From the NCBI GenBank assembly GCA_018064805.1, contig JAGHUN010000019.1, forward strand, positions 1 through 59,122: a stretch of 59,122 nt of DNA, in the 5' to 3' direction. Origin of the DNA: Candidatus Colinaster scatohippi. Lineage in GTDB: Bacteria; Bacillota; Clostridia; Lachnospirales; Lachnospiraceae. The translations under genes were made by a program, and so were the position numbers. Under the pieces are notes generated by a model that was not told the DNA's origin, ran no database searches, and saw only the letters and a program-made list of their open reading frames with translations. How positions within the stretch are numbered: position 1 is the first letter of the stretch; each line of letters opens with the position of its first letter. This document shows positions 1-59,122 of this stretch, piece after piece.

Positions 1-759
1 CGCATATACATCTGTCCATGGTCCCTGATTACCTTTAGACTGGTACTGTTCAACCGGTGCAAACCCATGCTTAAGAACAACAGACAAACTCTTATTTCCA
101 CCATTTGCTTCCCTCGCAGCTCCGAAATCAATCAGTTTACCACGGCCATCCGCTGTAATCATTATATTATCAGGGCTGATATCTCTGTGTACAAGATTCT
201 TTTCATGCACTTTAGCGAGCGAGTTCATAACAGGACCAATAAGACCTATTGTCTCCTCAACTGACAATTTGCCTTTTTGCTTAAGATATTCCTTAAGGGT
301 AATTCCCTCAACATATTCCATTACAATGTAGGCTGTATTGTTTTCCCTAAAGAACTTATGAACAGTAACAATACCCGGTTCTTCCATAAACGATGCAAGA
401 ATCTTTGCCTCATTTATAAACTTTTCCCTGTTTACCTCAAACAGTTCTTCATCATCACCAACCTTGGAATTAACTTCAGAGGATACTGTTGAATTACGTG
501 ATGTGAATCCATCCATATAGAATTCTTTGATAGCAACCTTTTTCTCGAGATCCCTATCCCATCCTACATAGGTAATGCCAAATCCACCTTCTCCTATAAC
601 CTTACCAATGACATAAGTGTCATCAAGAACTGTTCCTACCTGAAGGCAATGTGTAAGATTTGCCCCAGAGTCATTTTTATATCCACAAGAACATACCTCA
701 AACTCTTCATTCAGTTCTTTCATGCAGCCTGCACATCTGAATTTTCCGTTGATTAGCAT
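1..759 (-). CDS. Zinc-ribbon Ser/Thr protein kinase, partial
   Basis: The gene is cut by the left edge; 253 codons are visible from an ATG at 759, preceded by AGGTGGG. The N-terminus has paired cysteines (CAGC, then CSCG) like a small zinc ribbon. A Hanks-type kinase domain follows: glycine loop GEGGFGITY, VAIKEF with the ATP-binding lysine, catalytic HRDISPDN and metal-binding DFG in LIDFGAARE. The visible part ends at WTDVYA in the C-lobe. It likely phosphorylates proteins on Ser/Thr; the rest of the protein and any membrane segment lie outside the window. It is the last visible gene of a minus-strand run that includes a TPR membrane protein 56 bases upstream, which may be a partner. Kinase identity is certain by motif; substrate is unknown. 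Confidence 0.93.
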   Translation of the reverse strand, partial: MLINGKFRCAGCMKELNEEFEVCSCGYKNDSGANLTHCLQVGTVLDDTYVIGKVIGEGGFGITYVGWDRDLEKKVAIKEFYMDGFTSRNSTVSSEVNSKVGDDEELFEVNREKFINEAKILASFMEEPGIVTVHKFFRENNTAYIVMEYVEGITLKEYLKQKGKLSVEETIGLIGPVMNSLAKVHEKNLVHRDISPDNIMITADGRGKLIDFGAAREANGGNKSLSVVLKHGFAPVEQYQSKGNQGPWTDVYA

Positions 760-815
760 TATTCCCACCTAATATTTCAAAAACAAACTATAAATAGCAA
801 TACATGCAAATGCTA

Positions 816-1649
816 TTACCACATAATTTCGATATATATATTTTCACCAAGAGGTTCACTTGGTTCAAATATGACATATGCCAATTTATATTTTTCAGTG
901 TTAATCCAAACTGAGTATACCCCATCGTTATCATTCTCAGTGTACTCCAAATTATTGGCTATACACCAGTTGACAACATCTTCCCGACTGGTATCAAGAT
1001 TAATCGGGCAGAAATATTCAGGTATTTGAGCATATCTTGTATATTGATTTTCAGCAACTCCAACATTATTTATAAGAATGCCATTATCACGACTGATATC
1101 TACAATTATATGGCGGGTATTTGCTTTATAATCATCAGAAGCCATATCGATATTATTATTAACAAGCTCTACCCTGTCATCACCTGCATAGGAAGAAAAT
1201 CTTGCATAATTTTCCTCAAGCGTTCTTGATGTCATATCTATGAATTTATCACCGCAAATATATATATTCTCTATATTCTCATCCAGTAATTCATAGGCAA
1301 TCGACTTTATCTTAAGTTCAACCTCCTCCAACTTACTGGTTAAAGTTGTAGCACCTGTTGCCTCAACTCCGGCTAAAAGAGTCTCTTTTGCTGCACTCCA
1401 TTGTTCCTCTCCAATGTATATATCCGCAAGAGCATCATAAGTATCCGGATTCCTTGGATCTATTTCAATTGCTGCCCTATAAGCCACAATTGCCTGTTCC
1501 ATATCCCCTTCTGTTAAATACCTCTGCGCCAGTTCAATTTGTTTTTTATATCTAACTGATGGATTGTTATTATATAGTATTATCCCCACGATAATCGAAA
1601 TAAGAATAATCAGTAATACTGATATCCAAATCAAAGCCTTCTTTTTCAT
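816..1649 (-). CDS. Membrane-anchored TPR protein
   Basis: The 277-residue protein opens with a lysine-rich start and one strong membrane segment (about residues 5-26), without a lipobox cysteine. About residues 33-100 form two tetratricopeptide-like repeats, with the typical GDMEQAIVAYRAAIEIDP and the following YDALADIYIGEEQW pattern. The remaining 175 residues are not recognised and probably form an extracellular domain. It sits 56 bases upstream of the partial kinase and 38 bases downstream of the tocopherol-cyclase-like gene, so it is probably in the same transcript. The TPR part suggests protein binding, but no specific partner can be read. ATG start has GGTGGTG upstream. Confidence 0.8.
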   Translation of the reverse strand: MKKKALIWISVLLIILISIIVGIILYNNNPSVRYKKQIELAQRYLTEGDMEQAIVAYRAAIEIDPRNPDTYDALADIYIGEEQWSAAKETLLAGVEATGATTLTSKLEEVELKIKSIAYELLDENIENIYICGDKFIDMTSRTLEENYARFSSYAGDDRVELVNNNIDMASDDYKANTRHIIVDISRDNGILINNVGVAENQYTRYAQIPEYFCPINLDTSREDVVNWCIANNLEYTENDNDGVYSVWINTEKYKLAYVIFEPSEPLGENIYIEIMW

Positions 1650-1687
1650 CTATACACACCACCAACAATTCTCAATCAACTGCCATA

Positions 1688-2896
1688 CTATACCAGTTCA
1701 AATTCTTCTTCCTCTTCGTTAACGCCTTCCTCTACTATAGGATTAGGATGCACTGCCGGCTTCATCCCATATTCACCGTATTCACAACCCACACTCTCAG
1801 CAATGATTTCGTCAACTAACACCTCTTCACCTTTTTCATACTTATAAAGTTTCAAGGTTCCTACCCCTGTGCCACCATTCCAGAGTCTGTTATGTCTCTT
1901 ATATCCGTCAGGAGATTCATAATTAATTAATAACATGTCACTTTTTTTACATGTAATTGTAGTCTCAAGTCTGGCCTTTCTTGTAGTCTGATTCACATAC
2001 CAGCAGATTTCGTTTTCAAACTCTTCACATTTGAATTCGGTCTTTGAGCCTGTCCAGAACTTTGAGAAATTGAACTCATAATCAGTCCCCTCATAATATA
2101 ATTCCCCTAGCAATTTATGCTCCAGTGCAAAACCAAATACCTTAGGTCTGCCACCACCTATATTAAAGACACTGTTCTCAAGTTTTTTGCCAGTCACGGC
2201 ACTTGTCAGATTATTAGAAGATAACCATACCCATGGGCTGGTAAAGTCGCCACCCCAGTTCTTATCAGCATAACCATTACAGTCCTCAGGGCTTACTATA
2301 TATCTGACTCCGTTTACAACAATTTCACCACTGTAAATGGTCTTCATTCCTTCAGCATGCCAGAACATCTCAAATGCATTTAGTTTTCTAAAAAAAGCAC
2401 CGGCACCATATCCGACATTAAATGCAATCTTTTTTTCTATATCCAGATTCCAACTTATTGAACCTTCATCAGTCATCCATTCAGGATGATTTGAAACATC
2501 ATATTTTTTGACAGTAATGCTTCCTTCAGTATGAGTCTCACTGCAATTGCAGTCATCTGCTTCAATATAAAAAGGAGCGTCGTACACAATCTTCACATCT
2601 TTCCATGGAAAGAATCTATGAAGCTGAGCCTTTTCTTCTCCCCAAAAGCCTGCATTTACCATTACATATGAGGGCTTTACACCACGCTTTTGCTTCTGCG
2701 TATCGTTCCATACAATTACCGGCTCTTTTTTAGCCAATGCCGGATTACATGTAAAGAATTCCACATAAAATGCCTTTTGCTCTCCGGTCTCAGCATTCTT
2801 TGCTGTAAATGAATGCCACCACCAATCATATCCTTTTTTTGCAAGCGGACCTGTTAACATCCACTGATTTCTAGTAATATCGCTTTTGTTTGCCAT
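1688..2896 (-). CDS. Tocopherol-cyclase-like / lipocalin-like protein
   Basis: A 402-residue cytosolic protein without signal peptide. The opening (residues about 10-30, LTGPLAKKGYDWWWHSF) and the middle (about 165-245), including FEMFWHAEGMKT, the NGYADKNWG motif and PWVWLSSNN, resemble the bacterial tocopherol cyclase-like family (two beta-barrel lipocalin-type halves). Firmicutes do not make tocopherol, so the plant reaction should not be assumed; a role on some hydrophobic ligand is inference. The family call is from memory of the motif pattern and needs an HMM search. It ends with a very acidic tail (EEEEEFELV). Start ATG follows GAGGAG. Neighbours are a small helical protein 24 bases upstream and the TPR protein downstream. 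Confidence 0.55.
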   Translation of the reverse strand: MANKSDITRNQWMLTGPLAKKGYDWWWHSFTAKNAETGEQKAFYVEFFTCNPALAKKEPVIVWNDTQKQKRGVKPSYVMVNAGFWGEEKAQLHRFFPWKDVKIVYDAPFYIEADDCNCSETHTEGSITVKKYDVSNHPEWMTDEGSISWNLDIEKKIAFNVGYGAGAFFRKLNAFEMFWHAEGMKTIYSGEIVVNGVRYIVSPEDCNGYADKNWGGDFTSPWVWLSSNNLTSAVTGKKLENSVFNIGGGRPKVFGFALEHKLLGELYYEGTDYEFNFSKFWTGSKTEFKCEEFENEICWYVNQTTRKARLETTITCKKSDMLLINYESPDGYKRHNRLWNGGTGVGTLKLYKYEKGEEVLVDEIIAESVGCEYGEYGMKPAVHPNPIVEEGVNEEEEEFELV

Positions 2897-2920
2897 GATG
2901 CTCCTCTTATCCTGCTGCCT

Positions 2921-3169
2921 CTATGTCCAATACGGTTTCTGATCCTTATGAGAATATCCCTTCATCTTTTCCTGATACTCTTTAAGTATCCCCTCATATC
3001 TTCCTAAAGCCTTTTCCTTAAGTTCTCCGTTTTCCTTCATTTCAACTAAAGCCTTTTCCAAGTCTCTAAGTCCACTTTGAGCATTATCTTTATAATTATT
3101 AGACATATTCATATCTATGCCGGTTATTATTTCATCCAGTTTTTTCTCTGCTTTTGTTTTAAAAAACAT
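2921..3169 (-). CDS. Small charged helical protein
   Basis: 82 residues, rich in Lys and Glu, with heptad-like hydrophobic spacing over most of its length (KKLDEIITGI to MKENGELKEKALGRYEGILKEY, in separate helices), suggesting a short coiled coil. No signal peptide, membrane segment or catalytic motif. I do not recognise a family. The gene lies between two others with 24 and 31 base gaps on the same strand and has a plausible RBS (GGGTGACAGG), so it is probably a real gene of this operon. Its size suits an accessory subunit, but that is a guess. Confidence 0.6.
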   Translation of the reverse strand: MFFKTKAEKKLDEIITGIDMNMSNNYKDNAQSGLRDLEKALVEMKENGELKEKALGRYEGILKEYQEKMKGYSHKDQKPYWT

Positions 3170-3200
3170 CCTGTCACCCTTTTAATAATCCAAACAGTTA

Positions 3201-3623
3201 CTATTTTCTTCCAATATATTCGTCAACCTTAGCAGGTGTATCAAGCCGTAGCGCCTTTACCGTTTTAAGAATCATATATCTGACAACCTCGTTCAGAATA
3301 TCTTCTTCAAAGTTCTGCTTCATCCCCGCCAGATACTGGTGAACAAGGAAATGCACCTGATAATCATCCTGCTTTCTTGATATAAATGCACTCACATACA
3401 TTCCAAAGGCTATAGCTTTAAGTATATCCTCATCCTCAATAAGAACATTTATCTTATAAGATGGCGCAATAAGATGAATACCATCTTCTCTTTCTCTATA
3501 CTTGGCATCTGTTATCTCTGCAATAGAATAACCACCTTTATGATTCATAACGGACACCATAAAATCTGAATCAAGACCATTTTCGTAGATGTAATCAAGT
3601 ATGTCTTTTGGCATGTATCGCAT
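3201..3623 (-). CDS. Hypothetical protein
   Basis: 140 residues, soluble, mixed alpha/beta in character, with no motif I recognise. The first 65 residues look like beta strands with acidic turns; the last 50 are helical. ATG follows AGAGGTG. It starts 9 bases after the stop of the Nudix gene, indicating translation from one mRNA. The conserved-looking part (AFGMYVSAFISRKQDDYQVH) does not match any family known to me. Confidence 0.65.
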   Translation of the reverse strand: MRYMPKDILDYIYENGLDSDFMVSVMNHKGGYSIAEITDAKYREREDGIHLIAPSYKINVLIEDEDILKAIAFGMYVSAFISRKQDDYQVHFLVHQYLAGMKQNFEEDILNEVVRYMILKTVKALRLDTPAKVDEYIGRK

Positions 3624-3632
3624 AATTCACCT

Positions 3633-4094
3633 CTAATTGTGCAATTTATAATCGCTTTCTACTAATTGGTTCCCCTCATATCTAAGCTTCATTGTAAAAA
3701 AGCCCCTGTCTCTTATAAGTTCTTCAAAAAACAACTTATCTCCCTCCCATATTGGAAGACTAGTAACCTCATTAATAGGTACCCACTCAAGATTTCCTTC
3801 ATTGCATTCCTTAATGTCACCTTTGTATCCCGTAGCTGTATAGAGATACATATATTCTCCCTCGTACTCATTGGACAAAAAGGTTATAACGCCTCTTAAC
3901 CTATACTCTGTAAGTGTAAGTCCTGTCTCCTCATATGCCTCTCTAAGCATACACTCATCAGGCGTTTCGTTTTCTTCGAATTTACCACCTATACCGACCC
4001 ACTTATCCTTATTAAGATCATTTTCCTTTTTTACGCGATGAAGCATCAAATATTTGTTATCTTTTTCAATATAGCAAAGTGTTGTATTAAGCAT
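3633..4094 (-). CDS. Nudix hydrolase, MutT/8-oxo-dGTPase type
   Basis: A 153-residue Nudix protein. The Nudix box is complete at about residues 37-59: GKFEEN-E, seven residues, then REAYEETGL, giving the metal-binding glutamates. The context around it (TLCYIEKDNKYLMLHRVKKENDLN and KWVGIGGKFEE) is typical of the Firmicute 8-oxo-dGTP diphosphatase group, which hydrolyses oxidised or surplus nucleoside triphosphates. The substrate of any Nudix protein is hard to read from sequence alone. ATG follows GGGAGAAGG. It is 14 bases downstream of the 128-residue unknown and 9 upstream of the 140-residue unknown. Confidence 0.88.
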   Translation of the reverse strand: MLNTTLCYIEKDNKYLMLHRVKKENDLNKDKWVGIGGKFEENETPDECMLREAYEETGLTLTEYRLRGVITFLSNEYEGEYMYLYTATGYKGDIKECNEGNLEWVPINEVTSLPIWEGDKLFFEELIRDRGFFTMKLRYEGNQLVESDYKLHN

Positions 4095-4108
4095 AGCCTT
4101 CTCCCATA

Positions 4109-4495
4109 CTATTCAATCCTAGGTGTAAAGTCATCCGTATCCGCTGCAAACCAGCCACCTTTTACACTACAGAGCTTACGCATTGCATTAACACATTCTT
4201 CATATCCCTTTTCAGTGACGGTTACAGCATATACCATAACAACACTATTAGACTTAAGATATTCTTTACTATAATCATCCCACCTGTCAGTAGGACAAGT
4301 TTCTACATCTATTCCACCCTCACCAAGTGTTATTTCAAGTATCCCTTGCTCTCTCCATATTTCAACATCATAATCCTGTTCCCATACAGACTTAATGTCA
4401 TCCGGTGAGATTTCCTTTTCAGACATATAGAACCAGTTTCTCTGAATTCTGCTGCCTCCGGTTTTAATTTTATTCAACTTGCTTTTGTTTTTCAT
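4109..4495 (-). CDS. Hypothetical protein
   Basis: 128 residues, soluble, basic at the N-terminus (KNKSKLNKIKTGGSR) and acidic in the middle. No known motif seen. The C-terminal part ends in a Trp/Phe-rich segment (GGWFAADTDDF). The start has AGAGGATA upstream. It is the first gene of a close-packed run of seven that continues to the kinase at the left edge; the gap to the aldose epimerase upstream is 79 bases. Function unknown. Confidence 0.62.
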   Translation of the reverse strand: MKNKSKLNKIKTGGSRIQRNWFYMSEKEISPDDIKSVWEQDYDVEIWREQGILEITLGEGGIDVETCPTDRWDDYSKEYLKSNSVVMVYAVTVTEKGYEECVNAMRKLCSVKGGWFAADTDDFTPRIE

Positions 4496-4574
4496 ATACT
4501 ATCCTCTGGACCAGAGAACATTAACCACCGCTATACATTACAAAACTTGTGGAATTATGTACTCCTTTGTTACA

Positions 4575-5465
4575 TCATATATTATAAAACTTCATACTGT
4601 ATCCGCCTTCAAACTCTTCATCTCCGGTAACAGTCTGGGTATAATCTCTTTCTGTAATATCCCCTTCAAAGTCTGTAGCATCACATCTTCCATACCATGG
4701 CTCTATACAAATAAAAGGTGCATTCTTTTGCTCAGGTGACCATATTGCAAACAGCGGTGTATCAAAGTTTACATCCACTATTCGATTACCATCTCTATCC
4801 TCTATGCCAACACATTTAGTCTGGTTACCCTCAATCATATAAGTACATCTGTCAAAATAGTCTTCCGTTATAACACTTCTACCATTTTCAAGTTCAATAA
4901 CAATATCCTCTTCCATCTTTGCAAGCCCGGATGCAACATCATTACCATGGTGATGAATCTCATTAACGCCATCAAAACGGAGCTTATATCCACACTTACT
5001 ATTTTCTCCATGAATAGGGCAAAGAAAGGCCGGATGTGCTCCAATTGAGAAATACATTGTATCCTTCTTATTATTTTTCACCTTCCAGATTACCTTAAGT
5101 TCTCTGCCTGTCAGTACATACCCAATAATGAGTTTAAAATCAAATGGATACTTTTCCAAAGTCTCTTCAGTGGCGTTCAGTTCAAAAAAAATCTCTTTAT
5201 CAGACCGGTCTGTCATAACAAATTCCATATCTCTTGCGAATCCGTGCTGCCCCATCTTAAAGCTCTTTCCCTCACAGACATACTGCTTGTCCTTTAAGCT
5301 TCCTACAAATGGAAAAAGAACCGGTGAAGTTCTGCCCCAGAATTTGCTGTCCCCATACCACAAATATTCTCTGTAATTCTTTTTATCAAGCACGGACAGA
5401 ACCTGTGCACCAAATGAATTAATCTTAACTATCAGTTCTTCATTTTCAAGAAAATAATCACCCAT
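4575..5465 (-). CDS. Aldose 1-epimerase family protein (LacX/YeaD type)
   Basis: 296 residues, matching the usual length of the galactose mutarotase-like fold. Family marks include an N-terminal NSFGAQVLSV, LWYGDSKFWGRTSPVLFPFVG (in two halves), the conserved GQHGFARD with the catalytic-type histidine, and SIGAHPAF carrying the second histidine; a glutamate near EPWYGRCD completes the expected site. These enzymes interconvert alpha and beta anomers of free or phosphorylated sugars in the cytosol. The LacX subgroup is inferred from the short N-terminus and the GRTSPVLFP motif. RBS is GAGAGGG. It is the first gene of the left-hand minus run, facing divergently from truA. Confidence 0.88.
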   Translation of the reverse strand: MGDYFLENEELIVKINSFGAQVLSVLDKKNYREYLWYGDSKFWGRTSPVLFPFVGSLKDKQYVCEGKSFKMGQHGFARDMEFVMTDRSDKEIFFELNATEETLEKYPFDFKLIIGYVLTGRELKVIWKVKNNKKDTMYFSIGAHPAFLCPIHGENSKCGYKLRFDGVNEIHHHGNDVASGLAKMEEDIVIELENGRSVITEDYFDRCTYMIEGNQTKCVGIEDRDGNRIVDVNFDTPLFAIWSPEQKNAPFICIEPWYGRCDATDFEGDITERDYTQTVTGDEEFEGGYSMKFYNI

Positions 5466-5650
5466 AATCGCCCTCTCTATCTCTTATTTCACTACTTATT
5501 TTACCGCCTAATATTACTCTGATAATTCAGTATTAAAAACCAGGCTGTTTCATCAGTAATGCATATAGCCAAACACAACATTTTTATTATATCACCTTTG
5601 CCTTTGTTATGCCTGATTATATACTGTTTTTCTTTTTGTTTTTATGTATG

Positions 5651-5656
5651 TATAAT
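5651..5656 (+). promoter_or_regulatory. Probable -10 box for truA
   Basis: TATAAT lies 44 bases before the truA start. A clear -35 is missing at 17-base spacing (the region is a T-rich run). The RBS GGGAG sits 7 bases before the ATG. The rest of the 234-base divergent gap 5466-5699 is AT-rich and holds no gene that I can see. Confidence 0.55.
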
Positions 5657-5699
5657 ATAAAAAGAAACATTCGGCATATATAATTATTGGGAGCATATA

Positions 5700-6545
5700 A
5701 TGAATTATAAAGTTACAGTTAGCTATGACGGAACCTCATATAAAGGATGGCAAATTCAAAAAAACGTCACAAATACTATACAGGGTAAGTTGGAAAATAT
5801 ATTAACCCGACTTATGGAAAATAATATTCCGCCGGTCAATCAAGCTCACAATTCAACAGTGATAGGTTCATACAGTTCAGATACTACTGCTGGTTCATCT
5901 CTCAATACAGAGGTATCAGTTATTGGTTCCGGCCGTACTGATGCAGGTGTTCATGCCATAGGTCAGGTTGCTAATTTCCATCTCAAGCCGGCTCCTAATA
6001 TGACAGATACCCAATTACTCGATTATATCAATGCACATCTTCCTGAAGATATTGCCGTTACCTCCATAGAGCAGGTTGCGGATAGTTTTCATGCGCGCTA
6101 CAGTGCTACCTCCAAAACATATCGCTACAGGATACACGTAAGTACAATTGCTGATGTTTTCAACAAAAAATATGTTTATACATATACAGATATGCACCTT
6201 AATATTGATGCAATGAGACAGGCTGCATCCCTGCTTATAGGAACACATGATTTCCGCTCCTTTTGTGGCAATAAGCATATGAAAAAATCTACAATTCGTA
6301 CAATTACTGATATCACTATAGGCGAGGTATATCATAATGACCGGTTATTTGAAATATATATCGATTACACCGGAGATGGCTTTCTTCAGAATATGATAAG
6401 AATTATGACCGGCACACTAATTGAAATAGGTTCAGGACGTCGTAAACCCACAGATATTACAGACATAATAAATGCCGGCAATCGCGAAACTGCCGGCTAT
6501 ACCGCCCCACCTCAGGGCTTATGTCTTATGAAAGTTGAATATTAA
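5700..6545 (+). CDS. truA: tRNA pseudouridine synthase A
   Basis: 281 residues. TruA converts uridines 38-40 of the anticodon stem of tRNAs to pseudouridine. The catalytic aspartate is D81 in GSGRTDAGVHA; other family motifs are SYDGTSYKGWQ near the start, SFHARYSATSKTYRY, and HDFRSFC, then DGFLQNMIRIMTGTL. Compared with the family there are about 28-30 extra residues at 41-70, Ser/Thr/Asn-rich, just before the catalytic loop. A near-copy of the peptide VIGS on both sides (STVIGS and VSVIGS) suggests the insert arose by local duplication. It is one of the few plus-strand genes, with its own promoter. Confidence 0.96.
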   Translation: MNYKVTVSYDGTSYKGWQIQKNVTNTIQGKLENILTRLMENNIPPVNQAHNSTVIGSYSSDTTAGSSLNTEVSVIGSGRTDAGVHAIGQVANFHLKPAPNMTDTQLLDYINAHLPEDIAVTSIEQVADSFHARYSATSKTYRYRIHVSTIADVFNKKYVYTYTDMHLNIDAMRQAASLLIGTHDFRSFCGNKHMKKSTIRTITDITIGEVYHNDRLFEIYIDYTGDGFLQNMIRIMTGTLIEIGSGRRKPTDITDIINAGNRETAGYTAPPQGLCLMKVEY

Positions 6546-6610
6546 TCTGATCATATTCAGCTTTTTAATAATCTGCGTATATGTCACCTGTATAACAGAT
6601 CCATTTTAAC

Positions 6611-7198
6611 CTAAAACCAGATGCCTTTAACAAATATCTCTATTCCTATTCCAATAAGAATTACTCCACCCAAAATGTTTGCCTTACCCGCAATTCTGGT
6701 TCCAACTTTCTTACCTATTATCAGACCTATAACACATATTACAAATGTCACTATGGCAATAATTACAGCACATACAAGTGCCATAAGCATATCATAATCA
6801 GATATAGTAAAGCCTACAGACAATGCATCAATTGAAGTGGCAATGCCCTGAATTATTAAAGTAGCAAAAGTTAGATCTTTATCTGCCTCTTCATCTACTT
6901 CACCCTTTATACCCTCAACCAACATCTTACCGCCAATATATGCTAAGAGTATTAGTGCTATCCATGGTATTAGTTTCTCAAACAGGCTAAAATACTTAGC
7001 AATTGTATGTACACATACCCATCCTATCATTGGCATTGCAGCCTGAAAAAAAGCAAAAACACCGGCTACAAAAGACATACGTCCCTTTTTCATTGAAGGG
7101 TCATTGAGTCCATTGGCAAGCGATACTGAAAATGCATCCATTGCAAGTCCAACACCAAGCAATATACTATTAACAAAAAATATCAGATTCCAATTCAT
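6611..7198 (-). CDS. mntP: Manganese efflux pump MntP
   Basis: 195 residues with six membrane segments. Both copies of the family signature are present: GLAMDAFSVSLANGL near the N-terminus and a second GIATSIDALSVGFTI in the middle, each with the membrane aspartate that binds the ion. The pump exports Mn(II). The start codon ATG follows AGTAGGG. Only 63 bases separate it from the helicase gene upstream, too little for the yybP-ykoY manganese riboswitch that often precedes mntP, and I see none. It converges with truA. Confidence 0.94.
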   Translation of the reverse strand: MNWNLIFFVNSILLGVGLAMDAFSVSLANGLNDPSMKKGRMSFVAGVFAFFQAAMPMIGWVCVHTIAKYFSLFEKLIPWIALILLAYIGGKMLVEGIKGEVDEEADKDLTFATLIIQGIATSIDALSVGFTISDYDMLMALVCAVIIAIVTFVICVIGLIIGKKVGTRIAGKANILGGVILIGIGIEIFVKGIWF

Positions 7199-7261
7199 TT
7201 TTGCCCTACTTCCTTTTCCCTAATTCAAATTTGCCTGAATTCACATTCAAAATCTGTCCTT

Positions 7262-9775
7262 TTACTTTATAACAATCATTCGTACTTTTTCAATAGTATT
7301 CTTATCAACCTTAAGATTCTGCAGTCTCAAGTTAAAAAGCAAACGAAGCCCATCTTCATTTTTAGTATATATTAATTTGGAATTTCTAAATCCAATATCT
7401 GAAATAAGCTGTATCACGTCTGCCTTATTCTTCAGATAATCCGGTACAGCTATATATTTTACAAAAGGCTCATATCCCCTGCCAATAATGTATCTCGGTG
7501 CAATAATATCTCCCGTAATCTGTTCATAATATTTAATAAAAAGCTTACTGTCCTTAGGCTTACAATTCTCAACAAATACACCAATTTTTCCTTCCAGATA
7601 GTTCGCTTTAATAATAAGCTTACTGTCGTATCCAATAAGTCCGTTTCTGCACATGTTGGCATGAAGTCCCTTAGCTATTTTTTTAATCTCACCAAAGGTG
7701 AACCTATTATCTGTATTCTTCCATCTAATCAGGCCGGCACTCTTTAATGTAGCAATTTCTCTAGTCCTGCTAAAGTCACCCGGATATTGCATAATCCTAT
7801 CCCACTGATTTCTTATAAAATCCCTGTTTGTTGCATATGCTAGCACGTCTCTTGTGTATCTATTCAAAAATTCTGCAGAAAAATAGTCCCCGGTTACATC
7901 ACTTCCTACAAGACCTATTCTCTCGATTCCGCTACTTACTACATCTCCATTCCTGCTAATTCCCATAATGGTCTCAAAGCGGCGAACCATATTTCTATAA
8001 TCCTGTCCACCGACATATCTGTCATTTTTAAAATCAGGATTAAGAGTCATAAGATGCCATATATTAGTAACCTTTAATGGGTTACCCCTTTCAATTCGCA
8101 TCCCCCTTCCTCTAATCTGATTAGTCTGAACAAAGCTGCTTATGGTACTTCCTATTACTACAGTATTTATACTCGGCGCATCCCAACCTTCTCCCAAAAG
8201 AGAAACTGTTCCTATCAAAATCTTTATCAGGCGCCTCTCAAGTATCATAGTTACTCTTTTTACTATTTCGCTTCTTTCACTTTCACCTATTTCAAAAAGA
8301 ATATAACCCGTTTCACCAAGTACTTTGCCTTCTTTACCCACATGCTGCTGTACCTTTTTAGGCAGTATTGCAAAGCTACCACACAATAATCCAAGGTTGG
8401 TCCCCGCAAATTCCCTTATGTATGCCATATAAGACTTCATATAGCTGTCCAGGTTATTGAGATGTTCCATTCTCCGTATGCTCTCAAAAACCGCTGCGCA
8501 ATTCATCTTATTTATTCTCTCTGTTGACCCAATTTTGCTAACATCTTCCCTACCAATGTGATCGAGCAGAATAACCATCTGTAGATTATCCCCCATACTT
8601 CTCATTTCAAGGAGCACAATTTCTTTTATTGATTCAATTTTTGACACAGATTCTCGTGCAAGTTTTTCTATTTCCTCACGATGATTTCTGATATATATTT
8701 TATTATTTTTAAAAAGATGCTTTTTGCTCAATTCGTTAACAAATTCCTCTAATAATTCCGCATCAAAATGCTCCGCATCTTTTTTTATTACCACTTCCAA
8801 AAATAGTTCAAGTAATTCCCCTTCAAGAAGAGGCACCCTCTCACCATACGCCAACTCAACTATAGATGAATCCCAGTTACTTATAACTGCATCAATTGCA
8901 CCTTTTTCTTTTTCATAATAAACGGCAGATTCAATTCCGTAAAAACGTACATACGAAATCAAAGCGTTAAGAAACCTTGGCTCTTCGATAAATATTTCAG
9001 CTCGATCATGCGGATTACAAAGTGCATCATAGTTACGAATAAGTCGATACAAAGTATTGCCTACCAATAACTCTCGTATACTCTTATTCATAAAATATTC
9101 CTGCTCTCGAAATGAGTTAATCTCATCTGTCGTAGGTACTGACAGATAAACATGATCCTGATATGGACATAATGTATTTTTTTTAACCATCTCAGGGGTC
9201 AACACCTCGCAGTCTATGGCACCACAAAGATTATTATATCTTGCCCACTCCTGATTGTCCGAATCATATGGAGGAGTTGCTGTAAGTGATATTATAAGAG
9301 GATTATCAAGAATCTTTACTGTACTCTCTAAGGCTTTCCACCACTCGTTTTTAAGGTGATGAGATTCATCAAGGCACACCACCCTATATCCACTATTCTT
9401 AAGTCTCAAAACACATTCATTAAAGTTGTCTTTCGAATATAATGTGTATAGTGCCTGGTAGGTAATGCAGGTAATAATGCCCGGTTTTTCAATATCATTT
9501 GATACCCTGATTCGCCAATATTCCTTAGCTTCAGGTGCAACAAACAGTTCCATAAACCTATCTATCCACTGTTCCCTGATACTTATGGATGGTGTCAAAA
9601 CAAGGCACGGACAGTCAAAACGTCTGATTATCTCAAGACCAAGCACAGTTTTTCCTGATCCCGGTGCTGCAACAATATGAATTTTGTTATCTTCACTTTT
9701 TTCCTTCAGTGTATTAAGAACTCTCTGCTGATAATCCCTGAATTCATATTTGAATGCAACATGGTTATAAAGCAT
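7262..9775 (-). CDS. SF2 DEAD/DEAH-box helicase family protein
   Basis: 837 residues. Helicase motifs in order: FRDYQQRVL (Q-like), AAPGSGKTVLG (motif I, about residue 37), DESHH (motif II, about 135), SLTATPP (motif III), GWDAPSINTVVIG (motif V) and QIRGRGMRIERG (motif VI). Between motifs III and IV is a helical insert of roughly 250 residues rich in Glu/Lys. The C-terminal 250 residues after motif VI are not recognised and might bind nucleic acid. This resembles restriction-type or phage-type ATP-dependent helicases, but no nuclease or methylase gene is adjacent, so it stands alone. Start ATG follows GAGGAGGGAA. The 5' region holds two palindromic repeats. Confidence 0.85.
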   Translation of the reverse strand: MLYNHVAFKYEFRDYQQRVLNTLKEKSEDNKIHIVAAPGSGKTVLGLEIIRRFDCPCLVLTPSISIREQWIDRFMELFVAPEAKEYWRIRVSNDIEKPGIITCITYQALYTLYSKDNFNECVLRLKNSGYRVVCLDESHHLKNEWWKALESTVKILDNPLIISLTATPPYDSDNQEWARYNNLCGAIDCEVLTPEMVKKNTLCPYQDHVYLSVPTTDEINSFREQEYFMNKSIRELLVGNTLYRLIRNYDALCNPHDRAEIFIEEPRFLNALISYVRFYGIESAVYYEKEKGAIDAVISNWDSSIVELAYGERVPLLEGELLELFLEVVIKKDAEHFDAELLEEFVNELSKKHLFKNNKIYIRNHREEIEKLARESVSKIESIKEIVLLEMRSMGDNLQMVILLDHIGREDVSKIGSTERINKMNCAAVFESIRRMEHLNNLDSYMKSYMAYIREFAGTNLGLLCGSFAILPKKVQQHVGKEGKVLGETGYILFEIGESERSEIVKRVTMILERRLIKILIGTVSLLGEGWDAPSINTVVIGSTISSFVQTNQIRGRGMRIERGNPLKVTNIWHLMTLNPDFKNDRYVGGQDYRNMVRRFETIMGISRNGDVVSSGIERIGLVGSDVTGDYFSAEFLNRYTRDVLAYATNRDFIRNQWDRIMQYPGDFSRTREIATLKSAGLIRWKNTDNRFTFGEIKKIAKGLHANMCRNGLIGYDSKLIIKANYLEGKIGVFVENCKPKDSKLFIKYYEQITGDIIAPRYIIGRGYEPFVKYIAVPDYLKNKADVIQLISDIGFRNSKLIYTKNEDGLRLLFNLRLQNLKVDKNTIEKVRMIVIK

Positions 9776-9813
9776 CTTTCCCTCCTCACCGCTACTGTTT
9801 TGACCATATTATT

Positions 9814-9910
9814 ACATAGATGTAACACGCTTCGCGAGTTTACATCTATGATTAGCGGTCGCAAAATGTCCATTCATGCAAGCATGATGTCCACTTTGCT
9901 CGTCGCCATA
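9814..9910. repeat. Palindromic repeat, copy A (about 97 bp)
   Basis: First of two adjacent units. It opens with an inverted repeat (CATAGATGTAA at 9815-9825 against TTACATCTATG at 9840-9850) whose apex is AACACGCTTCGCGAGTTT, continues with ATTAGCGGTCG, then a second hairpin (TCATGC, AA, GCATGA at 9874-9887), and closes with CTCGTCGCCATAA. It lies upstream of the helicase start, on a transcript's 5' side if the promoter is further up. Confidence 0.85.
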
Positions 9911-10002
9911 ACATAGGTGAAACACGCTTTGCGAGTTTCACCATGATTAGCAGTCGTCAAATGCATATGAGCAAGCTCATGCATTTTCCTCGTCGCCATA
10001 AC
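9911..10002. repeat. Palindromic repeat, copy B (about 92 bp)
   Basis: Second unit, same architecture: GGTGAAAC (9916-9923) pairs with GTTTCACC (9935-9942) around an apex ACGCTTTGCGA, then ATTAGCAGTCG, a second hairpin (ATGCATATGAGC, AA, GCTCATGCAT) and CTCGTCGCCATAACA. The stems differ in sequence from copy A but both arms changed together, while the apex, linker and end stay the same. Confidence 0.85.
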
Positions 10003-10033
10003 AAAAAACCGGGGGTAAAAGCCTCACCCCCGG
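10003..10033 (-). terminator. Rho-independent terminator after flotillin gene
   Basis: CCGGGGGT (10009-10016) pairs with ACCCCCGG (10026-10033), 9-base loop, followed on the minus strand by a run of six T (10003-10008). Confidence 0.93.
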
Positions 10034-10059
10034 CTAAGTATATCATATAACAAACCTAA

Positions 10060-11592
10060 TTAATCCTCTGCTTTAACAGGCACTTCTTTCTCAACAACCT
10101 TAACAGTTGTCTTCTCCTGTGCAGGTATATTAATCTCAACACCATCAACAGAGATATTTCTGTCTGTCTTAGCGGCAAGAGTATTAGCCTTCATTACTTC
10201 TGTAAGATCAAAGCCGGTTGTCTCTCTAACAGATTCGATAACCTTTGCAAGAACTGCAGGTGTATATCCACCTACAGAAGACACTCCACTCTCACCATTT
10301 CCACCGTCAATGATAGTAACCTTATCAATTGATGAAATAGGCTCTGCAATAGCCTTTGCAATTTCCGGAAGCTGCTTGATAATCATCTCTGTTACAGCTG
10401 CATTATTGTACTTAGCATAAGCCTCTGCCTTTTTCTCCATAGCTTCTGCTTCTGCAAGACCCTTAGCCTGAATCGCTTCAGCCTCTGCCTTACCTACAGC
10501 TGCAATACCTTCTGCTTCCTTCTGCTTCTGATACATAAGAGCATCAGCCATTGCTCTTTGTGCTTCAGCTGCTTTCTCCTGTTCATATTTCTTAGCTTCA
10601 GCTTCTTTCTGACGCTCAATAAGAGCTGCATCAGCTTCCTGCTGTCTACGATACTTTTCAGCATCTGCCTTCTTCTTAATCTCAGCATTAAGTGTCTGTT
10701 CTGCAACATCTGCCTCACGCTGACGGAGTTCTACAGTTCTCTCCTGCTGAGCGATATCAGCATTAACCTTTGTAGCCTCAATTGTCTTACGCTGTTCTTC
10801 CTGCTGAATCTCATAAGCGGCATCAGCTATAGCCTTCTGTGTATCAGATTCTTTCTTAAGCTCAGCCTGCTTAATTGCAAGCTCATTCTGCTTCTTCGCA
10901 ATCTCTGTATCAGACTCAACCTTAGCATCATTAGCTTCCTTCTCAGCTCTTGCCTTAGCAATAGCTACGTCTCTCTCTGACTCTGCACGAGAAATTGCTG
11001 CAGCCTTAGAAATCTTCACAACATTATCAACACCGAGATTCTCTATTACATGATCATTATCAACGAAATTCTGAACATTGAATGATGTAATAATAAGACC
11101 CATTGCAGCAAGGTCAGGAGATGCATTCTCTTTAACCAAATCAGCAAACTTCTGGCGATCAGAAACCATTTCCTCAAGATGCATTCTACCAACGATCTCA
11201 CGCATGTTACCTTCAAGAACTTCTCTTGCAACTGCACCAATGTATTCCGGCTTTCTGTTAAGGAAGTTTCTTGATGCCTTTTCAAGCATATCCTGCTCAT
11301 GGCCAATCTGAACATTAACCGCTGCATCAATGTTGATATTAATATAGTCAGCTGTAGGTACAGCGCTACTTGTCTTAACATCAATTGGAATAAGCTGAAG
11401 CGACAGCACATCCTTCTTCTCTAAAAACGGAATCTTCACACCTGCTCTACCAATGAGATATTTAGGTTTCTTACGAAGACCTGTAATAATAAATGCCTCA
11501 TCAGTTGAAGCTTTAACATATCCGGTAGCAAGAATCATAATAATTGCAATTATAATTACTAACGGAAAAAATACTGCTAAAAATCCTTCCAC
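10060..11592 (-). CDS. floT: Flotillin-like SPFH domain protein
   Basis: 510 residues. One N-terminal membrane segment (about 4-24), then the SPFH/band-7 domain (about 25-200), then a long Ala/Glu/Lys coiled coil (about 200-410) with the flotillin-type AEAEA repeats, and a C-terminal oligomerisation region. Flotillins scaffold ordered membrane microdomains and affect membrane-bound signalling and secretion. The chosen start is GTG at 11592, 8 bases after AGGAGG. In B. subtilis the homologue is floT (yuaG), usually with an NfeD partner; no NfeD gene is adjacent here. Its own terminator follows; the 63-bp repeat array is just upstream. Confidence 0.92.
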   Translation of the reverse strand: MEGFLAVFFPLVIIIAIIMILATGYVKASTDEAFIITGLRKKPKYLIGRAGVKIPFLEKKDVLSLQLIPIDVKTSSAVPTADYININIDAAVNVQIGHEQDMLEKASRNFLNRKPEYIGAVAREVLEGNMREIVGRMHLEEMVSDRQKFADLVKENASPDLAAMGLIITSFNVQNFVDNDHVIENLGVDNVVKISKAAAISRAESERDVAIAKARAEKEANDAKVESDTEIAKKQNELAIKQAELKKESDTQKAIADAAYEIQQEEQRKTIEATKVNADIAQQERTVELRQREADVAEQTLNAEIKKKADAEKYRRQQEADAALIERQKEAEAKKYEQEKAAEAQRAMADALMYQKQKEAEGIAAVGKAEAEAIQAKGLAEAEAMEKKAEAYAKYNNAAVTEMIIKQLPEIAKAIAEPISSIDKVTIIDGGNGESGVSSVGGYTPAVLAKVIESVRETTGFDLTEVMKANTLAAKTDRNISVDGVEINIPAQEKTTVKVVEKEVPVKAED

Positions 11593-11774
11593 CTTTTTGT
11601 CCTCCTACTTGTTATTGTTTTACCTATACACAATAACAAATTAGTCACTATTTTTCTACACAAAAAGTAAAATTTATTTATTAATTATTGTCACATTGTC
11701 ACCAAATTTTTGCTTTATCATTTCCTTGCTTTTCCTTGCCTATTATTCTGCCATTATGGCCAAATCTTACCGGC

Positions 11775-12150
11775 TCTCGCATACGCACAATTATTTTCTT
11801 ACTTCTCCTTGCTATTTATTCTGTTCTCGCGGCAAAAATGCACTTATACACAATATTTTTCTTACTTTTCCTTGCTATTTATTGTGTTCTTGCGGCAAAA
11901 AAGCGCTTATACACAATATTTTTCTTACTTCTACTTGCTATTTATTGTATTCTCGCAGCAAAAATGCGCTTATACACAATAATTTTCTTACTTTTCCTTG
12001 TTATTTATTGTGTTCTCGCGGCAAAAAAGCACTTATACACAATAATTTTCTTACTTTTCCTTGCTATTTATTGTATTCTCGCAACAAAAATGCGCTTATA
12101 CACAATATTTTTCTTACTTCTACTTGCTATTTATTGTATTTCAACTATTT
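11775..12150. repeat. 63-bp tandem repeat array (about 6 copies)
   Basis: The motif CTTATACACAATA recurs at 11843, 11906, 11969, 12032 and 12095, exactly 63 bases apart; a more decayed copy begins near 11775 and traces of another reach about 11725. Unit contents: TTTTCTTACTTTTCCTTGCT, then ATTTATTGTGTTCTCGCGGC, then AAAAATGCGCTTATACACAA. Because 63 is a multiple of three and the unit has no stop on the plus strand, all three plus frames stay open through it and would encode hydrophobic 21-residue repeats. No RBS precedes any of these frames, and starts would be TTG, so I treat the array as non-coding. It separates the flotillin gene from the symporter gene. Confidence 0.93.
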
Positions 12151-12381
12151 CGTCTCCATCAACAAACAGCATCAATCCCCAAACTTTCCTAGCAACAAGC
12201 TCCAGCAAGCCCCAAACTCTCCTAGCGACAAGTGCCAGCAAGCCCAACTCTCCCGACGCCAAGCATCAGGCAGGCACCTAAACAATTTAATTCAATAAAT
12301 CACGGGTACAACAAACATATATATCACCCCCACCTGATGCATCTCCAAAAATGCTAAAGCGCTCAATTTATCATTTGCAAA
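12151..12381. other. Intergenic stretch without recognisable gene
   Basis: AT-rich sequence between the repeat array and the symporter terminator. It has a few short CAAGC/CCAGCAAGCCC repeats (12180-12250) but no RBS-led reading frame, RNA gene or clear promoter that I can see. Confidence 0.6.
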
Positions 12382-12416
12382 TAAAATGCAGCCCCCGGTT
12401 TCCCAGAGACTGCATT
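12382..12416 (-). terminator. Terminator after symporter gene
   Basis: On the minus strand AATGCAGTCTCTGG (12416-12403) pairs over 14 bp, including three G-U pairs, with CCGGGGGCTGCATT (12398-12385), capped by a GAAA tetraloop and followed by TTATTT. It lies 135 bases beyond the stop codon. Confidence 0.85.
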
Positions 12417-12550
12417 CCCCTCATAATATATATCGAGCTTATATATTCTAGTTAATTAAACACTTTCGCCAAATAAGCAAACGATTTCATCATTTAGTCA
12501 ATCACTTACTTAATCAATCATTTGCTTAAACAATCGAGTGCCGTGCTGAA

Positions 12551-14131
12551 TTAATCGAGTGCTTCCTTCTTGGCAACTTCTACCTTTTCCTCGAAGCATT
12601 CAAACATTCCATCAACTTCCTTTGCATCCATCTTAGCTGTAAAGAGGCTGACAATTGGAACAATTATAAGTCCACCAACCATGGCTACAACACCGGAATT
12701 GATAGATGACTTAAAGATATATGCAATAACAGCTCCACATCCTGACATGTCAATCTTAGCAAGCGAAATAATAAGCTGAAGTACTGCAAGTGAGCATCCC
12801 CAAATGAAGCATACTACAACAGAAATCTTTGTAATTCCCTTCCAGTAGAGACCATACAAGAACGGTGCAAGGAAAGCTCCGGCAAGTGCTCCCCAAGATA
12901 CACCCATCATCTGTGCAATAAATGTAACACTTGGATTAGCATCCTTAAAGATTGCAATTACAGCAGATACAAGAATGAAGAATACAATAAAGATTCTCAT
13001 TGTTGTAACCTGCTTCTCTTCTGTCATATCCTTCTTAGCCGGCTTGATTACATCAAGAGTAAATGTTGAGCTTGATGTAAGTACAAGTGACGAAAGTGTT
13101 GACATTGAAGCTGATAATACAAGAACAATTACAACTGCAATAATTACAGGTGCAAGAGTTGAAAGCATTGTAGGAACAATTGTATCAAAGAGTGGCTTGC
13201 CTGTTGCTTCATTATACTTGATGCTGTCAGCATAAAGACGGCCAAAACCACCAAGGAAGTAACATCCACCTGCTACAATAATAGCGAATACTGTAGAGAT
13301 TACTGTTCCCTTATGTATATCTTTCTCACTCTTGATAGCATAGAATTTACCAACCATCTGTGGAAGTCCCCATGTACCAAGTGAAGTAAGAATAACTACA
13401 AATAAGAGAGCAAGTGGATCAGGTCCAAAGAATGAAGAAAATGCTCCGCCGCCTTCCCAGCCATCACATGGAACAGCTGCAAGAGCCTGCATAGCAGCCA
13501 CAAGACCACCGTTACTCTTAAGAACTGCAACGATAACTGCAGAAATACCAATTAACATTATGATACCCTGGATAAAATCGTTGATGGCTGTTGCCATATA
13601 ACCACCGAAAATAACATATACTCCGGTAAGAACTGCCATTATGGCAATTACAACCCAATAAGGCATATTGAAAACAAGACCGAATAAGCTTGAAAGTCCA
13701 TTATAAAGCGATGCTGTATATGGAATAAGGAAAATGAAAACAATTACCGATGCAGCAACTTTTAGTGCTGTAGAGTTAAATCTCTTTCCGAAGAAATCAG
13801 GCATTGTCTTCGCATCAAGCGACTGTGTCATAATTCTTGTACGTCTACCAAGTATGTTCCATGCAAGAAGCGAACCGATAAATGCATTACCAAGTCCTGC
13901 CCATGTTGCACTCGTACCATAGAGCCATCCAAACTGTCCGGCATATCCTACAAAAATAACTGCCGAAAAGTAAGATGTACCAAATGCAAATGCTGTAAGC
14001 CATGGTCCAACTGAACGTCCACCAAGAACAAATCCGTTAACATCTGTTGCATTCTTTCTTGTATAAAATCCTACGCCAATCATAAGAGCGAAGAAAATCA
14101 CAAGAAGAATCGAGCAAAGTACTACTGTCAT
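12551..14131 (-). CDS. Sodium:solute symporter (SSS family)
   Basis: About 526 residues and 13 predicted membrane segments, the SSS/LeuT-type fold. Family marks: FYTRKNATDVNGFVLGGRSV near the N-terminus, the FAFGTSYFSAVIFVGYAG segment that contributes to the sodium/substrate site, and ATAINDFIQGIIM, the SSS signature. PutP/PanF-like transporters take up amino acids, vitamins or sugars with sodium; the substrate here cannot be read. The start was moved to ATG 14131 because AGGAGG sits 8 bases before it; a longer frame adds 15 unlikely residues. The stretch 14132-14200 upstream must hold its promoter and contains a TGACAGT inverted repeat. Confidence 0.92.
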   Translation of the reverse strand: MTVVLCSILLVIFFALMIGVGFYTRKNATDVNGFVLGGRSVGPWLTAFAFGTSYFSAVIFVGYAGQFGWLYGTSATWAGLGNAFIGSLLAWNILGRRTRIMTQSLDAKTMPDFFGKRFNSTALKVAASVIVFIFLIPYTASLYNGLSSLFGLVFNMPYWVVIAIMAVLTGVYVIFGGYMATAINDFIQGIIMLIGISAVIVAVLKSNGGLVAAMQALAAVPCDGWEGGGAFSSFFGPDPLALLFVVILTSLGTWGLPQMVGKFYAIKSEKDIHKGTVISTVFAIIVAGGCYFLGGFGRLYADSIKYNEATGKPLFDTIVPTMLSTLAPVIIAVVIVLVLSASMSTLSSLVLTSSSTFTLDVIKPAKKDMTEEKQVTTMRIFIVFFILVSAVIAIFKDANPSVTFIAQMMGVSWGALAGAFLAPFLYGLYWKGITKISVVVCFIWGCSLAVLQLIISLAKIDMSGCGAVIAYIFKSSINSGVVAMVGGLIIVPIVSLFTAKMDAKEVDGMFECFEEKVEVAKKEALD

Positions 14132-14157
14132 TTTGTGTCCTCCTACATAAATGCGAC

Positions 14158-14188
14158 TGACAGTTACATATGACATAATGCACTGTCA
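14158..14188. promoter_or_regulatory. Inverted repeat upstream of symporter gene
   Basis: TGACAGT (14158-14164) and ACTGTCA (14182-14188) form a perfect 7-bp dyad with a 17-base centre, between the terminator of the upstream operon and the symporter RBS. It could be an operator or a leader hairpin; no regulator is identified. Confidence 0.4.
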
Positions 14189-14193
14189 CAATC

Positions 14194-14250
14194 AAAAAAA
14201 TACACCAAAGCGGATGCTTTTATGATTTTAAGCATCAACGCTTTGATGTA
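14194..14250 (-). terminator. Terminator of the FHA/ABC/histidine kinase operon
   Basis: On the minus strand TACATCAAAGCG and its partner CGCTTTGGTGTA (one G-U pair), then inner arms GATGCTT/AAGCATC, form a long stem (14201-14250) followed by seven T. Confidence 0.93.
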
Positions 14251-14293
14251 TTAAAGTCTACCATTTTGTCAAATATTCGTCAATGATTTATAT

Positions 14294-14353
14294 CCCAATC
14301 ATAGCACTACTAATCAAAGCACTACTCTCCCCAATCATAGCACTACTAATCAA
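14294..14353. repeat. 36-bp spaced direct repeat beyond gene end
   Basis: A 24-base sequence occurs perfectly at 14294-14317 and 14330-14353 (core CAATCATAGCACTACTAATC). A degenerate form overlaps the last codons of the lipoprotein gene (14380s), so the 3' end of that gene appears to have been copied into its own trailer. Confidence 0.75.
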
Positions 14354-14378
14354 CATACTCTTCCGCCCGATTATACAA

Positions 14379-16235
14379 CTAATCATAGTACTCTTCACTA
14401 TAAGTACATGAATCCATTCGCCAGCTTCCGGCTCCATCATAATAGAATGTCGTATATACCTGACCAGCCATTATGCCCATCGGATTTTGTTCACTGTAAA
14501 ATGTAGGAATAATCCTGACATTAACTTCATTTCCATTTCCCTCAATTTTTACATTATAGGCTCCGCGAAGGTCAAGTTCCGAATCATCTCCTTGCTTATC
14601 AATCTCTGATACTTTTTCTTCATCAAAATAAATGTCAATTGTATTTCCATTATCAACAGCAACGAAATGCTTGGCTATCTCCCTAACATACATATATGAC
14701 GACAGATTATATCCAGTCCATGTACCGTCCTTATCATTTTTATCAACTATATAGAATGTATCCTGTGTAAAACCTGTTCCATGAAGCACATATTCCCACA
14801 CACCCAGCTCGTCTTCACCATCACCATCAAAATCTATCATAATAAGCTTAGGCAATGTACCATACATAAAGTCAATGGGAGAAATAAGCGTTTTAACAGC
14901 CTGTCCATCAGGCGTAACAATAATCGTCGTATACTGTGAAGAAATATATAATTGGAATGTTTCATCCTTTTCATTTGTTCTTTCATCAACAAAACAAATT
15001 CGATCTTCAGCTTCAAATTTATCCGGGTCGGGCTCCATTTCAAGTGCACCTATGCCTTCTTCAGTAAGCGGACTTGTACCTACCGGAACCAGCTGCGCTT
15101 TTAACGTATCACTGAGGGTAGGCGAGAATCCAATCTCATCTGCATAGAACATATAATCAGTATCTGCTTCCGGATTAAGATAGTAGCAACCGGCTTTTGC
15201 ATTATCAACAGTATCGCATAATGTCTTCCATCCACATGGATAACTGTCACTCATAATATCCTTATCAACTCCAAGATTACCTTCAATATATTCACCAATC
15301 TTGGCATCAACCTCTTCCTTGGTCAGCCATACATGTCCATTCTGTTCCATCAAATCAAGGTACATCTGCTCCTTTTCCCCCGGTGCATTACCTTCAAGCA
15401 CATCGTATGAAAGTATCTCTTCATCGCCCACCATATATTCATTAACTTTTATATTCGGTATTGCACCCGTTTCAAAGACCGTCCTGTATTCATCGATACC
15501 AACTTCGGCACCTATCCAGTCGCCATAAAGTTCATTGGCTGTATATATTTCCTTATACTCTCCATATTCTGCGATAAAACCTGCGGTAATACATTGTTCA
15601 CCTGCACCGGCAGAACCACTTGTATATATATAACCTTTTGATGTAAGCATAGCCGATGAGCGCGCCCACTCACTAACCGAATGTGTTATATGAAGTGCAC
15701 CATCCTTCTCACTTATGAATAAAATTGTATAACTGTCATCACCCTCACCATATATAGACATATTGGTATATTTCAGTGCCAGTGTGCGATTCCCCTTATA
15801 TTCAAGAATAGTAAATAGCACCTCTACTTCCTTATAGTCTGACGAAGAACTGAAGTTTTTCATCTGCTCATGAAGGGCATCAAAATTATATGACTTTCCA
15901 ACACACTCCTTCTCATAATCGAAATATGTCAGTTCAATATCATCCACTACTACAGAAACAGTGCCAATATTATTGGGATCCATACCAAGAAACTGTTCAT
16001 AAAGACTGAATTCATAATCCGGCCCATAATTAACCTTTATTCCCTTTTTGTTGTCACTTAACTCTGCTTTTGCATCGATATCCACCGGTGTAACATCCTC
16101 AGCTTCCACCTTCTTATCATTATTATCAACATAGTCTCTATCTTCTTTTCTCGAGTCACCGCAACCTACAAGATTGGCTGCAATAATTCCTACCATAACC
16201 AGACATACAATCAATTTTTTAATTATTCTTTTCAC
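14379..16235 (-). CDS. Lipoprotein of unknown function
   Basis: About 618 residues. The N-terminus is a lipoprotein signal: basic VKRIIKKL, hydrophobic stretch, lipobox LVGC. The start chosen is GTG at 16235 because AGAGGT sits 6 bases before it; an upstream TTG adds six residues. The mature part is acidic and Tyr-rich, with an aspartate-rich calcium-loop-like segment (IDFDGDGEDELGVWEY, about residue 465), as in FG-GAP/VCBS-type repeats. No enzyme motif seen. It overlaps the hybrid histidine kinase gene slightly or abuts it, and is the last gene before the strong terminator, so it may be a cell-surface sensor or output of that system (inference). Confidence 0.75.
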   Translation of the reverse strand: MKRIIKKLIVCLVMVGIIAANLVGCGDSRKEDRDYVDNNDKKVEAEDVTPVDIDAKAELSDNKKGIKVNYGPDYEFSLYEQFLGMDPNNIGTVSVVVDDIELTYFDYEKECVGKSYNFDALHEQMKNFSSSSDYKEVEVLFTILEYKGNRTLALKYTNMSIYGEGDDSYTILFISEKDGALHITHSVSEWARSSAMLTSKGYIYTSGSAGAGEQCITAGFIAEYGEYKEIYTANELYGDWIGAEVGIDEYRTVFETGAIPNIKVNEYMVGDEEILSYDVLEGNAPGEKEQMYLDLMEQNGHVWLTKEEVDAKIGEYIEGNLGVDKDIMSDSYPCGWKTLCDTVDNAKAGCYYLNPEADTDYMFYADEIGFSPTLSDTLKAQLVPVGTSPLTEEGIGALEMEPDPDKFEAEDRICFVDERTNEKDETFQLYISSQYTTIIVTPDGQAVKTLISPIDFMYGTLPKLIMIDFDGDGEDELGVWEYVLHGTGFTQDTFYIVDKNDKDGTWTGYNLSSYMYVREIAKHFVAVDNGNTIDIYFDEEKVSEIDKQGDDSELDLRGAYNVKIEGNGNEVNVRIIPTFYSEQNPMGIMAGQVYTTFYYDGAGSWRMDSCTYSEEYYD

Positions 16236-16246
16236 ACCAATACCTC

Positions 16247-17830
16247 TTAACAATATTTCTTTAGTTCCTGAGCCAACTTATTTACATCTATCGGTTTCCC
16301 CAAGTGACCATTCATTCCACTTGCAAATGATTTCTTCCTATCTTCTTCCATTACATTAGCAGTAAGCGCAACAATAGGTATATCAGCTTTAGCCTTATCT
16401 TCAAATTCTCTAATTTGCTTTGTTGCTTCATAACCATTTAAATTTGGCATTTGAATATCCATGAGAATTAAATCATAATAGTCCGAAGCCGCTTTTTTCA
16501 TCATACTAACACAGACATCTCCATCTTCTGCCCAGTCAATCTCAAATCCCATTTCTTCAAGTACGGACATCGCTATTTCCGCATTTAATTCATTGTCTTC
16601 AGCTAACAGAATTCTTTTTCCCTTAAATACTCCGGAAACATCCTCGGATTGCGCATTTCCCTTATTATCTATGTTATCACTAATTCTATGATATAGAGTA
16701 ATGGTGAAAACAGTTCCTTTCCCAAGCTCACTATCAACCGAAATAGTTCCGTTCATCATGTCTATAAGATGCTTAACAATAGCCATTCCAACACCGGTTC
16801 CCGCAACCTTACTGTCGGTAAGACTTCGCTCTCTTGAGAACTCATCAAATATGTATGGAATATATTCCTTAGCCATACCAATTCCATTATCAGATACCCT
16901 ACACTGATAAAGAGCATATCCTTTTTTGTTACTTGAAAGTTCGAGAAGATCCATACTAATTCTTCCACCTTCCGGTGTGAATTTAATGGCATTTGACAAT
17001 ATATTCAGATATATTTCTCTTAATCTCACATAATCAGCATATATATAATGATGCTTAATATTTACCTTTTGAGTAAATTCTATATTCTTCTCCGCCATAG
17101 ACTTCTCAAATACTATAAACAGAGATTCCATAAACTGCTTTGAACTAAAAGCCGTCTCCTCAAGTTCAATCTTACCACTTTCAATTCTTGCCATTTCAAG
17201 AACATTATTTATTAATGATAAAAGGAACTCACTTGCACTTTTAATCTTTCCAATATAATCATCAAAAAGTTCCGGATTATTCTTATTCTTTTCAAGAAGG
17301 TTAGTGAAACCAATAATTGCATTCATTGGCGTTCTAATATCATGTGACATATTAAAAAGGAATGCCGTCTTGGCCTCATTAGCACTCTGAGCCTTCTTGG
17401 TAGCCTCTGCAAGCCTTCTTTCCGCTATTTTATCCTGTTCCAAACGTATAGTATCTGAAATATTCTGATGTGTTCCACTAATACTTATTAATTCTTTACG
17501 CGAATAGTCTCTCTTTCCACCACATCTTACAAACATCTCACCGAGCTCAGGATGAATATATCTATATGTTATTTCCGCAGCAACATTTTCAAGGCTACGC
17601 GAATAATCATCAAACAATTCTATATCTTCCGGATGTATCATTTTGTGATGATATACAAAACGATCCTCAGGCGACATATCATCCGGCGTTCCAAGCAGTT
17701 CATTCATCACCTTGTCAGCATAGAAGCATGGCGCTTTACCTTCCTCAAATTCAACACGCCACAATCCTATCTGTGATAATGCCAGAAGTTCGCCTATCTC
17801 CTTGTCATCAAACAAATTATCTCTTCCCAT
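16247..17830 (-). CDS. Hybrid sensor histidine kinase/response regulator with PAS domain
   Basis: 527 residues, no membrane segment. Domains: PAS/PAC-like (about 10-130), helical linker, HisKA with phospho-accepting histidine in FNMSHDIRTPMNAIIGF (about 160), HATPase with the N box (REIYLNILSNAIKFTPEGG), G1 box SDNGIGM and G2 GTGVGMAIV, and a C-terminal receiver (about 405-525) with acidic pair AEDNELN, phospho-aspartate in LILMDIQMPNLNGYEA, and the conserved lysine in GKPID. As there is no output domain, the signal probably passes to another protein or an HPt. It follows the ABC permease gene by 18 bases. Start ATG has GGGAAAAGGG upstream. Confidence 0.95.
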   Translation of the reverse strand: MGRDNLFDDKEIGELLALSQIGLWRVEFEEGKAPCFYADKVMNELLGTPDDMSPEDRFVYHHKMIHPEDIELFDDYSRSLENVAAEITYRYIHPELGEMFVRCGGKRDYSRKELISISGTHQNISDTIRLEQDKIAERRLAEATKKAQSANEAKTAFLFNMSHDIRTPMNAIIGFTNLLEKNKNNPELFDDYIGKIKSASEFLLSLINNVLEMARIESGKIELEETAFSSKQFMESLFIVFEKSMAEKNIEFTQKVNIKHHYIYADYVRLREIYLNILSNAIKFTPEGGRISMDLLELSSNKKGYALYQCRVSDNGIGMAKEYIPYIFDEFSRERSLTDSKVAGTGVGMAIVKHLIDMMNGTISVDSELGKGTVFTITLYHRISDNIDNKGNAQSEDVSGVFKGKRILLAEDNELNAEIAMSVLEEMGFEIDWAEDGDVCVSMMKKAASDYYDLILMDIQMPNLNGYEATKQIREFEDKAKADIPIVALTANVMEEDRKKSFASGMNGHLGKPIDVNKLAQELKKYC

Positions 17831-17848
17831 ATTTTCCCTTTTCCCTTT

Positions 17849-18667
17849 TTATCTCTGGTCCGAATCCACCCTATTAAGGAGAATAATTGCTATTACTATG
17901 TAAATTATTGTAAAAAGAATCAGTCTGCCAAATAGTGAAAACAGATTTCCTGCTGTTGATTCTATGCCGTCAGCGATTTCCTCAACCATAGGATTATATT
18001 TCAAGTCTTCCGCCCCACTTATTACACAAATTGCATTTAACCCCCAGCGACTTATAGTAAGCGTAGACAATTTCTCCGTAAATCCCTCAAGCTCAAATAC
18101 AAGTCCTGCCATAAGAAGCTGAATAATCAATACAAACGGCATAATTGTCATAGCCATTTGTTCAGATTTCACTCCGCTTGAAACCAGCAAAGCCAATGCA
18201 TCTGATGAAAAAATAATAAGCAAAAATGCGAAAAATAAATCAATTGGAAAAATCGTTATAACATGAACATCCGGAATCTGATTTATATAACGCACAACTG
18301 TGACAAGAAGAACAATAAAAGCCTCGACTGAGCATACAAAGAATTCATATATAACATGGGCAAAAATATATGAGGAAATATGCACTCCTGAACGATGCTC
18401 CCTCTTAATAATTGCTCTTTCTCTACAGATTGATTGTATTGAATTAAAAATTCCAATCCATATACAGGCACATACAAGAGCAAAAGCTCCCTTTCTGGTC
18501 GCATTATATGCATCAAACATATCATCGCCCGTAACTATAGCAATAAGCACAACAATAATAAATGTCGATATAAAATTCTTCCATTGTTTCTCTGTTCCAA
18601 ACAGTCTGAAACATTTACCAAGATAAACCTTAACCTGTCCCCAACGCGAAATACGATTATTAGCCAT
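17849..18667 (-). CDS. ABC-2 type transporter permease
   Basis: About 272 residues with roughly six membrane segments. It resembles the membrane half of ABCG-like exporters: a short basic N-terminus, then TGDDMFDAYNATRKGAF and IQSICRERAIIKREH between the first segments, which is the usual coupling region. The start at ATG 18667 overlaps the stop of the ATPase gene within ATGGCTAA, indicating translational coupling; an earlier ATG at 18688 lies inside that gene. It should form the transport channel for the FHA-containing ATPase upstream. Substrate unknown. Confidence 0.85.
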   Translation of the reverse strand: MANNRISRWGQVKVYLGKCFRLFGTEKQWKNFISTFIIVVLIAIVTGDDMFDAYNATRKGAFALVCACIWIGIFNSIQSICRERAIIKREHRSGVHISSYIFAHVIYEFFVCSVEAFIVLLVTVVRYINQIPDVHVITIFPIDLFFAFLLIIFSSDALALLVSSGVKSEQMAMTIMPFVLIIQLLMAGLVFELEGFTEKLSTLTISRWGLNAICVISGAEDLKYNPMVEEIADGIESTAGNLFSLFGRLILFTIIYIVIAIILLNRVDSDQR

Positions 18668-20363
18668 ACAGATAAGCCTCTCTTTCAAATTTATCTATAA
18701 AATAATCTGCCAATCCTTCCCCACCTTCGTTGACTTTATTAATCCTTGAAACAATCTTATTAAGACTCTCTACTTCAAAGAATTTAAGAGCATCATATGG
18801 ATTACCATAGAAAACAAGATGCCCACAATCTTCATAACTATCCTTAGCAAGAATTATAACCTTATCAAGAAGTTTGATTGCACGATCCGGACTATGAGAA
18901 ATAAACATTACAATTTTACCTTCATTTGAAATCGCCCTAAGCTTATCCAAAAGAAGTTCTGAGTTAGTATTATCAACACCGGAATCAGGCTCATCCAGGA
19001 AAAACAATGAAGGATTCCCAACATATTCCATCGCTATGCTTAGTCGCTTTCTTTGTCCGCCTGAAAGTGCTCTTACCATCTGCTGTTTTTCATCGGCAAG
19101 TCCCAATGTTGCCATCGCTATTTCTGCCTGATTAATATAATATTCCTCAGGCATTCCGGCCGGAAGTTTAAGCTGTGCAGCATTAATTACAGTCTCAAGA
19201 GCAAGATCGTTCATTCTCATGAGATCCTGCTGTGGAACATAACCAATCTCATACTGCATCCTGTCAAATTCAGCATAAATATCAGTGTTATTATACAAAA
19301 TCTGTCCCTTAGCCTGTTCATAGCCCATAACCGCATTCATAAACGTCGTTTTACCGGCTCCTGAACCTCCAAGTATAAGTACCATACTTCCATCCGGAAT
19401 ATTCATATTAACATTCTTGAGAAGCATCTTTTTCTTTCCTCTCTTCCATACGCTCCTCTCAGCAATATTAATAGAAAGGCCACCACCGGCTGGCATCCCC
19501 TGATATCCACCATACATATTCTGATTATTCTGATATCCATTATTGCCATTCTGCTGATATCCCCCATATGCATTCTGATTATTATTAATAATCTGTCCTG
19601 CTTCAACATAATTATAATTAGGCGCCGAATCAGGATATAAAACAGAAACACTCTGATTATTCCATTGTGAATATTCGTTATGCCCCTGATTAAAACACTG
19701 GTTAACCACAGCGTCATGCTGGTAAATAACAAGGTCACCCAAAAAGACAAAGTAATAGCAAGCCATCTTAATTACATCATATGCATTAAGATATGTTGGT
19801 TCCATTACACGCACATTATTGCAAAAAACACCATTAGTACTTCCCTGATCAATAATAGCCCAGCCTCTGGATGCTCTAAAAAATTCTGCATGCCTTCTGG
19901 ACATTTCAGAACTTGTAAATTTTAATGATTCACTTCTTCCGATATTAACAGAGTTAACTCCACTTAATGACATTGTGTTCCATTCGCAGTTTTCATAACT
20001 GTCCGAATAAATAAACAATACATACATACTTCCGCTGTTATCATCCTCGCGGTATATGCCCAAAACATCACCATCTCTAAGATACACTTCCTGTCCCGGC
20101 GCAAGTTTCATTTTATTATAAGTAGTTCCATTAGTAGTACTCTGATTACGATATAGCGTACCATTTGCATCGGTAATGAATTCACCATGATTTCTGGAAA
20201 CAATAGCACAATTAACCGCTATAGACGGAGCCGTACCACCTGATGCCCTTCCAAGAGTCTGATATCCTGAAAGATATATTTCAGATATATTATTGTTATA
20301 AATCATAAAAAGCTTAGGCATTTTTCTTGTTTGTCCTGAAAATGCAGTATAATTGTTATCCAT
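18660..20363 (-). CDS. Double-FHA ABC transporter ATP-binding protein
   Basis: About 567 residues. FHA domain 1 (about 20-105) has GRAS, SRNHG and NGTTYN; FHA domain 2 (about 145-210) has NIGRSE, MSRRHAEF and QGSTNGVF. FHA domains bind phosphothreonine, so this transporter is likely controlled by a Ser/Thr kinase. A Gln/Asn/Gly/Tyr-rich linker (about 250-295) leads to an ABCG-type ATPase (about 300-530): Walker A GGSGAGKTT, signature LSGGQRKRL, Walker B SLFFLDEPDSG, switch histidine in FISHSPD. Start ATG 20363 overlaps the PHP gene stop in ATGGATAA; an earlier ATG adds six residues. It pairs with the permease gene downstream. Confidence 0.95.
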   Translation of the reverse strand: MDNNYTAFSGQTRKMPKLFMIYNNNISEIYLSGYQTLGRASGGTAPSIAVNCAIVSRNHGEFITDANGTLYRNQSTTNGTTYNKMKLAPGQEVYLRDGDVLGIYREDDNSGSMYVLFIYSDSYENCEWNTMSLSGVNSVNIGRSESLKFTSSEMSRRHAEFFRASRGWAIIDQGSTNGVFCNNVRVMEPTYLNAYDVIKMACYYFVFLGDLVIYQHDAVVNQCFNQGHNEYSQWNNQSVSVLYPDSAPNYNYVEAGQIINNNQNAYGGYQQNGNNGYQNNQNMYGGYQGMPAGGGLSINIAERSVWKRGKKKMLLKNVNMNIPDGSMVLILGGSGAGKTTFMNAVMGYEQAKGQILYNNTDIYAEFDRMQYEIGYVPQQDLMRMNDLALETVINAAQLKLPAGMPEEYYINQAEIAMATLGLADEKQQMVRALSGGQRKRLSIAMEYVGNPSLFFLDEPDSGVDNTNSELLLDKLRAISNEGKIVMFISHSPDRAIKLLDKVIILAKDSYEDCGHLVFYGNPYDALKFFEVESLNKIVSRINKVNEGGEGLADYFIDKFEREAYLYG

Positions 20364-21147
20364 TATTTTCCCTATCTCCATCCAGTTTTTTCAGTGCCCT
20401 TCTTCTCTTTAGAGCAAATCTTAGTGCACCGAACTTATTATATGGGAAGAAGCCGTACACTAAAAGCCTATTCCACTTTCCAAGGCGTGCCTTCAATGTG
20501 CCATCATATGGTCTTCCCCAGATAACGGTACTTTTTCCTAAACGGATGTATTCTATAAAATCGTCATTGTTTTTTACATCACCTTCAATGATGGTATAAG
20601 CAAGACCAACACATTTTTCCCAATGGGCATCGCTTCCCGAAGTAATAGGCTTACCAAACTCTTTTGCTAATTCAACAGCCTCATCATTAGCCCAAGAATC
20701 CTCACCACAGTTAAAGCCTTCAAGAAAATCAAAATCCTTTAATATTGAGCGATCTCTTTTATATTTTCCTGTAGAAAATATACTTAAAAATGGCTCCCCG
20801 CACGGATGTGCCGGTCCCAAGATGCCACCATATCTGTGCACTATTTCTTCAAGTTGCTCTACCCCCAGACCTCTATACTCAAGTATTTCAAGATCCACAC
20901 CATCAGGCATTACAACTAAAAAGTGTCCGGCATCTGACGTGTCATACTCTATACTTTTAAGTACAACAAAGTCATCCGGTGTCTCTTCTTTGTGCTCAAG
21001 GTAATATTTATAACCACCATATGAATCATGGTCTGTGACCATCATGCCATCATATCCCTGCTCTTTTAGTAACCTTATATATTCAATTATGGAAACCTTG
21101 GAATCTGATGATCCTTCTGCTGTATGACAATGCAAATCAAATTTCAT
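20356..21147 (-). CDS. PHP domain metal-dependent phosphoesterase
   Basis: 263 residues. The PHP domain is seen from residue 2: FDLHCHTAEGSSD (motif I), MVTDHDSYGGY (motif II), HPCGEP, and GSDAH near residue 200 (motif IV). These His/Asp clusters bind a trinuclear metal site and cleave phosphoesters; relatives are the TrpH/RNase AM or PHP-type phosphatase groups. The stop overlaps the FHA-ABC start, so it is the first gene of that operon. The last 50 residues are basic and not typical of the core. RBS is AAAGGAATT before ATG. Confidence 0.88.
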   Translation of the reverse strand: MKFDLHCHTAEGSSDSKVSIIEYIRLLKEQGYDGMMVTDHDSYGGYKYYLEHKEETPDDFVVLKSIEYDTSDAGHFLVVMPDGVDLEILEYRGLGVEQLEEIVHRYGGILGPAHPCGEPFLSIFSTGKYKRDRSILKDFDFLEGFNCGEDSWANDEAVELAKEFGKPITSGSDAHWEKCVGLAYTIIEGDVKNNDDFIEYIRLGKSTVIWGRPYDGTLKARLGKWNRLLVYGFFPYNKFGALRFALKRRRALKKLDGDRENNG

Positions 21148-21184
21148 ACCAATTCCTTTTATTCAATAATAATCTGTATATTAA

Positions 21185-21814
21185 TTAGAAGCCCAGAGCA
21201 TCATCAACAAGAATCACATGAATTCTATCCGCATGACGAGAGAATCTGGTAATCAAAAATTGACAGCAAATTGTGTCCATTGACTTGCAATCAAAACATT
21301 TTCCTGTACCGGCACATGGCGTATTAAGTCCGAACCTTTGAACATTTATTGTTGCTGCCTCATTCCTTGCACGTTTCATTGCATGATCAACGTCACCACA
21401 AACCTTATTCATTCCAACAACCAAAACAAGCTTCTTGGGTCCAAATGCATACGCTGAAACTCTGTTTGAGTTGCCATCAATATTCACAAGCACTCCGTCA
21501 TTTGTCATAGCATTAACAGACCCAAGATATACATCCGCGTCATATGCAAAGAGTGCTGCTCCTCTCTTGTCCGCTGTATTATCTCTATCACAAAAGTTAT
21601 AATTACCGTTTTTAAGCGCATCGACAAGTCCTATCTCCCGAACAGACATAGAACCACCCATAGTAACCTTACTATTTTCCGGAATCAGTGAAAGGGCAAG
21701 TTGAAGTGCCTCGTCTCTATTCTCAGCATAGTAACCTGTCATATTCCTTGACTCCAGCCCTTTGATGACTGTTTGCGCAAGCTGCTTATTTCTATTAGTC
21801 GCAAAATCATTCAT
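21185..21814 (-). CDS. LUD domain protein (LutC/YkgG family)
   Basis: About 209 residues. The start ATG at 21814 is preceded by AAGGAG; an upstream TTG adds eight residues. The LUD fold (DUF162) shows as GGSMSVREIGLVDALKNG, TNDGVLVNIDGNSNRVS (pyrophosphate/nucleotide-like loop) and GMNKVCGDVDHAM. The C-terminal TPCAGTGKCFDC and ICCQF cysteines are typical of the short group. Relatives take part in L-lactate oxidation complexes, but no LutA/LutB gene is adjacent, so the lactate role is uncertain. A TATAAT box lies just upstream. Confidence 0.88.
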   Translation of the reverse strand: MNDFATNRNKQLAQTVIKGLESRNMTGYYAENRDEALQLALSLIPENSKVTMGGSMSVREIGLVDALKNGNYNFCDRDNTADKRGAALFAYDADVYLGSVNAMTNDGVLVNIDGNSNRVSAYAFGPKKLVLVVGMNKVCGDVDHAMKRARNEAATINVQRFGLNTPCAGTGKCFDCKSMDTICCQFLITRFSRHADRIHVILVDDALGF

Positions 21815-21843
21815 AATTTTAATTCTCCTTTTTAACACAAATA

Positions 21844-21849
21844 ATTATA
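21844..21849 (-). promoter_or_regulatory. -10 box for LUD gene
   Basis: TATAAT on the minus strand, about 30 bases before the start codon. No good -35 at 17 bases; a TTGAAA lies too near. Confidence 0.5.
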
Positions 21850-21947
21850 CCATTTCAGTGTTTTCAATAAAATAATACATTAGTCCCTTTTTCTGACAAA
21901 TCACATCAGAGTACCTAAATTCCGTTATTCACCTGAATCATTTCATC

Positions 21948-22439
21948 CTAATCAAGCTTGCGACCAAGAAGCTTGCGACCAAGAAACTTGCATATTCCTT
22001 CAATTGCCAATGAATGGTCCATACTCTGTTCAAGTCCCGAAACAGCTACAGTTCCTATTATTCCTGTTCCCTCCACATTAATCGGAAAACATCCACCATG
22101 AGCCGCATAATTTTCAGTAGTCAGTTCCAGGCGCTCTTCCAATGTCTTTCCTGACGCTTTAAGCTCCAGGCTGATTCTGTAAGAACTAAGTCCTGTACGA
22201 TTAACGAGATTATATTTTCGCTCAAGCCATTTATCATTGTCGGGTGATGTTCCTTCAAGCGCAACATGATATACAATTTGCGTGTTTTTCCTTATTTCAA
22301 TTGTGACAGGTAGTTCTCTTTCCTTCGCCATTTCGTAGATAATGGTTCCCAGACGATATGCGTCATCATTAGAAAAATGGCCGAATTTAAGCTTCTGTTC
22401 CTGCTCTATAACTTCTTTAATTTTATCTTCCATGCTCAT
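21948..22439 (-). CDS. UPF0303 family protein (GlcG/HbpS-like fold)
   Basis: About 163 residues from ATG 22439, chosen for GGGAGGG 6 bases upstream. The sequence matches the UPF0303/YBR137W group of the heme-binding GlcG-like fold: FGHFSNDDAYRLG, ALEGTSPDNDKWLERKYN, AAHGGCFPINVEGTGIIG and VSGLEQSMDHSLAIEGI. Molecular function of this group is not established. The C-terminus carries a fresh 15-bp perfect duplication (21954-21968 and 21969-21983), giving two copies of LLGRK; see findings. The gene sits back-to-back with the M48 protease gene. Confidence 0.87.
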   Translation of the reverse strand: MSMEDKIKEVIEQEQKLKFGHFSNDDAYRLGTIIYEMAKERELPVTIEIRKNTQIVYHVALEGTSPDNDKWLERKYNLVNRTGLSSYRISLELKASGKTLEERLELTTENYAAHGGCFPINVEGTGIIGTVAVSGLEQSMDHSLAIEGICKFLGRKLLGRKLD

Positions 22440-22673
22440 AATACCCTCCCATTTATTCACAGCAAAATGCATCGTTAACCGCAACCGGAATGCTACAGTT
22501 AAACCGGACTCATTTCATACAATATGCCTATTTATTAATTATATCATATTCCGTTCAGAGGAATTATGATAAAATGAATCTCAGTGATTTTCCGAAAAAG
22601 CATCAACAATAATAGCTGCAATAAGCATTTTTACCAAACATTATCGAGAATTATATATACTAAGGAGTCAATT

Positions 22674-23957
22674 ATGATATCAGCACGAATATTTATTTTA
22701 ATTATGTCCATAGGAAGTCTGTTATATGGAATTATTATATCCGGCATATCCGATAAGCACCGAAAAAAGCCACTTCCTGAAGAAGTATCCGATGTATATA
22801 ATCCCGAAAGATATCAGACATATATTAACTTTGAAGCTGATAAGAAGAAGTTAAGAAATAAGTATAAGGCAATTAATCTTATTTTAGATATAGTGCTTAT
22901 TTTTTCACCTGTTTATGAATATATAGACAACTGGTTCAATGGAAATCCATATCTGATTTTTCTCACAACATATATGATTATATGGGTTATCTCTACCATT
23001 ATTGAGACCTTTGCATCATATGAAATTACATTCGGACTAATGGAGAAATATGGTCTGAACAAAAAGGACCTGAAAGAATTTGTTAAGGATGAAGTTATAA
23101 ACGAATTAATGGGACTTTTTATCACAGTTGCTCTGCTTGAACTTCTCACATTTATAGGTGAGCATATGAGCGAATGGACAAATGGCTTTTCAGTCGGATA
23201 TAAGGTAAGCTTCTTAATCTGTCTTGGCATAGTTGCAGTTCTATTTATTTTCTTTGTTGTGGCTCAGCTTATTGGCTATGCCGTACTCAAAAAGCAGTAC
23301 ACCTTTACACCTCTCGAAGATGGAGAACTCAAAGACAAAATCAATGCTTTACAAGCAGATTCAAAGAAAAAAGTAAAAAGGATCTATATCTATAACGAAT
23401 CAAAAAAGACTACCACCAAGAATGCTTTTCTGTTAAAACTCTTTTGGCATAGGGAATTCGGTATTGCAGATAATTTTATAAACGAAAATGCAGAGGATGA
23501 ACTTTTGGCGGTACTTTCCCACGAAATTGGTCATCTGAAACACAAGAAAAATATACTTAACTTTATAAGCTATGGAGAATACGTATTGCTGGCTATTATT
23601 GTACTTTTGCTTATGGTTAACCCTGAGATCATTCTTATATGCACTAACTGGATAAGGGAATCCTTTAACATTACTGCAAATAATTACTATCTCATCTTTA
23701 TCGTATTCGGACATATAATCAAACCAATTTCATTCCTTTCCGGCCTGTTTTCAATGTACAAATCCAGATGGGAGGAATATGAAGCCGATAGGGAATCAGT
23801 CAAAAATGGGTATGGTGAGGCATTAATTACTACTTTCAAGACATTAAGCAGTGACGAACTTGTAAATGTATATCCTCACCCTTTTATTGAGTTCACCGAA
23901 TATGATCATCCGGGAATGTATCAGAGAATAAAGGCTATCAGAGAAGCAATGAAATAA
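22674..23957 (+). CDS. M48 family metalloprotease, Ste24-like
   Basis: 427 residues from ATG 22674, which has AAGGAG 8 bases before it; a longer frame to 22584 lacks an RBS. The zinc motif is HEIGHLKHKKN (HEXXH) and the third zinc ligand is in WEEYEADRESV, as in CAAX prenyl protease 1 (Ste24) and HtpX. Several membrane segments flank the catalytic part (about 1-25, 60-80, 95-125, 150-205 and after the zinc motif). It probably degrades or trims membrane proteins. The gene ends 11 bases from the convergent lipoprotein gene, with no visible terminator between. Confidence 0.93.
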   Translation: MISARIFILIMSIGSLLYGIIISGISDKHRKKPLPEEVSDVYNPERYQTYINFEADKKKLRNKYKAINLILDIVLIFSPVYEYIDNWFNGNPYLIFLTTYMIIWVISTIIETFASYEITFGLMEKYGLNKKDLKEFVKDEVINELMGLFITVALLELLTFIGEHMSEWTNGFSVGYKVSFLICLGIVAVLFIFFVVAQLIGYAVLKKQYTFTPLEDGELKDKINALQADSKKKVKRIYIYNESKKTTTKNAFLLKLFWHREFGIADNFINENAEDELLAVLSHEIGHLKHKKNILNFISYGEYVLLAIIVLLLMVNPEIILICTNWIRESFNITANNYYLIFIVFGHIIKPISFLSGLFSMYKSRWEEYEADRESVKNGYGEALITTFKTLSSDELVNVYPHPFIEFTEYDHPGMYQRIKAIREAMK

Positions 23958-23968
23958 TAGCAACCAGG

Positions 23969-25351
23969 CTATGGATTGCATCTTTTACATGGAGCATAGC
24001 CGTCAGCAAGTATTTCTTCTCTGGACCTTGTGACATAGCGTCTGTTTTTGGCTTTCATTTCGTTTACGCTGTCACAGGTTGGATAATGAAATCTCTTAGT
24101 ATTAATATTAAGGACATAGTTATTACCTTCAGGCTGTGGATTATCGGTATCATTTCCAACAGATTTATCATGAGCGTCCGAACCGTCAGATACTTCAGCA
24201 TCAGATGCTCCGGGTGTCTCATCTTCCTTTACAACAACAGTGGGGGCAACAAGTATTTTTTCCTTTTCCACTTCCTTTTCACAGGTAACCTGTATATCCG
24301 TGCCATCACTTGATACTAATATATCTCCCTGTAAATCAGTGCGATAAATTTCCGTTCCGATTGCTGTAAGTTTATCTAATACCTCTTTTGTCGGGTGGCC
24401 ATACTCGTTATCCTTCCCTACTGAAATCACCGCATACTGCGGTCTGCAGGCAGCCAGAAAATAGTCTGAAGTTGAATACCTACTGCCATGATGTCCCACC
24501 TTAAGCAAATCACATTTTATATCATATCCTCTTGAAAGAATCGAATATTCCTCTACATCTTCTGCATCTCCGGTAAAAACAAAACTGTTGTTACCATATT
24601 TTATCATCGTAACAATCGAATTATTATTGCTTTCACTGCTGTTTATAATCGGAGCAAGTATAGTAACCGTTGCAGAACCGAGCTTATAAATATCCCCAGC
24701 CTTAGGAACAATAATTTCCTTATTTTGCTTATTAAGATACTTCACTAAGTTATCAAATGTCTTGGTATCATGTTCAGTTACAGAACAAAAGCACGTATCA
24801 ACCATTGCATAATTAAGTGCACCCGACAGTCCACCTATATGGTCTGCATCCGGATGCGTTGCAATTATATAATCAAGCTTGCTAATCTCTCCCTGCTTTA
24901 AAATCGAATATATTCGTGATGACTGCTTATTGTCACCACCATCAATTAACATATATCTTCCATCACATTGTATAAGAGCCGAATCTCCCTGACCAACATC
25001 GATAAATCTAATCCAGAAAGATGAGTTTTCCACATTATCTTCATCAGCCTTTATTCCTATCGAATCTTCATCTTCGTAAGTTATTTCTGCAACAGTATCA
25101 TCGATAGCTTCAGGGTCATTATTGGGGTATTTGTCCTCTGACTCTTCGCTGCTTAATATTTCTTCATATTCATCACCTGGCAAGCTCTCACTACAAATAA
25201 CTTCTGAACTGCTTTCTGTTTCTAATAACTGCGCTTCACTCACTACTTCATCTGCATTTTGCGCAAAATCACCACAGCCCATTAGCCATATCAATATGCA
25301 AACAACAGATAATATTTTCAACAATTTACGCATTCTATTCCCAATTGCCAT
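23969..25351 (-). CDS. ComEC/Rec2-like metallo-beta-lactamase lipoprotein
   Basis: 460 residues. Lipoprotein signal with lipobox LMGC (about 25). An acidic spacer (30-105) is followed by an MBL-fold domain (about 108-365): DVGQGDSALIQ, then LIDGGDN, the metal motif THPDADHIGG, FTGDAE, and LKVGHHGS. This matches the C-terminal nuclease-like part of ComEC and secreted DNases such as those of Clostridia. After an acidic linker, residues 410-460 hold a His/Cys tail (FHYPTCDSV and APCKRCNP), like the Ada-type zinc site often fused to such proteins. Likely role: extracellular nucleic acid or phosphoester cleavage. RBS GGGAG precedes the ATG. Confidence 0.9.
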   Translation of the reverse strand: MAIGNRMRKLLKILSVVCILIWLMGCGDFAQNADEVVSEAQLLETESSSEVICSESLPGDEYEEILSSEESEDKYPNNDPEAIDDTVAEITYEDEDSIGIKADEDNVENSSFWIRFIDVGQGDSALIQCDGRYMLIDGGDNKQSSRIYSILKQGEISKLDYIIATHPDADHIGGLSGALNYAMVDTCFCSVTEHDTKTFDNLVKYLNKQNKEIIVPKAGDIYKLGSATVTILAPIINSSESNNNSIVTMIKYGNNSFVFTGDAEDVEEYSILSRGYDIKCDLLKVGHHGSRYSTSDYFLAACRPQYAVISVGKDNEYGHPTKEVLDKLTAIGTEIYRTDLQGDILVSSDGTDIQVTCEKEVEKEKILVAPTVVVKEDETPGASDAEVSDGSDAHDKSVGNDTDNPQPEGNNYVLNINTKRFHYPTCDSVNEMKAKNRRYVTRSREEILADGYAPCKRCNP

Positions 25352-25366
25352 GATTCTCCCTTATGT

Positions 25367-25404
25367 CAAAAAGAACTGATAGTACACCAACTACCAGTTC
25401 TTTT
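25367..25404 (-). terminator. Terminator after the giant surface protein gene
   Basis: AAAAAGAACTG (25367-25377) pairs perfectly with CAGTTCTTTTT (25394-25404), with further inner pairing TAGT/ACTA; the T-run is in the arm, and by symmetry it could work in both directions. It also precedes the MBL lipoprotein gene. Confidence 0.85.
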
Positions 25405-25420
25405 TAGCGTTTGCTTTATC

Positions 25421-28400
25421 CTATTCTTCGTCCCTACGCTCTTCCCAAATTGGTTCAGCAATAATTGCCATAGTCTGAGTAGGCATATCTACCGGTACTT
25501 TTTCTTCACTTTCAGGATTAGACTGATATGGAATTGCATGAACCTTAAAGGTTCCCATATTTGCCTTTGTCACAGATGAAGTTGCAGTCACCGTAAAATC
25601 ACCCACCCTCTTTACATCAATTTGAACCTCATAAGTTGATGAACTTACTTTTAGGCTTGCAGCTGACTTATCGCCTGATGAAATAGTCCATACTAATTTT
25701 TCATTACCATATAATCTTGCTAATGGTGCTACCTCTGCAAAGATTCCGTAGGTATTACCACTGTTTAATACTATTCCACCTTCTGATGTCATATCAATTT
25801 CATGCATTGCTACCAATTGCGCATCTGCATCTGCTGCCGACATCAGTACCGTTACAGGTGCATATTTAATGTCAAGCGCACCACCTTCGTTCATTAGGAG
25901 TTTCTGGGTCATAATATTAAATGCTTTTGATGCAACTGCAATAGAATGCTCTTCATCTGCATCAAAATTTGCAATAACAGTTACACTATATGACTTATTA
26001 GCATCAAAACCGCAAATATGTGCAGTATACATATTTGCCGAATCTTCAGTTATTGAATATCCATGCTCACCCTTTGTAAGTAAACTAATATCATTTGTTT
26101 TAATCAGGTCATCCCAAACATAGCCTGTAACATTGTCCTTAACCGAAACGGTATAATAGCTTTTATCCAGAAGCTTAGCGGCATTTAAATCATCATTAGC
26201 TGAATCTAACGTCAATGATGGCATAAACTGTAATTCGGCCGATGTATCTCTCAAAATAGACTTCTTGATTATCGGTGCAGCCATGGCCATAATTTTAATA
26301 GATACAGTTGCCTCAACTCCCTTTGTCTTTCCAACTGAAGCCTCTTCTGTCAGTGACACAGGCACCTTTACAATATTACCACTTGCTGATATACCATTTT
26401 TTCCCGGAACCAGAGCTGCTGCCTGAACATAAGCATCCTGTAAAAGTGCTCTTGCTTTCGATTTATCCATTAAAGCCAAATCATCAAAATTCATTGCAGT
26501 CATGTCCTTATTACGGAGAACAAGATAACCTGTATCCTGTAAGGCTTTAGCAAAAGCAAACATGTCTACCGCAGACAAATCAACTTCGTTTGCACTTCCC
26601 TTAACATCTGTACCAATTAAAGCAACTAATGCTTCCTGCTTTCCAACATTGAGAGTAATGTTTTTGTTAGCAAGCGACGATGCCTTTCTAATTACTCTTA
26701 TTCGAATTGGTGCAGATGTTCTGACAACTCCCATTGAGTCTTTAGCAGTAACAGTAATATCCGCAATACCTGACTGGCTTCCAAGCTTTAGCCCACCGTT
26801 TTTATCAACGCTTACTATATTCTTATCGGATGATGCATATGACACAGATGTCACTGAATAGATTACTCCCAGTGAATTATCTTCTCCGGTGACATCAACC
26901 ATTTCACCACTTACTTCTTCGTAAATTGCATAAGTCACATTAGGAATATCCTGTGTTAATGTCGACGCGTTATCTGTATAAACAGGAACATCATTCTCTA
27001 TTTTATAATTGCCAATCATTCCCGGATTAACAATTGATGCATCCGGACCACTTCCATCCATTGCAACAAGCCTAATCTGATCGAATACCGGTTTCTTAGT
27101 CGTAATTTTTGCAGAAACCACACCAGCATAATAATTTGTATCATCTGCAGTTGTTACAACATTTCTGATAAAACAAATATACGTTGTTTCGGCGCTAAGT
27201 CCTGTTAATTGAATACCGGTAACGCCTGCCTTAACCGTTCTCTTATTACCACATACCGAAGCATCACCACTTACTATTTTACTTTCAAACCATTCCTTCC
27301 AAGTGGCATTTCTTGTTCCCATCTCATCAGTATATGGAACGCAATAAATCTCTGCCGGCACACGCTGAGATTCCGTCCAGGTAAGTTCAAAGGACGTATC
27401 CCTTATGTCTGTAGCTACAGGCTTTAACGGTGGATTCATTTCCTTAACAGTGATTTTAGTGGTTGCTTTCACATCAGATTTGCTTCCATCAGGCTTCATG
27501 GCATATACATAAACAGTTGCCGCCCCCTTCTTAAGAGCCTTTAGTTCACCTGTAACACCATTCACAGATATAATTTCCGGATTATCACTCTCAAATGAGA
27601 GCTGAACTTCATCTGCCTCATAATATCTTGCAATCTTAACATTTGTCCTTTGCGTCTGACCCACATACATGCTTGAATTAATGCCATCAAAAGCAAGTGA
27701 CTTTGGCAACATAGCTTTAGGATTTGGCCTTTCCATATAACATGCATCCGCAGCCTTTACCTGTATTACCTGCGTAAGTGAAGGACGTGTATCACTTCCC
27801 ACTAACCAATTAATTTGCAGTTCATAATCAAAACCATCATCAACTGCCCACACAAGTTGGATTCCTCTCGGATTTCCTTTTTCATCCAATACCATAGCTT
27901 TATATAAAGCATTCGCCTTTGCAGTCTTTTTCTCAATAAGTTCCATCTGAGGCATTCTTGTATATTCCACTCCAGCAATTCCTTTTGGAAGATATGCCGT
28001 TCCCGCAATACTTTCAGGTACCTCAACAAACATAGTGACAAAATGACCTTCTGATCCCTCAGTCCTAGATAGATATTTTTCACCTTCCTGCACGATAGCC
28101 GCTGTATCAGCTGTATATGCTACAGAATCATAAACAAGGGCTGTAGTATTGGTATCAATCTTTTTTACAATCGGATTTGACTTCACAACCCCAAGAATTG
28201 AGTTTTCCTTAACCTCTCCAAAAATATCTGTAACTGATTGATTTCTAACAATTCCATCCAGCTTAATTGTAATAACATTCTCTAAATAATAGGTTACTTC
28301 CGAACCTGAATAATCCTCACCGTCATAATCCAAAAGGACCTGAATATCCGAAATATCACCGGATACATTCAAAAGAAAGCTCCAAGAACCATTTTCCCTT

Positions 28401-31400
28401 ATACTCTTAAGTGCTTCACTCGTAGGATAATGACTAATCTTTTCTCCATTTTGGGTATAATGCAGCTCAACATATCCGGCATTTGTAAGTAGCTCTTTAT
28501 CTATATTAATCTTTAGACCAATGTAATATTCCGCGCTATTCTCACCGGTCTTGCCTAAATCCTTTTTAATGCCATACACAGGCATCAAATTGCCGGATAA
28601 AACAGCTGATTTTTTGCTTTTACTAAAGTTCACGGACGGTATCATCTTATAGGCAATGCCACCCACAGCACGATCCATTGCAGCGACCTCTGATTCAGTA
28701 AGAGCCTCTACTGCATTTTCTGCAATTGGTGATACTTCTCTTGGTCTCCACTGCGCATATAAAACGTTTTCACCTGCACTATCGTCTATATCTACAACAG
28801 ATGTACTTGTGACTTTTTCTCCTCCTTCAGGTGCTGTAAACCACCCCATAAAAACATATCCATCTCTGTAAGCTAGCGGAAGCTGCCCATATGGTTTTCC
28901 TGTTTCCACGGATAAATAAGTAATATCTGACTCTCCGCCCTGACAATCCAGACTAATCTTAACCGGAGTTGCAAACGGTATGTCATATTTCTTAGCATAT
29001 GCCTCTGCCGTACTGTTTTTATATCCATAAATTACAACATTAGGACAACCTATTATTGCATCATCGGCTATTTCACAATCAGGATTTTCGAATACAATTT
29101 TCTTCAACTCATCACTACTAGTGAATGCATATTCACTAACACGCTCTATACCTTTAGAAATAACAACAGCACCATAATAGCAGCTACCAAAAGCATATTT
29201 ATCTATCCCAACAACACGATAGGTATCTCCACTGTTATCATCGGTTGCCTCGGTTACAGAATCCGGAATCACCAAAGTATCCCCTATGCACATAGGATAA
29301 TCTGAATCTATAAGCAGTACTGTCTTTGCTCCCGGTATCATAGACAACTCAACGAACTGAATGTAACACCCACCAATGTTAGTCCAAAATTTCTTTGGTT
29401 TTAATGCAATATCGCGTTTAACACTTGTAATTATCTGCCCACTTGGATTAATCCACGAACCATTCTTAGGAAGCACCAAATCAAGCATAGACTGGTTTTC
29501 TACATACTCCAGATAATATCTATCAGCCAAAAGGTCTACAGGCGCATTAACTAAAGTTTCAGGAAAGACAATTCTTGTTAGTCTATCTCCACCTTCTAAT
29601 ACACTGAAAGCATTAGCGCCAATAGAAACCAGACCTGATTTAAATTCAATCTCTGCAATTTCTGCATCTTCAAATGCATAACTACCGATATATGCAAGCC
29701 CTTTATTAAATTCAATCTCATATATACAACTGTGGTAGAAGGCACTACTACCAATGCTTACAATTGTTGATGGCAAAACAAGACCTTCAACACGTTTAGA
29801 ATAGCTGAACATATATTCGCCAATTCTATCAATTCCCTCTTCTAACTCCACTTCAAATGTGCCACCATAGCCATTCTCATCTCTGTTTCCATAATTATTC
29901 CATGGTAGTCCGGCTGAGGTCTGATAAGTATAGTTTTTAGCACTTCCTTTACCTTTTGTTACTTTTACCTTCTTTAGCTTGTTCGTTCCGGAAACAAACG
30001 AATTTTTACTTATAGACATAGTTGCAGGAAAAGACAAGTATTCCAAATTAGTCATTCCACCTGTAACATAATTGTCAGCAGTTGTCACACTATCAGAAAT
30101 AATCAGTTTTTTTGCAGGTGTCATATAAAAAGAATTGTATCCAACTTTTGTAGTTTTAGTTGAAGAAATAATAATTTCCTCAACTTTATCAAAGCCGGAA
30201 AACATATAGTCAGAAATCGCTTCTATCTCTCCTGCAACAATTATCTTTTTTGCCTTTCTGGTCTCTTCCGTCGACCACGGTGCTGAAGTTATGTATGTAG
30301 GACCCTCAGGCCTGTAATATGCATCCCCTTTTGGAGTTCCATATCCATCAATTGTCAATGTAAATGTATCCGGATCATATTTGTAATGAAGTCCCATATC
30401 ATATCCTTCAAACATAGGATCTATTGACGCACTTTCATCATCACCCAATGACACAAATGTCAGTTTGGTATTGCCGGCAACGTTTTCCTTATTTACAAAT
30501 GCCTCTGCTGTTGAACCTGTATATCCATAAATCACCATCGTTGACGTTCCAAAAGCCTTGGCATCAATCACTGTGTTCATATCCTCAATATATAGTTTTT
30601 TTACAGTATTATTATCAAAAGCACCATATCCGATATAATGGCTTCCCTTACGAAGATGAAACTCCTCTATTACCTTACAGTACGAAAAAAGCTGTCCTGT
30701 ATACATTGTTCCAATCGAACCAATTCCACCTGTTATTTCCACCGTTTCTAAAGCCTCACAGTAACTGAAAGAATTGGTACACATAATATCCACAGCACCA
30801 TTAACTGTAACAGTAGTCAGCTTTGGTAAGTTACTAAACGAAGTGCTCTGAACAAGTGAAACATCACCATTAATCACTATTTCCTTTAAATTCGGGCAAG
30901 CTGGAAAGGTATTAGAAATCTCCCCTGTATCTCCATTTATTGTTAATCTCTCCAACTGGCGACAATATGCTAAATTTTTGGTATTTTCGACCATACGTCC
31001 AGGCATAGTTAACGAAACCAGGTTACTGTCAACGCTCAAAAGGCCACCATCCATTTTTGTAACCAGATAGTTTTTCCCTTCAATCGTTACTTTCTCGGGA
31101 ATAACCAGTTCTTCAGCCGCATGAGTATTCATTGAAAGTGATGTGATTTCCACTTCGCCCTCTACATCCTGATTAGCAAGCTTAATAATTGAATACGCAA
31201 AATCAGAATCACTTGAAACACTATTATGTAATTCATAGCTACCCTTACCAACATAGGCTATTGTCTTATCTCTGTTGTCAGACTCATACCAGGTCCATCC
31301 GGTACCACTTGTAACACCGAAAATCCTAACAGTTATATTAGTATGATTAATAAATTTAGCCCCCTCAATCGGAGCAAATGTAACACATTGATACAAATCC

Positions 31401-32047
31401 GGTGCACTTGTGACCGTAGAAGGCAATATAAATTCGTCTGTTCCCCAAACAGTAAATGAGTTGCCCTCTATTTTCTCAAGTCCCTCCGGCAATTCAATAC
31501 CTGTAAATGCAGTATTTTCGAAAGCCAAATTCTCGATTATCTTTACACCGCTTTTTACAATCATCTTATTAAGACTAAGTTCACGACCATCATCATAGAA
31601 ATATTCCTTTGCTATTTCAGGAAAACCGGTTTTCGGATCAAAAAGACAATCAGAAAAACCTGTAGGAATAACACTTCCTCCATATATAATCAGATCCCCG
31701 ACATTATTAAGTTTCCAGCTTATTGTTTCGCCATCCTCATCTCCATATTCCCATGTGCCACTTCCTACAATAGATGAATCGTCTTCCGCATAGTCTTGTA
31801 TTTCCACAACATCTTCATAATCGAAGTTATCATCCTGATATTCTTCATCTGTTGACAGTTCTTCAACTACATCTTTACTATCATCAGCAGAAGCCTCTTC
31901 TTCCGTATCCGAAATACTATCATCTATATCTATAGTTTGCTCCGCCGCTAATGCTGTCATTGAACCTTGCGGAACAACAGAAAAAAACATGAGTGCAGAA
32001 AGCACACATGCAATTACTTTTTTAGAACATTTTTCTAGTTTTCTCAT
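25421..32047 (-). CDS. Giant secreted BspA-type leucine-rich-repeat protein
   Basis: 2208 residues from ATG 32047 (GGGAGTG upstream); a longer frame adds six residues. A signal peptide (about 1-35, ALAA cleavage) leads to an acidic stretch rich in Asp/Glu (40-100), then a BspA-type opening (GTWEYGD, LIIYGG). Residues about 130-1000 hold two blocks of LRR_5 repeats (patterns like VTSAPDLYQC, KIVFENPDCEI). Then an InlB B-repeat (about 1030-1100, GYVFMGWFTAPEGG), a Big_2-like domain (about 1452-1535), FnIII-like segments (from about 1540) and a second Big_2-like one (about 1700-1785). Adhesion or host/polymer contact is likely. No LPXTG motif or C-terminal membrane segment is seen, so how it attaches is unclear. 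Confidence 0.92.
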   Translation of the reverse strand: MRKLEKCSKKVIACVLSALMFFSVVPQGSMTALAAEQTIDIDDSISDTEEEASADDSKDVVEELSTDEEYQDDNFDYEDVVEIQDYAEDDSSIVGSGTWEYGDEDGETISWKLNNVGDLIIYGGSVIPTGFSDCLFDPKTGFPEIAKEYFYDDGRELSLNKMIVKSGVKIIENLAFENTAFTGIELPEGLEKIEGNSFTVWGTDEFILPSTVTSAPDLYQCVTFAPIEGAKFINHTNITVRIFGVTSGTGWTWYESDNRDKTIAYVGKGSYELHNSVSSDSDFAYSIIKLANQDVEGEVEITSLSMNTHAAEELVIPEKVTIEGKNYLVTKMDGGLLSVDSNLVSLTMPGRMVENTKNLAYCRQLERLTINGDTGEISNTFPACPNLKEIVINGDVSLVQSTSFSNLPKLTTVTVNGAVDIMCTNSFSYCEALETVEITGGIGSIGTMYTGQLFSYCKVIEEFHLRKGSHYIGYGAFDNNTVKKLYIEDMNTVIDAKAFGTSTMVIYGYTGSTAEAFVNKENVAGNTKLTFVSLGDDESASIDPMFEGYDMGLHYKYDPDTFTLTIDGYGTPKGDAYYRPEGPTYITSAPWSTEETRKAKKIIVAGEIEAISDYMFSGFDKVEEIIISSTKTTKVGYNSFYMTPAKKLIISDSVTTADNYVTGGMTNLEYLSFPATMSISKNSFVSGTNKLKKVKVTKGKGSAKNYTYQTSAGLPWNNYGNRDENGYGGTFEVELEEGIDRIGEYMFSYSKRVEGLVLPSTIVSIGSSAFYHSCIYEIEFNKGLAYIGSYAFEDAEIAEIEFKSGLVSIGANAFSVLEGGDRLTRIVFPETLVNAPVDLLADRYYLEYVENQSMLDLVLPKNGSWINPSGQIITSVKRDIALKPKKFWTNIGGCYIQFVELSMIPGAKTVLLIDSDYPMCIGDTLVIPDSVTEATDDNSGDTYRVVGIDKYAFGSCYYGAVVISKGIERVSEYAFTSSDELKKIVFENPDCEIADDAIIGCPNVVIYGYKNSTAEAYAKKYDIPFATPVKISLDCQGGESDITYLSVETGKPYGQLPLAYRDGYVFMGWFTAPEGGEKVTSTSVVDIDDSAGENVLYAQWRPREVSPIAENAVEALTESEVAAMDRAVGGIAYKMIPSVNFSKSKKSAVLSGNLMPVYGIKKDLGKTGENSAEYYIGLKINIDKELLTNAGYVELHYTQNGEKISHYPTSEALKSIRENGSWSFLLNVSGDISDIQVLLDYDGEDYSGSEVTYYLENVITIKLDGIVRNQSVTDIFGEVKENSILGVVKSNPIVKKIDTNTTALVYDSVAYTADTAAIVQEGEKYLSRTEGSEGHFVTMFVEVPESIAGTAYLPKGIAGVEYTRMPQMELIEKKTAKANALYKAMVLDEKGNPRGIQLVWAVDDGFDYELQINWLVGSDTRPSLTQVIQVKAADACYMERPNPKAMLPKSLAFDGINSSMYVGQTQRTNVKIARYYEADEVQLSFESDNPEIISVNGVTGELKALKKGAATVYVYAMKPDGSKSDVKATTKITVKEMNPPLKPVATDIRDTSFELTWTESQRVPAEIYCVPYTDEMGTRNATWKEWFESKIVSGDASVCGNKRTVKAGVTGIQLTGLSAETTYICFIRNVVTTADDTNYYAGVVSAKITTKKPVFDQIRLVAMDGSGPDASIVNPGMIGNYKIENDVPVYTDNASTLTQDIPNVTYAIYEEVSGEMVDVTGEDNSLGVIYSVTSVSYASSDKNIVSVDKNGGLKLGSQSGIADITVTAKDSMGVVRTSAPIRIRVIRKASSLANKNITLNVGKQEALVALIGTDVKGSANEVDLSAVDMFAFAKALQDTGYLVLRNKDMTAMNFDDLALMDKSKARALLQDAYVQAAALVPGKNGISASGNIVKVPVSLTEEASVGKTKGVEATVSIKIMAMAAPIIKKSILRDTSAELQFMPSLTLDSANDDLNAAKLLDKSYYTVSVKDNVTGYVWDDLIKTNDISLLTKGEHGYSITEDSANMYTAHICGFDANKSYSVTVIANFDADEEHSIAVASKAFNIMTQKLLMNEGGALDIKYAPVTVLMSAADADAQLVAMHEIDMTSEGGIVLNSGNTYGIFAEVAPLARLYGNEKLVWTISSGDKSAASLKVSSSTYEVQIDVKRVGDFTVTATSSVTKANMGTFKVHAIPYQSNPESEEKVPVDMPTQTMAIIAEPIWEERRDEE

Positions 32048-32132
32048 GATAGTCACTCCCTTCAAGCCAACTTAAACCCAATTATTTAGTATAGCATCGC
32101 TTAATTTTGTGTGCAATAAAGCCACAGAAATA

Positions 32133-32199
32133 ATCAAAAAAAAATAATAAAAAGGAGTCATTGATTAACTCTTTTACAGAACCAACAATAACTCCTTTT
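32133..32199 (-). terminator. Terminator of the helical protein/XRE operon
   Basis: On the minus strand AAAAGGAGTTATTG (32199-32186) pairs with CAATGACTCCTTTT (32163-32150), 14 bp with one G-U, then TTATTATTTTTTTT. Confidence 0.9.
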
Positions 32200-32224
32200 A
32201 TCAGTATGCGTATTATATAACCGT

Positions 32225-33376
32225 CTAGTATGCCTCAAGCAACATCTTGTTTATCTCATTCATAGTATCCAGGTACAACGCCATCTCTTCATCTGACAGA
32301 TCTTCGTTTTCTATTTTTTCAAGCGCTTCCATTGTTTCAGCATACTTCTTCATATACTCATTGAATTCTCCCATTAGTTTTATTGGATTATCCGACTCAG
32401 CATATGTCTTCATGAATTTAACATATTCTTCAAAAAATTCCTTGTACTCCTCCATTGCTTTTTCAAATTCAGGTCTTATACCACCTGAAATCTCTTTTTT
32501 CTCCTTTTCAGGTATATCCTCTTCAACTGTAGTTGTCTCCTCTACATCAGCCTTATACTGATTTTCTTTCTTCTTATCTTTCTCTTCTTTTTTCTCTTCC
32601 TGTTTTCTTACTGTCTCTTCTATAATTGCATCCACATCCCTATTGCCATTAAAGAATCCACTCCATACATCTGAATATTCGCTGTACATAAGTGACCAGC
32701 TATCTGAATACAATTCATACATATTAGACCAGCTGTCTGAATAGCACTCATACATATGACTCCAGTTATCTGACTGCTCTGCATATGAAACGGAATCATT
32801 TCTGTTATTGACGGCTTCATCGAGTTTATGATAAGTATCAGAATAGCATTCGTCAAAAGTTCTATAAAATTCCGAAGTCTCTTTGTCAAATACTTTGTAA
32901 AGAGTAGACATATATTCGTCCCACAATTTATAGTCCGAATAATCTTCCTTTGAAAGAATTTTCAAATACTTAACAAACTCATCATTCATATCTTTATACA
33001 TCTTCGCTGACTTTTCTTCTGCGGTTCTGTACGCTTTCTCAATATCATCCTTATTATCTGAATATGAAGAACTGTCTGCTACATCTTTAGTCGCTCCATC
33101 CATAACATTTTTTAATTCTTCACCACCGGATATGGCAACCTTGCTTATTTTTTCAAGAAGATCGTCAAGTTCCTTATGACCTGTTTTTTCGTAATCTCTA
33201 CTGTCAAGTTTTTCCTTCACAGCCTCCTCAATTTCCCCTGTGTCCACTTCCTCAATGGTTACTTCTTCTGCATTTTTTGTAATTCTATTTTTTATACTAT
33301 CTGAATTATTGACGCAGTGCACTCCAAACATTACAGCAAGCGCAGACAATGCTCCTATTACTATCCCTTTTTTCAT
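32225..33376 (-). CDS. Secreted helical protein with Tyr/Trp/Met repeats
   Basis: 383 residues. A signal-like N-terminus (MKKGIVIGALSALAVMFG) is followed by an almost wholly helical, acidic protein. Residues about 195-250 are short repeats of the form YSDSWSNMYEL, roughly 11 residues each, four to five copies. A Lys/Glu-rich segment (250-290) leads to a C-terminal part (300-383) with EEYVKFMKTYAESDNP and a DLSDEEMALYLDTMNEINKMLLEA-like ending, which I recall from the DUF6591 family (not checked). RBS AGGAGGAG. It follows an XRE regulator by 14 bases, so that regulator probably controls it. No function is known to me. Confidence 0.75.
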   Translation of the reverse strand: MKKGIVIGALSALAVMFGVHCVNNSDSIKNRITKNAEEVTIEEVDTGEIEEAVKEKLDSRDYEKTGHKELDDLLEKISKVAISGGEELKNVMDGATKDVADSSSYSDNKDDIEKAYRTAEEKSAKMYKDMNDEFVKYLKILSKEDYSDYKLWDEYMSTLYKVFDKETSEFYRTFDECYSDTYHKLDEAVNNRNDSVSYAEQSDNWSHMYECYSDSWSNMYELYSDSWSLMYSEYSDVWSGFFNGNRDVDAIIEETVRKQEEKKEEKDKKKENQYKADVEETTTVEEDIPEKEKKEISGGIRPEFEKAMEEYKEFFEEYVKFMKTYAESDNPIKLMGEFNEYMKKYAETMEALEKIENEDLSDEEMALYLDTMNEINKMLLEAY

Positions 33377-33390
33377 AATACTTCTCCTCC

Positions 33391-33690
33391 TTAAATGTCT
33401 TCATCAGGTCGTATAACCCTATAACCATGCGATTCCAGCGTTGCAATTACTTCAGCAGTGATATTAATATCGATTGCCTCCAAATTCTGTTTCTCAATAA
33501 TCTTATGCAAATCACTTACAGATACCATCAACGCTTCAGCAAGTCTGAATAGATTATCTCTATCCGGAATACCTCCGTTAGTCTCCCACTTTGCGACAGC
33601 AGATTTTGAAACAAATATCTTGCCGGCAAGCTGCTCCTGCGTTAACCCTAAATGCTTCCGCCTCAGGTAAATATAATGTCCTAGACTCAT
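33391..33690 (-). CDS. XRE-family helix-turn-helix regulator
   Basis: About 99 residues from ATG 33690, with GAGGG six bases upstream (an earlier ATG adds four residues). The HTH covers about 5-60: YIYLRRKHLGLTQEQLAGKI, then VSKSAVAKWETNGGIPDRDN, the usual HTH_3 pattern. The C-terminal 35 residues are unassigned. Downstream and probably co-transcribed is the helical secreted protein. Confidence 0.92.
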   Translation of the reverse strand: MSLGHYIYLRRKHLGLTQEQLAGKIFVSKSAVAKWETNGGIPDRDNLFRLAEALMVSVSDLHKIIEKQNLEAIDINITAEVIATLESHGYRVIRPDEDI

Positions 33691-33810
33691 TCTGTCCCTC
33701 ACTTTTTCATACTCCTTTTATCTTATTTCGTGAATACAAATGAGTAAAATCACTTTTTGATTACGCCACGTAAACATCAATCGAATTCGTATTAAAAAAA
33801 TAACACTTTT

Positions 33811-33843
33811 AAAAAAAAGAAATCCCCACCAAAATGGTGGGGA
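33811..33843 (-). terminator. Terminator of kinase/partner operon
   Basis: TCCCCACCA (33823-33831) pairs with TGGTGGGGA (33835-33843), 9 bp; on the minus strand TTTCTTTTTTTT follows. Confidence 0.93.
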
Positions 33844-33850
33844 CAAAAAC

Positions 33851-34312
33851 CTAATCCGTGTCCGGCATATCCGAAAGAATATCAAATCCCTTATTTATCA
33901 TAAGGTCATCTATTTCAGCCAGACTATATATTCTATTATTTATAGCTACAATTATAACTGCATCTCGTCTATTTTTGGAATAAAGCGGCGTCATACCATA
34001 GAGCTTAAGTGCCCGATTGATTTCGTCAAGATTAAATCTACCAGCAAGACATAATCTGATAATCAAATCTCTGTTCCTGGTATGTCTCTCCATTGTGACA
34101 ATCTTACTGCCCCACGATTCAGACACTCCTGCAAAGGAATATACATCCTTAAGGAATATGTTCTTTGCCTCAATCACGTCCTTAAAATAGTAATAAAATT
34201 CCTTTTTTTCATCAGCAAGATACTTACTGTTACCTGTGTAATACTCATCCAAATCTTTCGGCTTTATATTTCCAAGAATTTTATCAAGTTCATCCGTTGA
34301 TTTTACCTGCAT
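33851..34312 (-). CDS. Small HTH-like partner of protein kinase
   Basis: 153 residues, soluble. A helical region (about 35-130) has KNIFLKDVYSFAGVSESWGS, then LNLDE-type (FNLDEINRALKLYGM) and a TPLYSKNRRDAVIIVAI segment ending IYSLAEIDDLMINKGF. This looks like an XRE-like domain I know from Firmicute loci with Ser/Thr kinases (arginine-rich YPRNRRDA type), but the name is from memory. The same pattern recurs at the C-terminus of the macro-domain protein at 45449. It lies 34 bases downstream of the kinase gene and before a strong terminator, so both are one unit. Confidence 0.7.
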   Translation of the reverse strand: MQVKSTDELDKILGNIKPKDLDEYYTGNSKYLADEKKEFYYYFKDVIEAKNIFLKDVYSFAGVSESWGSKIVTMERHTRNRDLIIRLCLAGRFNLDEINRALKLYGMTPLYSKNRRDAVIIVAINNRIYSLAEIDDLMINKGFDILSDMPDTD

Positions 34313-34346
34313 ATAGCCTCACACTTCTTGTACAAATAACTAATGA

Positions 34347-35438
34347 TTATAGCCACGCCTTCACCTCTATAAGTGAATCCAATAATTCTCTGTCGGAATA
34401 TCTGCTTTCCGCATCCAAGGATATACATTTAGATATAATATCCCATAGCCAACCTGTAGCCCTCTCTTCTTTTGGGAGTTTTCCTGTTACCATTACATTA
34501 AGAAGAATACCTGCAGCATATATATCCGCCTTTGCAGAAAGTTCCTCCATTCCATAGCCCAACTGCTCCGGGGCTGCAAAATACGGAGTTCCAAGTAACC
34601 TTGTATCCTTCATTTCATCCGGTTTATACCATTTAGATATATTCACATCAAGAAGATATACTTCTCCCTTATCATTTACAATTATATTACTTGGCTTTAC
34701 ATCTCTATGAATAATGGGCATATCCATATGATGCAACCTATCAAGGATACTCACAACTTTATAAGCTATATCAACAGCCGGCTTTGGTAACAGTTTACCT
34801 TCATCCAGTATCTCTGCAAGCGTGCGTCCTTCAATATATTCTTCTATAACAATTAGATTATTATCGCCTTTATAAACGTCGCAGATTCTCGGCATCATAT
34901 CTACCGGATTGTTCATTAGATACTGATATATACTTATATCGTATTTATCGAGGATTTTCCTGACATAAAGGCGATTGTCTCCCGGTCGACTTATGACACT
35001 TATGTCATCCCTTCCATTTACCGACTGTTCCTCTATATAACTTGTAAGTTCCAATATTTCTTCATCCGTTAAGCCCTTATATGGATTAGCTCGTGTTGTC
35101 TGATACTCATCCTCTGTCAGATATATATCCCCTTTACCAATGGAATTCTCACATCCACACTCTGTGCATATCCATACACCTAGATTTTCATCGAATCCCG
35201 ATTGTATGTTAAGCATAGCTTCGCACTTATCACATACCCACACAATATTATCCTTCACATCAATTGAAGGATTAATCAGCATCTCTCCACACCCTCTGCA
35301 ATTCCAAAAAGGCAATGTATTGCTGTATCCTTTTTGAAGAGTTAGCCTGGCATCACACCTGGGACAGAATTCATATTCAACAAAGGGTAAATCACTCCGC
35401 TTTTCTTTTTTACCAAAGAAAAAATCAAATATACTCAT
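34347..35438 (-). CDS. Protein kinase with two zinc ribbons
   Basis: 363 residues. N-terminus: two zinc-ribbon-like units, CPRC...CRGC (about 22-51) and CDKC...CTEC (about 68-93). The kinase domain (about 120-355) has the catalytic loop HRDVKPSN, activation-segment PYFAAPEQ (APE), and KADIYAAGILLNVM. It is unusual: the N-lobe has no glycine loop, the beta-3 lysine is only guessed (YVRKIL), and DFG is replaced by DVN, although the metal aspartate is kept. Activity is therefore probable but not sure. It is soluble, with no extracellular domain. RBS is weak (GGATAG). Its downstream partner is the small HTH-like protein. Confidence 0.85.
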   Translation of the reverse strand: MSIFDFFFGKKEKRSDLPFVEYEFCPRCDARLTLQKGYSNTLPFWNCRGCGEMLINPSIDVKDNIVWVCDKCEAMLNIQSGFDENLGVWICTECGCENSIGKGDIYLTEDEYQTTRANPYKGLTDEEILELTSYIEEQSVNGRDDISVISRPGDNRLYVRKILDKYDISIYQYLMNNPVDMMPRICDVYKGDNNLIVIEEYIEGRTLAEILDEGKLLPKPAVDIAYKVVSILDRLHHMDMPIIHRDVKPSNIIVNDKGEVYLLDVNISKWYKPDEMKDTRLLGTPYFAAPEQLGYGMEELSAKADIYAAGILLNVMVTGKLPKEERATGWLWDIISKCISLDAESRYSDRELLDSLIEVKAWL

Positions 35439-35490
35439 AAGTATCTATCCTTATCAGTCGTACTCTAATATTATTCAGCAGCAATTCTTT

Positions 35491-36402
35491 CTAAAAAAGG
35501 TCCAGCATATTATCAAGATAAATCTCTTCTCTTAACTTCAGCTGATGTTCAGACTTTGTCATATAGTAAAGAATAAATTCTAGTAGCAGCGCACTTCCTA
35601 ATCCTCTGCCTTCAATTTTAAAATTAGTAAATCCCATAGGAATATATGTATCTTTAATATCATCTATTCCAATAAATCCCGGATTATTCATTGCCTTTGA
35701 AAAGCGGTAACCATATGTGGAATCAGGTGCCATACAGTGATATTCCTCTTTAGTATATCCAAGATTCCTGCGGCTCACCGCCTCATAACACTCTTTTCTG
35801 TCTTTACATCCGAAAAAGCAGCACTCATTACATAAGAATTCTACTTTATCCTTCTCCTTTTGACTTAACTTACGCAACATGTCAAATTTCTTATTCAAGC
35901 GAAAGTCTGGCACCACATATTCAAATTCATTCCTTTTTATTTCTCTGAAAAAATCCTCAGCACTTGTTAGAACCTTAGTAGTTGATGACACTAAATATAG
36001 TTCCGGATAGTTATCCTGTAAATAATGAAGAAGCAACTCAGAATGTACAATCACTCCATTGCATACACCATTATTAGTCGCAAACAACCGGCACATTTCA
36101 TTGCAGCGCCTATCCGACAGATGTTCGGATTTCAACAAAGAATTACTAAAAGTAAGTCTGGCAGAAATATCATATTCGCTCATTAATTTCAGCACTTCCT
36201 GCCCACTGCATTCTCCGCCACCAACACGACCTCCACCCCAGATACAATCCTCTGGTGCACCATATATAGAACCGATCTCGCACCAGTCATAAAAGTATTC
36301 TCGGTGCTCTTTGTAAATGGGAAGAAATACCTTATAGAATTCGTGAAATTCAAATAATCCCGGAAGATGATATATAGCTTTTGGTTTATTCATTTCTAAC
36401 AT
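35491..36402 (-). CDS. U32-like protein with cysteine cluster
   Basis: 303 residues, soluble. The end contains FTNFKIEGRG, which resembles the conserved KIEGR segment of U32 peptidase-type TIM barrels. A cysteine set CNECCFFGC...C lies at about 185-202, comparable with the Fe-S ligand cysteines of U32-related UbiU/UbiV proteins. An Arg/His core typical of U32 peptidases is not obvious, so a peptidase call is not justified. It starts 3 bases after the sbcC stop (TAG-AAG-ATG), hence probably translated with sbcDC. Function unknown. Confidence 0.6.
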   Translation of the reverse strand: MLEMNKPKAIYHLPGLFEFHEFYKVFLPIYKEHREYFYDWCEIGSIYGAPEDCIWGGGRVGGGECSGQEVLKLMSEYDISARLTFSNSLLKSEHLSDRRCNEMCRLFATNNGVCNGVIVHSELLLHYLQDNYPELYLVSSTTKVLTSAEDFFREIKRNEFEYVVPDFRLNKKFDMLRKLSQKEKDKVEFLCNECCFFGCKDRKECYEAVSRRNLGYTKEEYHCMAPDSTYGYRFSKAMNNPGFIGIDDIKDTYIPMGFTNFKIEGRGLGSALLLEFILYYMTKSEHQLKLREEIYLDNMLDLF

Positions 36403-36405
36403 CTT

Positions 36406-39171
36406 CTACACCTGTAATCTCACAGTGCTTCCACCACTCTTTTCTTTAGTAACAATAATCTGACTATCAATCTTATCCTTCAATTCTGATACATGAGAGA
36501 TAATTCCTACTAACCTATTACCTTCGGTAAGTCCGGCTAGCGTGCTGTATGCCAGGTTAAGCGATTCCGGATCAAGCGAGCCAAAGCCTTCATCAACAAA
36601 CATTGTCTCAACCTTAATTCCCCCTGCTGATGACTGTACCTCATCTGAAAGTCCGAGTGCAAGCGACAGTGATGCCATAAAAGATTCCCCACCGGAAAGC
36701 GTCTTAACGCTTCTCTCCGAGCCATTATAATGGTCAATTACACCAAGTTCAAGTCCACTCTTAATTCTGGAATTTGTTGCTTCACCTAAGCGCTTTAATT
36801 CATACTGACCACCTGACATTTTCATAAGTCGCAGGTTTGCTCTGCTAATGATTCTGTCAAAATATGTCATCTGAATATAGGTCTCCAGCATAATCTTATC
36901 CTTACCCTTAAGTTTTCCACCTGCTGTATCAGATAAAGCTGTAATCCACTGCAATTTTTTCTCAATATCTGTAATAGATGCCGACTTTTTCAGGATATTA
37001 GCCTTTATTTTTTCATTAGTATCTATTCTTGATGCAATGACCTGTATTGCATCAAGAATAGCCGACTGCTTAGCCAAAAGATTTTCCTGCTCTTTTCTTT
37101 TTGACTCGATATCAATTTGTTCCGCGTTATTTAACGATTTTTCAAAGCTCTCTATTTGTGATTTAAGAATTACAATCTCTTCTGTTGCTTTATTAGCTGC
37201 AGCTTCAGCTTTATCATATTCTTTCTGTAGATTATTAGCCGCATTATTCAATTCATCACATTTATTCTTAGCCTCTGATTTGCATTCAAATTTAAGCTTC
37301 TTCTTAATATCCTCTGCCTGCTTGGTGTTCTCCTCTATTTTGGTCTTCATAGCAGACTGATTAGCCTTAAGCTCTGTTATTTCGCCCATAATGATAGTGA
37401 TGCTTTCCTCAAGTTCCGGAACTAATTTATCAATATCATTCTTGCGCTTTTCCTTAGCCAGTGCCATTTCAATCTTATTCTCAAGTTCAGATACACTCTT
37501 GATTGCCTTATCATTTGCATTTTTAAGTAGTTCTTCAATCTTTTCTACAGCATCGGAGGCAAACAATTTTTTAGACTTTTTCTTAATTATATCCTCCTTG
37601 GTAGCTACTGTTGCCTTCAACTCACCTGCACTTTTACTTTTTGCATTTGCCTCTTCTCTGGCATTTTCAGCCTCTGACTTAGCACTCTTAAGTTCTTTTT
37701 CAGATGGTACATTAACTGCAATGTGAGCCTTCATTGGATGTGATGTTGAACCACATACCGGACACCTTTCTCCCTCTTTGAGAGATGCTGCAAGTATACC
37801 TGCCTGCCCGTCTCTGTATGCCTGATCCATTGCCTCATATATCCCCTGAAGTTCCTTAAGCTTAGCATCCGCTTCAGCATACTTCTCCTGAGCCAGACTA
37901 TAATTATCCACTTCCACCAGATATGATTCATAGTCCTCATTCAGTTCTGCATATGCATCTATTTCAGAATTAACTTTATCCAGCTCACTTCTGTACTTCT
38001 CAATATCGGCGCTTACATCCTTATATTCCGCCTGCTCCTTTTTCAAAAGATTCAGCTCACTCTGCTTATTTTCTGACAGCTGTGTCTTTTTTTCTAATAA
38101 AGCAAACTCAGCCTCTTTGGACTCTTTAGTCTTCTTAATATCAGCTTCAAGTTCATCAACTGCATCATAGGCAGATAATTCAGCACCAATCTCAGTTGCC
38201 TCTGCTATTAACCTATCCTTATCCTTTAATGCAGCTTCGGCCTGACCTAACGCCTGCCTAAGTTCTTTCTCACCAGGAAGTTTGGCTTCAAGAATAACCC
38301 TAGCCTTGCTAAGTTCATTCCTGGTATCTTCCAGCGCAGCTGCAGCTCCTATTTCTTTATTAATCTTCTCTAAGTCAACATTTATCTCATTAAATTCTAT
38401 ATCCAATCCGCTTCTTTTCTTGGTATCGCACTCTATAAGCGTATCAATGAGTTCAACAATGTCCTCGGTGACCATTAGCCCTGACTTAGCCTTATCTACT
38501 TCTATTGCATTAACATCATCCTCATCTACTGCAATTCCGGATATATATTGATTAACACTTTTTCTCTCATCTTCAAACTGACTATAGATTTCCTTTCGAC
38601 TGTTATCAAGCTCTGTCTGTAATATCATATAATAGCTTGTCTTAAACAGTTCTCTGAATATCTCCTGACGTTGCTTTGTATCTGCCAGTAATAGCTTAAG
38701 GAAATCCCCCTGTGCAAGCATTGCAATCTGAGCAAACTGCTCCTTATTTATTCCTAGCAGTCTCTCAACTGCAACCGTTACATCCTTTGCCTTATATATA
38801 ATCTGACCATCCGGCATATGAAGTTCTGCCTCTGCCGATTGCTTTGTATATCCATCCCCTCGCTTTGCCGGTCGCATATACTCCGGGCTTCTTACAATTC
38901 TATATTCCTTACCGGCATGCATAAAAATCAATTCAACTTCAGTCGGTGTATCATCTGCTGCGTACTTTGAACGAAACATTGTTGATTCTCGATTCGTACC
39001 ACTGGCAGCTCCATACAGAGCAAAACAAATTGCATCAAATATTGTTGTCTTACCGGCGCCTGTATCTCCTGTAATCAAATAAAGACCCTTGCTTCCAAGC
39101 TCTTCCATTGGAATAACCGTACTTCCGGCATATGGCCCAAATGCAGACATTTTAAGATAAATCGGTCTCAT
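36406..39171 (-). CDS. sbcC: SbcC, ATPase subunit of SbcCD nuclease
   Basis: 921 residues, an SMC/Rad50-type ATPase. Walker A TGDTGAGKTTIFD (about 37), long coiled coils on both sides of the zinc hook CPVCGS (about 475), then C-terminal signature LSGGESF, Walker B TMFVDEGFGSLD and switch HVSELKDKI. With SbcD it cleaves hairpins and protein-blocked DNA ends. ATG follows GGGGGTGT; the gap to the sbcD stop is 3 bases. The very charged coiled coil produces long spurious frames on the other strand. Confidence 0.97.
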   Translation of the reverse strand: MRPIYLKMSAFGPYAGSTVIPMEELGSKGLYLITGDTGAGKTTIFDAICFALYGAASGTNRESTMFRSKYAADDTPTEVELIFMHAGKEYRIVRSPEYMRPAKRGDGYTKQSAEAELHMPDGQIIYKAKDVTVAVERLLGINKEQFAQIAMLAQGDFLKLLLADTKQRQEIFRELFKTSYYMILQTELDNSRKEIYSQFEDERKSVNQYISGIAVDEDDVNAIEVDKAKSGLMVTEDIVELIDTLIECDTKKRSGLDIEFNEINVDLEKINKEIGAAAALEDTRNELSKARVILEAKLPGEKELRQALGQAEAALKDKDRLIAEATEIGAELSAYDAVDELEADIKKTKESKEAEFALLEKKTQLSENKQSELNLLKKEQAEYKDVSADIEKYRSELDKVNSEIDAYAELNEDYESYLVEVDNYSLAQEKYAEADAKLKELQGIYEAMDQAYRDGQAGILAASLKEGERCPVCGSTSHPMKAHIAVNVPSEKELKSAKSEAENAREEANAKSKSAGELKATVATKEDIIKKKSKKLFASDAVEKIEELLKNANDKAIKSVSELENKIEMALAKEKRKNDIDKLVPELEESITIIMGEITELKANQSAMKTKIEENTKQAEDIKKKLKFECKSEAKNKCDELNNAANNLQKEYDKAEAAANKATEEIVILKSQIESFEKSLNNAEQIDIESKRKEQENLLAKQSAILDAIQVIASRIDTNEKIKANILKKSASITDIEKKLQWITALSDTAGGKLKGKDKIMLETYIQMTYFDRIISRANLRLMKMSGGQYELKRLGEATNSRIKSGLELGVIDHYNGSERSVKTLSGGESFMASLSLALGLSDEVQSSAGGIKVETMFVDEGFGSLDPESLNLAYSTLAGLTEGNRLVGIISHVSELKDKIDSQIIVTKEKSGGSTVRLQV

Positions 39172-39174
39172 AAA

Positions 39175-40305
39175 CTACACCCCCCATATCTTTTCAATAA
39201 GTTCTACTGAAAATGCTTTTTGCTCATCACTCATCGCTTGATTATTCTGCTTTTCATAGAATTCTTCAAACAGTTCTATTGGTGTTTTTTTCTCAACATC
39301 CTCAGCATTGTCAATGACCCGGTTAGCACTTGTACGTTTATTGTCGTAACTTAACTTCATCAGATTCTTGTAAATAACACGCAATTTTCCTATAGCATCA
39401 ACTATATCCTCTTCATCCGTAAGTACCGCGTGAATGTAATCCTCGGTATTGGTCCCCTCATAATTCTTCTTAAGAGTTAACTGCTCATAGTTACCTCTAA
39501 TCTCTCTAAGATCGTGAAGCGGAATAAGCTCTGTCTCACGAATCTTAACACTACCTTTTTTCCCAATCTCTACAATTGTCACAGACTTTTTGTGGTCCTT
39601 CTCAGAAAAGGAATATTTAAGTGGCGTACCACAATATCGTACTTCCGGGCGCCCTATTCGCTGCTTTCCATGTATATGTCCTAGTGCCACATAATCAAAG
39701 CAATCAAATACCTCACCGCTTACATTATCAAGGCCACCAACCACTATTTCCTCTGATTCACACCGGGTCGCACCTGTAACAAACTGATGGGCTATAATAA
39801 TATTTCTTTCATTCATATTTACCTGCATATGCTCTATTGCTACTCTACAGGCATCAGTATAATCCTCAATCTTCTCGTCCGGAAAATACTGACGAACATT
39901 TGCAGGCTTAATAAACGGAAGCATATATATATTAAGTCTTCCATCCCCATCCTCCAGTGTAATAGGTTCTACCTTACCACTATAAACCGGTGAAAGACGT
40001 ATTCCTGCGTTCTCAATAAGCCTGCTATGATCTGAAAATCTGATTGCAGAATCATGGTTACCACTAATAGCAAACACGGGAATACCTCTCTTAGCCAGTC
40101 TGTTAAGAAAATCATCCCACAATTGCATAGCTTCCTCCGACGGAATGGTTCTGTCATATACATCACCGGCTATAAGAATTCCATCCGGCTCTTCTTCATC
40201 AATTACATTTATAATCTTAGTTAAAATAAATCGCTGATCTTCAATCATTGAATACTCATTTACCCTTTTTCCAAGATGAAGATCTGATAAATGTATGAAT
40301 TTCAT
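39175..40305 (-). CDS. sbcD: SbcD, nuclease subunit of SbcCD
   Basis: 376 residues. Calcineurin-type phosphoesterase motifs in order: FIHLSDLHLGK (DXH), AGDVYDR (GD), GNHDS (GNHD), IIAHQFV and ALGHIHGKQ (GHXH). These bind two Mn ions for exo- and endonuclease activity. A C-terminal capping region follows. RBS GGGGG precedes the ATG; two TATAAT-like boxes (40350-40355, 40373-40378) lie upstream, which fits a promoter for sbcDC. Confidence 0.96.
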   Translation of the reverse strand: MKFIHLSDLHLGKRVNEYSMIEDQRFILTKIINVIDEEEPDGILIAGDVYDRTIPSEEAMQLWDDFLNRLAKRGIPVFAISGNHDSAIRFSDHSRLIENAGIRLSPVYSGKVEPITLEDGDGRLNIYMLPFIKPANVRQYFPDEKIEDYTDACRVAIEHMQVNMNERNIIIAHQFVTGATRCESEEIVVGGLDNVSGEVFDCFDYVALGHIHGKQRIGRPEVRYCGTPLKYSFSEKDHKKSVTIVEIGKKGSVKIRETELIPLHDLREIRGNYEQLTLKKNYEGTNTEDYIHAVLTDEEDIVDAIGKLRVIYKNLMKLSYDNKRTSANRVIDNAEDVEKKTPIELFEEFYEKQNNQAMSDEQKAFSVELIEKIWGV

Positions 40306-40387
40306 ATATACCCCCTATGTGACATAACTATATTTTTGTTCTTTTAATCATTATACTCCCACTACTGTACATATTATAGTACACATT

Positions 40388-40423
40388 AATATAGCTCCTT
40401 GATATCACTCAAGGAGCTATATT
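40388..40423. terminator. Perfect 15-bp palindrome, terminator-like
   Basis: AATATAGCTCCTTGA (40388-40402) pairs perfectly with TCAAGGAGCTATATT (40409-40423), 6-base loop, 8 bases after the thioesterase stop. On the plus strand TT follows; on the minus strand, where it would be used, no long T-run is seen, so efficiency is uncertain. Confidence 0.6.
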
Positions 40424-40430
40424 TTCATAA

Positions 40431-40838
40431 TCATTTTGCAAGTTGTTCAAGAGTTTCAGCAAACTCCAGAAAACGCTTTTTCAATATAATTGGTCTGCCA
40501 TTTCCATCAAGAAAGCAATGAGATGAATTCGCCGTACATACAATGATACCATCCTCATTCTTCATCTCATAACCAATCACCAGTTTAACGCCCTTAAATT
40601 CTTCGACATTGACTCCTATTGATACAACGTCTCCAAATACTGTAGGCAGCTTATAATTACAATTAAGACTTACAACCGGTGATACAATTCCATTTTCCTC
40701 AAGCTTAGCATAATTCCAACCTATCTTGTCAAGAAAATCAATTCTGGCTTCTTCCATCCATCTTATATAATTCGAATGATGAACGATACCCATTTTGTCA
40801 GTCTCATAATACTGTACCGTATGTTTGTAAAGCTCCAT
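40431..40838 (-). CDS. Hotdog-fold acyl-CoA thioesterase (YbgC type)
   Basis: 135 residues, the full length of the 4HBT family. The start, QYYETDKMGIVHHSNYIRWMEEAR, is the classic signature: D and the H-N pair form the active site. It hydrolyses acyl-CoA or acyl-ACP thioesters in the cytosol. The precise substrate cannot be read. A promoter TTGTTG-N17-TATAAT (40903-40875) lies upstream and a palindrome follows, so it is a single-gene unit. Confidence 0.94.
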   Translation of the reverse strand: MELYKHTVQYYETDKMGIVHHSNYIRWMEEARIDFLDKIGWNYAKLEENGIVSPVVSLNCNYKLPTVFGDVVSIGVNVEEFKGVKLVIGYEMKNEDGIIVCTANSSHCFLDGNGRPIILKKRFLEFAETLEQLAK

Positions 40839-40874
40839 TACAATAATTCCCCTATCGCCTATTGTCTACAGTTA

Positions 40875-40903
40875 ATTATACTATATTACACCTCATCCAA
40901 CAA
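40875..40903 (-). promoter_or_regulatory. Promoter of thioesterase gene
   Basis: On the minus strand TTGTTG (40903-40898), 17-base spacer, TATAAT (40880-40875), 37 bases before the start codon. Confidence 0.65.
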
Positions 40904-40921
40904 TGTCTGATATGTGCATTA

Positions 40922-42193
40922 CTATAATGAAATATCTATTGATGCCATCGGTGCGGAATGCACATCAGGGTTTACACTGACAGATACCTCAGGAATGGCT
41001 GCTGCAGGGCCAACCTGTCTCACACTACTACCTGCATTAACAGGTGTCGAACCACCGCTTCTTGCCTTCTCCAGTTGGTCAAATACAGCCTTAAGATACT
41101 CTGCATCTGCTTTTACAATTTCCTTCATTTCCTTATTGCGATGCTTAATCTTCATCGCCTTTAGGTCTGCAGGATCCATATCTCCCTTGGCTGCAACTGC
41201 TCCATCCGAAATCTCACCCAGCCCCATTTCCTCAAGCATATCCTGCATACTTTGTGAGAACTCATCCATCATCTCAGAAGTAAGTTCCTGCATATCGGAT
41301 AATATTACATCCATACTTTCGAGACTATCACTCATATCCATATACATATCATACATCTCGGGATCAAGAATTTCGTATTCAGTATCCGAGTACAACTCTG
41401 AATAATATGATGCCAAAACATCAGAATTAAGCTCATCACCAATAAGCGAATCTAATGAATTTTCTTCCTTCTTTTCCTCATCAGCTTCGTTCAGTTTATC
41501 GTAGGCCTCTTTTTCTCTATCCCTGATTTCTTCTTCGTCAATCGGTCTGTCAGCACATGGACCGCCGGTTGCTTTAGCCATCTCTTCCTCTTCAAGATGC
41601 TTTACCTTTTTTCTGGCGATACGCTCCATAGCTTTTGCATGTGTTATGGCTGCATCAATTTCTTCATTACTGTACTTACCACTTTGTTTTTCACGCTTCA
41701 GTTTAATTATTTCACGCTTTGCCTGGCCAACTACTTGTCTTGCAGATGCTGATGTCTTACTTCTAAGTATCTTCGATGCAATACTCTTAAAATGGTATTT
41801 AAGCTTTTTCATATTATTGCTTGATGACTGAGCACCAAGCCTTCTGGCCCGAAGCGATCCGCTATAATTCCTTATATCATTTATGACTGAGTTACCCATA
41901 ACCTGTCTGCTACTATTTGAATCCTGGCCGTTTCTTGCGAGAGCTCGCAGATTCTCCCTAACAGAATTGTCACCTCGACTAACATTATTCCCCTGCATAG
42001 CCGACTGTTTCCCATTTAAATCATTAACCTGTCTACTTCCCAATGTAGACGGCTTGAAGCATTTTGCCATAGTTCCTGTCATACTAATACTTTTGACCGG
42101 CCCTTTAGCGGCCTCTTTACCGTTTCCCTTTGTCCCTCCGGACATACTTGGAGACAGATATGCATTTTTTCCGTATATATTAGCTATATTCAT
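40922..42193 (-). CDS. Hypothetical acidic low-complexity protein
   Basis: 423 residues. The first 110 are basic and rich in Gly/Ser/Asn (disordered), the middle is a Lys/Arg/Glu helical part, and residues about 265-345 are strikingly Met/Asp/Ser/Glu-rich (DMSDSLESMDVILSDMQEL), helical. No signal peptide, membrane segment or known domain. ATG follows GGAAGGAGG, a strong RBS. It is 43 bases downstream of the similar-context gene at 42237, so both probably are co-transcribed. I do not recognise the family. Confidence 0.6.
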   Translation of the reverse strand: MNIANIYGKNAYLSPSMSGGTKGNGKEAAKGPVKSISMTGTMAKCFKPSTLGSRQVNDLNGKQSAMQGNNVSRGDNSVRENLRALARNGQDSNSSRQVMGNSVINDIRNYSGSLRARRLGAQSSSNNMKKLKYHFKSIASKILRSKTSASARQVVGQAKREIIKLKREKQSGKYSNEEIDAAITHAKAMERIARKKVKHLEEEEMAKATGGPCADRPIDEEEIRDREKEAYDKLNEADEEKKEENSLDSLIGDELNSDVLASYYSELYSDTEYEILDPEMYDMYMDMSDSLESMDVILSDMQELTSEMMDEFSQSMQDMLEEMGLGEISDGAVAAKGDMDPADLKAMKIKHRNKEMKEIVKADAEYLKAVFDQLEKARSGGSTPVNAGSSVRQVGPAAAIPEVSVSVNPDVHSAPMASIDISL

Positions 42194-42236
42194 ATTACTC
42201 TGCCTCCTTCCACATTTTTAATTTGATAGTATACTT

Positions 42237-43127
42237 TTAACCTCTGAAATCGATACTCTGGCCAACCATAGCCTCTGCATCGGTCTTCACGCTACTAAAG
42301 GAATGATCATAAACGTACTTTGAAACCTTGTTAAGTAATGCATCTATGTCATTAGACTTAAATTCAATATATTCCTTATCCTCATTTATGACATCATCGT
42401 CATTTTTATCATCCTTGGCAATTTTATCCGCTTTGTTTTTCTCTCTTAACTTCTCGATTGATTCTTCTCTTGCTTCTTTAGCAGCTTTCTTCTTTTCCTT
42501 AGCTTTTTCTTCTTTTTTTGCTTCCTGTCTCTTCTCTATCAACTTATTTTGAGCATCATTTGCCTTCTCTATTGTTGCAAAGAATGACATCTTGCCATCT
42601 TCATTGACACTAAGGCCAAAATTCTTAACATTAGCGCCACTGCTTACAAGACTATTCTTAGCCTGATCAAGCTTCATCTGTGCCATTGCAAGAATGCCTT
42701 CATACTTCTTCCTGTATGCCTCATCAGTTGCCATTCTTTCTATTTTTTCGTCATCAATAAGGACAACCGGCTTAAATGCATTACCATATAAAGATGCATT
42801 GGCCTCCACCTGCTTCTTCATATCCTTGCTTACCAATATAAAGTCCATATTGCCGAACTTACTCTTAAGCGTATTATAATATTTCTGCGCATCCTCAGAG
42901 AGCTTAACATCACCAATAACCGTTCCGTATCCCTCTTTCGTTGTAGGAACAAGCGGGCTACTTGTATTAACAGGCTTCCACTCCTTTACCTTGACATCAT
43001 CAAGAGCGTTCCCCTTAGCATCAATGCTATTATCCGCGCCATTCTTTTCACTTTTTGTTGTCTGATTATTTTTCCAAATTTGATTTGTCTGCTGGTACTT
43101 GGAAACATTTGAGAAATTTGCTGTCAT
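42237..43127 (-). CDS. Conserved Lachnospiraceae-type protein (DUF6033-like)
   Basis: About 296 residues from ATG 43127; an ATG two codons earlier lies too close to the GGAG. The central part (about 85-190: YGTVIGDVKLSEDAQKYY, FGNMDFILVSKDMKKQ, VLIDDEKIERMATDEAYRKK) is a pattern I know from a protein family of Lachnospiraceae, probably DUF6033; this name is from memory. It is followed by a Lys/Glu/Ala-rich helix. No signal peptide. Function unknown. Upstream are two boxes resembling the sigma-28 element. Confidence 0.7.
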   Translation of the reverse strand: MTANFSNVSKYQQTNQIWKNNQTTKSEKNGADNSIDAKGNALDDVKVKEWKPVNTSSPLVPTTKEGYGTVIGDVKLSEDAQKYYNTLKSKFGNMDFILVSKDMKKQVEANASLYGNAFKPVVLIDDEKIERMATDEAYRKKYEGILAMAQMKLDQAKNSLVSSGANVKNFGLSVNEDGKMSFFATIEKANDAQNKLIEKRQEAKKEEKAKEKKKAAKEAREESIEKLREKNKADKIAKDDKNDDDVINEDKEYIEFKSNDIDALLNKVSKYVYDHSFSSVKTDAEAMVGQSIDFRG

Positions 43128-43211
43128 AATCATTCTCCTCTCTAAAATTGCTACTATTATTCCAATTCAAAAGGATAAAATGATTCTATATAAGCAAATC
43201 AGATACCGATT

Positions 43212-43298
43212 TTATCGGCATATAGGAAAACCGAAAATATAACATCCCATTATTATACCTTAGCTATATTAAAATCGGCTTTTTTCTATAGATTATTA
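43212..43298 (-). promoter_or_regulatory. Possible sigma-28-like promoter elements
   Basis: On the minus strand an exact GCCGATAA lies at 43219-43212, and GCCGATTT at 43279-43272 with TAAT 15 bases before it (43298-43295). The first lacks a TAAA -35 at the expected distance. A TATAAT-like box also lies between them. The rest of the gap 43128-43412 is AT-rich with no other feature. Confidence 0.3.
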
Positions 43299-43412
43299 AT
43301 CACTTCATCCTTGAAGTATTTGTCTCTTAAATCCTTTTAAGAGTTTTCACACCTTATATATCGGCAGATGATTTTGATAACTTAATAGTTTTTTGAAAAA
43401 ATTTTTCTTTTA

Positions 43413-43925
43413 TTAATCCAAATTCAACCCCTTCATTATCCTGATGAATCTTTCATTCTTAATATGCCAGACCGGATATAGCGGCCACGGCATATGTAAC
43501 AGATATTCCCGGTCTCTTTTTTCTAATACATCAAGCTGCTTGATAAAAGCATTTTTATCCTTGTATATGAGTTTTCCAAAATCACATTTCACATAATTAT
43601 AAGCCTCATACTCCAAATTCTCTTCTTTCACCTGTTTAAAATAAGTTCTGCCATACTGTCCTTTACAGGCAACATATCTTGTTCGCATATTATCTCTGTT
43701 ATCTTGTGGATCTTTTGTAAGTATAATCCCTTTATCTACGTAATGCTTCCAAACTGCCTGCCCAATCTGTTGCTCTGATATCGGAAAATCCAACTTACTT
43801 TTGATTTCAGGAACTGTATATTCCAAATCAGCCAAATGTCTTATTGCTGCCCCACCTGCAACATCAAAGGCAAAATCCCTTAATGCATTACTAAATTCTT
43901 TACTGTTTTCTTCACTTTTTTTCAT
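43413..43925 (-). CDS. Hypothetical protein
   Basis: 170 residues, soluble, no membrane segment. The first 65 residues are helical (AFDVAGGAAIRHLADLEYTVPEIK, split) and look like a winged-helix-type DNA-binding region, followed by a tail rich in Lys/Tyr. No family recognised. It faces divergently from the XRE-type regulator at 44100, so it may be its target. No strong RBS is seen, and the start is uncertain. Confidence 0.6.
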   Translation of the reverse strand: MKKSEENSKEFSNALRDFAFDVAGGAAIRHLADLEYTVPEIKSKLDFPISEQQIGQAVWKHYVDKGIILTKDPQDNRDNMRTRYVACKGQYGRTYFKQVKEENLEYEAYNYVKCDFGKLIYKDKNAFIKQLDVLEKRDREYLLHMPWPLYPVWHIKNERFIRIMKGLNLD

Positions 43926-43951
43926 AACTAAAAACTCATTTACTTAGCATT

Positions 43952-43961
43952 TAGCATGCTA
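43952..43961. promoter_or_regulatory. Candidate operator palindrome
   Basis: TAGCATGCTA is a perfect palindrome in the divergent promoter region, with a direct copy of TTAGCAT just to its left. It overlaps the probable -10 region of the minus gene. Confidence 0.35.
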
Positions 43962-43993
43962 TAATTATATTTAGAATATAAAAATACACCTAT

Positions 43994-44022
43994 TTGTATA
44001 TATTTTATAACTGACGTATAAT
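43994..44022 (+). promoter_or_regulatory. Promoter of HTH regulator gene
   Basis: TTGTAT (43994-43999), 17-base spacer, TATAAT (44017-44022); start codon 78 bases downstream. Confidence 0.65.
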
Positions 44023-44099
44023 AGAAAGCAATGATAGGTTTGTGTCAGTTTAATTTTACCCCTATCCTATCTGCAAAAGAATACTTAGGAGATTTAATT

Positions 44100-44594
44100 A
44101 TGGGACGTAAGTCAGTCAAAGAAAATAAAAACATATATCAGGAAAGCCGTGAGAATGCTAATCTTACACGAGAAGCTGCTTCGGAGGTTTTAGGTTTTAT
44201 AAGTGCAGACAGACTCGTAAAGATAGAAAACGAGACATCCTTGCCTCATCCGGATGAGATACTGGCTATGGCCGATGGTTACAAAAATCCGGCACTCTGC
44301 AACTACTATTGTTCACATGAATGTCCTATTGGTAAAGAATACGTTCCTGAAGTCCAGGCCAAATCCCTTTCTCAGATTACACTTGAAATGTTAGCCACAA
44401 TTAACACATTAAGTAAGGAGAAGGAACGCCTTATCGAGATTACTTTAGATGGAAAAATAACTGAAGATGAAATGCCTGATTTTATCAGCATCAAAGAAAA
44501 ATTGGACGATATGTCGCTTGCAATTGACTCATTAAAGCTCTGGGTCGAAAAAGCCATAGCAACCGGCGAAATGGACGGAAGCCTACTAGAGTAA
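44100..44594 (+). CDS. HTH regulator with cysteine motif
   Basis: About 164 residues from ATG 44100, chosen for AGGAG 9 bases upstream (a longer frame adds 23 residues without RBS). The N-terminus (about 5-60) looks like an XRE HTH: SRENANLTREAASEVLG, then ADRLVKIENETSLPHPDEI. Next is a cysteine-rich piece CNYYCSHECPIG that may bind a metal. The rest is helical. It is transcribed away from the 43413 gene and ends in a good terminator, so it is a single-gene unit. Confidence 0.8.
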   Translation: MGRKSVKENKNIYQESRENANLTREAASEVLGFISADRLVKIENETSLPHPDEILAMADGYKNPALCNYYCSHECPIGKEYVPEVQAKSLSQITLEMLATINTLSKEKERLIEITLDGKITEDEMPDFISIKEKLDDMSLAIDSLKLWVEKAIATGEMDGSLLE

Positions 44595-44622
44595 AGAAAA
44601 ATTTATACAATAACAACACAAT

Positions 44623-44660
44623 ACCCTCGAATGCCTTTTCAGCATTCGGGGGTGTTTTTT
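44623..44660 (+). terminator. Terminator of HTH regulator gene
   Basis: ACCCTCGAATGC (44623-44634) pairs with GCATTCGGGGGT (44642-44653), 12 bp with one G-U, then GTTTTTT. Confidence 0.92.
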
Positions 44661-44674
44661 CTTTTCATTATAAG

Positions 44675-45343
44675 TTATGATTTATGACGCTTTGCGTAAT
44701 CCGCTCTTAAAGGTGCACAGCATGCATATACAGCACGATTAGCATCATCCTTGCTTTTTGCCCTTCTAACTGCAGACGTTGCCCGAGACATCACCATATA
44801 ATTGAGGGATGTTCCCATGCTGTCACACTCATAATTGACAGCCCTGTCAGCATCTATTCCAAAACGTCCTGCAACAGCTATTGCATCAATATTAGCTCCC
44901 AGGAAAAGGAATTCCCATCCACGCTTATTCTTAGCTTTCTCTACCATCTTTTTAATTTTATCATATGTATACTTATGGCTTGCATTCTCCATTCCGTCCG
45001 TAGTTATAATAAAAAGTGTCTTCTCAGGTCTGTCCTCTTCCTTTAAACTGTTATGAACTACCTTAATGTGATGAATGGCACCACCAATTGCATCAAGAAG
45101 TGCTGTACACCCTCTCACGTAATACTGTTTATCAGTCATTGGCTGTATCTTACCAACCGGGATTCTGTCATATAATACTTCTGATTTATCATCAAAAAGT
45201 ATGGTTGAAATATATGCTTCTCCCTCTTCACGTGCCTGTTCCTCAAGCATTGAGTTAAACCCACCAATTGTATCGGCTTCAAGCCCTCTCATGGATCCGC
45301 TTCTGTCTAAAATAAAAACTACTTCTGTTAATCCTTTACGCAT
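44675..45343 (-). CDS. vWA domain protein
   Basis: 222 residues, a single von Willebrand A domain. The MIDAS motif DRSGSM is at residues 13-18; the other metal residues are the threonine in CTALLDAIGG and the aspartate in TTDGMEN. No signal peptide. It resembles TerY-like cytosolic vWA proteins that work with kinases or phosphatases, but the pairing is inference. RBS AAGGAGGG. It lies 105 bases downstream of the macro-domain gene on the same strand. Confidence 0.93.
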   Translation of the reverse strand: MRKGLTEVVFILDRSGSMRGLEADTIGGFNSMLEEQAREEGEAYISTILFDDKSEVLYDRIPVGKIQPMTDKQYYVRGCTALLDAIGGAIHHIKVVHNSLKEEDRPEKTLFIITTDGMENASHKYTYDKIKKMVEKAKNKRGWEFLFLGANIDAIAVAGRFGIDADRAVNYECDSMGTSLNYMVMSRATSAVRRAKSKDDANRAVYACCAPLRADYAKRHKS

Positions 45344-45448
45344 AACTACATGCCCTCCTTATTAAAATCACTTTATGTGAAATACCTTATAGGCACAGTA
45401 TACAGAAATAATTTTTATTACCGGTCTCCCACGAGGCGACCTTACATA

Positions 45449-46744
45449 TTATTTAATTATGCATGGAAGACCATGCTCCTCTAACTGAATATCCAGTTCA
45501 ATCATGTCATATATTTCATTCTCAATAAAATATGAGAAAATAATATCTGTCTTATCGCATGGCGACAGGGCATAACCTGCTCTGGCAAGTAAATCCTTGG
45601 TCTCATCAAGATTGAGCTTTGCCCCTACACACAGACACATAGCTGTCAGTTTTTCAGGGTGATGACTAGGATTATTTTTAATCTTTGAAAATACCTTTTT
45701 ATCAATAATTGCACGCTTATACACTTCTGCATTTTCCATGTTTTTATCATGTATCAGATATAACAAATACTCAGAAAAAGTATCCGTGCGATGCCTCATC
45801 CTCTCTTCAAGCTTACTTTCATGCGCCTCATCAAAAAAGGCTGGCATAAAAGTCGCCTGTTCCTTCGCATCCAACCTAGGCGCTGCACTTAATGGAGGTG
45901 ATACTTTATCCTCAACATATGGCTTCGGTTCTGCTGCCACAGGTGCAGATAACGAAAATCCAAAGTCATCATTATTGCTATGCTTATCTTCTGAAGATAT
46001 TAGTCTCGAACTCTTTCGTGCATTATCACGACCTCGCCCACGCTTCGGTTCAGATAACCTTGTTGCAAACAATTTCCCCTCACGCGTTTGCTTTGGCTTA
46101 CGACTTGGAGCTGGTGCTGACATTTCCGACGTAATGGTGTCCGTATAATCCGTTTTTCGCGGAGAATACGGCGCGTATGTCCTAAAATCTGTGAGTTGCT
46201 CCTTCCTCTCGACCACATAATTATGATCGATATACTCTTCCAGTCCCGGATACAACCTCTTTCCAAGCGCTGTGGACGTATCATCAAATACTACCAGATA
46301 CACCATCATGCAACTAGTTAGTAGAAAAGCATTAATCTCATCTACCGCAATTCGCATTCCCTCTTCTTTGGGATAACCCAAGCTACCAGTTGAAATTAAA
46401 GGAAATGCGATTGAACTAATCTTGTATTCTGCCGCAAGTGCCAGACTTTTACGGTAACACTGTCTAAGCTTTTCTTCCTCCTCTGACTGACCATCCATAT
46501 ATTTAGGACTAACTGCATGAACAATATATCTTGCTCCCAGATTAAATCCCGGAGTAATGAATACTTCCCCCTCAGGAACACTGCCTATTTTTTCCCGTCT
46601 ATATTTTAATAGTTCATCATATCCGGCAGCATTATATATTGCTGTATCACATCCGGCACCAACAGCCGGCAGCGAGTTAGCAGTATTAACAATAGCTTCT
46701 GTATGCATCCCAGTAATATCATTACGAACAACCTTTAATGGCAT
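45449..46744 (-). CDS. Macro domain protein with HTH-like C-terminus
   Basis: 431 residues. The macro domain (about 1-165) shows VNTANSLP (adenine/ribose contact), GAGCDTAIYNAAG and PLISTGSLGYP (phosphate loop), features of ADP-ribose binding or deacetylating/de-ADP-ribosylating enzymes. A long Pro/Arg/Lys/Ser disordered linker (190-300) leads to a C-terminal domain (about 325-431) with EVYKRAI, LNLDETKDLLARAGY, LSPCDKTDIIFSYFIEN, IYDMIELDIQLEEHG. That domain aligns by eye to the small protein next to the kinase at 34347. So the protein could link ADP-ribose recognition with a kinase pathway (inference). RBS GAGGTGG; 16 bases after the PfkB gene. Confidence 0.85.
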   Translation of the reverse strand: MPLKVVRNDITGMHTEAIVNTANSLPAVGAGCDTAIYNAAGYDELLKYRREKIGSVPEGEVFITPGFNLGARYIVHAVSPKYMDGQSEEEEKLRQCYRKSLALAAEYKISSIAFPLISTGSLGYPKEEGMRIAVDEINAFLLTSCMMVYLVVFDDTSTALGKRLYPGLEEYIDHNYVVERKEQLTDFRTYAPYSPRKTDYTDTITSEMSAPAPSRKPKQTREGKLFATRLSEPKRGRGRDNARKSSRLISSEDKHSNNDDFGFSLSAPVAAEPKPYVEDKVSPPLSAAPRLDAKEQATFMPAFFDEAHESKLEERMRHRTDTFSEYLLYLIHDKNMENAEVYKRAIIDKKVFSKIKNNPSHHPEKLTAMCLCVGAKLNLDETKDLLARAGYALSPCDKTDIIFSYFIENEIYDMIELDIQLEEHGLPCIIK

Positions 46745-46760
46745 AAATCCACCTCATTCC

Positions 46761-47678
46761 CTACTGAAGCCCGAATTCCTCAGGGCGGAACCTTGGACAC
46801 ACATTCTCTTTCGTGCTAATGACAGAGGCCGACAATCTTGTTCCTATTTCACATGACTCCCTAAGACTCTTGCCATAAGTAATTCCTGCTGTTACACCTG
46901 AGAAAAATGCATCTCCGGCTCCGGTTGTATCTATTACATCAACCTTATGAGCTTTGCATATTCCCAATTCACCGCTCTCTGAATAATATACTGCCCCCTT
47001 AGCACCCATAGTTACAATCATTTTGCTGATTCCTGCCCTCTTAGACAAATCCGGCAGTTTCTCCATCAACTGTTCCGGTTCAAGCGAATCCATCTCCTGA
47101 ACAAAAAGCATTCCGGCCTCCTGCTGATTACATACAAAACAATCTAACTTCTGGAAGAAATCTCTTCTTTCAAGCGCAATTGACATATTGGAAATAACTG
47201 CAAATACCTGCTTATTATACTTTTCAGCTAATCTAAAGACCTCTTTTACAACATCCTTTTCCAGATCCAGTTCCAGTGCCACACTGTCAGCCTGCGATAT
47301 AATCTCATCACCATGCTCTAAAAGGATATTATAAATCGGCTGCAAATCCGGCCTCTTGGATATCGAACCAGCCAAATTACCGGTATGATCAAAAAGTGCA
47401 AGCCACACTCCCATGCCGTCCTTAGTCTGTTTAACATATGTTGTATCAACTTTATGGCGATTTAACTTATTAATTACATCAAGTCCGGCTCCATTATCGT
47501 CAACAAGACTGACAAACATAGGTCTGAGTTCAATATTGGCAATATTTTCTACAACATTTCTCGCCACACCACCATGAACCTGTTCTATATTCCCCGCATT
47601 TCTTCCATCCGGAATATACTGTCCCAAAGGATATCCTTTAATATCAACAAAGGTTGAACCAATTACTACTATTCCCAT
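46761..47678 (-). CDS. PfkB-family sugar kinase
   Basis: 305 residues. PfkB marks: GSTFVDIKG opening with G-G (VHGGVARNVVENIANI) and signature DTTGAGDAFFSGV near the C-terminus, with catalytic D. Similar to pseudouridine kinase/ribokinase members, which phosphorylate nucleosides or sugars. The substrate is not readable. It lies 12 bases downstream of the hydrolase gene and 16 upstream of the macro-domain gene. RBS AGAGGAGG. Confidence 0.93.
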   Translation of the reverse strand: MGIVVIGSTFVDIKGYPLGQYIPDGRNAGNIEQVHGGVARNVVENIANIELRPMFVSLVDDNGAGLDVINKLNRHKVDTTYVKQTKDGMGVWLALFDHTGNLAGSISKRPDLQPIYNILLEHGDEIISQADSVALELDLEKDVVKEVFRLAEKYNKQVFAVISNMSIALERRDFFQKLDCFVCNQQEAGMLFVQEMDSLEPEQLMEKLPDLSKRAGISKMIVTMGAKGAVYYSESGELGICKAHKVDVIDTTGAGDAFFSGVTAGITYGKSLRESCEIGTRLSASVISTKENVCPRFRPEEFGLQ

Positions 47679-47690
47679 TTTATCCTCCTC

Positions 47691-48395
47691 TTAGTCTTTC
47701 ATTGACTTAACAAATTCTTCAAATATCCTGCGTTGTATATAATCATCCTGAAATGAAAATTCCGGATGCCATTGAACAGCCCAGAAAAATTTCTTATCTT
47801 CTCTGTACACACCTTCTATCAATTCATCTTCTGATATAGCCATTACTGACAACTTCGGTGCCAGTTTCTTTACTGCCTGATGATGATAACTGTTGACATC
47901 TATGGTTGAATTTCCAACCAAATTATGCAACGGAGTTCCCTCAATAATATTAACCTTATGCACCGGTATATTATATGGAGCACTCTGATGATGTTCAATT
48001 GTCGACTCATACTGGGTTGGCAAATCCTGGTAAAGCGTTCCCCCAAGTGCAGCATTAATGAATTGAATTCCTCTGCAAATGCCGAGCACCGATTTGTCCT
48101 TTTCCAGGCAGATTCTAAGTGCCGTCTTTTCCATATTATCACGGATCTCACAGCTTACTACACTTTCATTTACCGGTTCTTCTCCATATACATTGGGCGA
48201 TACATCATGACCTCCTGTAAATAATACTCCCTGAACCATATCCATAAGCTGACATATCTCTTCTTCATCGTCCGTCAAAGGAAAAATTAGTGGAATACCC
48301 CCCGCTTCCCGTATGCCATCAGCATATCCGGGTAACATCCATATGCTATCTTTTTCGTCATCCCATAACGGAATTAATCCTATAACCGGTCTCAT
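47691..48395 (-). CDS. Gamma-glutamyl-gamma-aminobutyrate hydrolase family (peptidase C26)
   Basis: About 234 residues from ATG 48395 with TTGGAG upstream. A class I glutamine amidotransferase-like fold: catalytic nucleophile C in GICRGIQFINAALGG, His in WHPEF and adjacent Glu. GGHDVSP is the family's N-terminal mark. Members such as PuuD cleave gamma-glutamyl amides (polyamine breakdown). No other polyamine gene is near; the substrate is thus open. Overlaps none; 19-base gap to the Rpn-like gene upstream. Confidence 0.92.
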   Translation of the reverse strand: MRPVIGLIPLWDDEKDSIWMLPGYADGIREAGGIPLIFPLTDDEEEICQLMDMVQGVLFTGGHDVSPNVYGEEPVNESVVSCEIRDNMEKTALRICLEKDKSVLGICRGIQFINAALGGTLYQDLPTQYESTIEHHQSAPYNIPVHKVNIIEGTPLHNLVGNSTIDVNSYHHQAVKKLAPKLSVMAISEDELIEGVYREDKKFFWAVQWHPEFSFQDDYIQRRIFEEFVKSMKD

Positions 48396-48414
48396 AAGCA
48401 AGTTCTCCAATCAA

Positions 48415-49236
48415 TTAGTTATTCATCTTAAGTTCTACCTGTATATTATAGTCTTTCCCAAGTCTCTGCTCAGCAATCTCTTTAGTTATAATGCCTTCTC
48501 TTACCAGCTCTATTATTGCTTCTTCACGCCCTTCTTCACGCCCCAATCTATAACTACTGCGCATATCCATTTCAACTTTTTCTCTGGCTTCACACTGCTG
48601 TCTGATTTTTTCTTCCTCTGATAAATTAGCTAACGTAACTATCATTTTATTCATCACCTCCACCGTTCCTACCAACTGACGAAGCTCATCCATTGTCTTC
48701 GCCTTAAAAATTCTAGCCCAATGCGCAAGTTCTTTTTCATTCTCACGAGCCAAACCAATATTAGTCAAATCAAGAATTCTAAAACTAAGCTTATCTGTAT
48801 ATAATCTACCTGTGCGAATATTAATTAACTTATATTCTGAATAAAACTCCGGATTATCCTTGAAAAGGGTAAAATTAAGAATTCCTATGTGATAGGTTCT
48901 CTTTAGCCTATTGTAATCCTCTCCGGACTTAATTCTGTCAAATGCCCTGGACCAATACAACAGCGAACGTTCCGGCCAATCCCCTTTGTTCTCAAGCTGC
49001 ATCTCAATATTGACAATATCACACTCATTAAGAATCAACTTAACATCCAGAATACAGTCTTTAGAGTCTATACTCTTACCTAACTCAATAGGGTTAACAA
49101 TCTTACACGTTGTTATACTCGATTCTTCAATACCAAGAAGTGTTGCCACCAAATTAACTAGCACCTCATGATTTTCCTGAAGTACTGCCTTGAACATATA
49201 GTCGTTCATCATCCCATAAAATTTCTTTTCTTCCAT
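48415..49236 (-). CDS. Rpn family PD-(D/E)XK nuclease (transposase-like)
   Basis: 273 residues. N-terminal PDDEXK_2 domain (about 1-200) starting YGMMNDYMFKAVLQ, with the D...E-X-Q core in CILDVKLIL and IVNIEMQLENKGDW. The tail is charged (EEEKIRQQCEAREKVE, then RLGREEGREEAI, EIAEQRLG), typical of Rpn/recombination-promoting nucleases. These multicopy proteins stimulate RecA-independent recombination and may be selfish. It lies at the head of the PfkB/macro gene run. RBS AAAGGAGG. Confidence 0.92.
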   Translation of the reverse strand: MEEKKFYGMMNDYMFKAVLQENHEVLVNLVATLLGIEESSITTCKIVNPIELGKSIDSKDCILDVKLILNECDIVNIEMQLENKGDWPERSLLYWSRAFDRIKSGEDYNRLKRTYHIGILNFTLFKDNPEFYSEYKLINIRTGRLYTDKLSFRILDLTNIGLARENEKELAHWARIFKAKTMDELRQLVGTVEVMNKMIVTLANLSEEEKIRQQCEAREKVEMDMRSSYRLGREEGREEAIIELVREGIITKEIAEQRLGKDYNIQVELKMNN

Positions 49237-49298
49237 TTATGCCTCCTTTGAAAAATCGCAGGAGCCATATCGTTCCATTTTCCAATAAACTCCCGCCT

Positions 49299-49316
49299 TT
49301 ATTAATGTTAATAAAA
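49299..49316. promoter_or_regulatory. Perfect dyad upstream of Rpn nuclease gene
   Basis: TTTATTAATGTTAATAAA, two 8-base arms around TG. It may be an operator. The rest of the gap 49237-49384 is AT-rich without a gene or RNA that I see. Confidence 0.35.
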
Positions 49317-49384
49317 GCATGAATTTCTTAGAATAATAGACTTGATTCTGACATGATTCATTTACTGAACCATAATAGATTAGA

Positions 49385-49427
49385 AAAAATATGCTTTGGT
49401 GAAATTATAACATACTCACCAAAGCAT
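49385..49427 (-). terminator. Terminator of the PcfJ/VirD4-like run
   Basis: ATGCTTTGGTGA (49391-49402) pairs perfectly with TCACCAAAGCAT (49416-49427), 12 bp; minus-strand ATTTTTTC follows. Confidence 0.92.
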
Positions 49428-49494
49428 TGAATCAATTTGCGAAAATTTAATAATTATAGAATCGGTTGTCCAAAATACTCCATATGTGTCCATC

Positions 49495-50238
49495 TCATCC
49501 TAATTTCAACAGTCTTTCAGCGTTACCAACGCATATATCATCAATATATTCCTTATCATAATTAGAATAGAGATAATCCACATATTCTACAACTTTTGCA
49601 GGGCGACGTTCCACGTCATGTGCATCTGTTCCTACGAAATCTATCATTTTCTCTTTGACCAGTCTTCTGGCCATTTGATTCATTTCATTCTCCCATGCAG
49701 TATTCTCATAAAACAAATCGCAGAGATTTAATTGAAAGAGGCATCCAATATTCTTTAATTCCATCAATTCCTCAAACGTCAATCCATAACGTTCTACATG
49801 TGCTATAACCGGTATGTACCCGGCTTCAAACAGTGCCTCCATTGCAGGAATAACTTCCTGCAATGTAATTCCACCCATATAGAACTCAATCAGAACCAGA
49901 TTAGTATTATTCAATGTTGGATATTTTTCTCTTTTTAATTTTTTAATAATCGCCTTAATGGATTCATCGGAATCATAATAGATTTCCGCACCCAGAAATA
50001 ATTCAAGATTAATCTCTTGATCTCTGCACCATTCCCTAATTGCATCCATATTCTTCCTGATACGCGATAGCTTATTATAATTATAACTATCCGCATGAGG
50101 TGTAAAAAACAGATATCGTACTCCCTCTTCATATGCCATACGAAGCATTTGCCTGGTCATTTCCAAATCTGTTGCGCCATCATCAAGTGCGGGTAAAATA
50201 TGCGTATGTATGTCAACGATGGACCCCATATCATTCAT
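49495..50238 (-). CDS. CpsB/CapC-type PHP tyrosine phosphatase
   Basis: 247 residues. PHP motifs: DIHTHILPALDDGA (I), FTPHAD (II), VIAHVERY (III) and GTDAHDVERR (IV). This is the CpsB/YwqE family that dephosphorylates tyrosine kinases of capsule synthesis with metal ions. No capsule gene or tyrosine kinase is visible here, so the target is open. It is the last gene before the terminator, 54 bases downstream of a YD-type protein gene. RBS AGAGGCT. Confidence 0.92.
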   Translation of the reverse strand: MNDMGSIVDIHTHILPALDDGATDLEMTRQMLRMAYEEGVRYLFFTPHADSYNYNKLSRIRKNMDAIREWCRDQEINLELFLGAEIYYDSDESIKAIIKKLKREKYPTLNNTNLVLIEFYMGGITLQEVIPAMEALFEAGYIPVIAHVERYGLTFEELMELKNIGCLFQLNLCDLFYENTAWENEMNQMARRLVKEKMIDFVGTDAHDVERRPAKVVEYVDYLYSNYDKEYIDDICVGNAERLLKLG

Positions 50239-50292
50239 AATTATAGCCTCTTTTCAATGCACAGTTTGAAATACATTCTATACGCATATACG

Positions 50293-51237
50293 TTATATTC
50301 CTTCATAATAATATAGCGTACGGAATTCTGCATTTACACAATCCTCTTCATCGTATCTTATTGCATTTTCTTCCATCAAAAGCCCCTGATTATCATAGGT
50401 GTAGTCTGTAATTAACCTGCCGGTAATTTTATTTTCATACTCTCCTGTTTCCCAATTGTAATTTAATGAATAATCAGTTCTCTCTTCATTAAGCAGACTG
50501 TCATCATTATTATATCTATAATTACAAACGAGTAATGTCGAGTTATGACTGTCCTGGATTACCGATATGATATTGTCATGCTCATCATACTTATAGGTAT
50601 AATCATATGCTGATTGTTGAAGATTATTTCCAGTCCTCTCGATACTCTCTGCATAATGCTTAATTCTGACATTAATCTCATTTCCATGACTATCATATTC
50701 CTTAGTTTCTTCCCAGGCATATTGAGGGTCCGGTGGTCTGTGTACCACAACAATACATTTGGGACTTTTTCTAATATACTCTGCTGTATTTACACTATTT
50801 ATGCTATTTTCACCATCATCAAGATGATACTCACTTTTTATTTCTCTTCCATACTTGTCATATGTGAATAAATTATGTTCACTAAATTCTGAATAATACT
50901 GCTCATCTATATTATAAGACCCATCGTCCTTGTATGTATAAGATAAAGTCTGCCACAACTCATTAGTATTCCCAGAATTATTCGAACAATTGTATGCCTG
51001 TCTCCGTATTATTCGATTAAACTCATCATACTCATAATATATGACCCTTGATATTTCCCCATTCAAGTATTGTTCCTCAGCAACTAACAATGGAGTGTTA
51101 TATACATTATCTTCATTCACCAACTGACCATTAGGGAGTTTAACAACCAAATCGCTCTCCCCCCTGGGATTAAAATAATGCACAATTATCACCATAAGTG
51201 CAATAACCAGTACACATGAAATCACCCTTTTCCTCAT
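50293..51237 (-). CDS. Membrane-anchored YD-repeat-like protein 1
   Basis: 314 residues. One N-terminal hydrophobic segment (about 5-22), then VKLPNGQLVNEDNVYNTPL, and at least six Tyr-Asp strand motifs such as YEYDEFNRIIR and YTYKYDEHDNIISV, as in RHS/YD-repeat proteins. The number is small, so it is not a toxin of full Rhs type. It is a paralog of the neighbouring gene (same PNG.LVNE motif), so the pair arose by tandem duplication. Probably outside the membrane. RBS GGAGGT. Confidence 0.8.
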   Translation of the reverse strand: MRKRVISCVLVIALMVIIVHYFNPRGESDLVVKLPNGQLVNEDNVYNTPLLVAEEQYLNGEISRVIYYEYDEFNRIIRRQAYNCSNNSGNTNELWQTLSYTYKDDGSYNIDEQYYSEFSEHNLFTYDKYGREIKSEYHLDDGENSINSVNTAEYIRKSPKCIVVVHRPPDPQYAWEETKEYDSHGNEINVRIKHYAESIERTGNNLQQSAYDYTYKYDEHDNIISVIQDSHNSTLLVCNYRYNNDDSLLNEERTDYSLNYNWETGEYENKITGRLITDYTYDNQGLLMEENAIRYDEEDCVNAEFRTLYYYEGI

Positions 51238-51263
51238 ATATCCTATACCTCCAACTCAAGAGA

Positions 51264-52058
51264 TTACTCCTCCGCATATGTGTAAGTAGTAACATACTGT
51301 TTTTCTATATCACCAAGCCTATTGAAACGCATAGATTTCTTCTCAACAACTCTTCCTTCATCATATGTATATTCCTCTATGCGATACTGGTGCTCTTCTT
51401 CTTTTCCCCATATAAATTTTTCTACTAAAATATTACCATCTGAATCATACTCATATTCATAGTTATACTTTTCAAAATGTCCCAGAGTTGTTATAGACAC
51501 ACTACTGCTCACATCACCAAGGATATTAAAAGTTTCTCTTCCAACTAAAAAACCATTCTCAAGACGCCTTATATAATACCGATTCCCATTCCAATATCTT
51601 GATATCGCACAAAGCCTGGCTTTTTTTTCGTTAAAATCATCTGCAACATACATTCTGTCCTGGTTATCATATATACAAATTGTGCTATTCACATCATTGT
51701 ATTTATGCTCAAAAAATGTGCCATCCTCACCCAAAATAAACTCTTTTGTTGAAAAACATTCGTACATATCTTTTGATTCAATATATGAATATTCCGTCTC
51801 CTTTGTGATGCGATTATAGCTATCATACTCATATTCTATCAGCCCAATCTTCCTATTTTCATTCTCTTCCACCTCCTCTTCTGATATAAGCAATGGAGTC
51901 TCATGGATTAGGTATTCATTTACCAGTTCACCATTAGGGAGTTCTACAATAGTTTCTTCCGGCTTGCTTCCAAACAAAAGAATAACTATTACCGGACTCA
52001 CCAACAATAAAAGAACAACTAAAATCAAGCAAACTGTAATGATAACTTTTTTCTTCAT
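51264..52058 (-). CDS. Membrane-anchored YD-repeat-like protein 2
   Basis: 264 residues, same plan as the neighbour: N-terminal membrane segment (about 5-28), VELPNGELVNEYLIHETPL, then YD-type strands (EYEYDSYNRITKE, YEYEYDSDGNILVE). Two or three fewer strands than the paralog. No catalytic motif. RBS AAGGAAGAAA. It lies between the acidic 333-residue protein and the paralog with gaps of 40 and 26 bases, in the same run as the VirD4-like gene. Confidence 0.8.
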   Translation of the reverse strand: MKKKVIITVCLILVVLLLLVSPVIVILLFGSKPEETIVELPNGELVNEYLIHETPLLISEEEVEENENRKIGLIEYEYDSYNRITKETEYSYIESKDMYECFSTKEFILGEDGTFFEHKYNDVNSTICIYDNQDRMYVADDFNEKKARLCAISRYWNGNRYYIRRLENGFLVGRETFNILGDVSSSVSITTLGHFEKYNYEYEYDSDGNILVEKFIWGKEEEHQYRIEEYTYDEGRVVEKKSMRFNRLGDIEKQYVTTYTYAEE

Positions 52059-52098
52059 AATCTTTCTTCCTTATAATAACTTAAATATTCTTTACGCA

Positions 52099-53100
52099 TT
52101 ATGGCCTTGAAACAATCACAAATATCTGTGCCATTTCCTGCATCCCAATCTGACTAATTGCCGTAATATGGGTTTTTCCATCAGCAAGATGGTTTGCTTC
52201 CATTATATCAGAAATTTTGCATAATTCTTCAATATAATCATCCGTTTGGGAATTTAATCTTACATGAATCCACCTCAAGCATTCATCATCGTTTACTCCC
52301 TCTAATAACGATCCCAGTAAATCAGCTGCTTCCTCATAATCATCATCGGAATGCGCAAGTGCATATGCATAATCATATCTCCTTCCCGGCGCAAAAAACT
52401 CGGCAATTTCAAAAGAACTAAGAGAAAGTGCATAATCAATGTTAAAACACTTATCAAAATCAGTTACCAACGCCTTTACTATATCTCCACAGCCTAAGTG
52501 CTCTTCCACGCAGATTGGCTCTTCTTTTTTCTTTTTCAACTTAGTTACCGACAATGCTATGTGGCCGCGCACTGCATCAAGAATATGCAGTCTTTTTAGT
52601 ACAACCGCTATTCTGTTGCCTTGCTCAAATTCGACATCGCCCATACACTTATCGGCCATAATAAATGACACATACATCCCTTTATCATCATATATGTGGC
52701 AAATTGGCCCAACCAAAAGAGCAACCGTACCTATTACTTCCGTATATTCCTTCTTATTCTTAAGCAGGCCACTTATTAGTTCAAATTCTGCCCCATATTT
52801 ACTAAAGTCACTGATTGCTTCATTTACCTTATCTATCTCTGCGCCAACTTCGGTATGTCTTAATTTTATCTTTTCCAGTAAAAATTCTCGCATATCCTTA
52901 TCTCTCATGGCCAATTCATACTCCTCCGGATCGCCAAATGGAAAATCCTCATCAAAGAGCAAGTCATCAGCCGGTTCACCCTTGCCATTCTTACCTTCTA
53001 TATATTCATCATCAATATCCTCATCCACATACTCAATTTCCATATACTCATCATCACGTTCTAAATTAATAGCATTAATGTCAACTCCCAATATATCCAT
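52099..53100 (-). CDS. Hypothetical acidic protein of PcfJ-linked run
   Basis: 333 residues. The first 70 are very acidic (YVDEDIDDEYIEG and LLFDEDFPFGDPEEYE). A helix (75-110) precedes a compact region (about 115-195: VALLVGPICHIYDDKGMYVSF, then AVVLKRLHILDAVRGHIALS) with a beta-barrel (OB-like) look. The end is helical. No family recognised. It follows the PcfJ-like gene by 31 bases and has AGGAGAGG before its ATG, so it is a real member of the run. Confidence 0.65.
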   Translation of the reverse strand: MDILGVDINAINLERDDEYMEIEYVDEDIDDEYIEGKNGKGEPADDLLFDEDFPFGDPEEYELAMRDKDMREFLLEKIKLRHTEVGAEIDKVNEAISDFSKYGAEFELISGLLKNKKEYTEVIGTVALLVGPICHIYDDKGMYVSFIMADKCMGDVEFEQGNRIAVVLKRLHILDAVRGHIALSVTKLKKKKEEPICVEEHLGCGDIVKALVTDFDKCFNIDYALSLSSFEIAEFFAPGRRYDYAYALAHSDDDYEEAADLLGSLLEGVNDDECLRWIHVRLNSQTDDYIEELCKISDIMEANHLADGKTHITAISQIGMQEMAQIFVIVSRP

Positions 53101-53131
53101 TTTCTATACCTCTCCTAACCATCACACCACG

Positions 53132-54568
53132 TTATCCAACTTTTTTCGAATGTTTCTTATCATATTCCAACAAATACTTATCCAATTCCACAGGTGTATC
53201 GCAGACATCTATACCAAAAGCATCATACAAAAAATCAATCCACGAATTAGTTCTAATTAAACGGTGCGGATTATAATCAAATCCCTTTATCTCCGCGTAT
53301 CTCTCTATAAAAGAATATGTTGCACAATCAGGATATTGGTTGCACTGCTTAAATACCTGTACTATTTCATTTTCAGATATCTCCATTGTCACATACGATT
53401 TATCCGGTCTGGATTTTTTTCTTAAGAATACTATCGTCGTTTTGCCGATTGCATGACGATATACATATTCGCCCAGACAATTATGCTGCTTTATTGCCTC
53501 CATACACATCTCTTCGCCTGATTTTGGCAGCCTTACTAGATATTGATTATCCTCATATTCAAATTCTGCTTCAGCAGCTCTTATTGATACCATACTGTTC
53601 TCATAAGCTCTACCATTTCTATAGTCAATATAAGTTTCTAATCGAATAGTTTCATCTTCTACGTTCTCCGGCTGTGGTAATCTTATTCCTATGCCTTCAA
53701 CTTCCCTTTTGGCTTCCAGAAAACGGCCATACAAATCAACTATATCTGCGCAATTCTCACCTGCCAGTTTATTAAAGACTGCGCGACTAAATCCCTTCCC
53801 TCCATACACACCACCACACATATATAATCTTTCCAAATACTCAAATTGTGCATCAGACAGCTTATCATCAGTAACATAATCAGAATATGCTTCATATATC
53901 CCAATCGCTACATCAATGGTGTCCTGTGCATACAAATAATAAACTAACGATGGTTTATTCAGTATTCTCAACAGTTTTAACGGCACTCTTTTGCCTAATA
54001 ACCATTCCGGTGAGGATGCAAGTACATCATACTCATAGACAGCATCCAGATTAAAACCTATATGATTAAGTTCGCTCTTATATAACAATTCTCTAATACC
54101 ACTTCTAAAGCTTGCAAAATACATATTTGAAAGTGCCTCAGCCAAATACATATACGAGTAATCCTCCAAATGCCATTCAGGAAATGTATCTTTAGCCTTC
54201 GCTAAAAACTCGTTAATATAGTATTTATTATAATTGCCATTTCCCTTATAAATTTCTCTTATATAATAGAGCAACCGCTTCTCTGTATCCGGATCTGGCT
54301 TAACTCCATTGGCAATGACAAATCTATGGTATATTTCCGGGTAAAGCATGCAATCCCATACATATATATCAACATAGTTTTTCTCTTCCACATCTGTCCT
54401 AAGAAAAAGAAACAGGCAAAAGCCTTCAGGATCATTGCTAAACTCACATTCCATATAATTCATTTCCTCGGCATCAGCCTGTGGAAATTCACATTCATTA
54501 TAATTACTATTTGCAGTTCCCTGAATATCATAAAGAGTCCTCTCACACTCTCTATTAGTAAATAGCAT
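53132..54568 (-). CDS. PcfJ-like protein
   Basis: 478 residues. The C-terminal part (about 335-440) carries the PcfJ pattern: a conserved HNCLGEYVYRHAIGKTTI, the FLRKKSRPDKSYVTMEI segment and VFKQCNQYPD, as in PcfJ from conjugative plasmid pCF10 and many Firmicute mobile elements. The function of PcfJ is unclear. The N-terminal 330 residues are unassigned and Tyr/Glu-rich. A strong RBS (GGGAGGG). It is 43 bases downstream of the 536-residue unknown, in one run with the VirD4-like ATPase. On a plain reading it signals a conjugation-derived module. Confidence 0.8.
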   Translation of the reverse strand: MLFTNRECERTLYDIQGTANSNYNECEFPQADAEEMNYMECEFSNDPEGFCLFLFLRTDVEEKNYVDIYVWDCMLYPEIYHRFVIANGVKPDPDTEKRLLYYIREIYKGNGNYNKYYINEFLAKAKDTFPEWHLEDYSYMYLAEALSNMYFASFRSGIRELLYKSELNHIGFNLDAVYEYDVLASSPEWLLGKRVPLKLLRILNKPSLVYYLYAQDTIDVAIGIYEAYSDYVTDDKLSDAQFEYLERLYMCGGVYGGKGFSRAVFNKLAGENCADIVDLYGRFLEAKREVEGIGIRLPQPENVEDETIRLETYIDYRNGRAYENSMVSIRAAEAEFEYEDNQYLVRLPKSGEEMCMEAIKQHNCLGEYVYRHAIGKTTIVFLRKKSRPDKSYVTMEISENEIVQVFKQCNQYPDCATYSFIERYAEIKGFDYNPHRLIRTNSWIDFLYDAFGIDVCDTPVELDKYLLEYDKKHSKKVG

Positions 54569-54611
54569 TATATATCCCTCCCTTCTTTGCTATTGTTTTT
54601 ATCTACAATAA

Positions 54612-56213
54612 TTACCTTACATAACATACATAGTGGCAAGGCATACCCCTAAGATTAAAAGTATTTTCAACTATAACCATTTCCTCCATAAGCAATTCTC
54701 TACTATACTGAATTTCGAATAAACCTGTCTCCAAACTGAAGGATACATTCCCTTCCTCGTTTTTAGTAAGTCCGCCTACTATCATCTCCCCAATAAGCGA
54801 GCCATTCTTCAATTCATATTTTTCAGCCTCAATGTCTTTACCATTCAATGTAAAATTCCCAACACATCCACCACTTGCGGAAGCTGCACAAGTTTCCTCA
54901 ATATATTCATCCGTCCAAAATGCATCTTTCATAAGTAAGTCACGTAACTTATTGATATCACGAATCACTTTAGACAGTTTCTCAGAAGCATTCATTTCAT
55001 ATAACATCCAATAAATATCTTCAGTTATAAATGTCCCACTTCCTTTTTCGTTTAATCTCTTTGAAACATCCCCAAACATATAAAAATAATCATGTAAATT
55101 CTCATCTTCCGAAAAATACTTTTCCAACAGTTCAATTAAAAAGTAATAGGTTCTCATTTCCTTGCTTTTACATAAATCCAGGTTCGGAAGTAAATGCTTT
55201 TTTAAATAAGCAATTGTAAGTTTCACCTCGTCTTCACCCTCGGAAGAAGTATTCTCATCGGAATCATCTCTAAATAAATGCGAATGACGCATAATATCCC
55301 TTCTGATGGCGTTATATACAAATCGATTTGATTCTTCATCTGTGATTTCCATTCTTTCCCCATCAATCAAAAGCTTATACGGCCTAAACATCACCGGCTT
55401 TAGATATGCCGGGCATACATAGATGTAATCTTCAATAATGCGATAGCTTTCCATCGGATTATATTCTTTGATATTTCTAATCCCGCTACTTATTTCAGCA
55501 ACCAGCATATTATCTCTAATAACTATAGGAATAATATCATCTAATAAACCCACACATTTATAGGGCTTAATTACTTCCACATTCGTATCCAAATGGTATT
55601 CTGCATAAAAATCAATTGCATAATTGGGTCTTAAATATAGACGTCCACGTAGAGCGTCAAAGCCTATAATGTGCATATACTTGTTAGAAATTGTACGGTT
55701 AACCGGTCCGTCATCCTTATTTTTAAGGCGATATTCCAACTGCAAATCATTACTATAATCTTTAAGTGAAATGCCATCATCCACACTTACACATCTAAAG
55801 AGGTAACAATCATTATCTCTAATTATGTAATAGAGCTTATCGCCTATAAGATATGCCTCCGGCAAAATTTCAAACAAGTCATTGCACACATCAAATACCC
55901 AGTTAGGTAACAGTTTTGTATTAAGCCTCTCAAACAATTCTTCCATATTTTCAAAATGTAAATGCTCTTTTAAATCTGTAATTATAGGTTTTGCAAGGAA
56001 TTTGAACCTGTCTTTAAGTGCATCAGCACTACTCATATCAAAATCAAGGATATCCCTTATATTTTCAACAGTTTCCCTTGATATAAATTCCTTAAGTGTA
56101 AAGTACACTAAAAAAGCTTTCAGGTTATAATTCCTACCGTCTTTACCCTCTTTTGCAATCAATTCACTTCCAAGTCCATAGCTAAGGCACTCTCCTGCTC
56201 TGTAAAATTTCAC
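54612..56213 (-). CDS. Hypothetical protein of PcfJ/VirD4-like run
   Basis: About 533 residues. The GTG at 56213 is chosen because GGAGGT lies 9 bases before it; a GTG at 56222 would overlap the ATPase stop but sits 1 base from the GGAGG. Soluble, mixed alpha/beta, Tyr-rich, with a central region of beta strands (RGRLYLRPNYAIDFYAEYH) and an acidic linker (DDSDENTSSEGEDE) near 310. No signal peptide, membrane segment or known motif. Position between the VirD4-like and PcfJ-like genes suggests a core component. I do not recognise it. Confidence 0.7.
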   Translation of the reverse strand: MKFYRAGECLSYGLGSELIAKEGKDGRNYNLKAFLVYFTLKEFISRETVENIRDILDFDMSSADALKDRFKFLAKPIITDLKEHLHFENMEELFERLNTKLLPNWVFDVCNDLFEILPEAYLIGDKLYYIIRDNDCYLFRCVSVDDGISLKDYSNDLQLEYRLKNKDDGPVNRTISNKYMHIIGFDALRGRLYLRPNYAIDFYAEYHLDTNVEVIKPYKCVGLLDDIIPIVIRDNMLVAEISSGIRNIKEYNPMESYRIIEDYIYVCPAYLKPVMFRPYKLLIDGERMEITDEESNRFVYNAIRRDIMRHSHLFRDDSDENTSSEGEDEVKLTIAYLKKHLLPNLDLCKSKEMRTYYFLIELLEKYFSEDENLHDYFYMFGDVSKRLNEKGSGTFITEDIYWMLYEMNASEKLSKVIRDINKLRDLLMKDAFWTDEYIEETCAASASGGCVGNFTLNGKDIEAEKYELKNGSLIGEMIVGGLTKNEEGNVSFSLETGLFEIQYSRELLMEEMVIVENTFNLRGMPCHYVCYVR

Positions 56214-56218
56214 TACGC

Positions 56219-57838
56219 TCACACCTCCATTCTGATTATTCTATCCAATTCAGCAGCTAATATTGCCGGGAGTTCCGCTTTCTTCCTCATCTCCTTTTCA
56301 CGCATTTCTATCATTTTTTGTCTATCATCTCTGCGCGCTTCATATTCGCTACGAGACTTTTCTTTTGCCAGTTCCTTCACCTTTTCTTTAAATAAGTTCG
56401 GTGTTTTCTCTAGTTTTGTTCTTTCAGCAAATTCAACTCTTTCCAGTGGTTCAAGCATTTTATAACTCGGCAAATCAGGGAATGTCGTCCTATACGGCAT
56501 ATGTCGATCTAATAAAAGCAATGCATCCCCCAACCTAAATCTTGCCAAATCATTTGTGCTTATTAGTGGTTCAATTTTACCGGTAGTTTCATTAATTCTA
56601 TTGCCACATCTATCACTAATTAGTTTCTGAAGTTCCATATCCGTGGATGACAAATAAACAAAATTCTGTGCATTTCCAATTATTATGTCTGTCAAATCTT
56701 TACCGTAAAGAACATTCAACTGCTTAAGGCTTTGCAATACCAATACCACCCTGATTCCTCGTCCTCTACTTGTTGTCATCATCTCATTAATATTATTGAA
56801 TTTAATATGTCCGGCTTCATCAATAATAAAATGTGTACTTTTAGGAAGTCTTGAAAAGGTTTTTCCATCCTTCTGTGCATACTTGATGAGACTGCTATAT
56901 ATTGTCTCAACAATTGCGGCTACTATGGAAGAATATGCTTTAGGTGTCTCATCACTAGTGATTATGAACAGAGCTGTTGGTTTATCGGTAGATACGAGTT
57001 CATCTATCGAAAAAGAAGAATCCGATGTCAAATCTGCAACATCGTCGTCCAGAAGTGCATGAACCAAACCGGAAGAAAAGACGGCATGAATGGATTGCCT
57101 AGTGTCATTCGGAGCATCAGCAAAAGGAATTCCTAATTCATAACATTTGTCATCCCTGTGCGCATCAAGATATGTCTGAATCCACATCTTAGTTCCTTCT
57201 TTAACCATTCCAACGATATGAATTCCGTAAATTGTCTGCAAGTTAACTTCTTCAGGTTCATAAATTTCCGCAGCTATACAGAAATAACACAAGAATAAAT
57301 TAACACTGGTTTCTGTCCAAAATTTGTCATTAACATCCTCTACTTCGGAATATAGCTGCGATGCTATTTCACTAACCATAACCAGGGCCTTGCCCTTTTC
57401 ACCTTCCTTGTAAACTTTTGCAGCTCCCTTTAGGAAATTAAACCTATCACCTTTTGTGGGTTCTCGGAAATTAATTACTCGGACTCTATATCCCCTCTCC
57501 ATAAGCAATGTGTAAAATATTCCATATAATTCATTCTTGGGATCATGAACCACAAAAGGCATTCTGGCATAAATACATGAAAGAATGTACTGCAGGAGGT
57601 ATGTAGTCTTTCCTGCCCCCGTTGATGAAGCAATAATCGTATTAGTATCTCTTCCATCAACCAAAGCGCCTATAACCTCTCCCCTATTATTACGCCTTAT
57701 CTCAATTCCAATTCCTGCGGCCTCATTGATAACATCCGGATCATCATACCTAACTTCGGTATAATCGGCTTCAAGTTCTTCCGGTTCTGCATATCTGCTA
57801 TAAGTAACATTTGGATTAATATAATGATTGCCTATCAT
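56219..57838 (-). CDS. VirD4/TraG-like coupling ATPase without membrane domain
   Basis: About 539 residues from ATG 57838 (AAGGGG 8 bases upstream); a GTG at 57847 adds three. T4CP motifs: Walker A SSTGAGKTTYLL (about 70), VVHDPKNE, the conserved DTRQSIHAVF, Walker B THFIIDEAGH (about 330), then VLVLQSLKQLN and NAQNFVYLSS. These ATPases feed DNA or protein substrates to a type IV secretion channel. Unlike VirD4, TraG or PcfC, it has no N-terminal membrane helices: the first 60 residues are hydrophilic. The C-terminal 60 residues are a charged helix. It overlaps the upstream degenerate AAA gene. Confidence 0.87.
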   Translation of the reverse strand: MIGNHYINPNVTYSRYAEPEELEADYTEVRYDDPDVINEAAGIGIEIRRNNRGEVIGALVDGRDTNTIIASSTGAGKTTYLLQYILSCIYARMPFVVHDPKNELYGIFYTLLMERGYRVRVINFREPTKGDRFNFLKGAAKVYKEGEKGKALVMVSEIASQLYSEVEDVNDKFWTETSVNLFLCYFCIAAEIYEPEEVNLQTIYGIHIVGMVKEGTKMWIQTYLDAHRDDKCYELGIPFADAPNDTRQSIHAVFSSGLVHALLDDDVADLTSDSSFSIDELVSTDKPTALFIITSDETPKAYSSIVAAIVETIYSSLIKYAQKDGKTFSRLPKSTHFIIDEAGHIKFNNINEMMTTSRGRGIRVVLVLQSLKQLNVLYGKDLTDIIIGNAQNFVYLSSTDMELQKLISDRCGNRINETTGKIEPLISTNDLARFRLGDALLLLDRHMPYRTTFPDLPSYKMLEPLERVEFAERTKLEKTPNLFKEKVKELAKEKSRSEYEARRDDRQKMIEMREKEMRKKAELPAILAAELDRIIRMEV

Positions 57839-57843
57839 ACTTT

Positions 57844-58692
57844 TCACCCCTTCCCTTTAACAAAACCGATACTGTAAGTGCCATTTGCTTTTTCTTCTGC
57901 CTCTCTTAACATCTTTTTCTCAAGTTGCTCAACCATAGACTCATCTATGATTAGGTCTTCTTCACCTTTTTCCCACATACCTATTTCAAGATATAATCTA
58001 TCGACAAATGAGCTAAGTGACTTGTATCCCTTATAATCAGCCATGGCAACCAAACCGGGAAGTACTTTCTCACCAAGAAGTTTTACTGCCGTTTTACTTA
58101 TTGAAACTCCATTATCATTCAGTTTGTCGACAATATAGGAACGGCCCAAATCACTGCCTGGTTTATCGAATATTACCTCATCAATATTAGTTACTTCCCT
58201 CAATTTCGCTAATAGTTTCTTTTGGGCAGAGAATTCAGGAAGAATATGAAAAATGAAATGAATATTATCCTTATTGCCCTCAATAAATTCAAGTAATCTT
58301 CCAAGCGACTCACTTTTAATTAAATCCATACCTGTATATTCCCTTAACGAGATAATCATGGTTCCGTAAAATCTATTACGATACTCCGCCACAACTCTAG
58401 GAGAGTCATAGAATAACTTCTCCTCCATCTCATTATTTTTAGGAAAAACGAGTTCCAGAAAAGTCTCTCTACCTCTAACCTTAAGCGCCAGTGATTCATC
58501 AACGATCTTGGCATAAGCCTTACCATAGGTTGTTAATCCATAACCTTCATCTGCTGTCAGAAGCAGGTTTGGAGCGCTCTTTCTAATTGTGTCAAATCTG
58601 GAATTTAGTAGTTTATCAGCAACGTGCAGCTTTTCCCTTGCAACATCATTCATAAACATCGTTTCTATTTCCTTTTCAGTTTTTTCAGTCAT
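57844..58692 (-). CDS. Degenerate AAA-like protein, first gene of the run
   Basis: 282 residues, soluble. Residues about 38-60 read LLLTADEGYGLTTYGKAYA, an AAA+-type P-loop lacking the usual GK[ST] lysine; a Walker-B-like IHFIFHILPEF lies near 140. The C-terminal 130 residues are a helical lid-like part. So it resembles an AAA+ ATPase whose ATP site has been lost, perhaps a regulator or adaptor of the VirD4-like protein. It overlaps that gene's start by bases, implying coupling. RBS AAGGTAGAGA; the run starts here, divergent from the AraC gene. A TATAAT box lies 58 bases upstream. Confidence 0.7.
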   Translation of the reverse strand: MTEKTEKEIETMFMNDVAREKLHVADKLLNSRFDTIRKSAPNLLLTADEGYGLTTYGKAYAKIVDESLALKVRGRETFLELVFPKNNEMEEKLFYDSPRVVAEYRNRFYGTMIISLREYTGMDLIKSESLGRLLEFIEGNKDNIHFIFHILPEFSAQKKLLAKLREVTNIDEVIFDKPGSDLGRSYIVDKLNDNGVSISKTAVKLLGEKVLPGLVAMADYKGYKSLSSFVDRLYLEIGMWEKGEEDLIIDESMVEQLEKKMLREAEEKANGTYSIGFVKGKG

Positions 58693-58820
58693 TCTCTACC
58701 TTGCCTTTCTGCTAACTTTTAATCATTTTGATACTAAAAATTATATAGTTTCCTTTTTCTAAATAGTATGCGATAATAAATACAGAATATGGAAAAAACG
58801 ATACAAAATGAGGTGGCATA

Positions 58821-59122
58821 ATGAACAACATTACAGATAACACAAATCCGTTTGAGTCTTATTCACAAAAGCAAATTCGAGAAGAAATCAAGCTCGCAAA
58901 GCAATATTTTGAGACACATTATTCCGAAGATATAAGTATTGAAGCATACGCGTCATCAAGAGGTATGAGCGCTTGTTGGTTTAGACGCAATTTTAGAAAT
59001 ATTGAGATGATATCGCCATTACAGTACTTAATAAACCTTCGATTGCGTAGGGCTATGGATCTTCTCAAAACTTCTGATTACAGCATAGGTGAAATCAGCA
59101 ATATGGTTGGCTATAATGACCA
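58821..59122 (+). CDS. AraC-family transcriptional regulator, partial
   Basis: The gene starts at ATG 58821 (GAGGTGG upstream) and runs off the right edge after 100 codons. The AraC DNA-binding domain is visible: AKQYFETHYSEDISIEAYA, SRGMSACWFRRNFRN (first HTH), LRLRRAMDLLKTSDYSI and IGEISNMVGYNDQ (second HTH). The sequence therefore begins with the HTH domain; a ligand-binding part, if any, is beyond the window. A GATAAT box (58772-58777) lies upstream. It is divergent from the degenerate AAA gene. Confidence 0.92.
   Translation, partial: MNNITDNTNPFESYSQKQIREEIKLAKQYFETHYSEDISIEAYASSRGMSACWFRRNFRNIEMISPLQYLINLRLRRAMDLLKTSDYSIGEISNMVGYND

Follow-up and report, generated by a model that had tools for sequence, protein, structure and literature searches.

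What does an ATPase of the VirD4/TraG type do where no conjugation machinery accompanies it? T4CPs are gatekeepers of conjugation and secretion, and an eight-gene run in Candidatus Colinaster scatohippi encodes such an ATPase together with a PcfJ-like protein and several proteins of no evident family. The original prediction, made from the DNA alone, left two readings for this run: a decayed element, or a stand-alone system, for example for protein transfer to the surface or for defence against invaders. The window, by which we mean the whole stretch of 59,122 nucleotides that was analysed, is the entire contig C20 of a MAG with a completeness of 74.7%. Our comparison of this locus with its relatives hints at a machine for protein degradation, not at a mobile element in decay.

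All eight open reading frames are found on the minus strand where they had been placed, and the run ends, as proposed, in a single terminator (Table 1). The A/B and B/C junctions each consist of a 4-base GTGA overlap, and the gaps downstream of gene C measure, in order, 43, 31, 40, 26 and 54 bases. The terminator has two arms of 12 bases (49427-49416 and 49402-49391) followed by ATTTTTT; its loop put it outside the reach of our consensus scan, which is limited to loops of 8 bases. A divergent gene, AraC-like as named by eye, lies upstream of A.

Table 1. Features of the eight-gene run, with positions counted from the first base of the window.
Feature	Position	Strand	Description
Gene A	57844..58692	-	282 aa; degenerate AAA+ protein, predicted HslU/CbbX-like fold; tail ...SIGFVKGKG, with IGF at residues 275-277
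Gene B	56219..57847	-	542 aa; soluble VirD4/TraG-type ATPase
Gene C	54612..56222	-	536 aa; no assigned family
Gene D	53132..54568	-	478 aa; PcfJ-like C-terminal domain
Gene E	52099..53100	-	333 aa; very acidic (net charge -40)
Gene F	51264..52058	-	264 aa; one N-terminal hydrophobic segment; paralogue of G
Gene G	50293..51237	-	314 aa; one N-terminal hydrophobic segment; weak YD/RHS match
Gene H	49495..50238	-	247 aa; CpsB/CapC-type PHP phosphatase
Intrinsic terminator	49391..49427	-	12-bp stem, 13-base loop, T run; read directly

Gene B was correctly recognized as a VirD4/TraG-type ATPase lacking membrane segments. Its product matches the Pfam family T4SS-DNA_transf (PF02534) at E 1.8e-35 (123.2 bits, above the cut-off of 20.1) and the CD1115 VirD4 family NF045973 at E 1.7e-56 (192 bits, below the curated cut-off of 250), and an SSTGAGKT P-loop and a FIIDEA Walker B motif can be read by eye. 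The most hydrophobic 19-residue stretch of the window's protein has a mean of 1.2, which indicates that there is no N-terminal membrane domain. Among relatives, a 19-residue mean of at least 1.9 is reached by 0/33 B proteins linked to A or to ClpP, as compared to 10/23 conjugative-type rows of our tree, a label that denotes B matches without A or ClpP and that is not based on conjugation genes throughout. A plasmid search returned 1995 matching records, all below 60% identity, and the ones listed are VirD4-like conjugal genes at 24-29% identity.

The product of gene A had been described as a degenerate AAA-like protein, a description that fits both its predicted fold and its P-loop. Among solved folds, the structure model of A (pLDDT 83) comes closest to HslU, p97, FtsH and CbbX, with PAN also similar; these matches, RFC and RuvB among them, all lie within 1 Z of one another (VIA-align structure comparison). 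As modeled, A is an AAA+ fold like those of p97 and of the unfoldases of proteases (HslU, FtsH, PAN). The P-loop of the window's A is decayed and its Walker A is not intact; among eight aligned A proteins, a GSGKS/GTGKS Walker A is present only in loci L037 and L038.

The pairing of these two genes is widespread. A adjoins B in 23 loci of 22 genomes, the window included. A search with the B protein over 397 family genomes gave A beside B in 10/16 fetched neighborhoods, a B-profile search over 391 class genomes in 5/12, and a wider B-profile search over 295 order genomes in 7/11 stretches fetched for strong matches. The five A-linked loci of the class search rank directly behind the window, with E values of 2e-107 or lower against 3e-92 for the next match, and the 14 matches better than 1e-110 in the order search comprise the window, nine A-linked loci and four without A. 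When an A profile was run over the 397 family genomes, 27 matched: eight single-domain A proteins beside B, with double-AAA proteins making up most of the others. A was assigned by profiles in L039, L046 and L163, tentatively by position, size and tail in L045 (hhalign probability 58), and was seen only in stop-to-stop frames in L172, as ORF calling drops overlapping frames; this also hid ClpP in L172, L174 and L182. Single-protein scans of genome contigs and of viral contigs were uninformative. Scanning 84,980 GTDB species with a B sub-profile yielded 251 relatives, and A stands beside B in 75 of the best 80 of these loci, of which 32 belong to one close clade and nine are contigs of the first set (L214, L229, L255, L256, L267, L269, L272, L274 and L275); four of the remaining five run off the contig at B. 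The relatives include Lachnospiraceae isolates NC2008, NK4A179, AB2028 and XPB1003, Oscillospiraceae and Ruminococcus MAGs, a Mollicutes MAG and a Cloacimonadota MAG. In G643, the genome of the window's nearest relative, the order A-B-C is kept. The conserved core is A-B, with C in the nearest relative.

Could this core be what is left of a conjugative element, or of a mobilisable one? B is related to T4CPs and D resembles PcfJ, and three loci give the idea some substance: in G110, only a C-terminal piece of C remains, with a serine recombinase and a Mob-like gene (identified by eye in both cases) as its neighbors; in G586, a ClpP-linked VirD4-like gene that has no A, and whose branch within the A-linked clade is very long, lies about 6.4 kb from a relaxase; and B of G172 is interrupted by a stop. 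The last is the only broken B among the 23 A-B loci. The absence of a relaxase and of VirB4 beside the run, on which the original prediction had built, extends to the whole MAG (74.7% complete), in which neither PF03432 nor the VirB4 query found a match, and VirB4 is absent from 10/18 genomes searched (that of the window and 9/17 others), some of them 99-100% complete. Seeds for relaxase, VirB4, VirB6 and TcpE matched 0/22 fetched A-B loci, as opposed to 7/10 conjugative-type controls and L051; within 6 kb of the GTDB loci (best 80 of 251), where some contigs end sooner, these seeds matched 0/80. Of 13 A-B contigs from 12 genomes, one (G946:C33) carries a PF00589 integrase, at a distance of 22 kb from B, and A was not found in 10 conjugative-type loci, in 10 short ClpP-linked VirD4 loci or in L051. 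With relaxase and VirB4 unmatched beside the loci compared, we reject a remnant as the explanation of the run and regard it as highly improbable. By the criteria that came with the original prediction, homologous loci lying inside elements with relaxase and VirB4 or frequent disruption of the ATPase gene, the decayed element lacks support; the stand-alone system holds up, inasmuch as A-B recurs over many Clostridia families without an adjoining relaxase or VirB4.

The remaining genes are less constant. Gene C had been listed as a 533-residue protein of unknown type; the lack of a credible family match is confirmed (best E 0.18), and its length is corrected to that in Table 1. C also follows B in G643, at 30% identity. 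The PcfJ-like assignment of D is sound (E 1.3e-18, 67.7 bits, cut-off 25) and applies to the C-terminal part only; G643 has a distant relative (24%, E 7e-9) some 13 kb past C. E agrees with its earlier description as an acidic protein outside known families (best E 0.023). F and G are paralogous over 117 aa (34%). They had been called two YD-type membrane proteins: each does have a hydrophobic segment, but the RHS/YD match is weak (E 0.0014, below the curated cut-off) and concerns G alone. H, predicted to be a PHP phosphatase, is one of the CpsB/CapC type (CpsB_CapC E 2.2e-58; PHP itself E 0.008) and is probably a passenger on the same transcript. In the related loci compared, E to H have no match (E up to 0.01) and no linked relative was seen, and the notion of a strict eight-gene system was rejected. 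C is accessory to the A-B core, as is perhaps D.

Within about 18 kb, the G643 locus also encodes a DUF2201/VWA metallopeptidase-like gene, a MoxR-like ATPase, an SNF2-like helicase and the PcfJ relative of D. A membrane protein with an HExxH...E..DARxYA motif, zincin-like by eye, lies near B in L035 (G643, directly upstream of A), L042, L122, L124 (on the other strand) and L051; the two that were scanned have no Pfam match. Its candidacy as a constant partner is weakened, since these five B loci are set against 0/80 GTDB loci (best 80 of 251), and the protein does not occur in the window.

A different neighbor points to proteolysis. A ClpP gene directly adjoins A-B in 9/23 loci (L041, L122, L123, L124, L125, L167, L168, L170 and L172), as identified by Pfam CLP_protease in five of the nine (E 8e-57 to 5e-71) and by a ClpP profile or by eye in the others. 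It also follows B, within 25 bases or overlapping, in GTDB loci L238, L249, L262 and L278 (4/80; best 80 of 251), so that 13 loci overall have an A-B operon that includes a ClpP peptidase gene. The window, 14/23 A-B loci and 76/80 GTDB loci (again the best 80 of 251) have no operon ClpP; the genome of the window has a single ClpP, on another contig. The catalytic Ser and His are kept in all 20 linked ClpPs examined, and the Asp column holds D, except for N in L124 and L125.

The linkage also appears when approached from the side of the peptidase. PF00574 was searched in 75 family genomes picked regardless of VirD4, with matches listed down to 62 bits, below the bands used. Housekeeping ClpPs score 284-300 bits and the ClpP2 type 267-274, followed by one copy at 250, eleven at 160-201, and then phage-type and lower matches. 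Nine of the eleven in the 160-201-bit subfamily have a soluble VirD4-like gene as their neighbor, in one case with a small intervening ORF; of the other two, G367:C2 has no VirD4 beside ClpP and G347:C48 lies at a contig end. Control paralogues beside a VirD4-like gene numbered 0/10, namely 0/4 of the ClpP2 type (four of five copies fetched) and 0/6 of the phage type (seven stretches fetched, six with a called ClpP). In 18 genomes chosen for VirD4, a VirD4-like gene stands next to 11/11 ClpPs that score 160-240 bits, three of these ClpPs also being in the draw. A second group of VirD4 proteins, shorter (about 415-450 aa), adjoins ClpP without A. A tree of 63 B proteins separates, with support 97/90, the A-linked side (29 rows, among them seven 'solo' rows and the long-branched L051) from the other 34 rows, and the 11 short ClpP-linked rows form a clade of their own (100/99) within the conjugative-type side. 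Since ClpP-linked VirD4s fall into two separate clades, the linkage arose at least twice; about two switches suffice to place the ClpP label on the tree.

How A-B might contact ClpP is suggested by the C-terminus of A. Clp ATPases dock ClpP via a (L/I/V)-G-(F/L) tripeptide (PMC8745299), and this consensus is matched by the IGF of the window's A, on a tail rather than on a loop. A tail of the form [AVILMF]GF in the last 20 residues is found in 12/14 A proteins without an operon ClpP (strict consensus in 9/14) and in 0/8 of those with one, which L172 makes 0/9. As background, these loci contain 525 ORFs of 200 aa or more, of which 14 carry the tail motif in their last 12 residues; eight of the 14 are A proteins. 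When GTDB B proteins (best 80 of 251) were clustered at 65% identity, 15 of the 20 clusters with A had the tail and 14 the strict consensus; both the tail and an operon ClpP are missing from the large NC2008-like clade, in which 30 loci have A. That tail and operon ClpP are mutually exclusive (12/14 versus 0/8, Fisher 1.4e-4) was considered, an idea weakened by L238 and L249, where A with its IGF, B and ClpP share one operon, and by the tree, which needs only about two switches. In terms of gene order, these two operons are the most direct link between tail and ClpP. Since the strict tail is missing from the first set's ClpP-linked A proteins, the tail is not a general link to ClpP. Double-AAA proteins share an xGF tail, which may therefore be an inherited trait of that AAA family; one such gene, ending RIGFVE, lies upstream in L249, and in G378 the end of a ClpP gene is 11 bases from the start of a double-AAA gene that falls in the range of the A profile and has the tail IGL.

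We propose that A-B serves as the motor in a machine that is not conjugative and would unfold proteins and hand them to ClpP. B, to judge from its family, could form a pulling ring without a T4SS, with A sitting on the ring and docking ClpP via its loose C-terminal IGF. Some relatives encode a dedicated ClpP in the same operon; in the genome of the window, A-B would make use of the single ClpP encoded elsewhere. C and D might choose the cargo in this branch, or be the cargo, which is a guess. Most A-B operons contain no ClpP, and the kinase-, TIR- and sigma-factor-like genes in the vicinity of some loci would also fit a signaling or defense role; for these reasons we put the probability that A-B is an ATP-driven unfoldase feeding ClpP, in the window the housekeeping copy, at roughly 0.45.

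The same scarcity of ClpP in A-B operons would be expected if A-B were instead a p97-like remodeling or segregase machine in signaling or stress control, with any nearby ClpP acting on the same pathway and not being fed by A-B. A is as similar to p97 and CbbX as to HslU, and some loci have kinase, PP2C, FHA, TIR and sigma/anti-sigma-like genes in their vicinity (named by eye; kinase and TIR also matched by search). However, the 9/11 linkage in the undirected draw, its two origins and the A(IGF)-B-ClpP operons would be difficult to account for if A-B and ClpP were not in contact, and we consider this alternative unlikely.

HerA-type ATPases act in defense, and B stems from a family of DNA pumps. 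It is thus conceivable that A-B pumps DNA or acts on invaders as a stand-alone defense system with variable partners, namely C, D, ClpP and TIR. TIR genes lie near L037 and L125, a kinase matching PADLOC models is present in L125 and L123, and the helicase near the G643 locus would be in keeping with such a role. Yet of the eight genes B alone matches PADLOC-DB 2023 (mad8 E 2.9e-9; Cas3b E 0.009), with no match for the other seven at E 1 and no one system matched, the loci read contain no nuclease as a constant partner, and the partner that is constant, A, is unfoldase-like. A role in defense strikes us as distinctly improbable. Neither of the functions first suggested for the run, protein transfer to the surface or defense against invaders, found direct support, and the neighbors point to proteolysis.

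Returning to the proposed protease motor, a VirD4-type conjugation pump may have been turned into a Clp-protease motor more than once, with a membrane-free VirD4 ring and a degenerate, HslU/CbbX-like AAA+ adaptor with an IGF tail together feeding a dedicated or the housekeeping ClpP; this wider scenario is tentative, and we hold it a little more loosely than the reading for the window itself. If true, it would describe an ATP-dependent protease driven by something other than an Hsp100/AAA+ unfoldase. A conserved, unannotated unit of gut and rumen Clostridia in which such a motor is joined to an AAA+ partner and, in part of its range, to ClpP would be a protein machine of a new type and would give a cellular protease a new origin. 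T4CPs without a membrane domain and ClpP machines are already known separately. The literature searched, with most subscription journals outside its coverage, contained no report linking VirD4/TraG or SpoVK with ClpP as partners, incidental co-mention aside, and described no stand-alone VirD4 modules. Because no known system was found to combine these parts, we judge the module to be of a new kind, its mechanism being hypothetical. A-B genes call for caution in the use of the label 'conjugal transfer protein' and in their use as marks of mobile elements.

Several known systems share individual features with A-B. The CD1115-family VirD4-like T4CPs of Gram-positive bacteria have the nucleotide-binding core in common with B, but B has no membrane segment, no adjoining relaxase or VirB4, and a constant AAA+ partner. 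Among T4CPs known to lack a membrane domain is TraJ of the conjugative plasmid pIP501, which is paired with a small membrane protein (PMC7434980 and PMC7431656). Set beside TraJ by description, B is likewise free of a membrane domain, whereas its partner A is a soluble AAA+ protein and, unlike for TraJ, there is no transfer operon around it. AAA proteins of the CbbX/SpoVK type include double-AAA proteins of 600-740 aa, in contrast to A, a single degenerate domain paired with B. Finally, in the Clp proteases (ClpX/ClpA with ClpP) and HslUV the motor is an Hsp100/AAA+ protein that carries its docking motif on an internal loop; A differs in its decayed P-loop and in bearing the motif on a C-terminal tail, and the motor would be B, which does not belong to the AAA+/Hsp100 proteins.

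A second clade of soluble VirD4 proteins, about 415-450 aa in length, adjoins ClpP at loci from which gene A (encoding the degenerate AAA+ protein) is absent, and constitutes a distinct ClpP-VirD4 pair, often accompanied by an XRE-like regulator gene (by eye). In genome G378, a ClpP paralogue (250 bits) is followed after 11 bases by a gene for a double-AAA (SpoVK-like) protein. The C-terminus of this protein, HIGLI, carries the ClpP-docking motif in its IGL variant, and many double-AAA proteins end in xGF.

Gene C, which directly follows the soluble VirD4/TraG-type ATPase gene B in the window, is reduced to a C-terminal remnant in genome G110. The remnant directly adjoins two genes that were identified by eye, one for a serine recombinase and the other Mob-like; this homologue has been cut by a mobile element. 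Upstream of the A-B pair, two loci belonging to different families encode a giant protein, accompanied by genes that by eye resemble those for sigma and anti-sigma factors. A recurrent unannotated membrane protein lies near the VirD4-like genes of five loci.

Features of the window and of related loci
Feature	Locus	Coordinates
ClpP paralogue, double-AAA gene	L068, L182	G378:C12:48715-51040
Gene C remnant	L003	G110:C32:1-5635
VirD4 (~415-450 aa) with ClpP	L050, L174-L177, L179, L180, L183-L185	
Membrane protein, HExxH...E..DARxYA	L035	17886-19001
Same	L042, L122, L124, L051	
~1165-aa protein region	L121	12099-17177
Same	L124	11000-16119
FHA-ABC ATPase-like protein	Window	18660-20381
BspA-like protein	Window	25421-32065
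vWA, macro-domain-like proteins	Window	44675-46744

Elsewhere in the window, FHA domains are apparently fused to an ABC ATPase in one protein (by eye), near one gene that resembles a histidine kinase gene and another that is PHP-like, and a secreted repeat protein of 2214 residues appears leucine-rich and BspA-like (by eye). A vWA-domain protein precedes one that by eye resembles macro-domain proteins; such pairs are of a kind known from stress or conflict loci.
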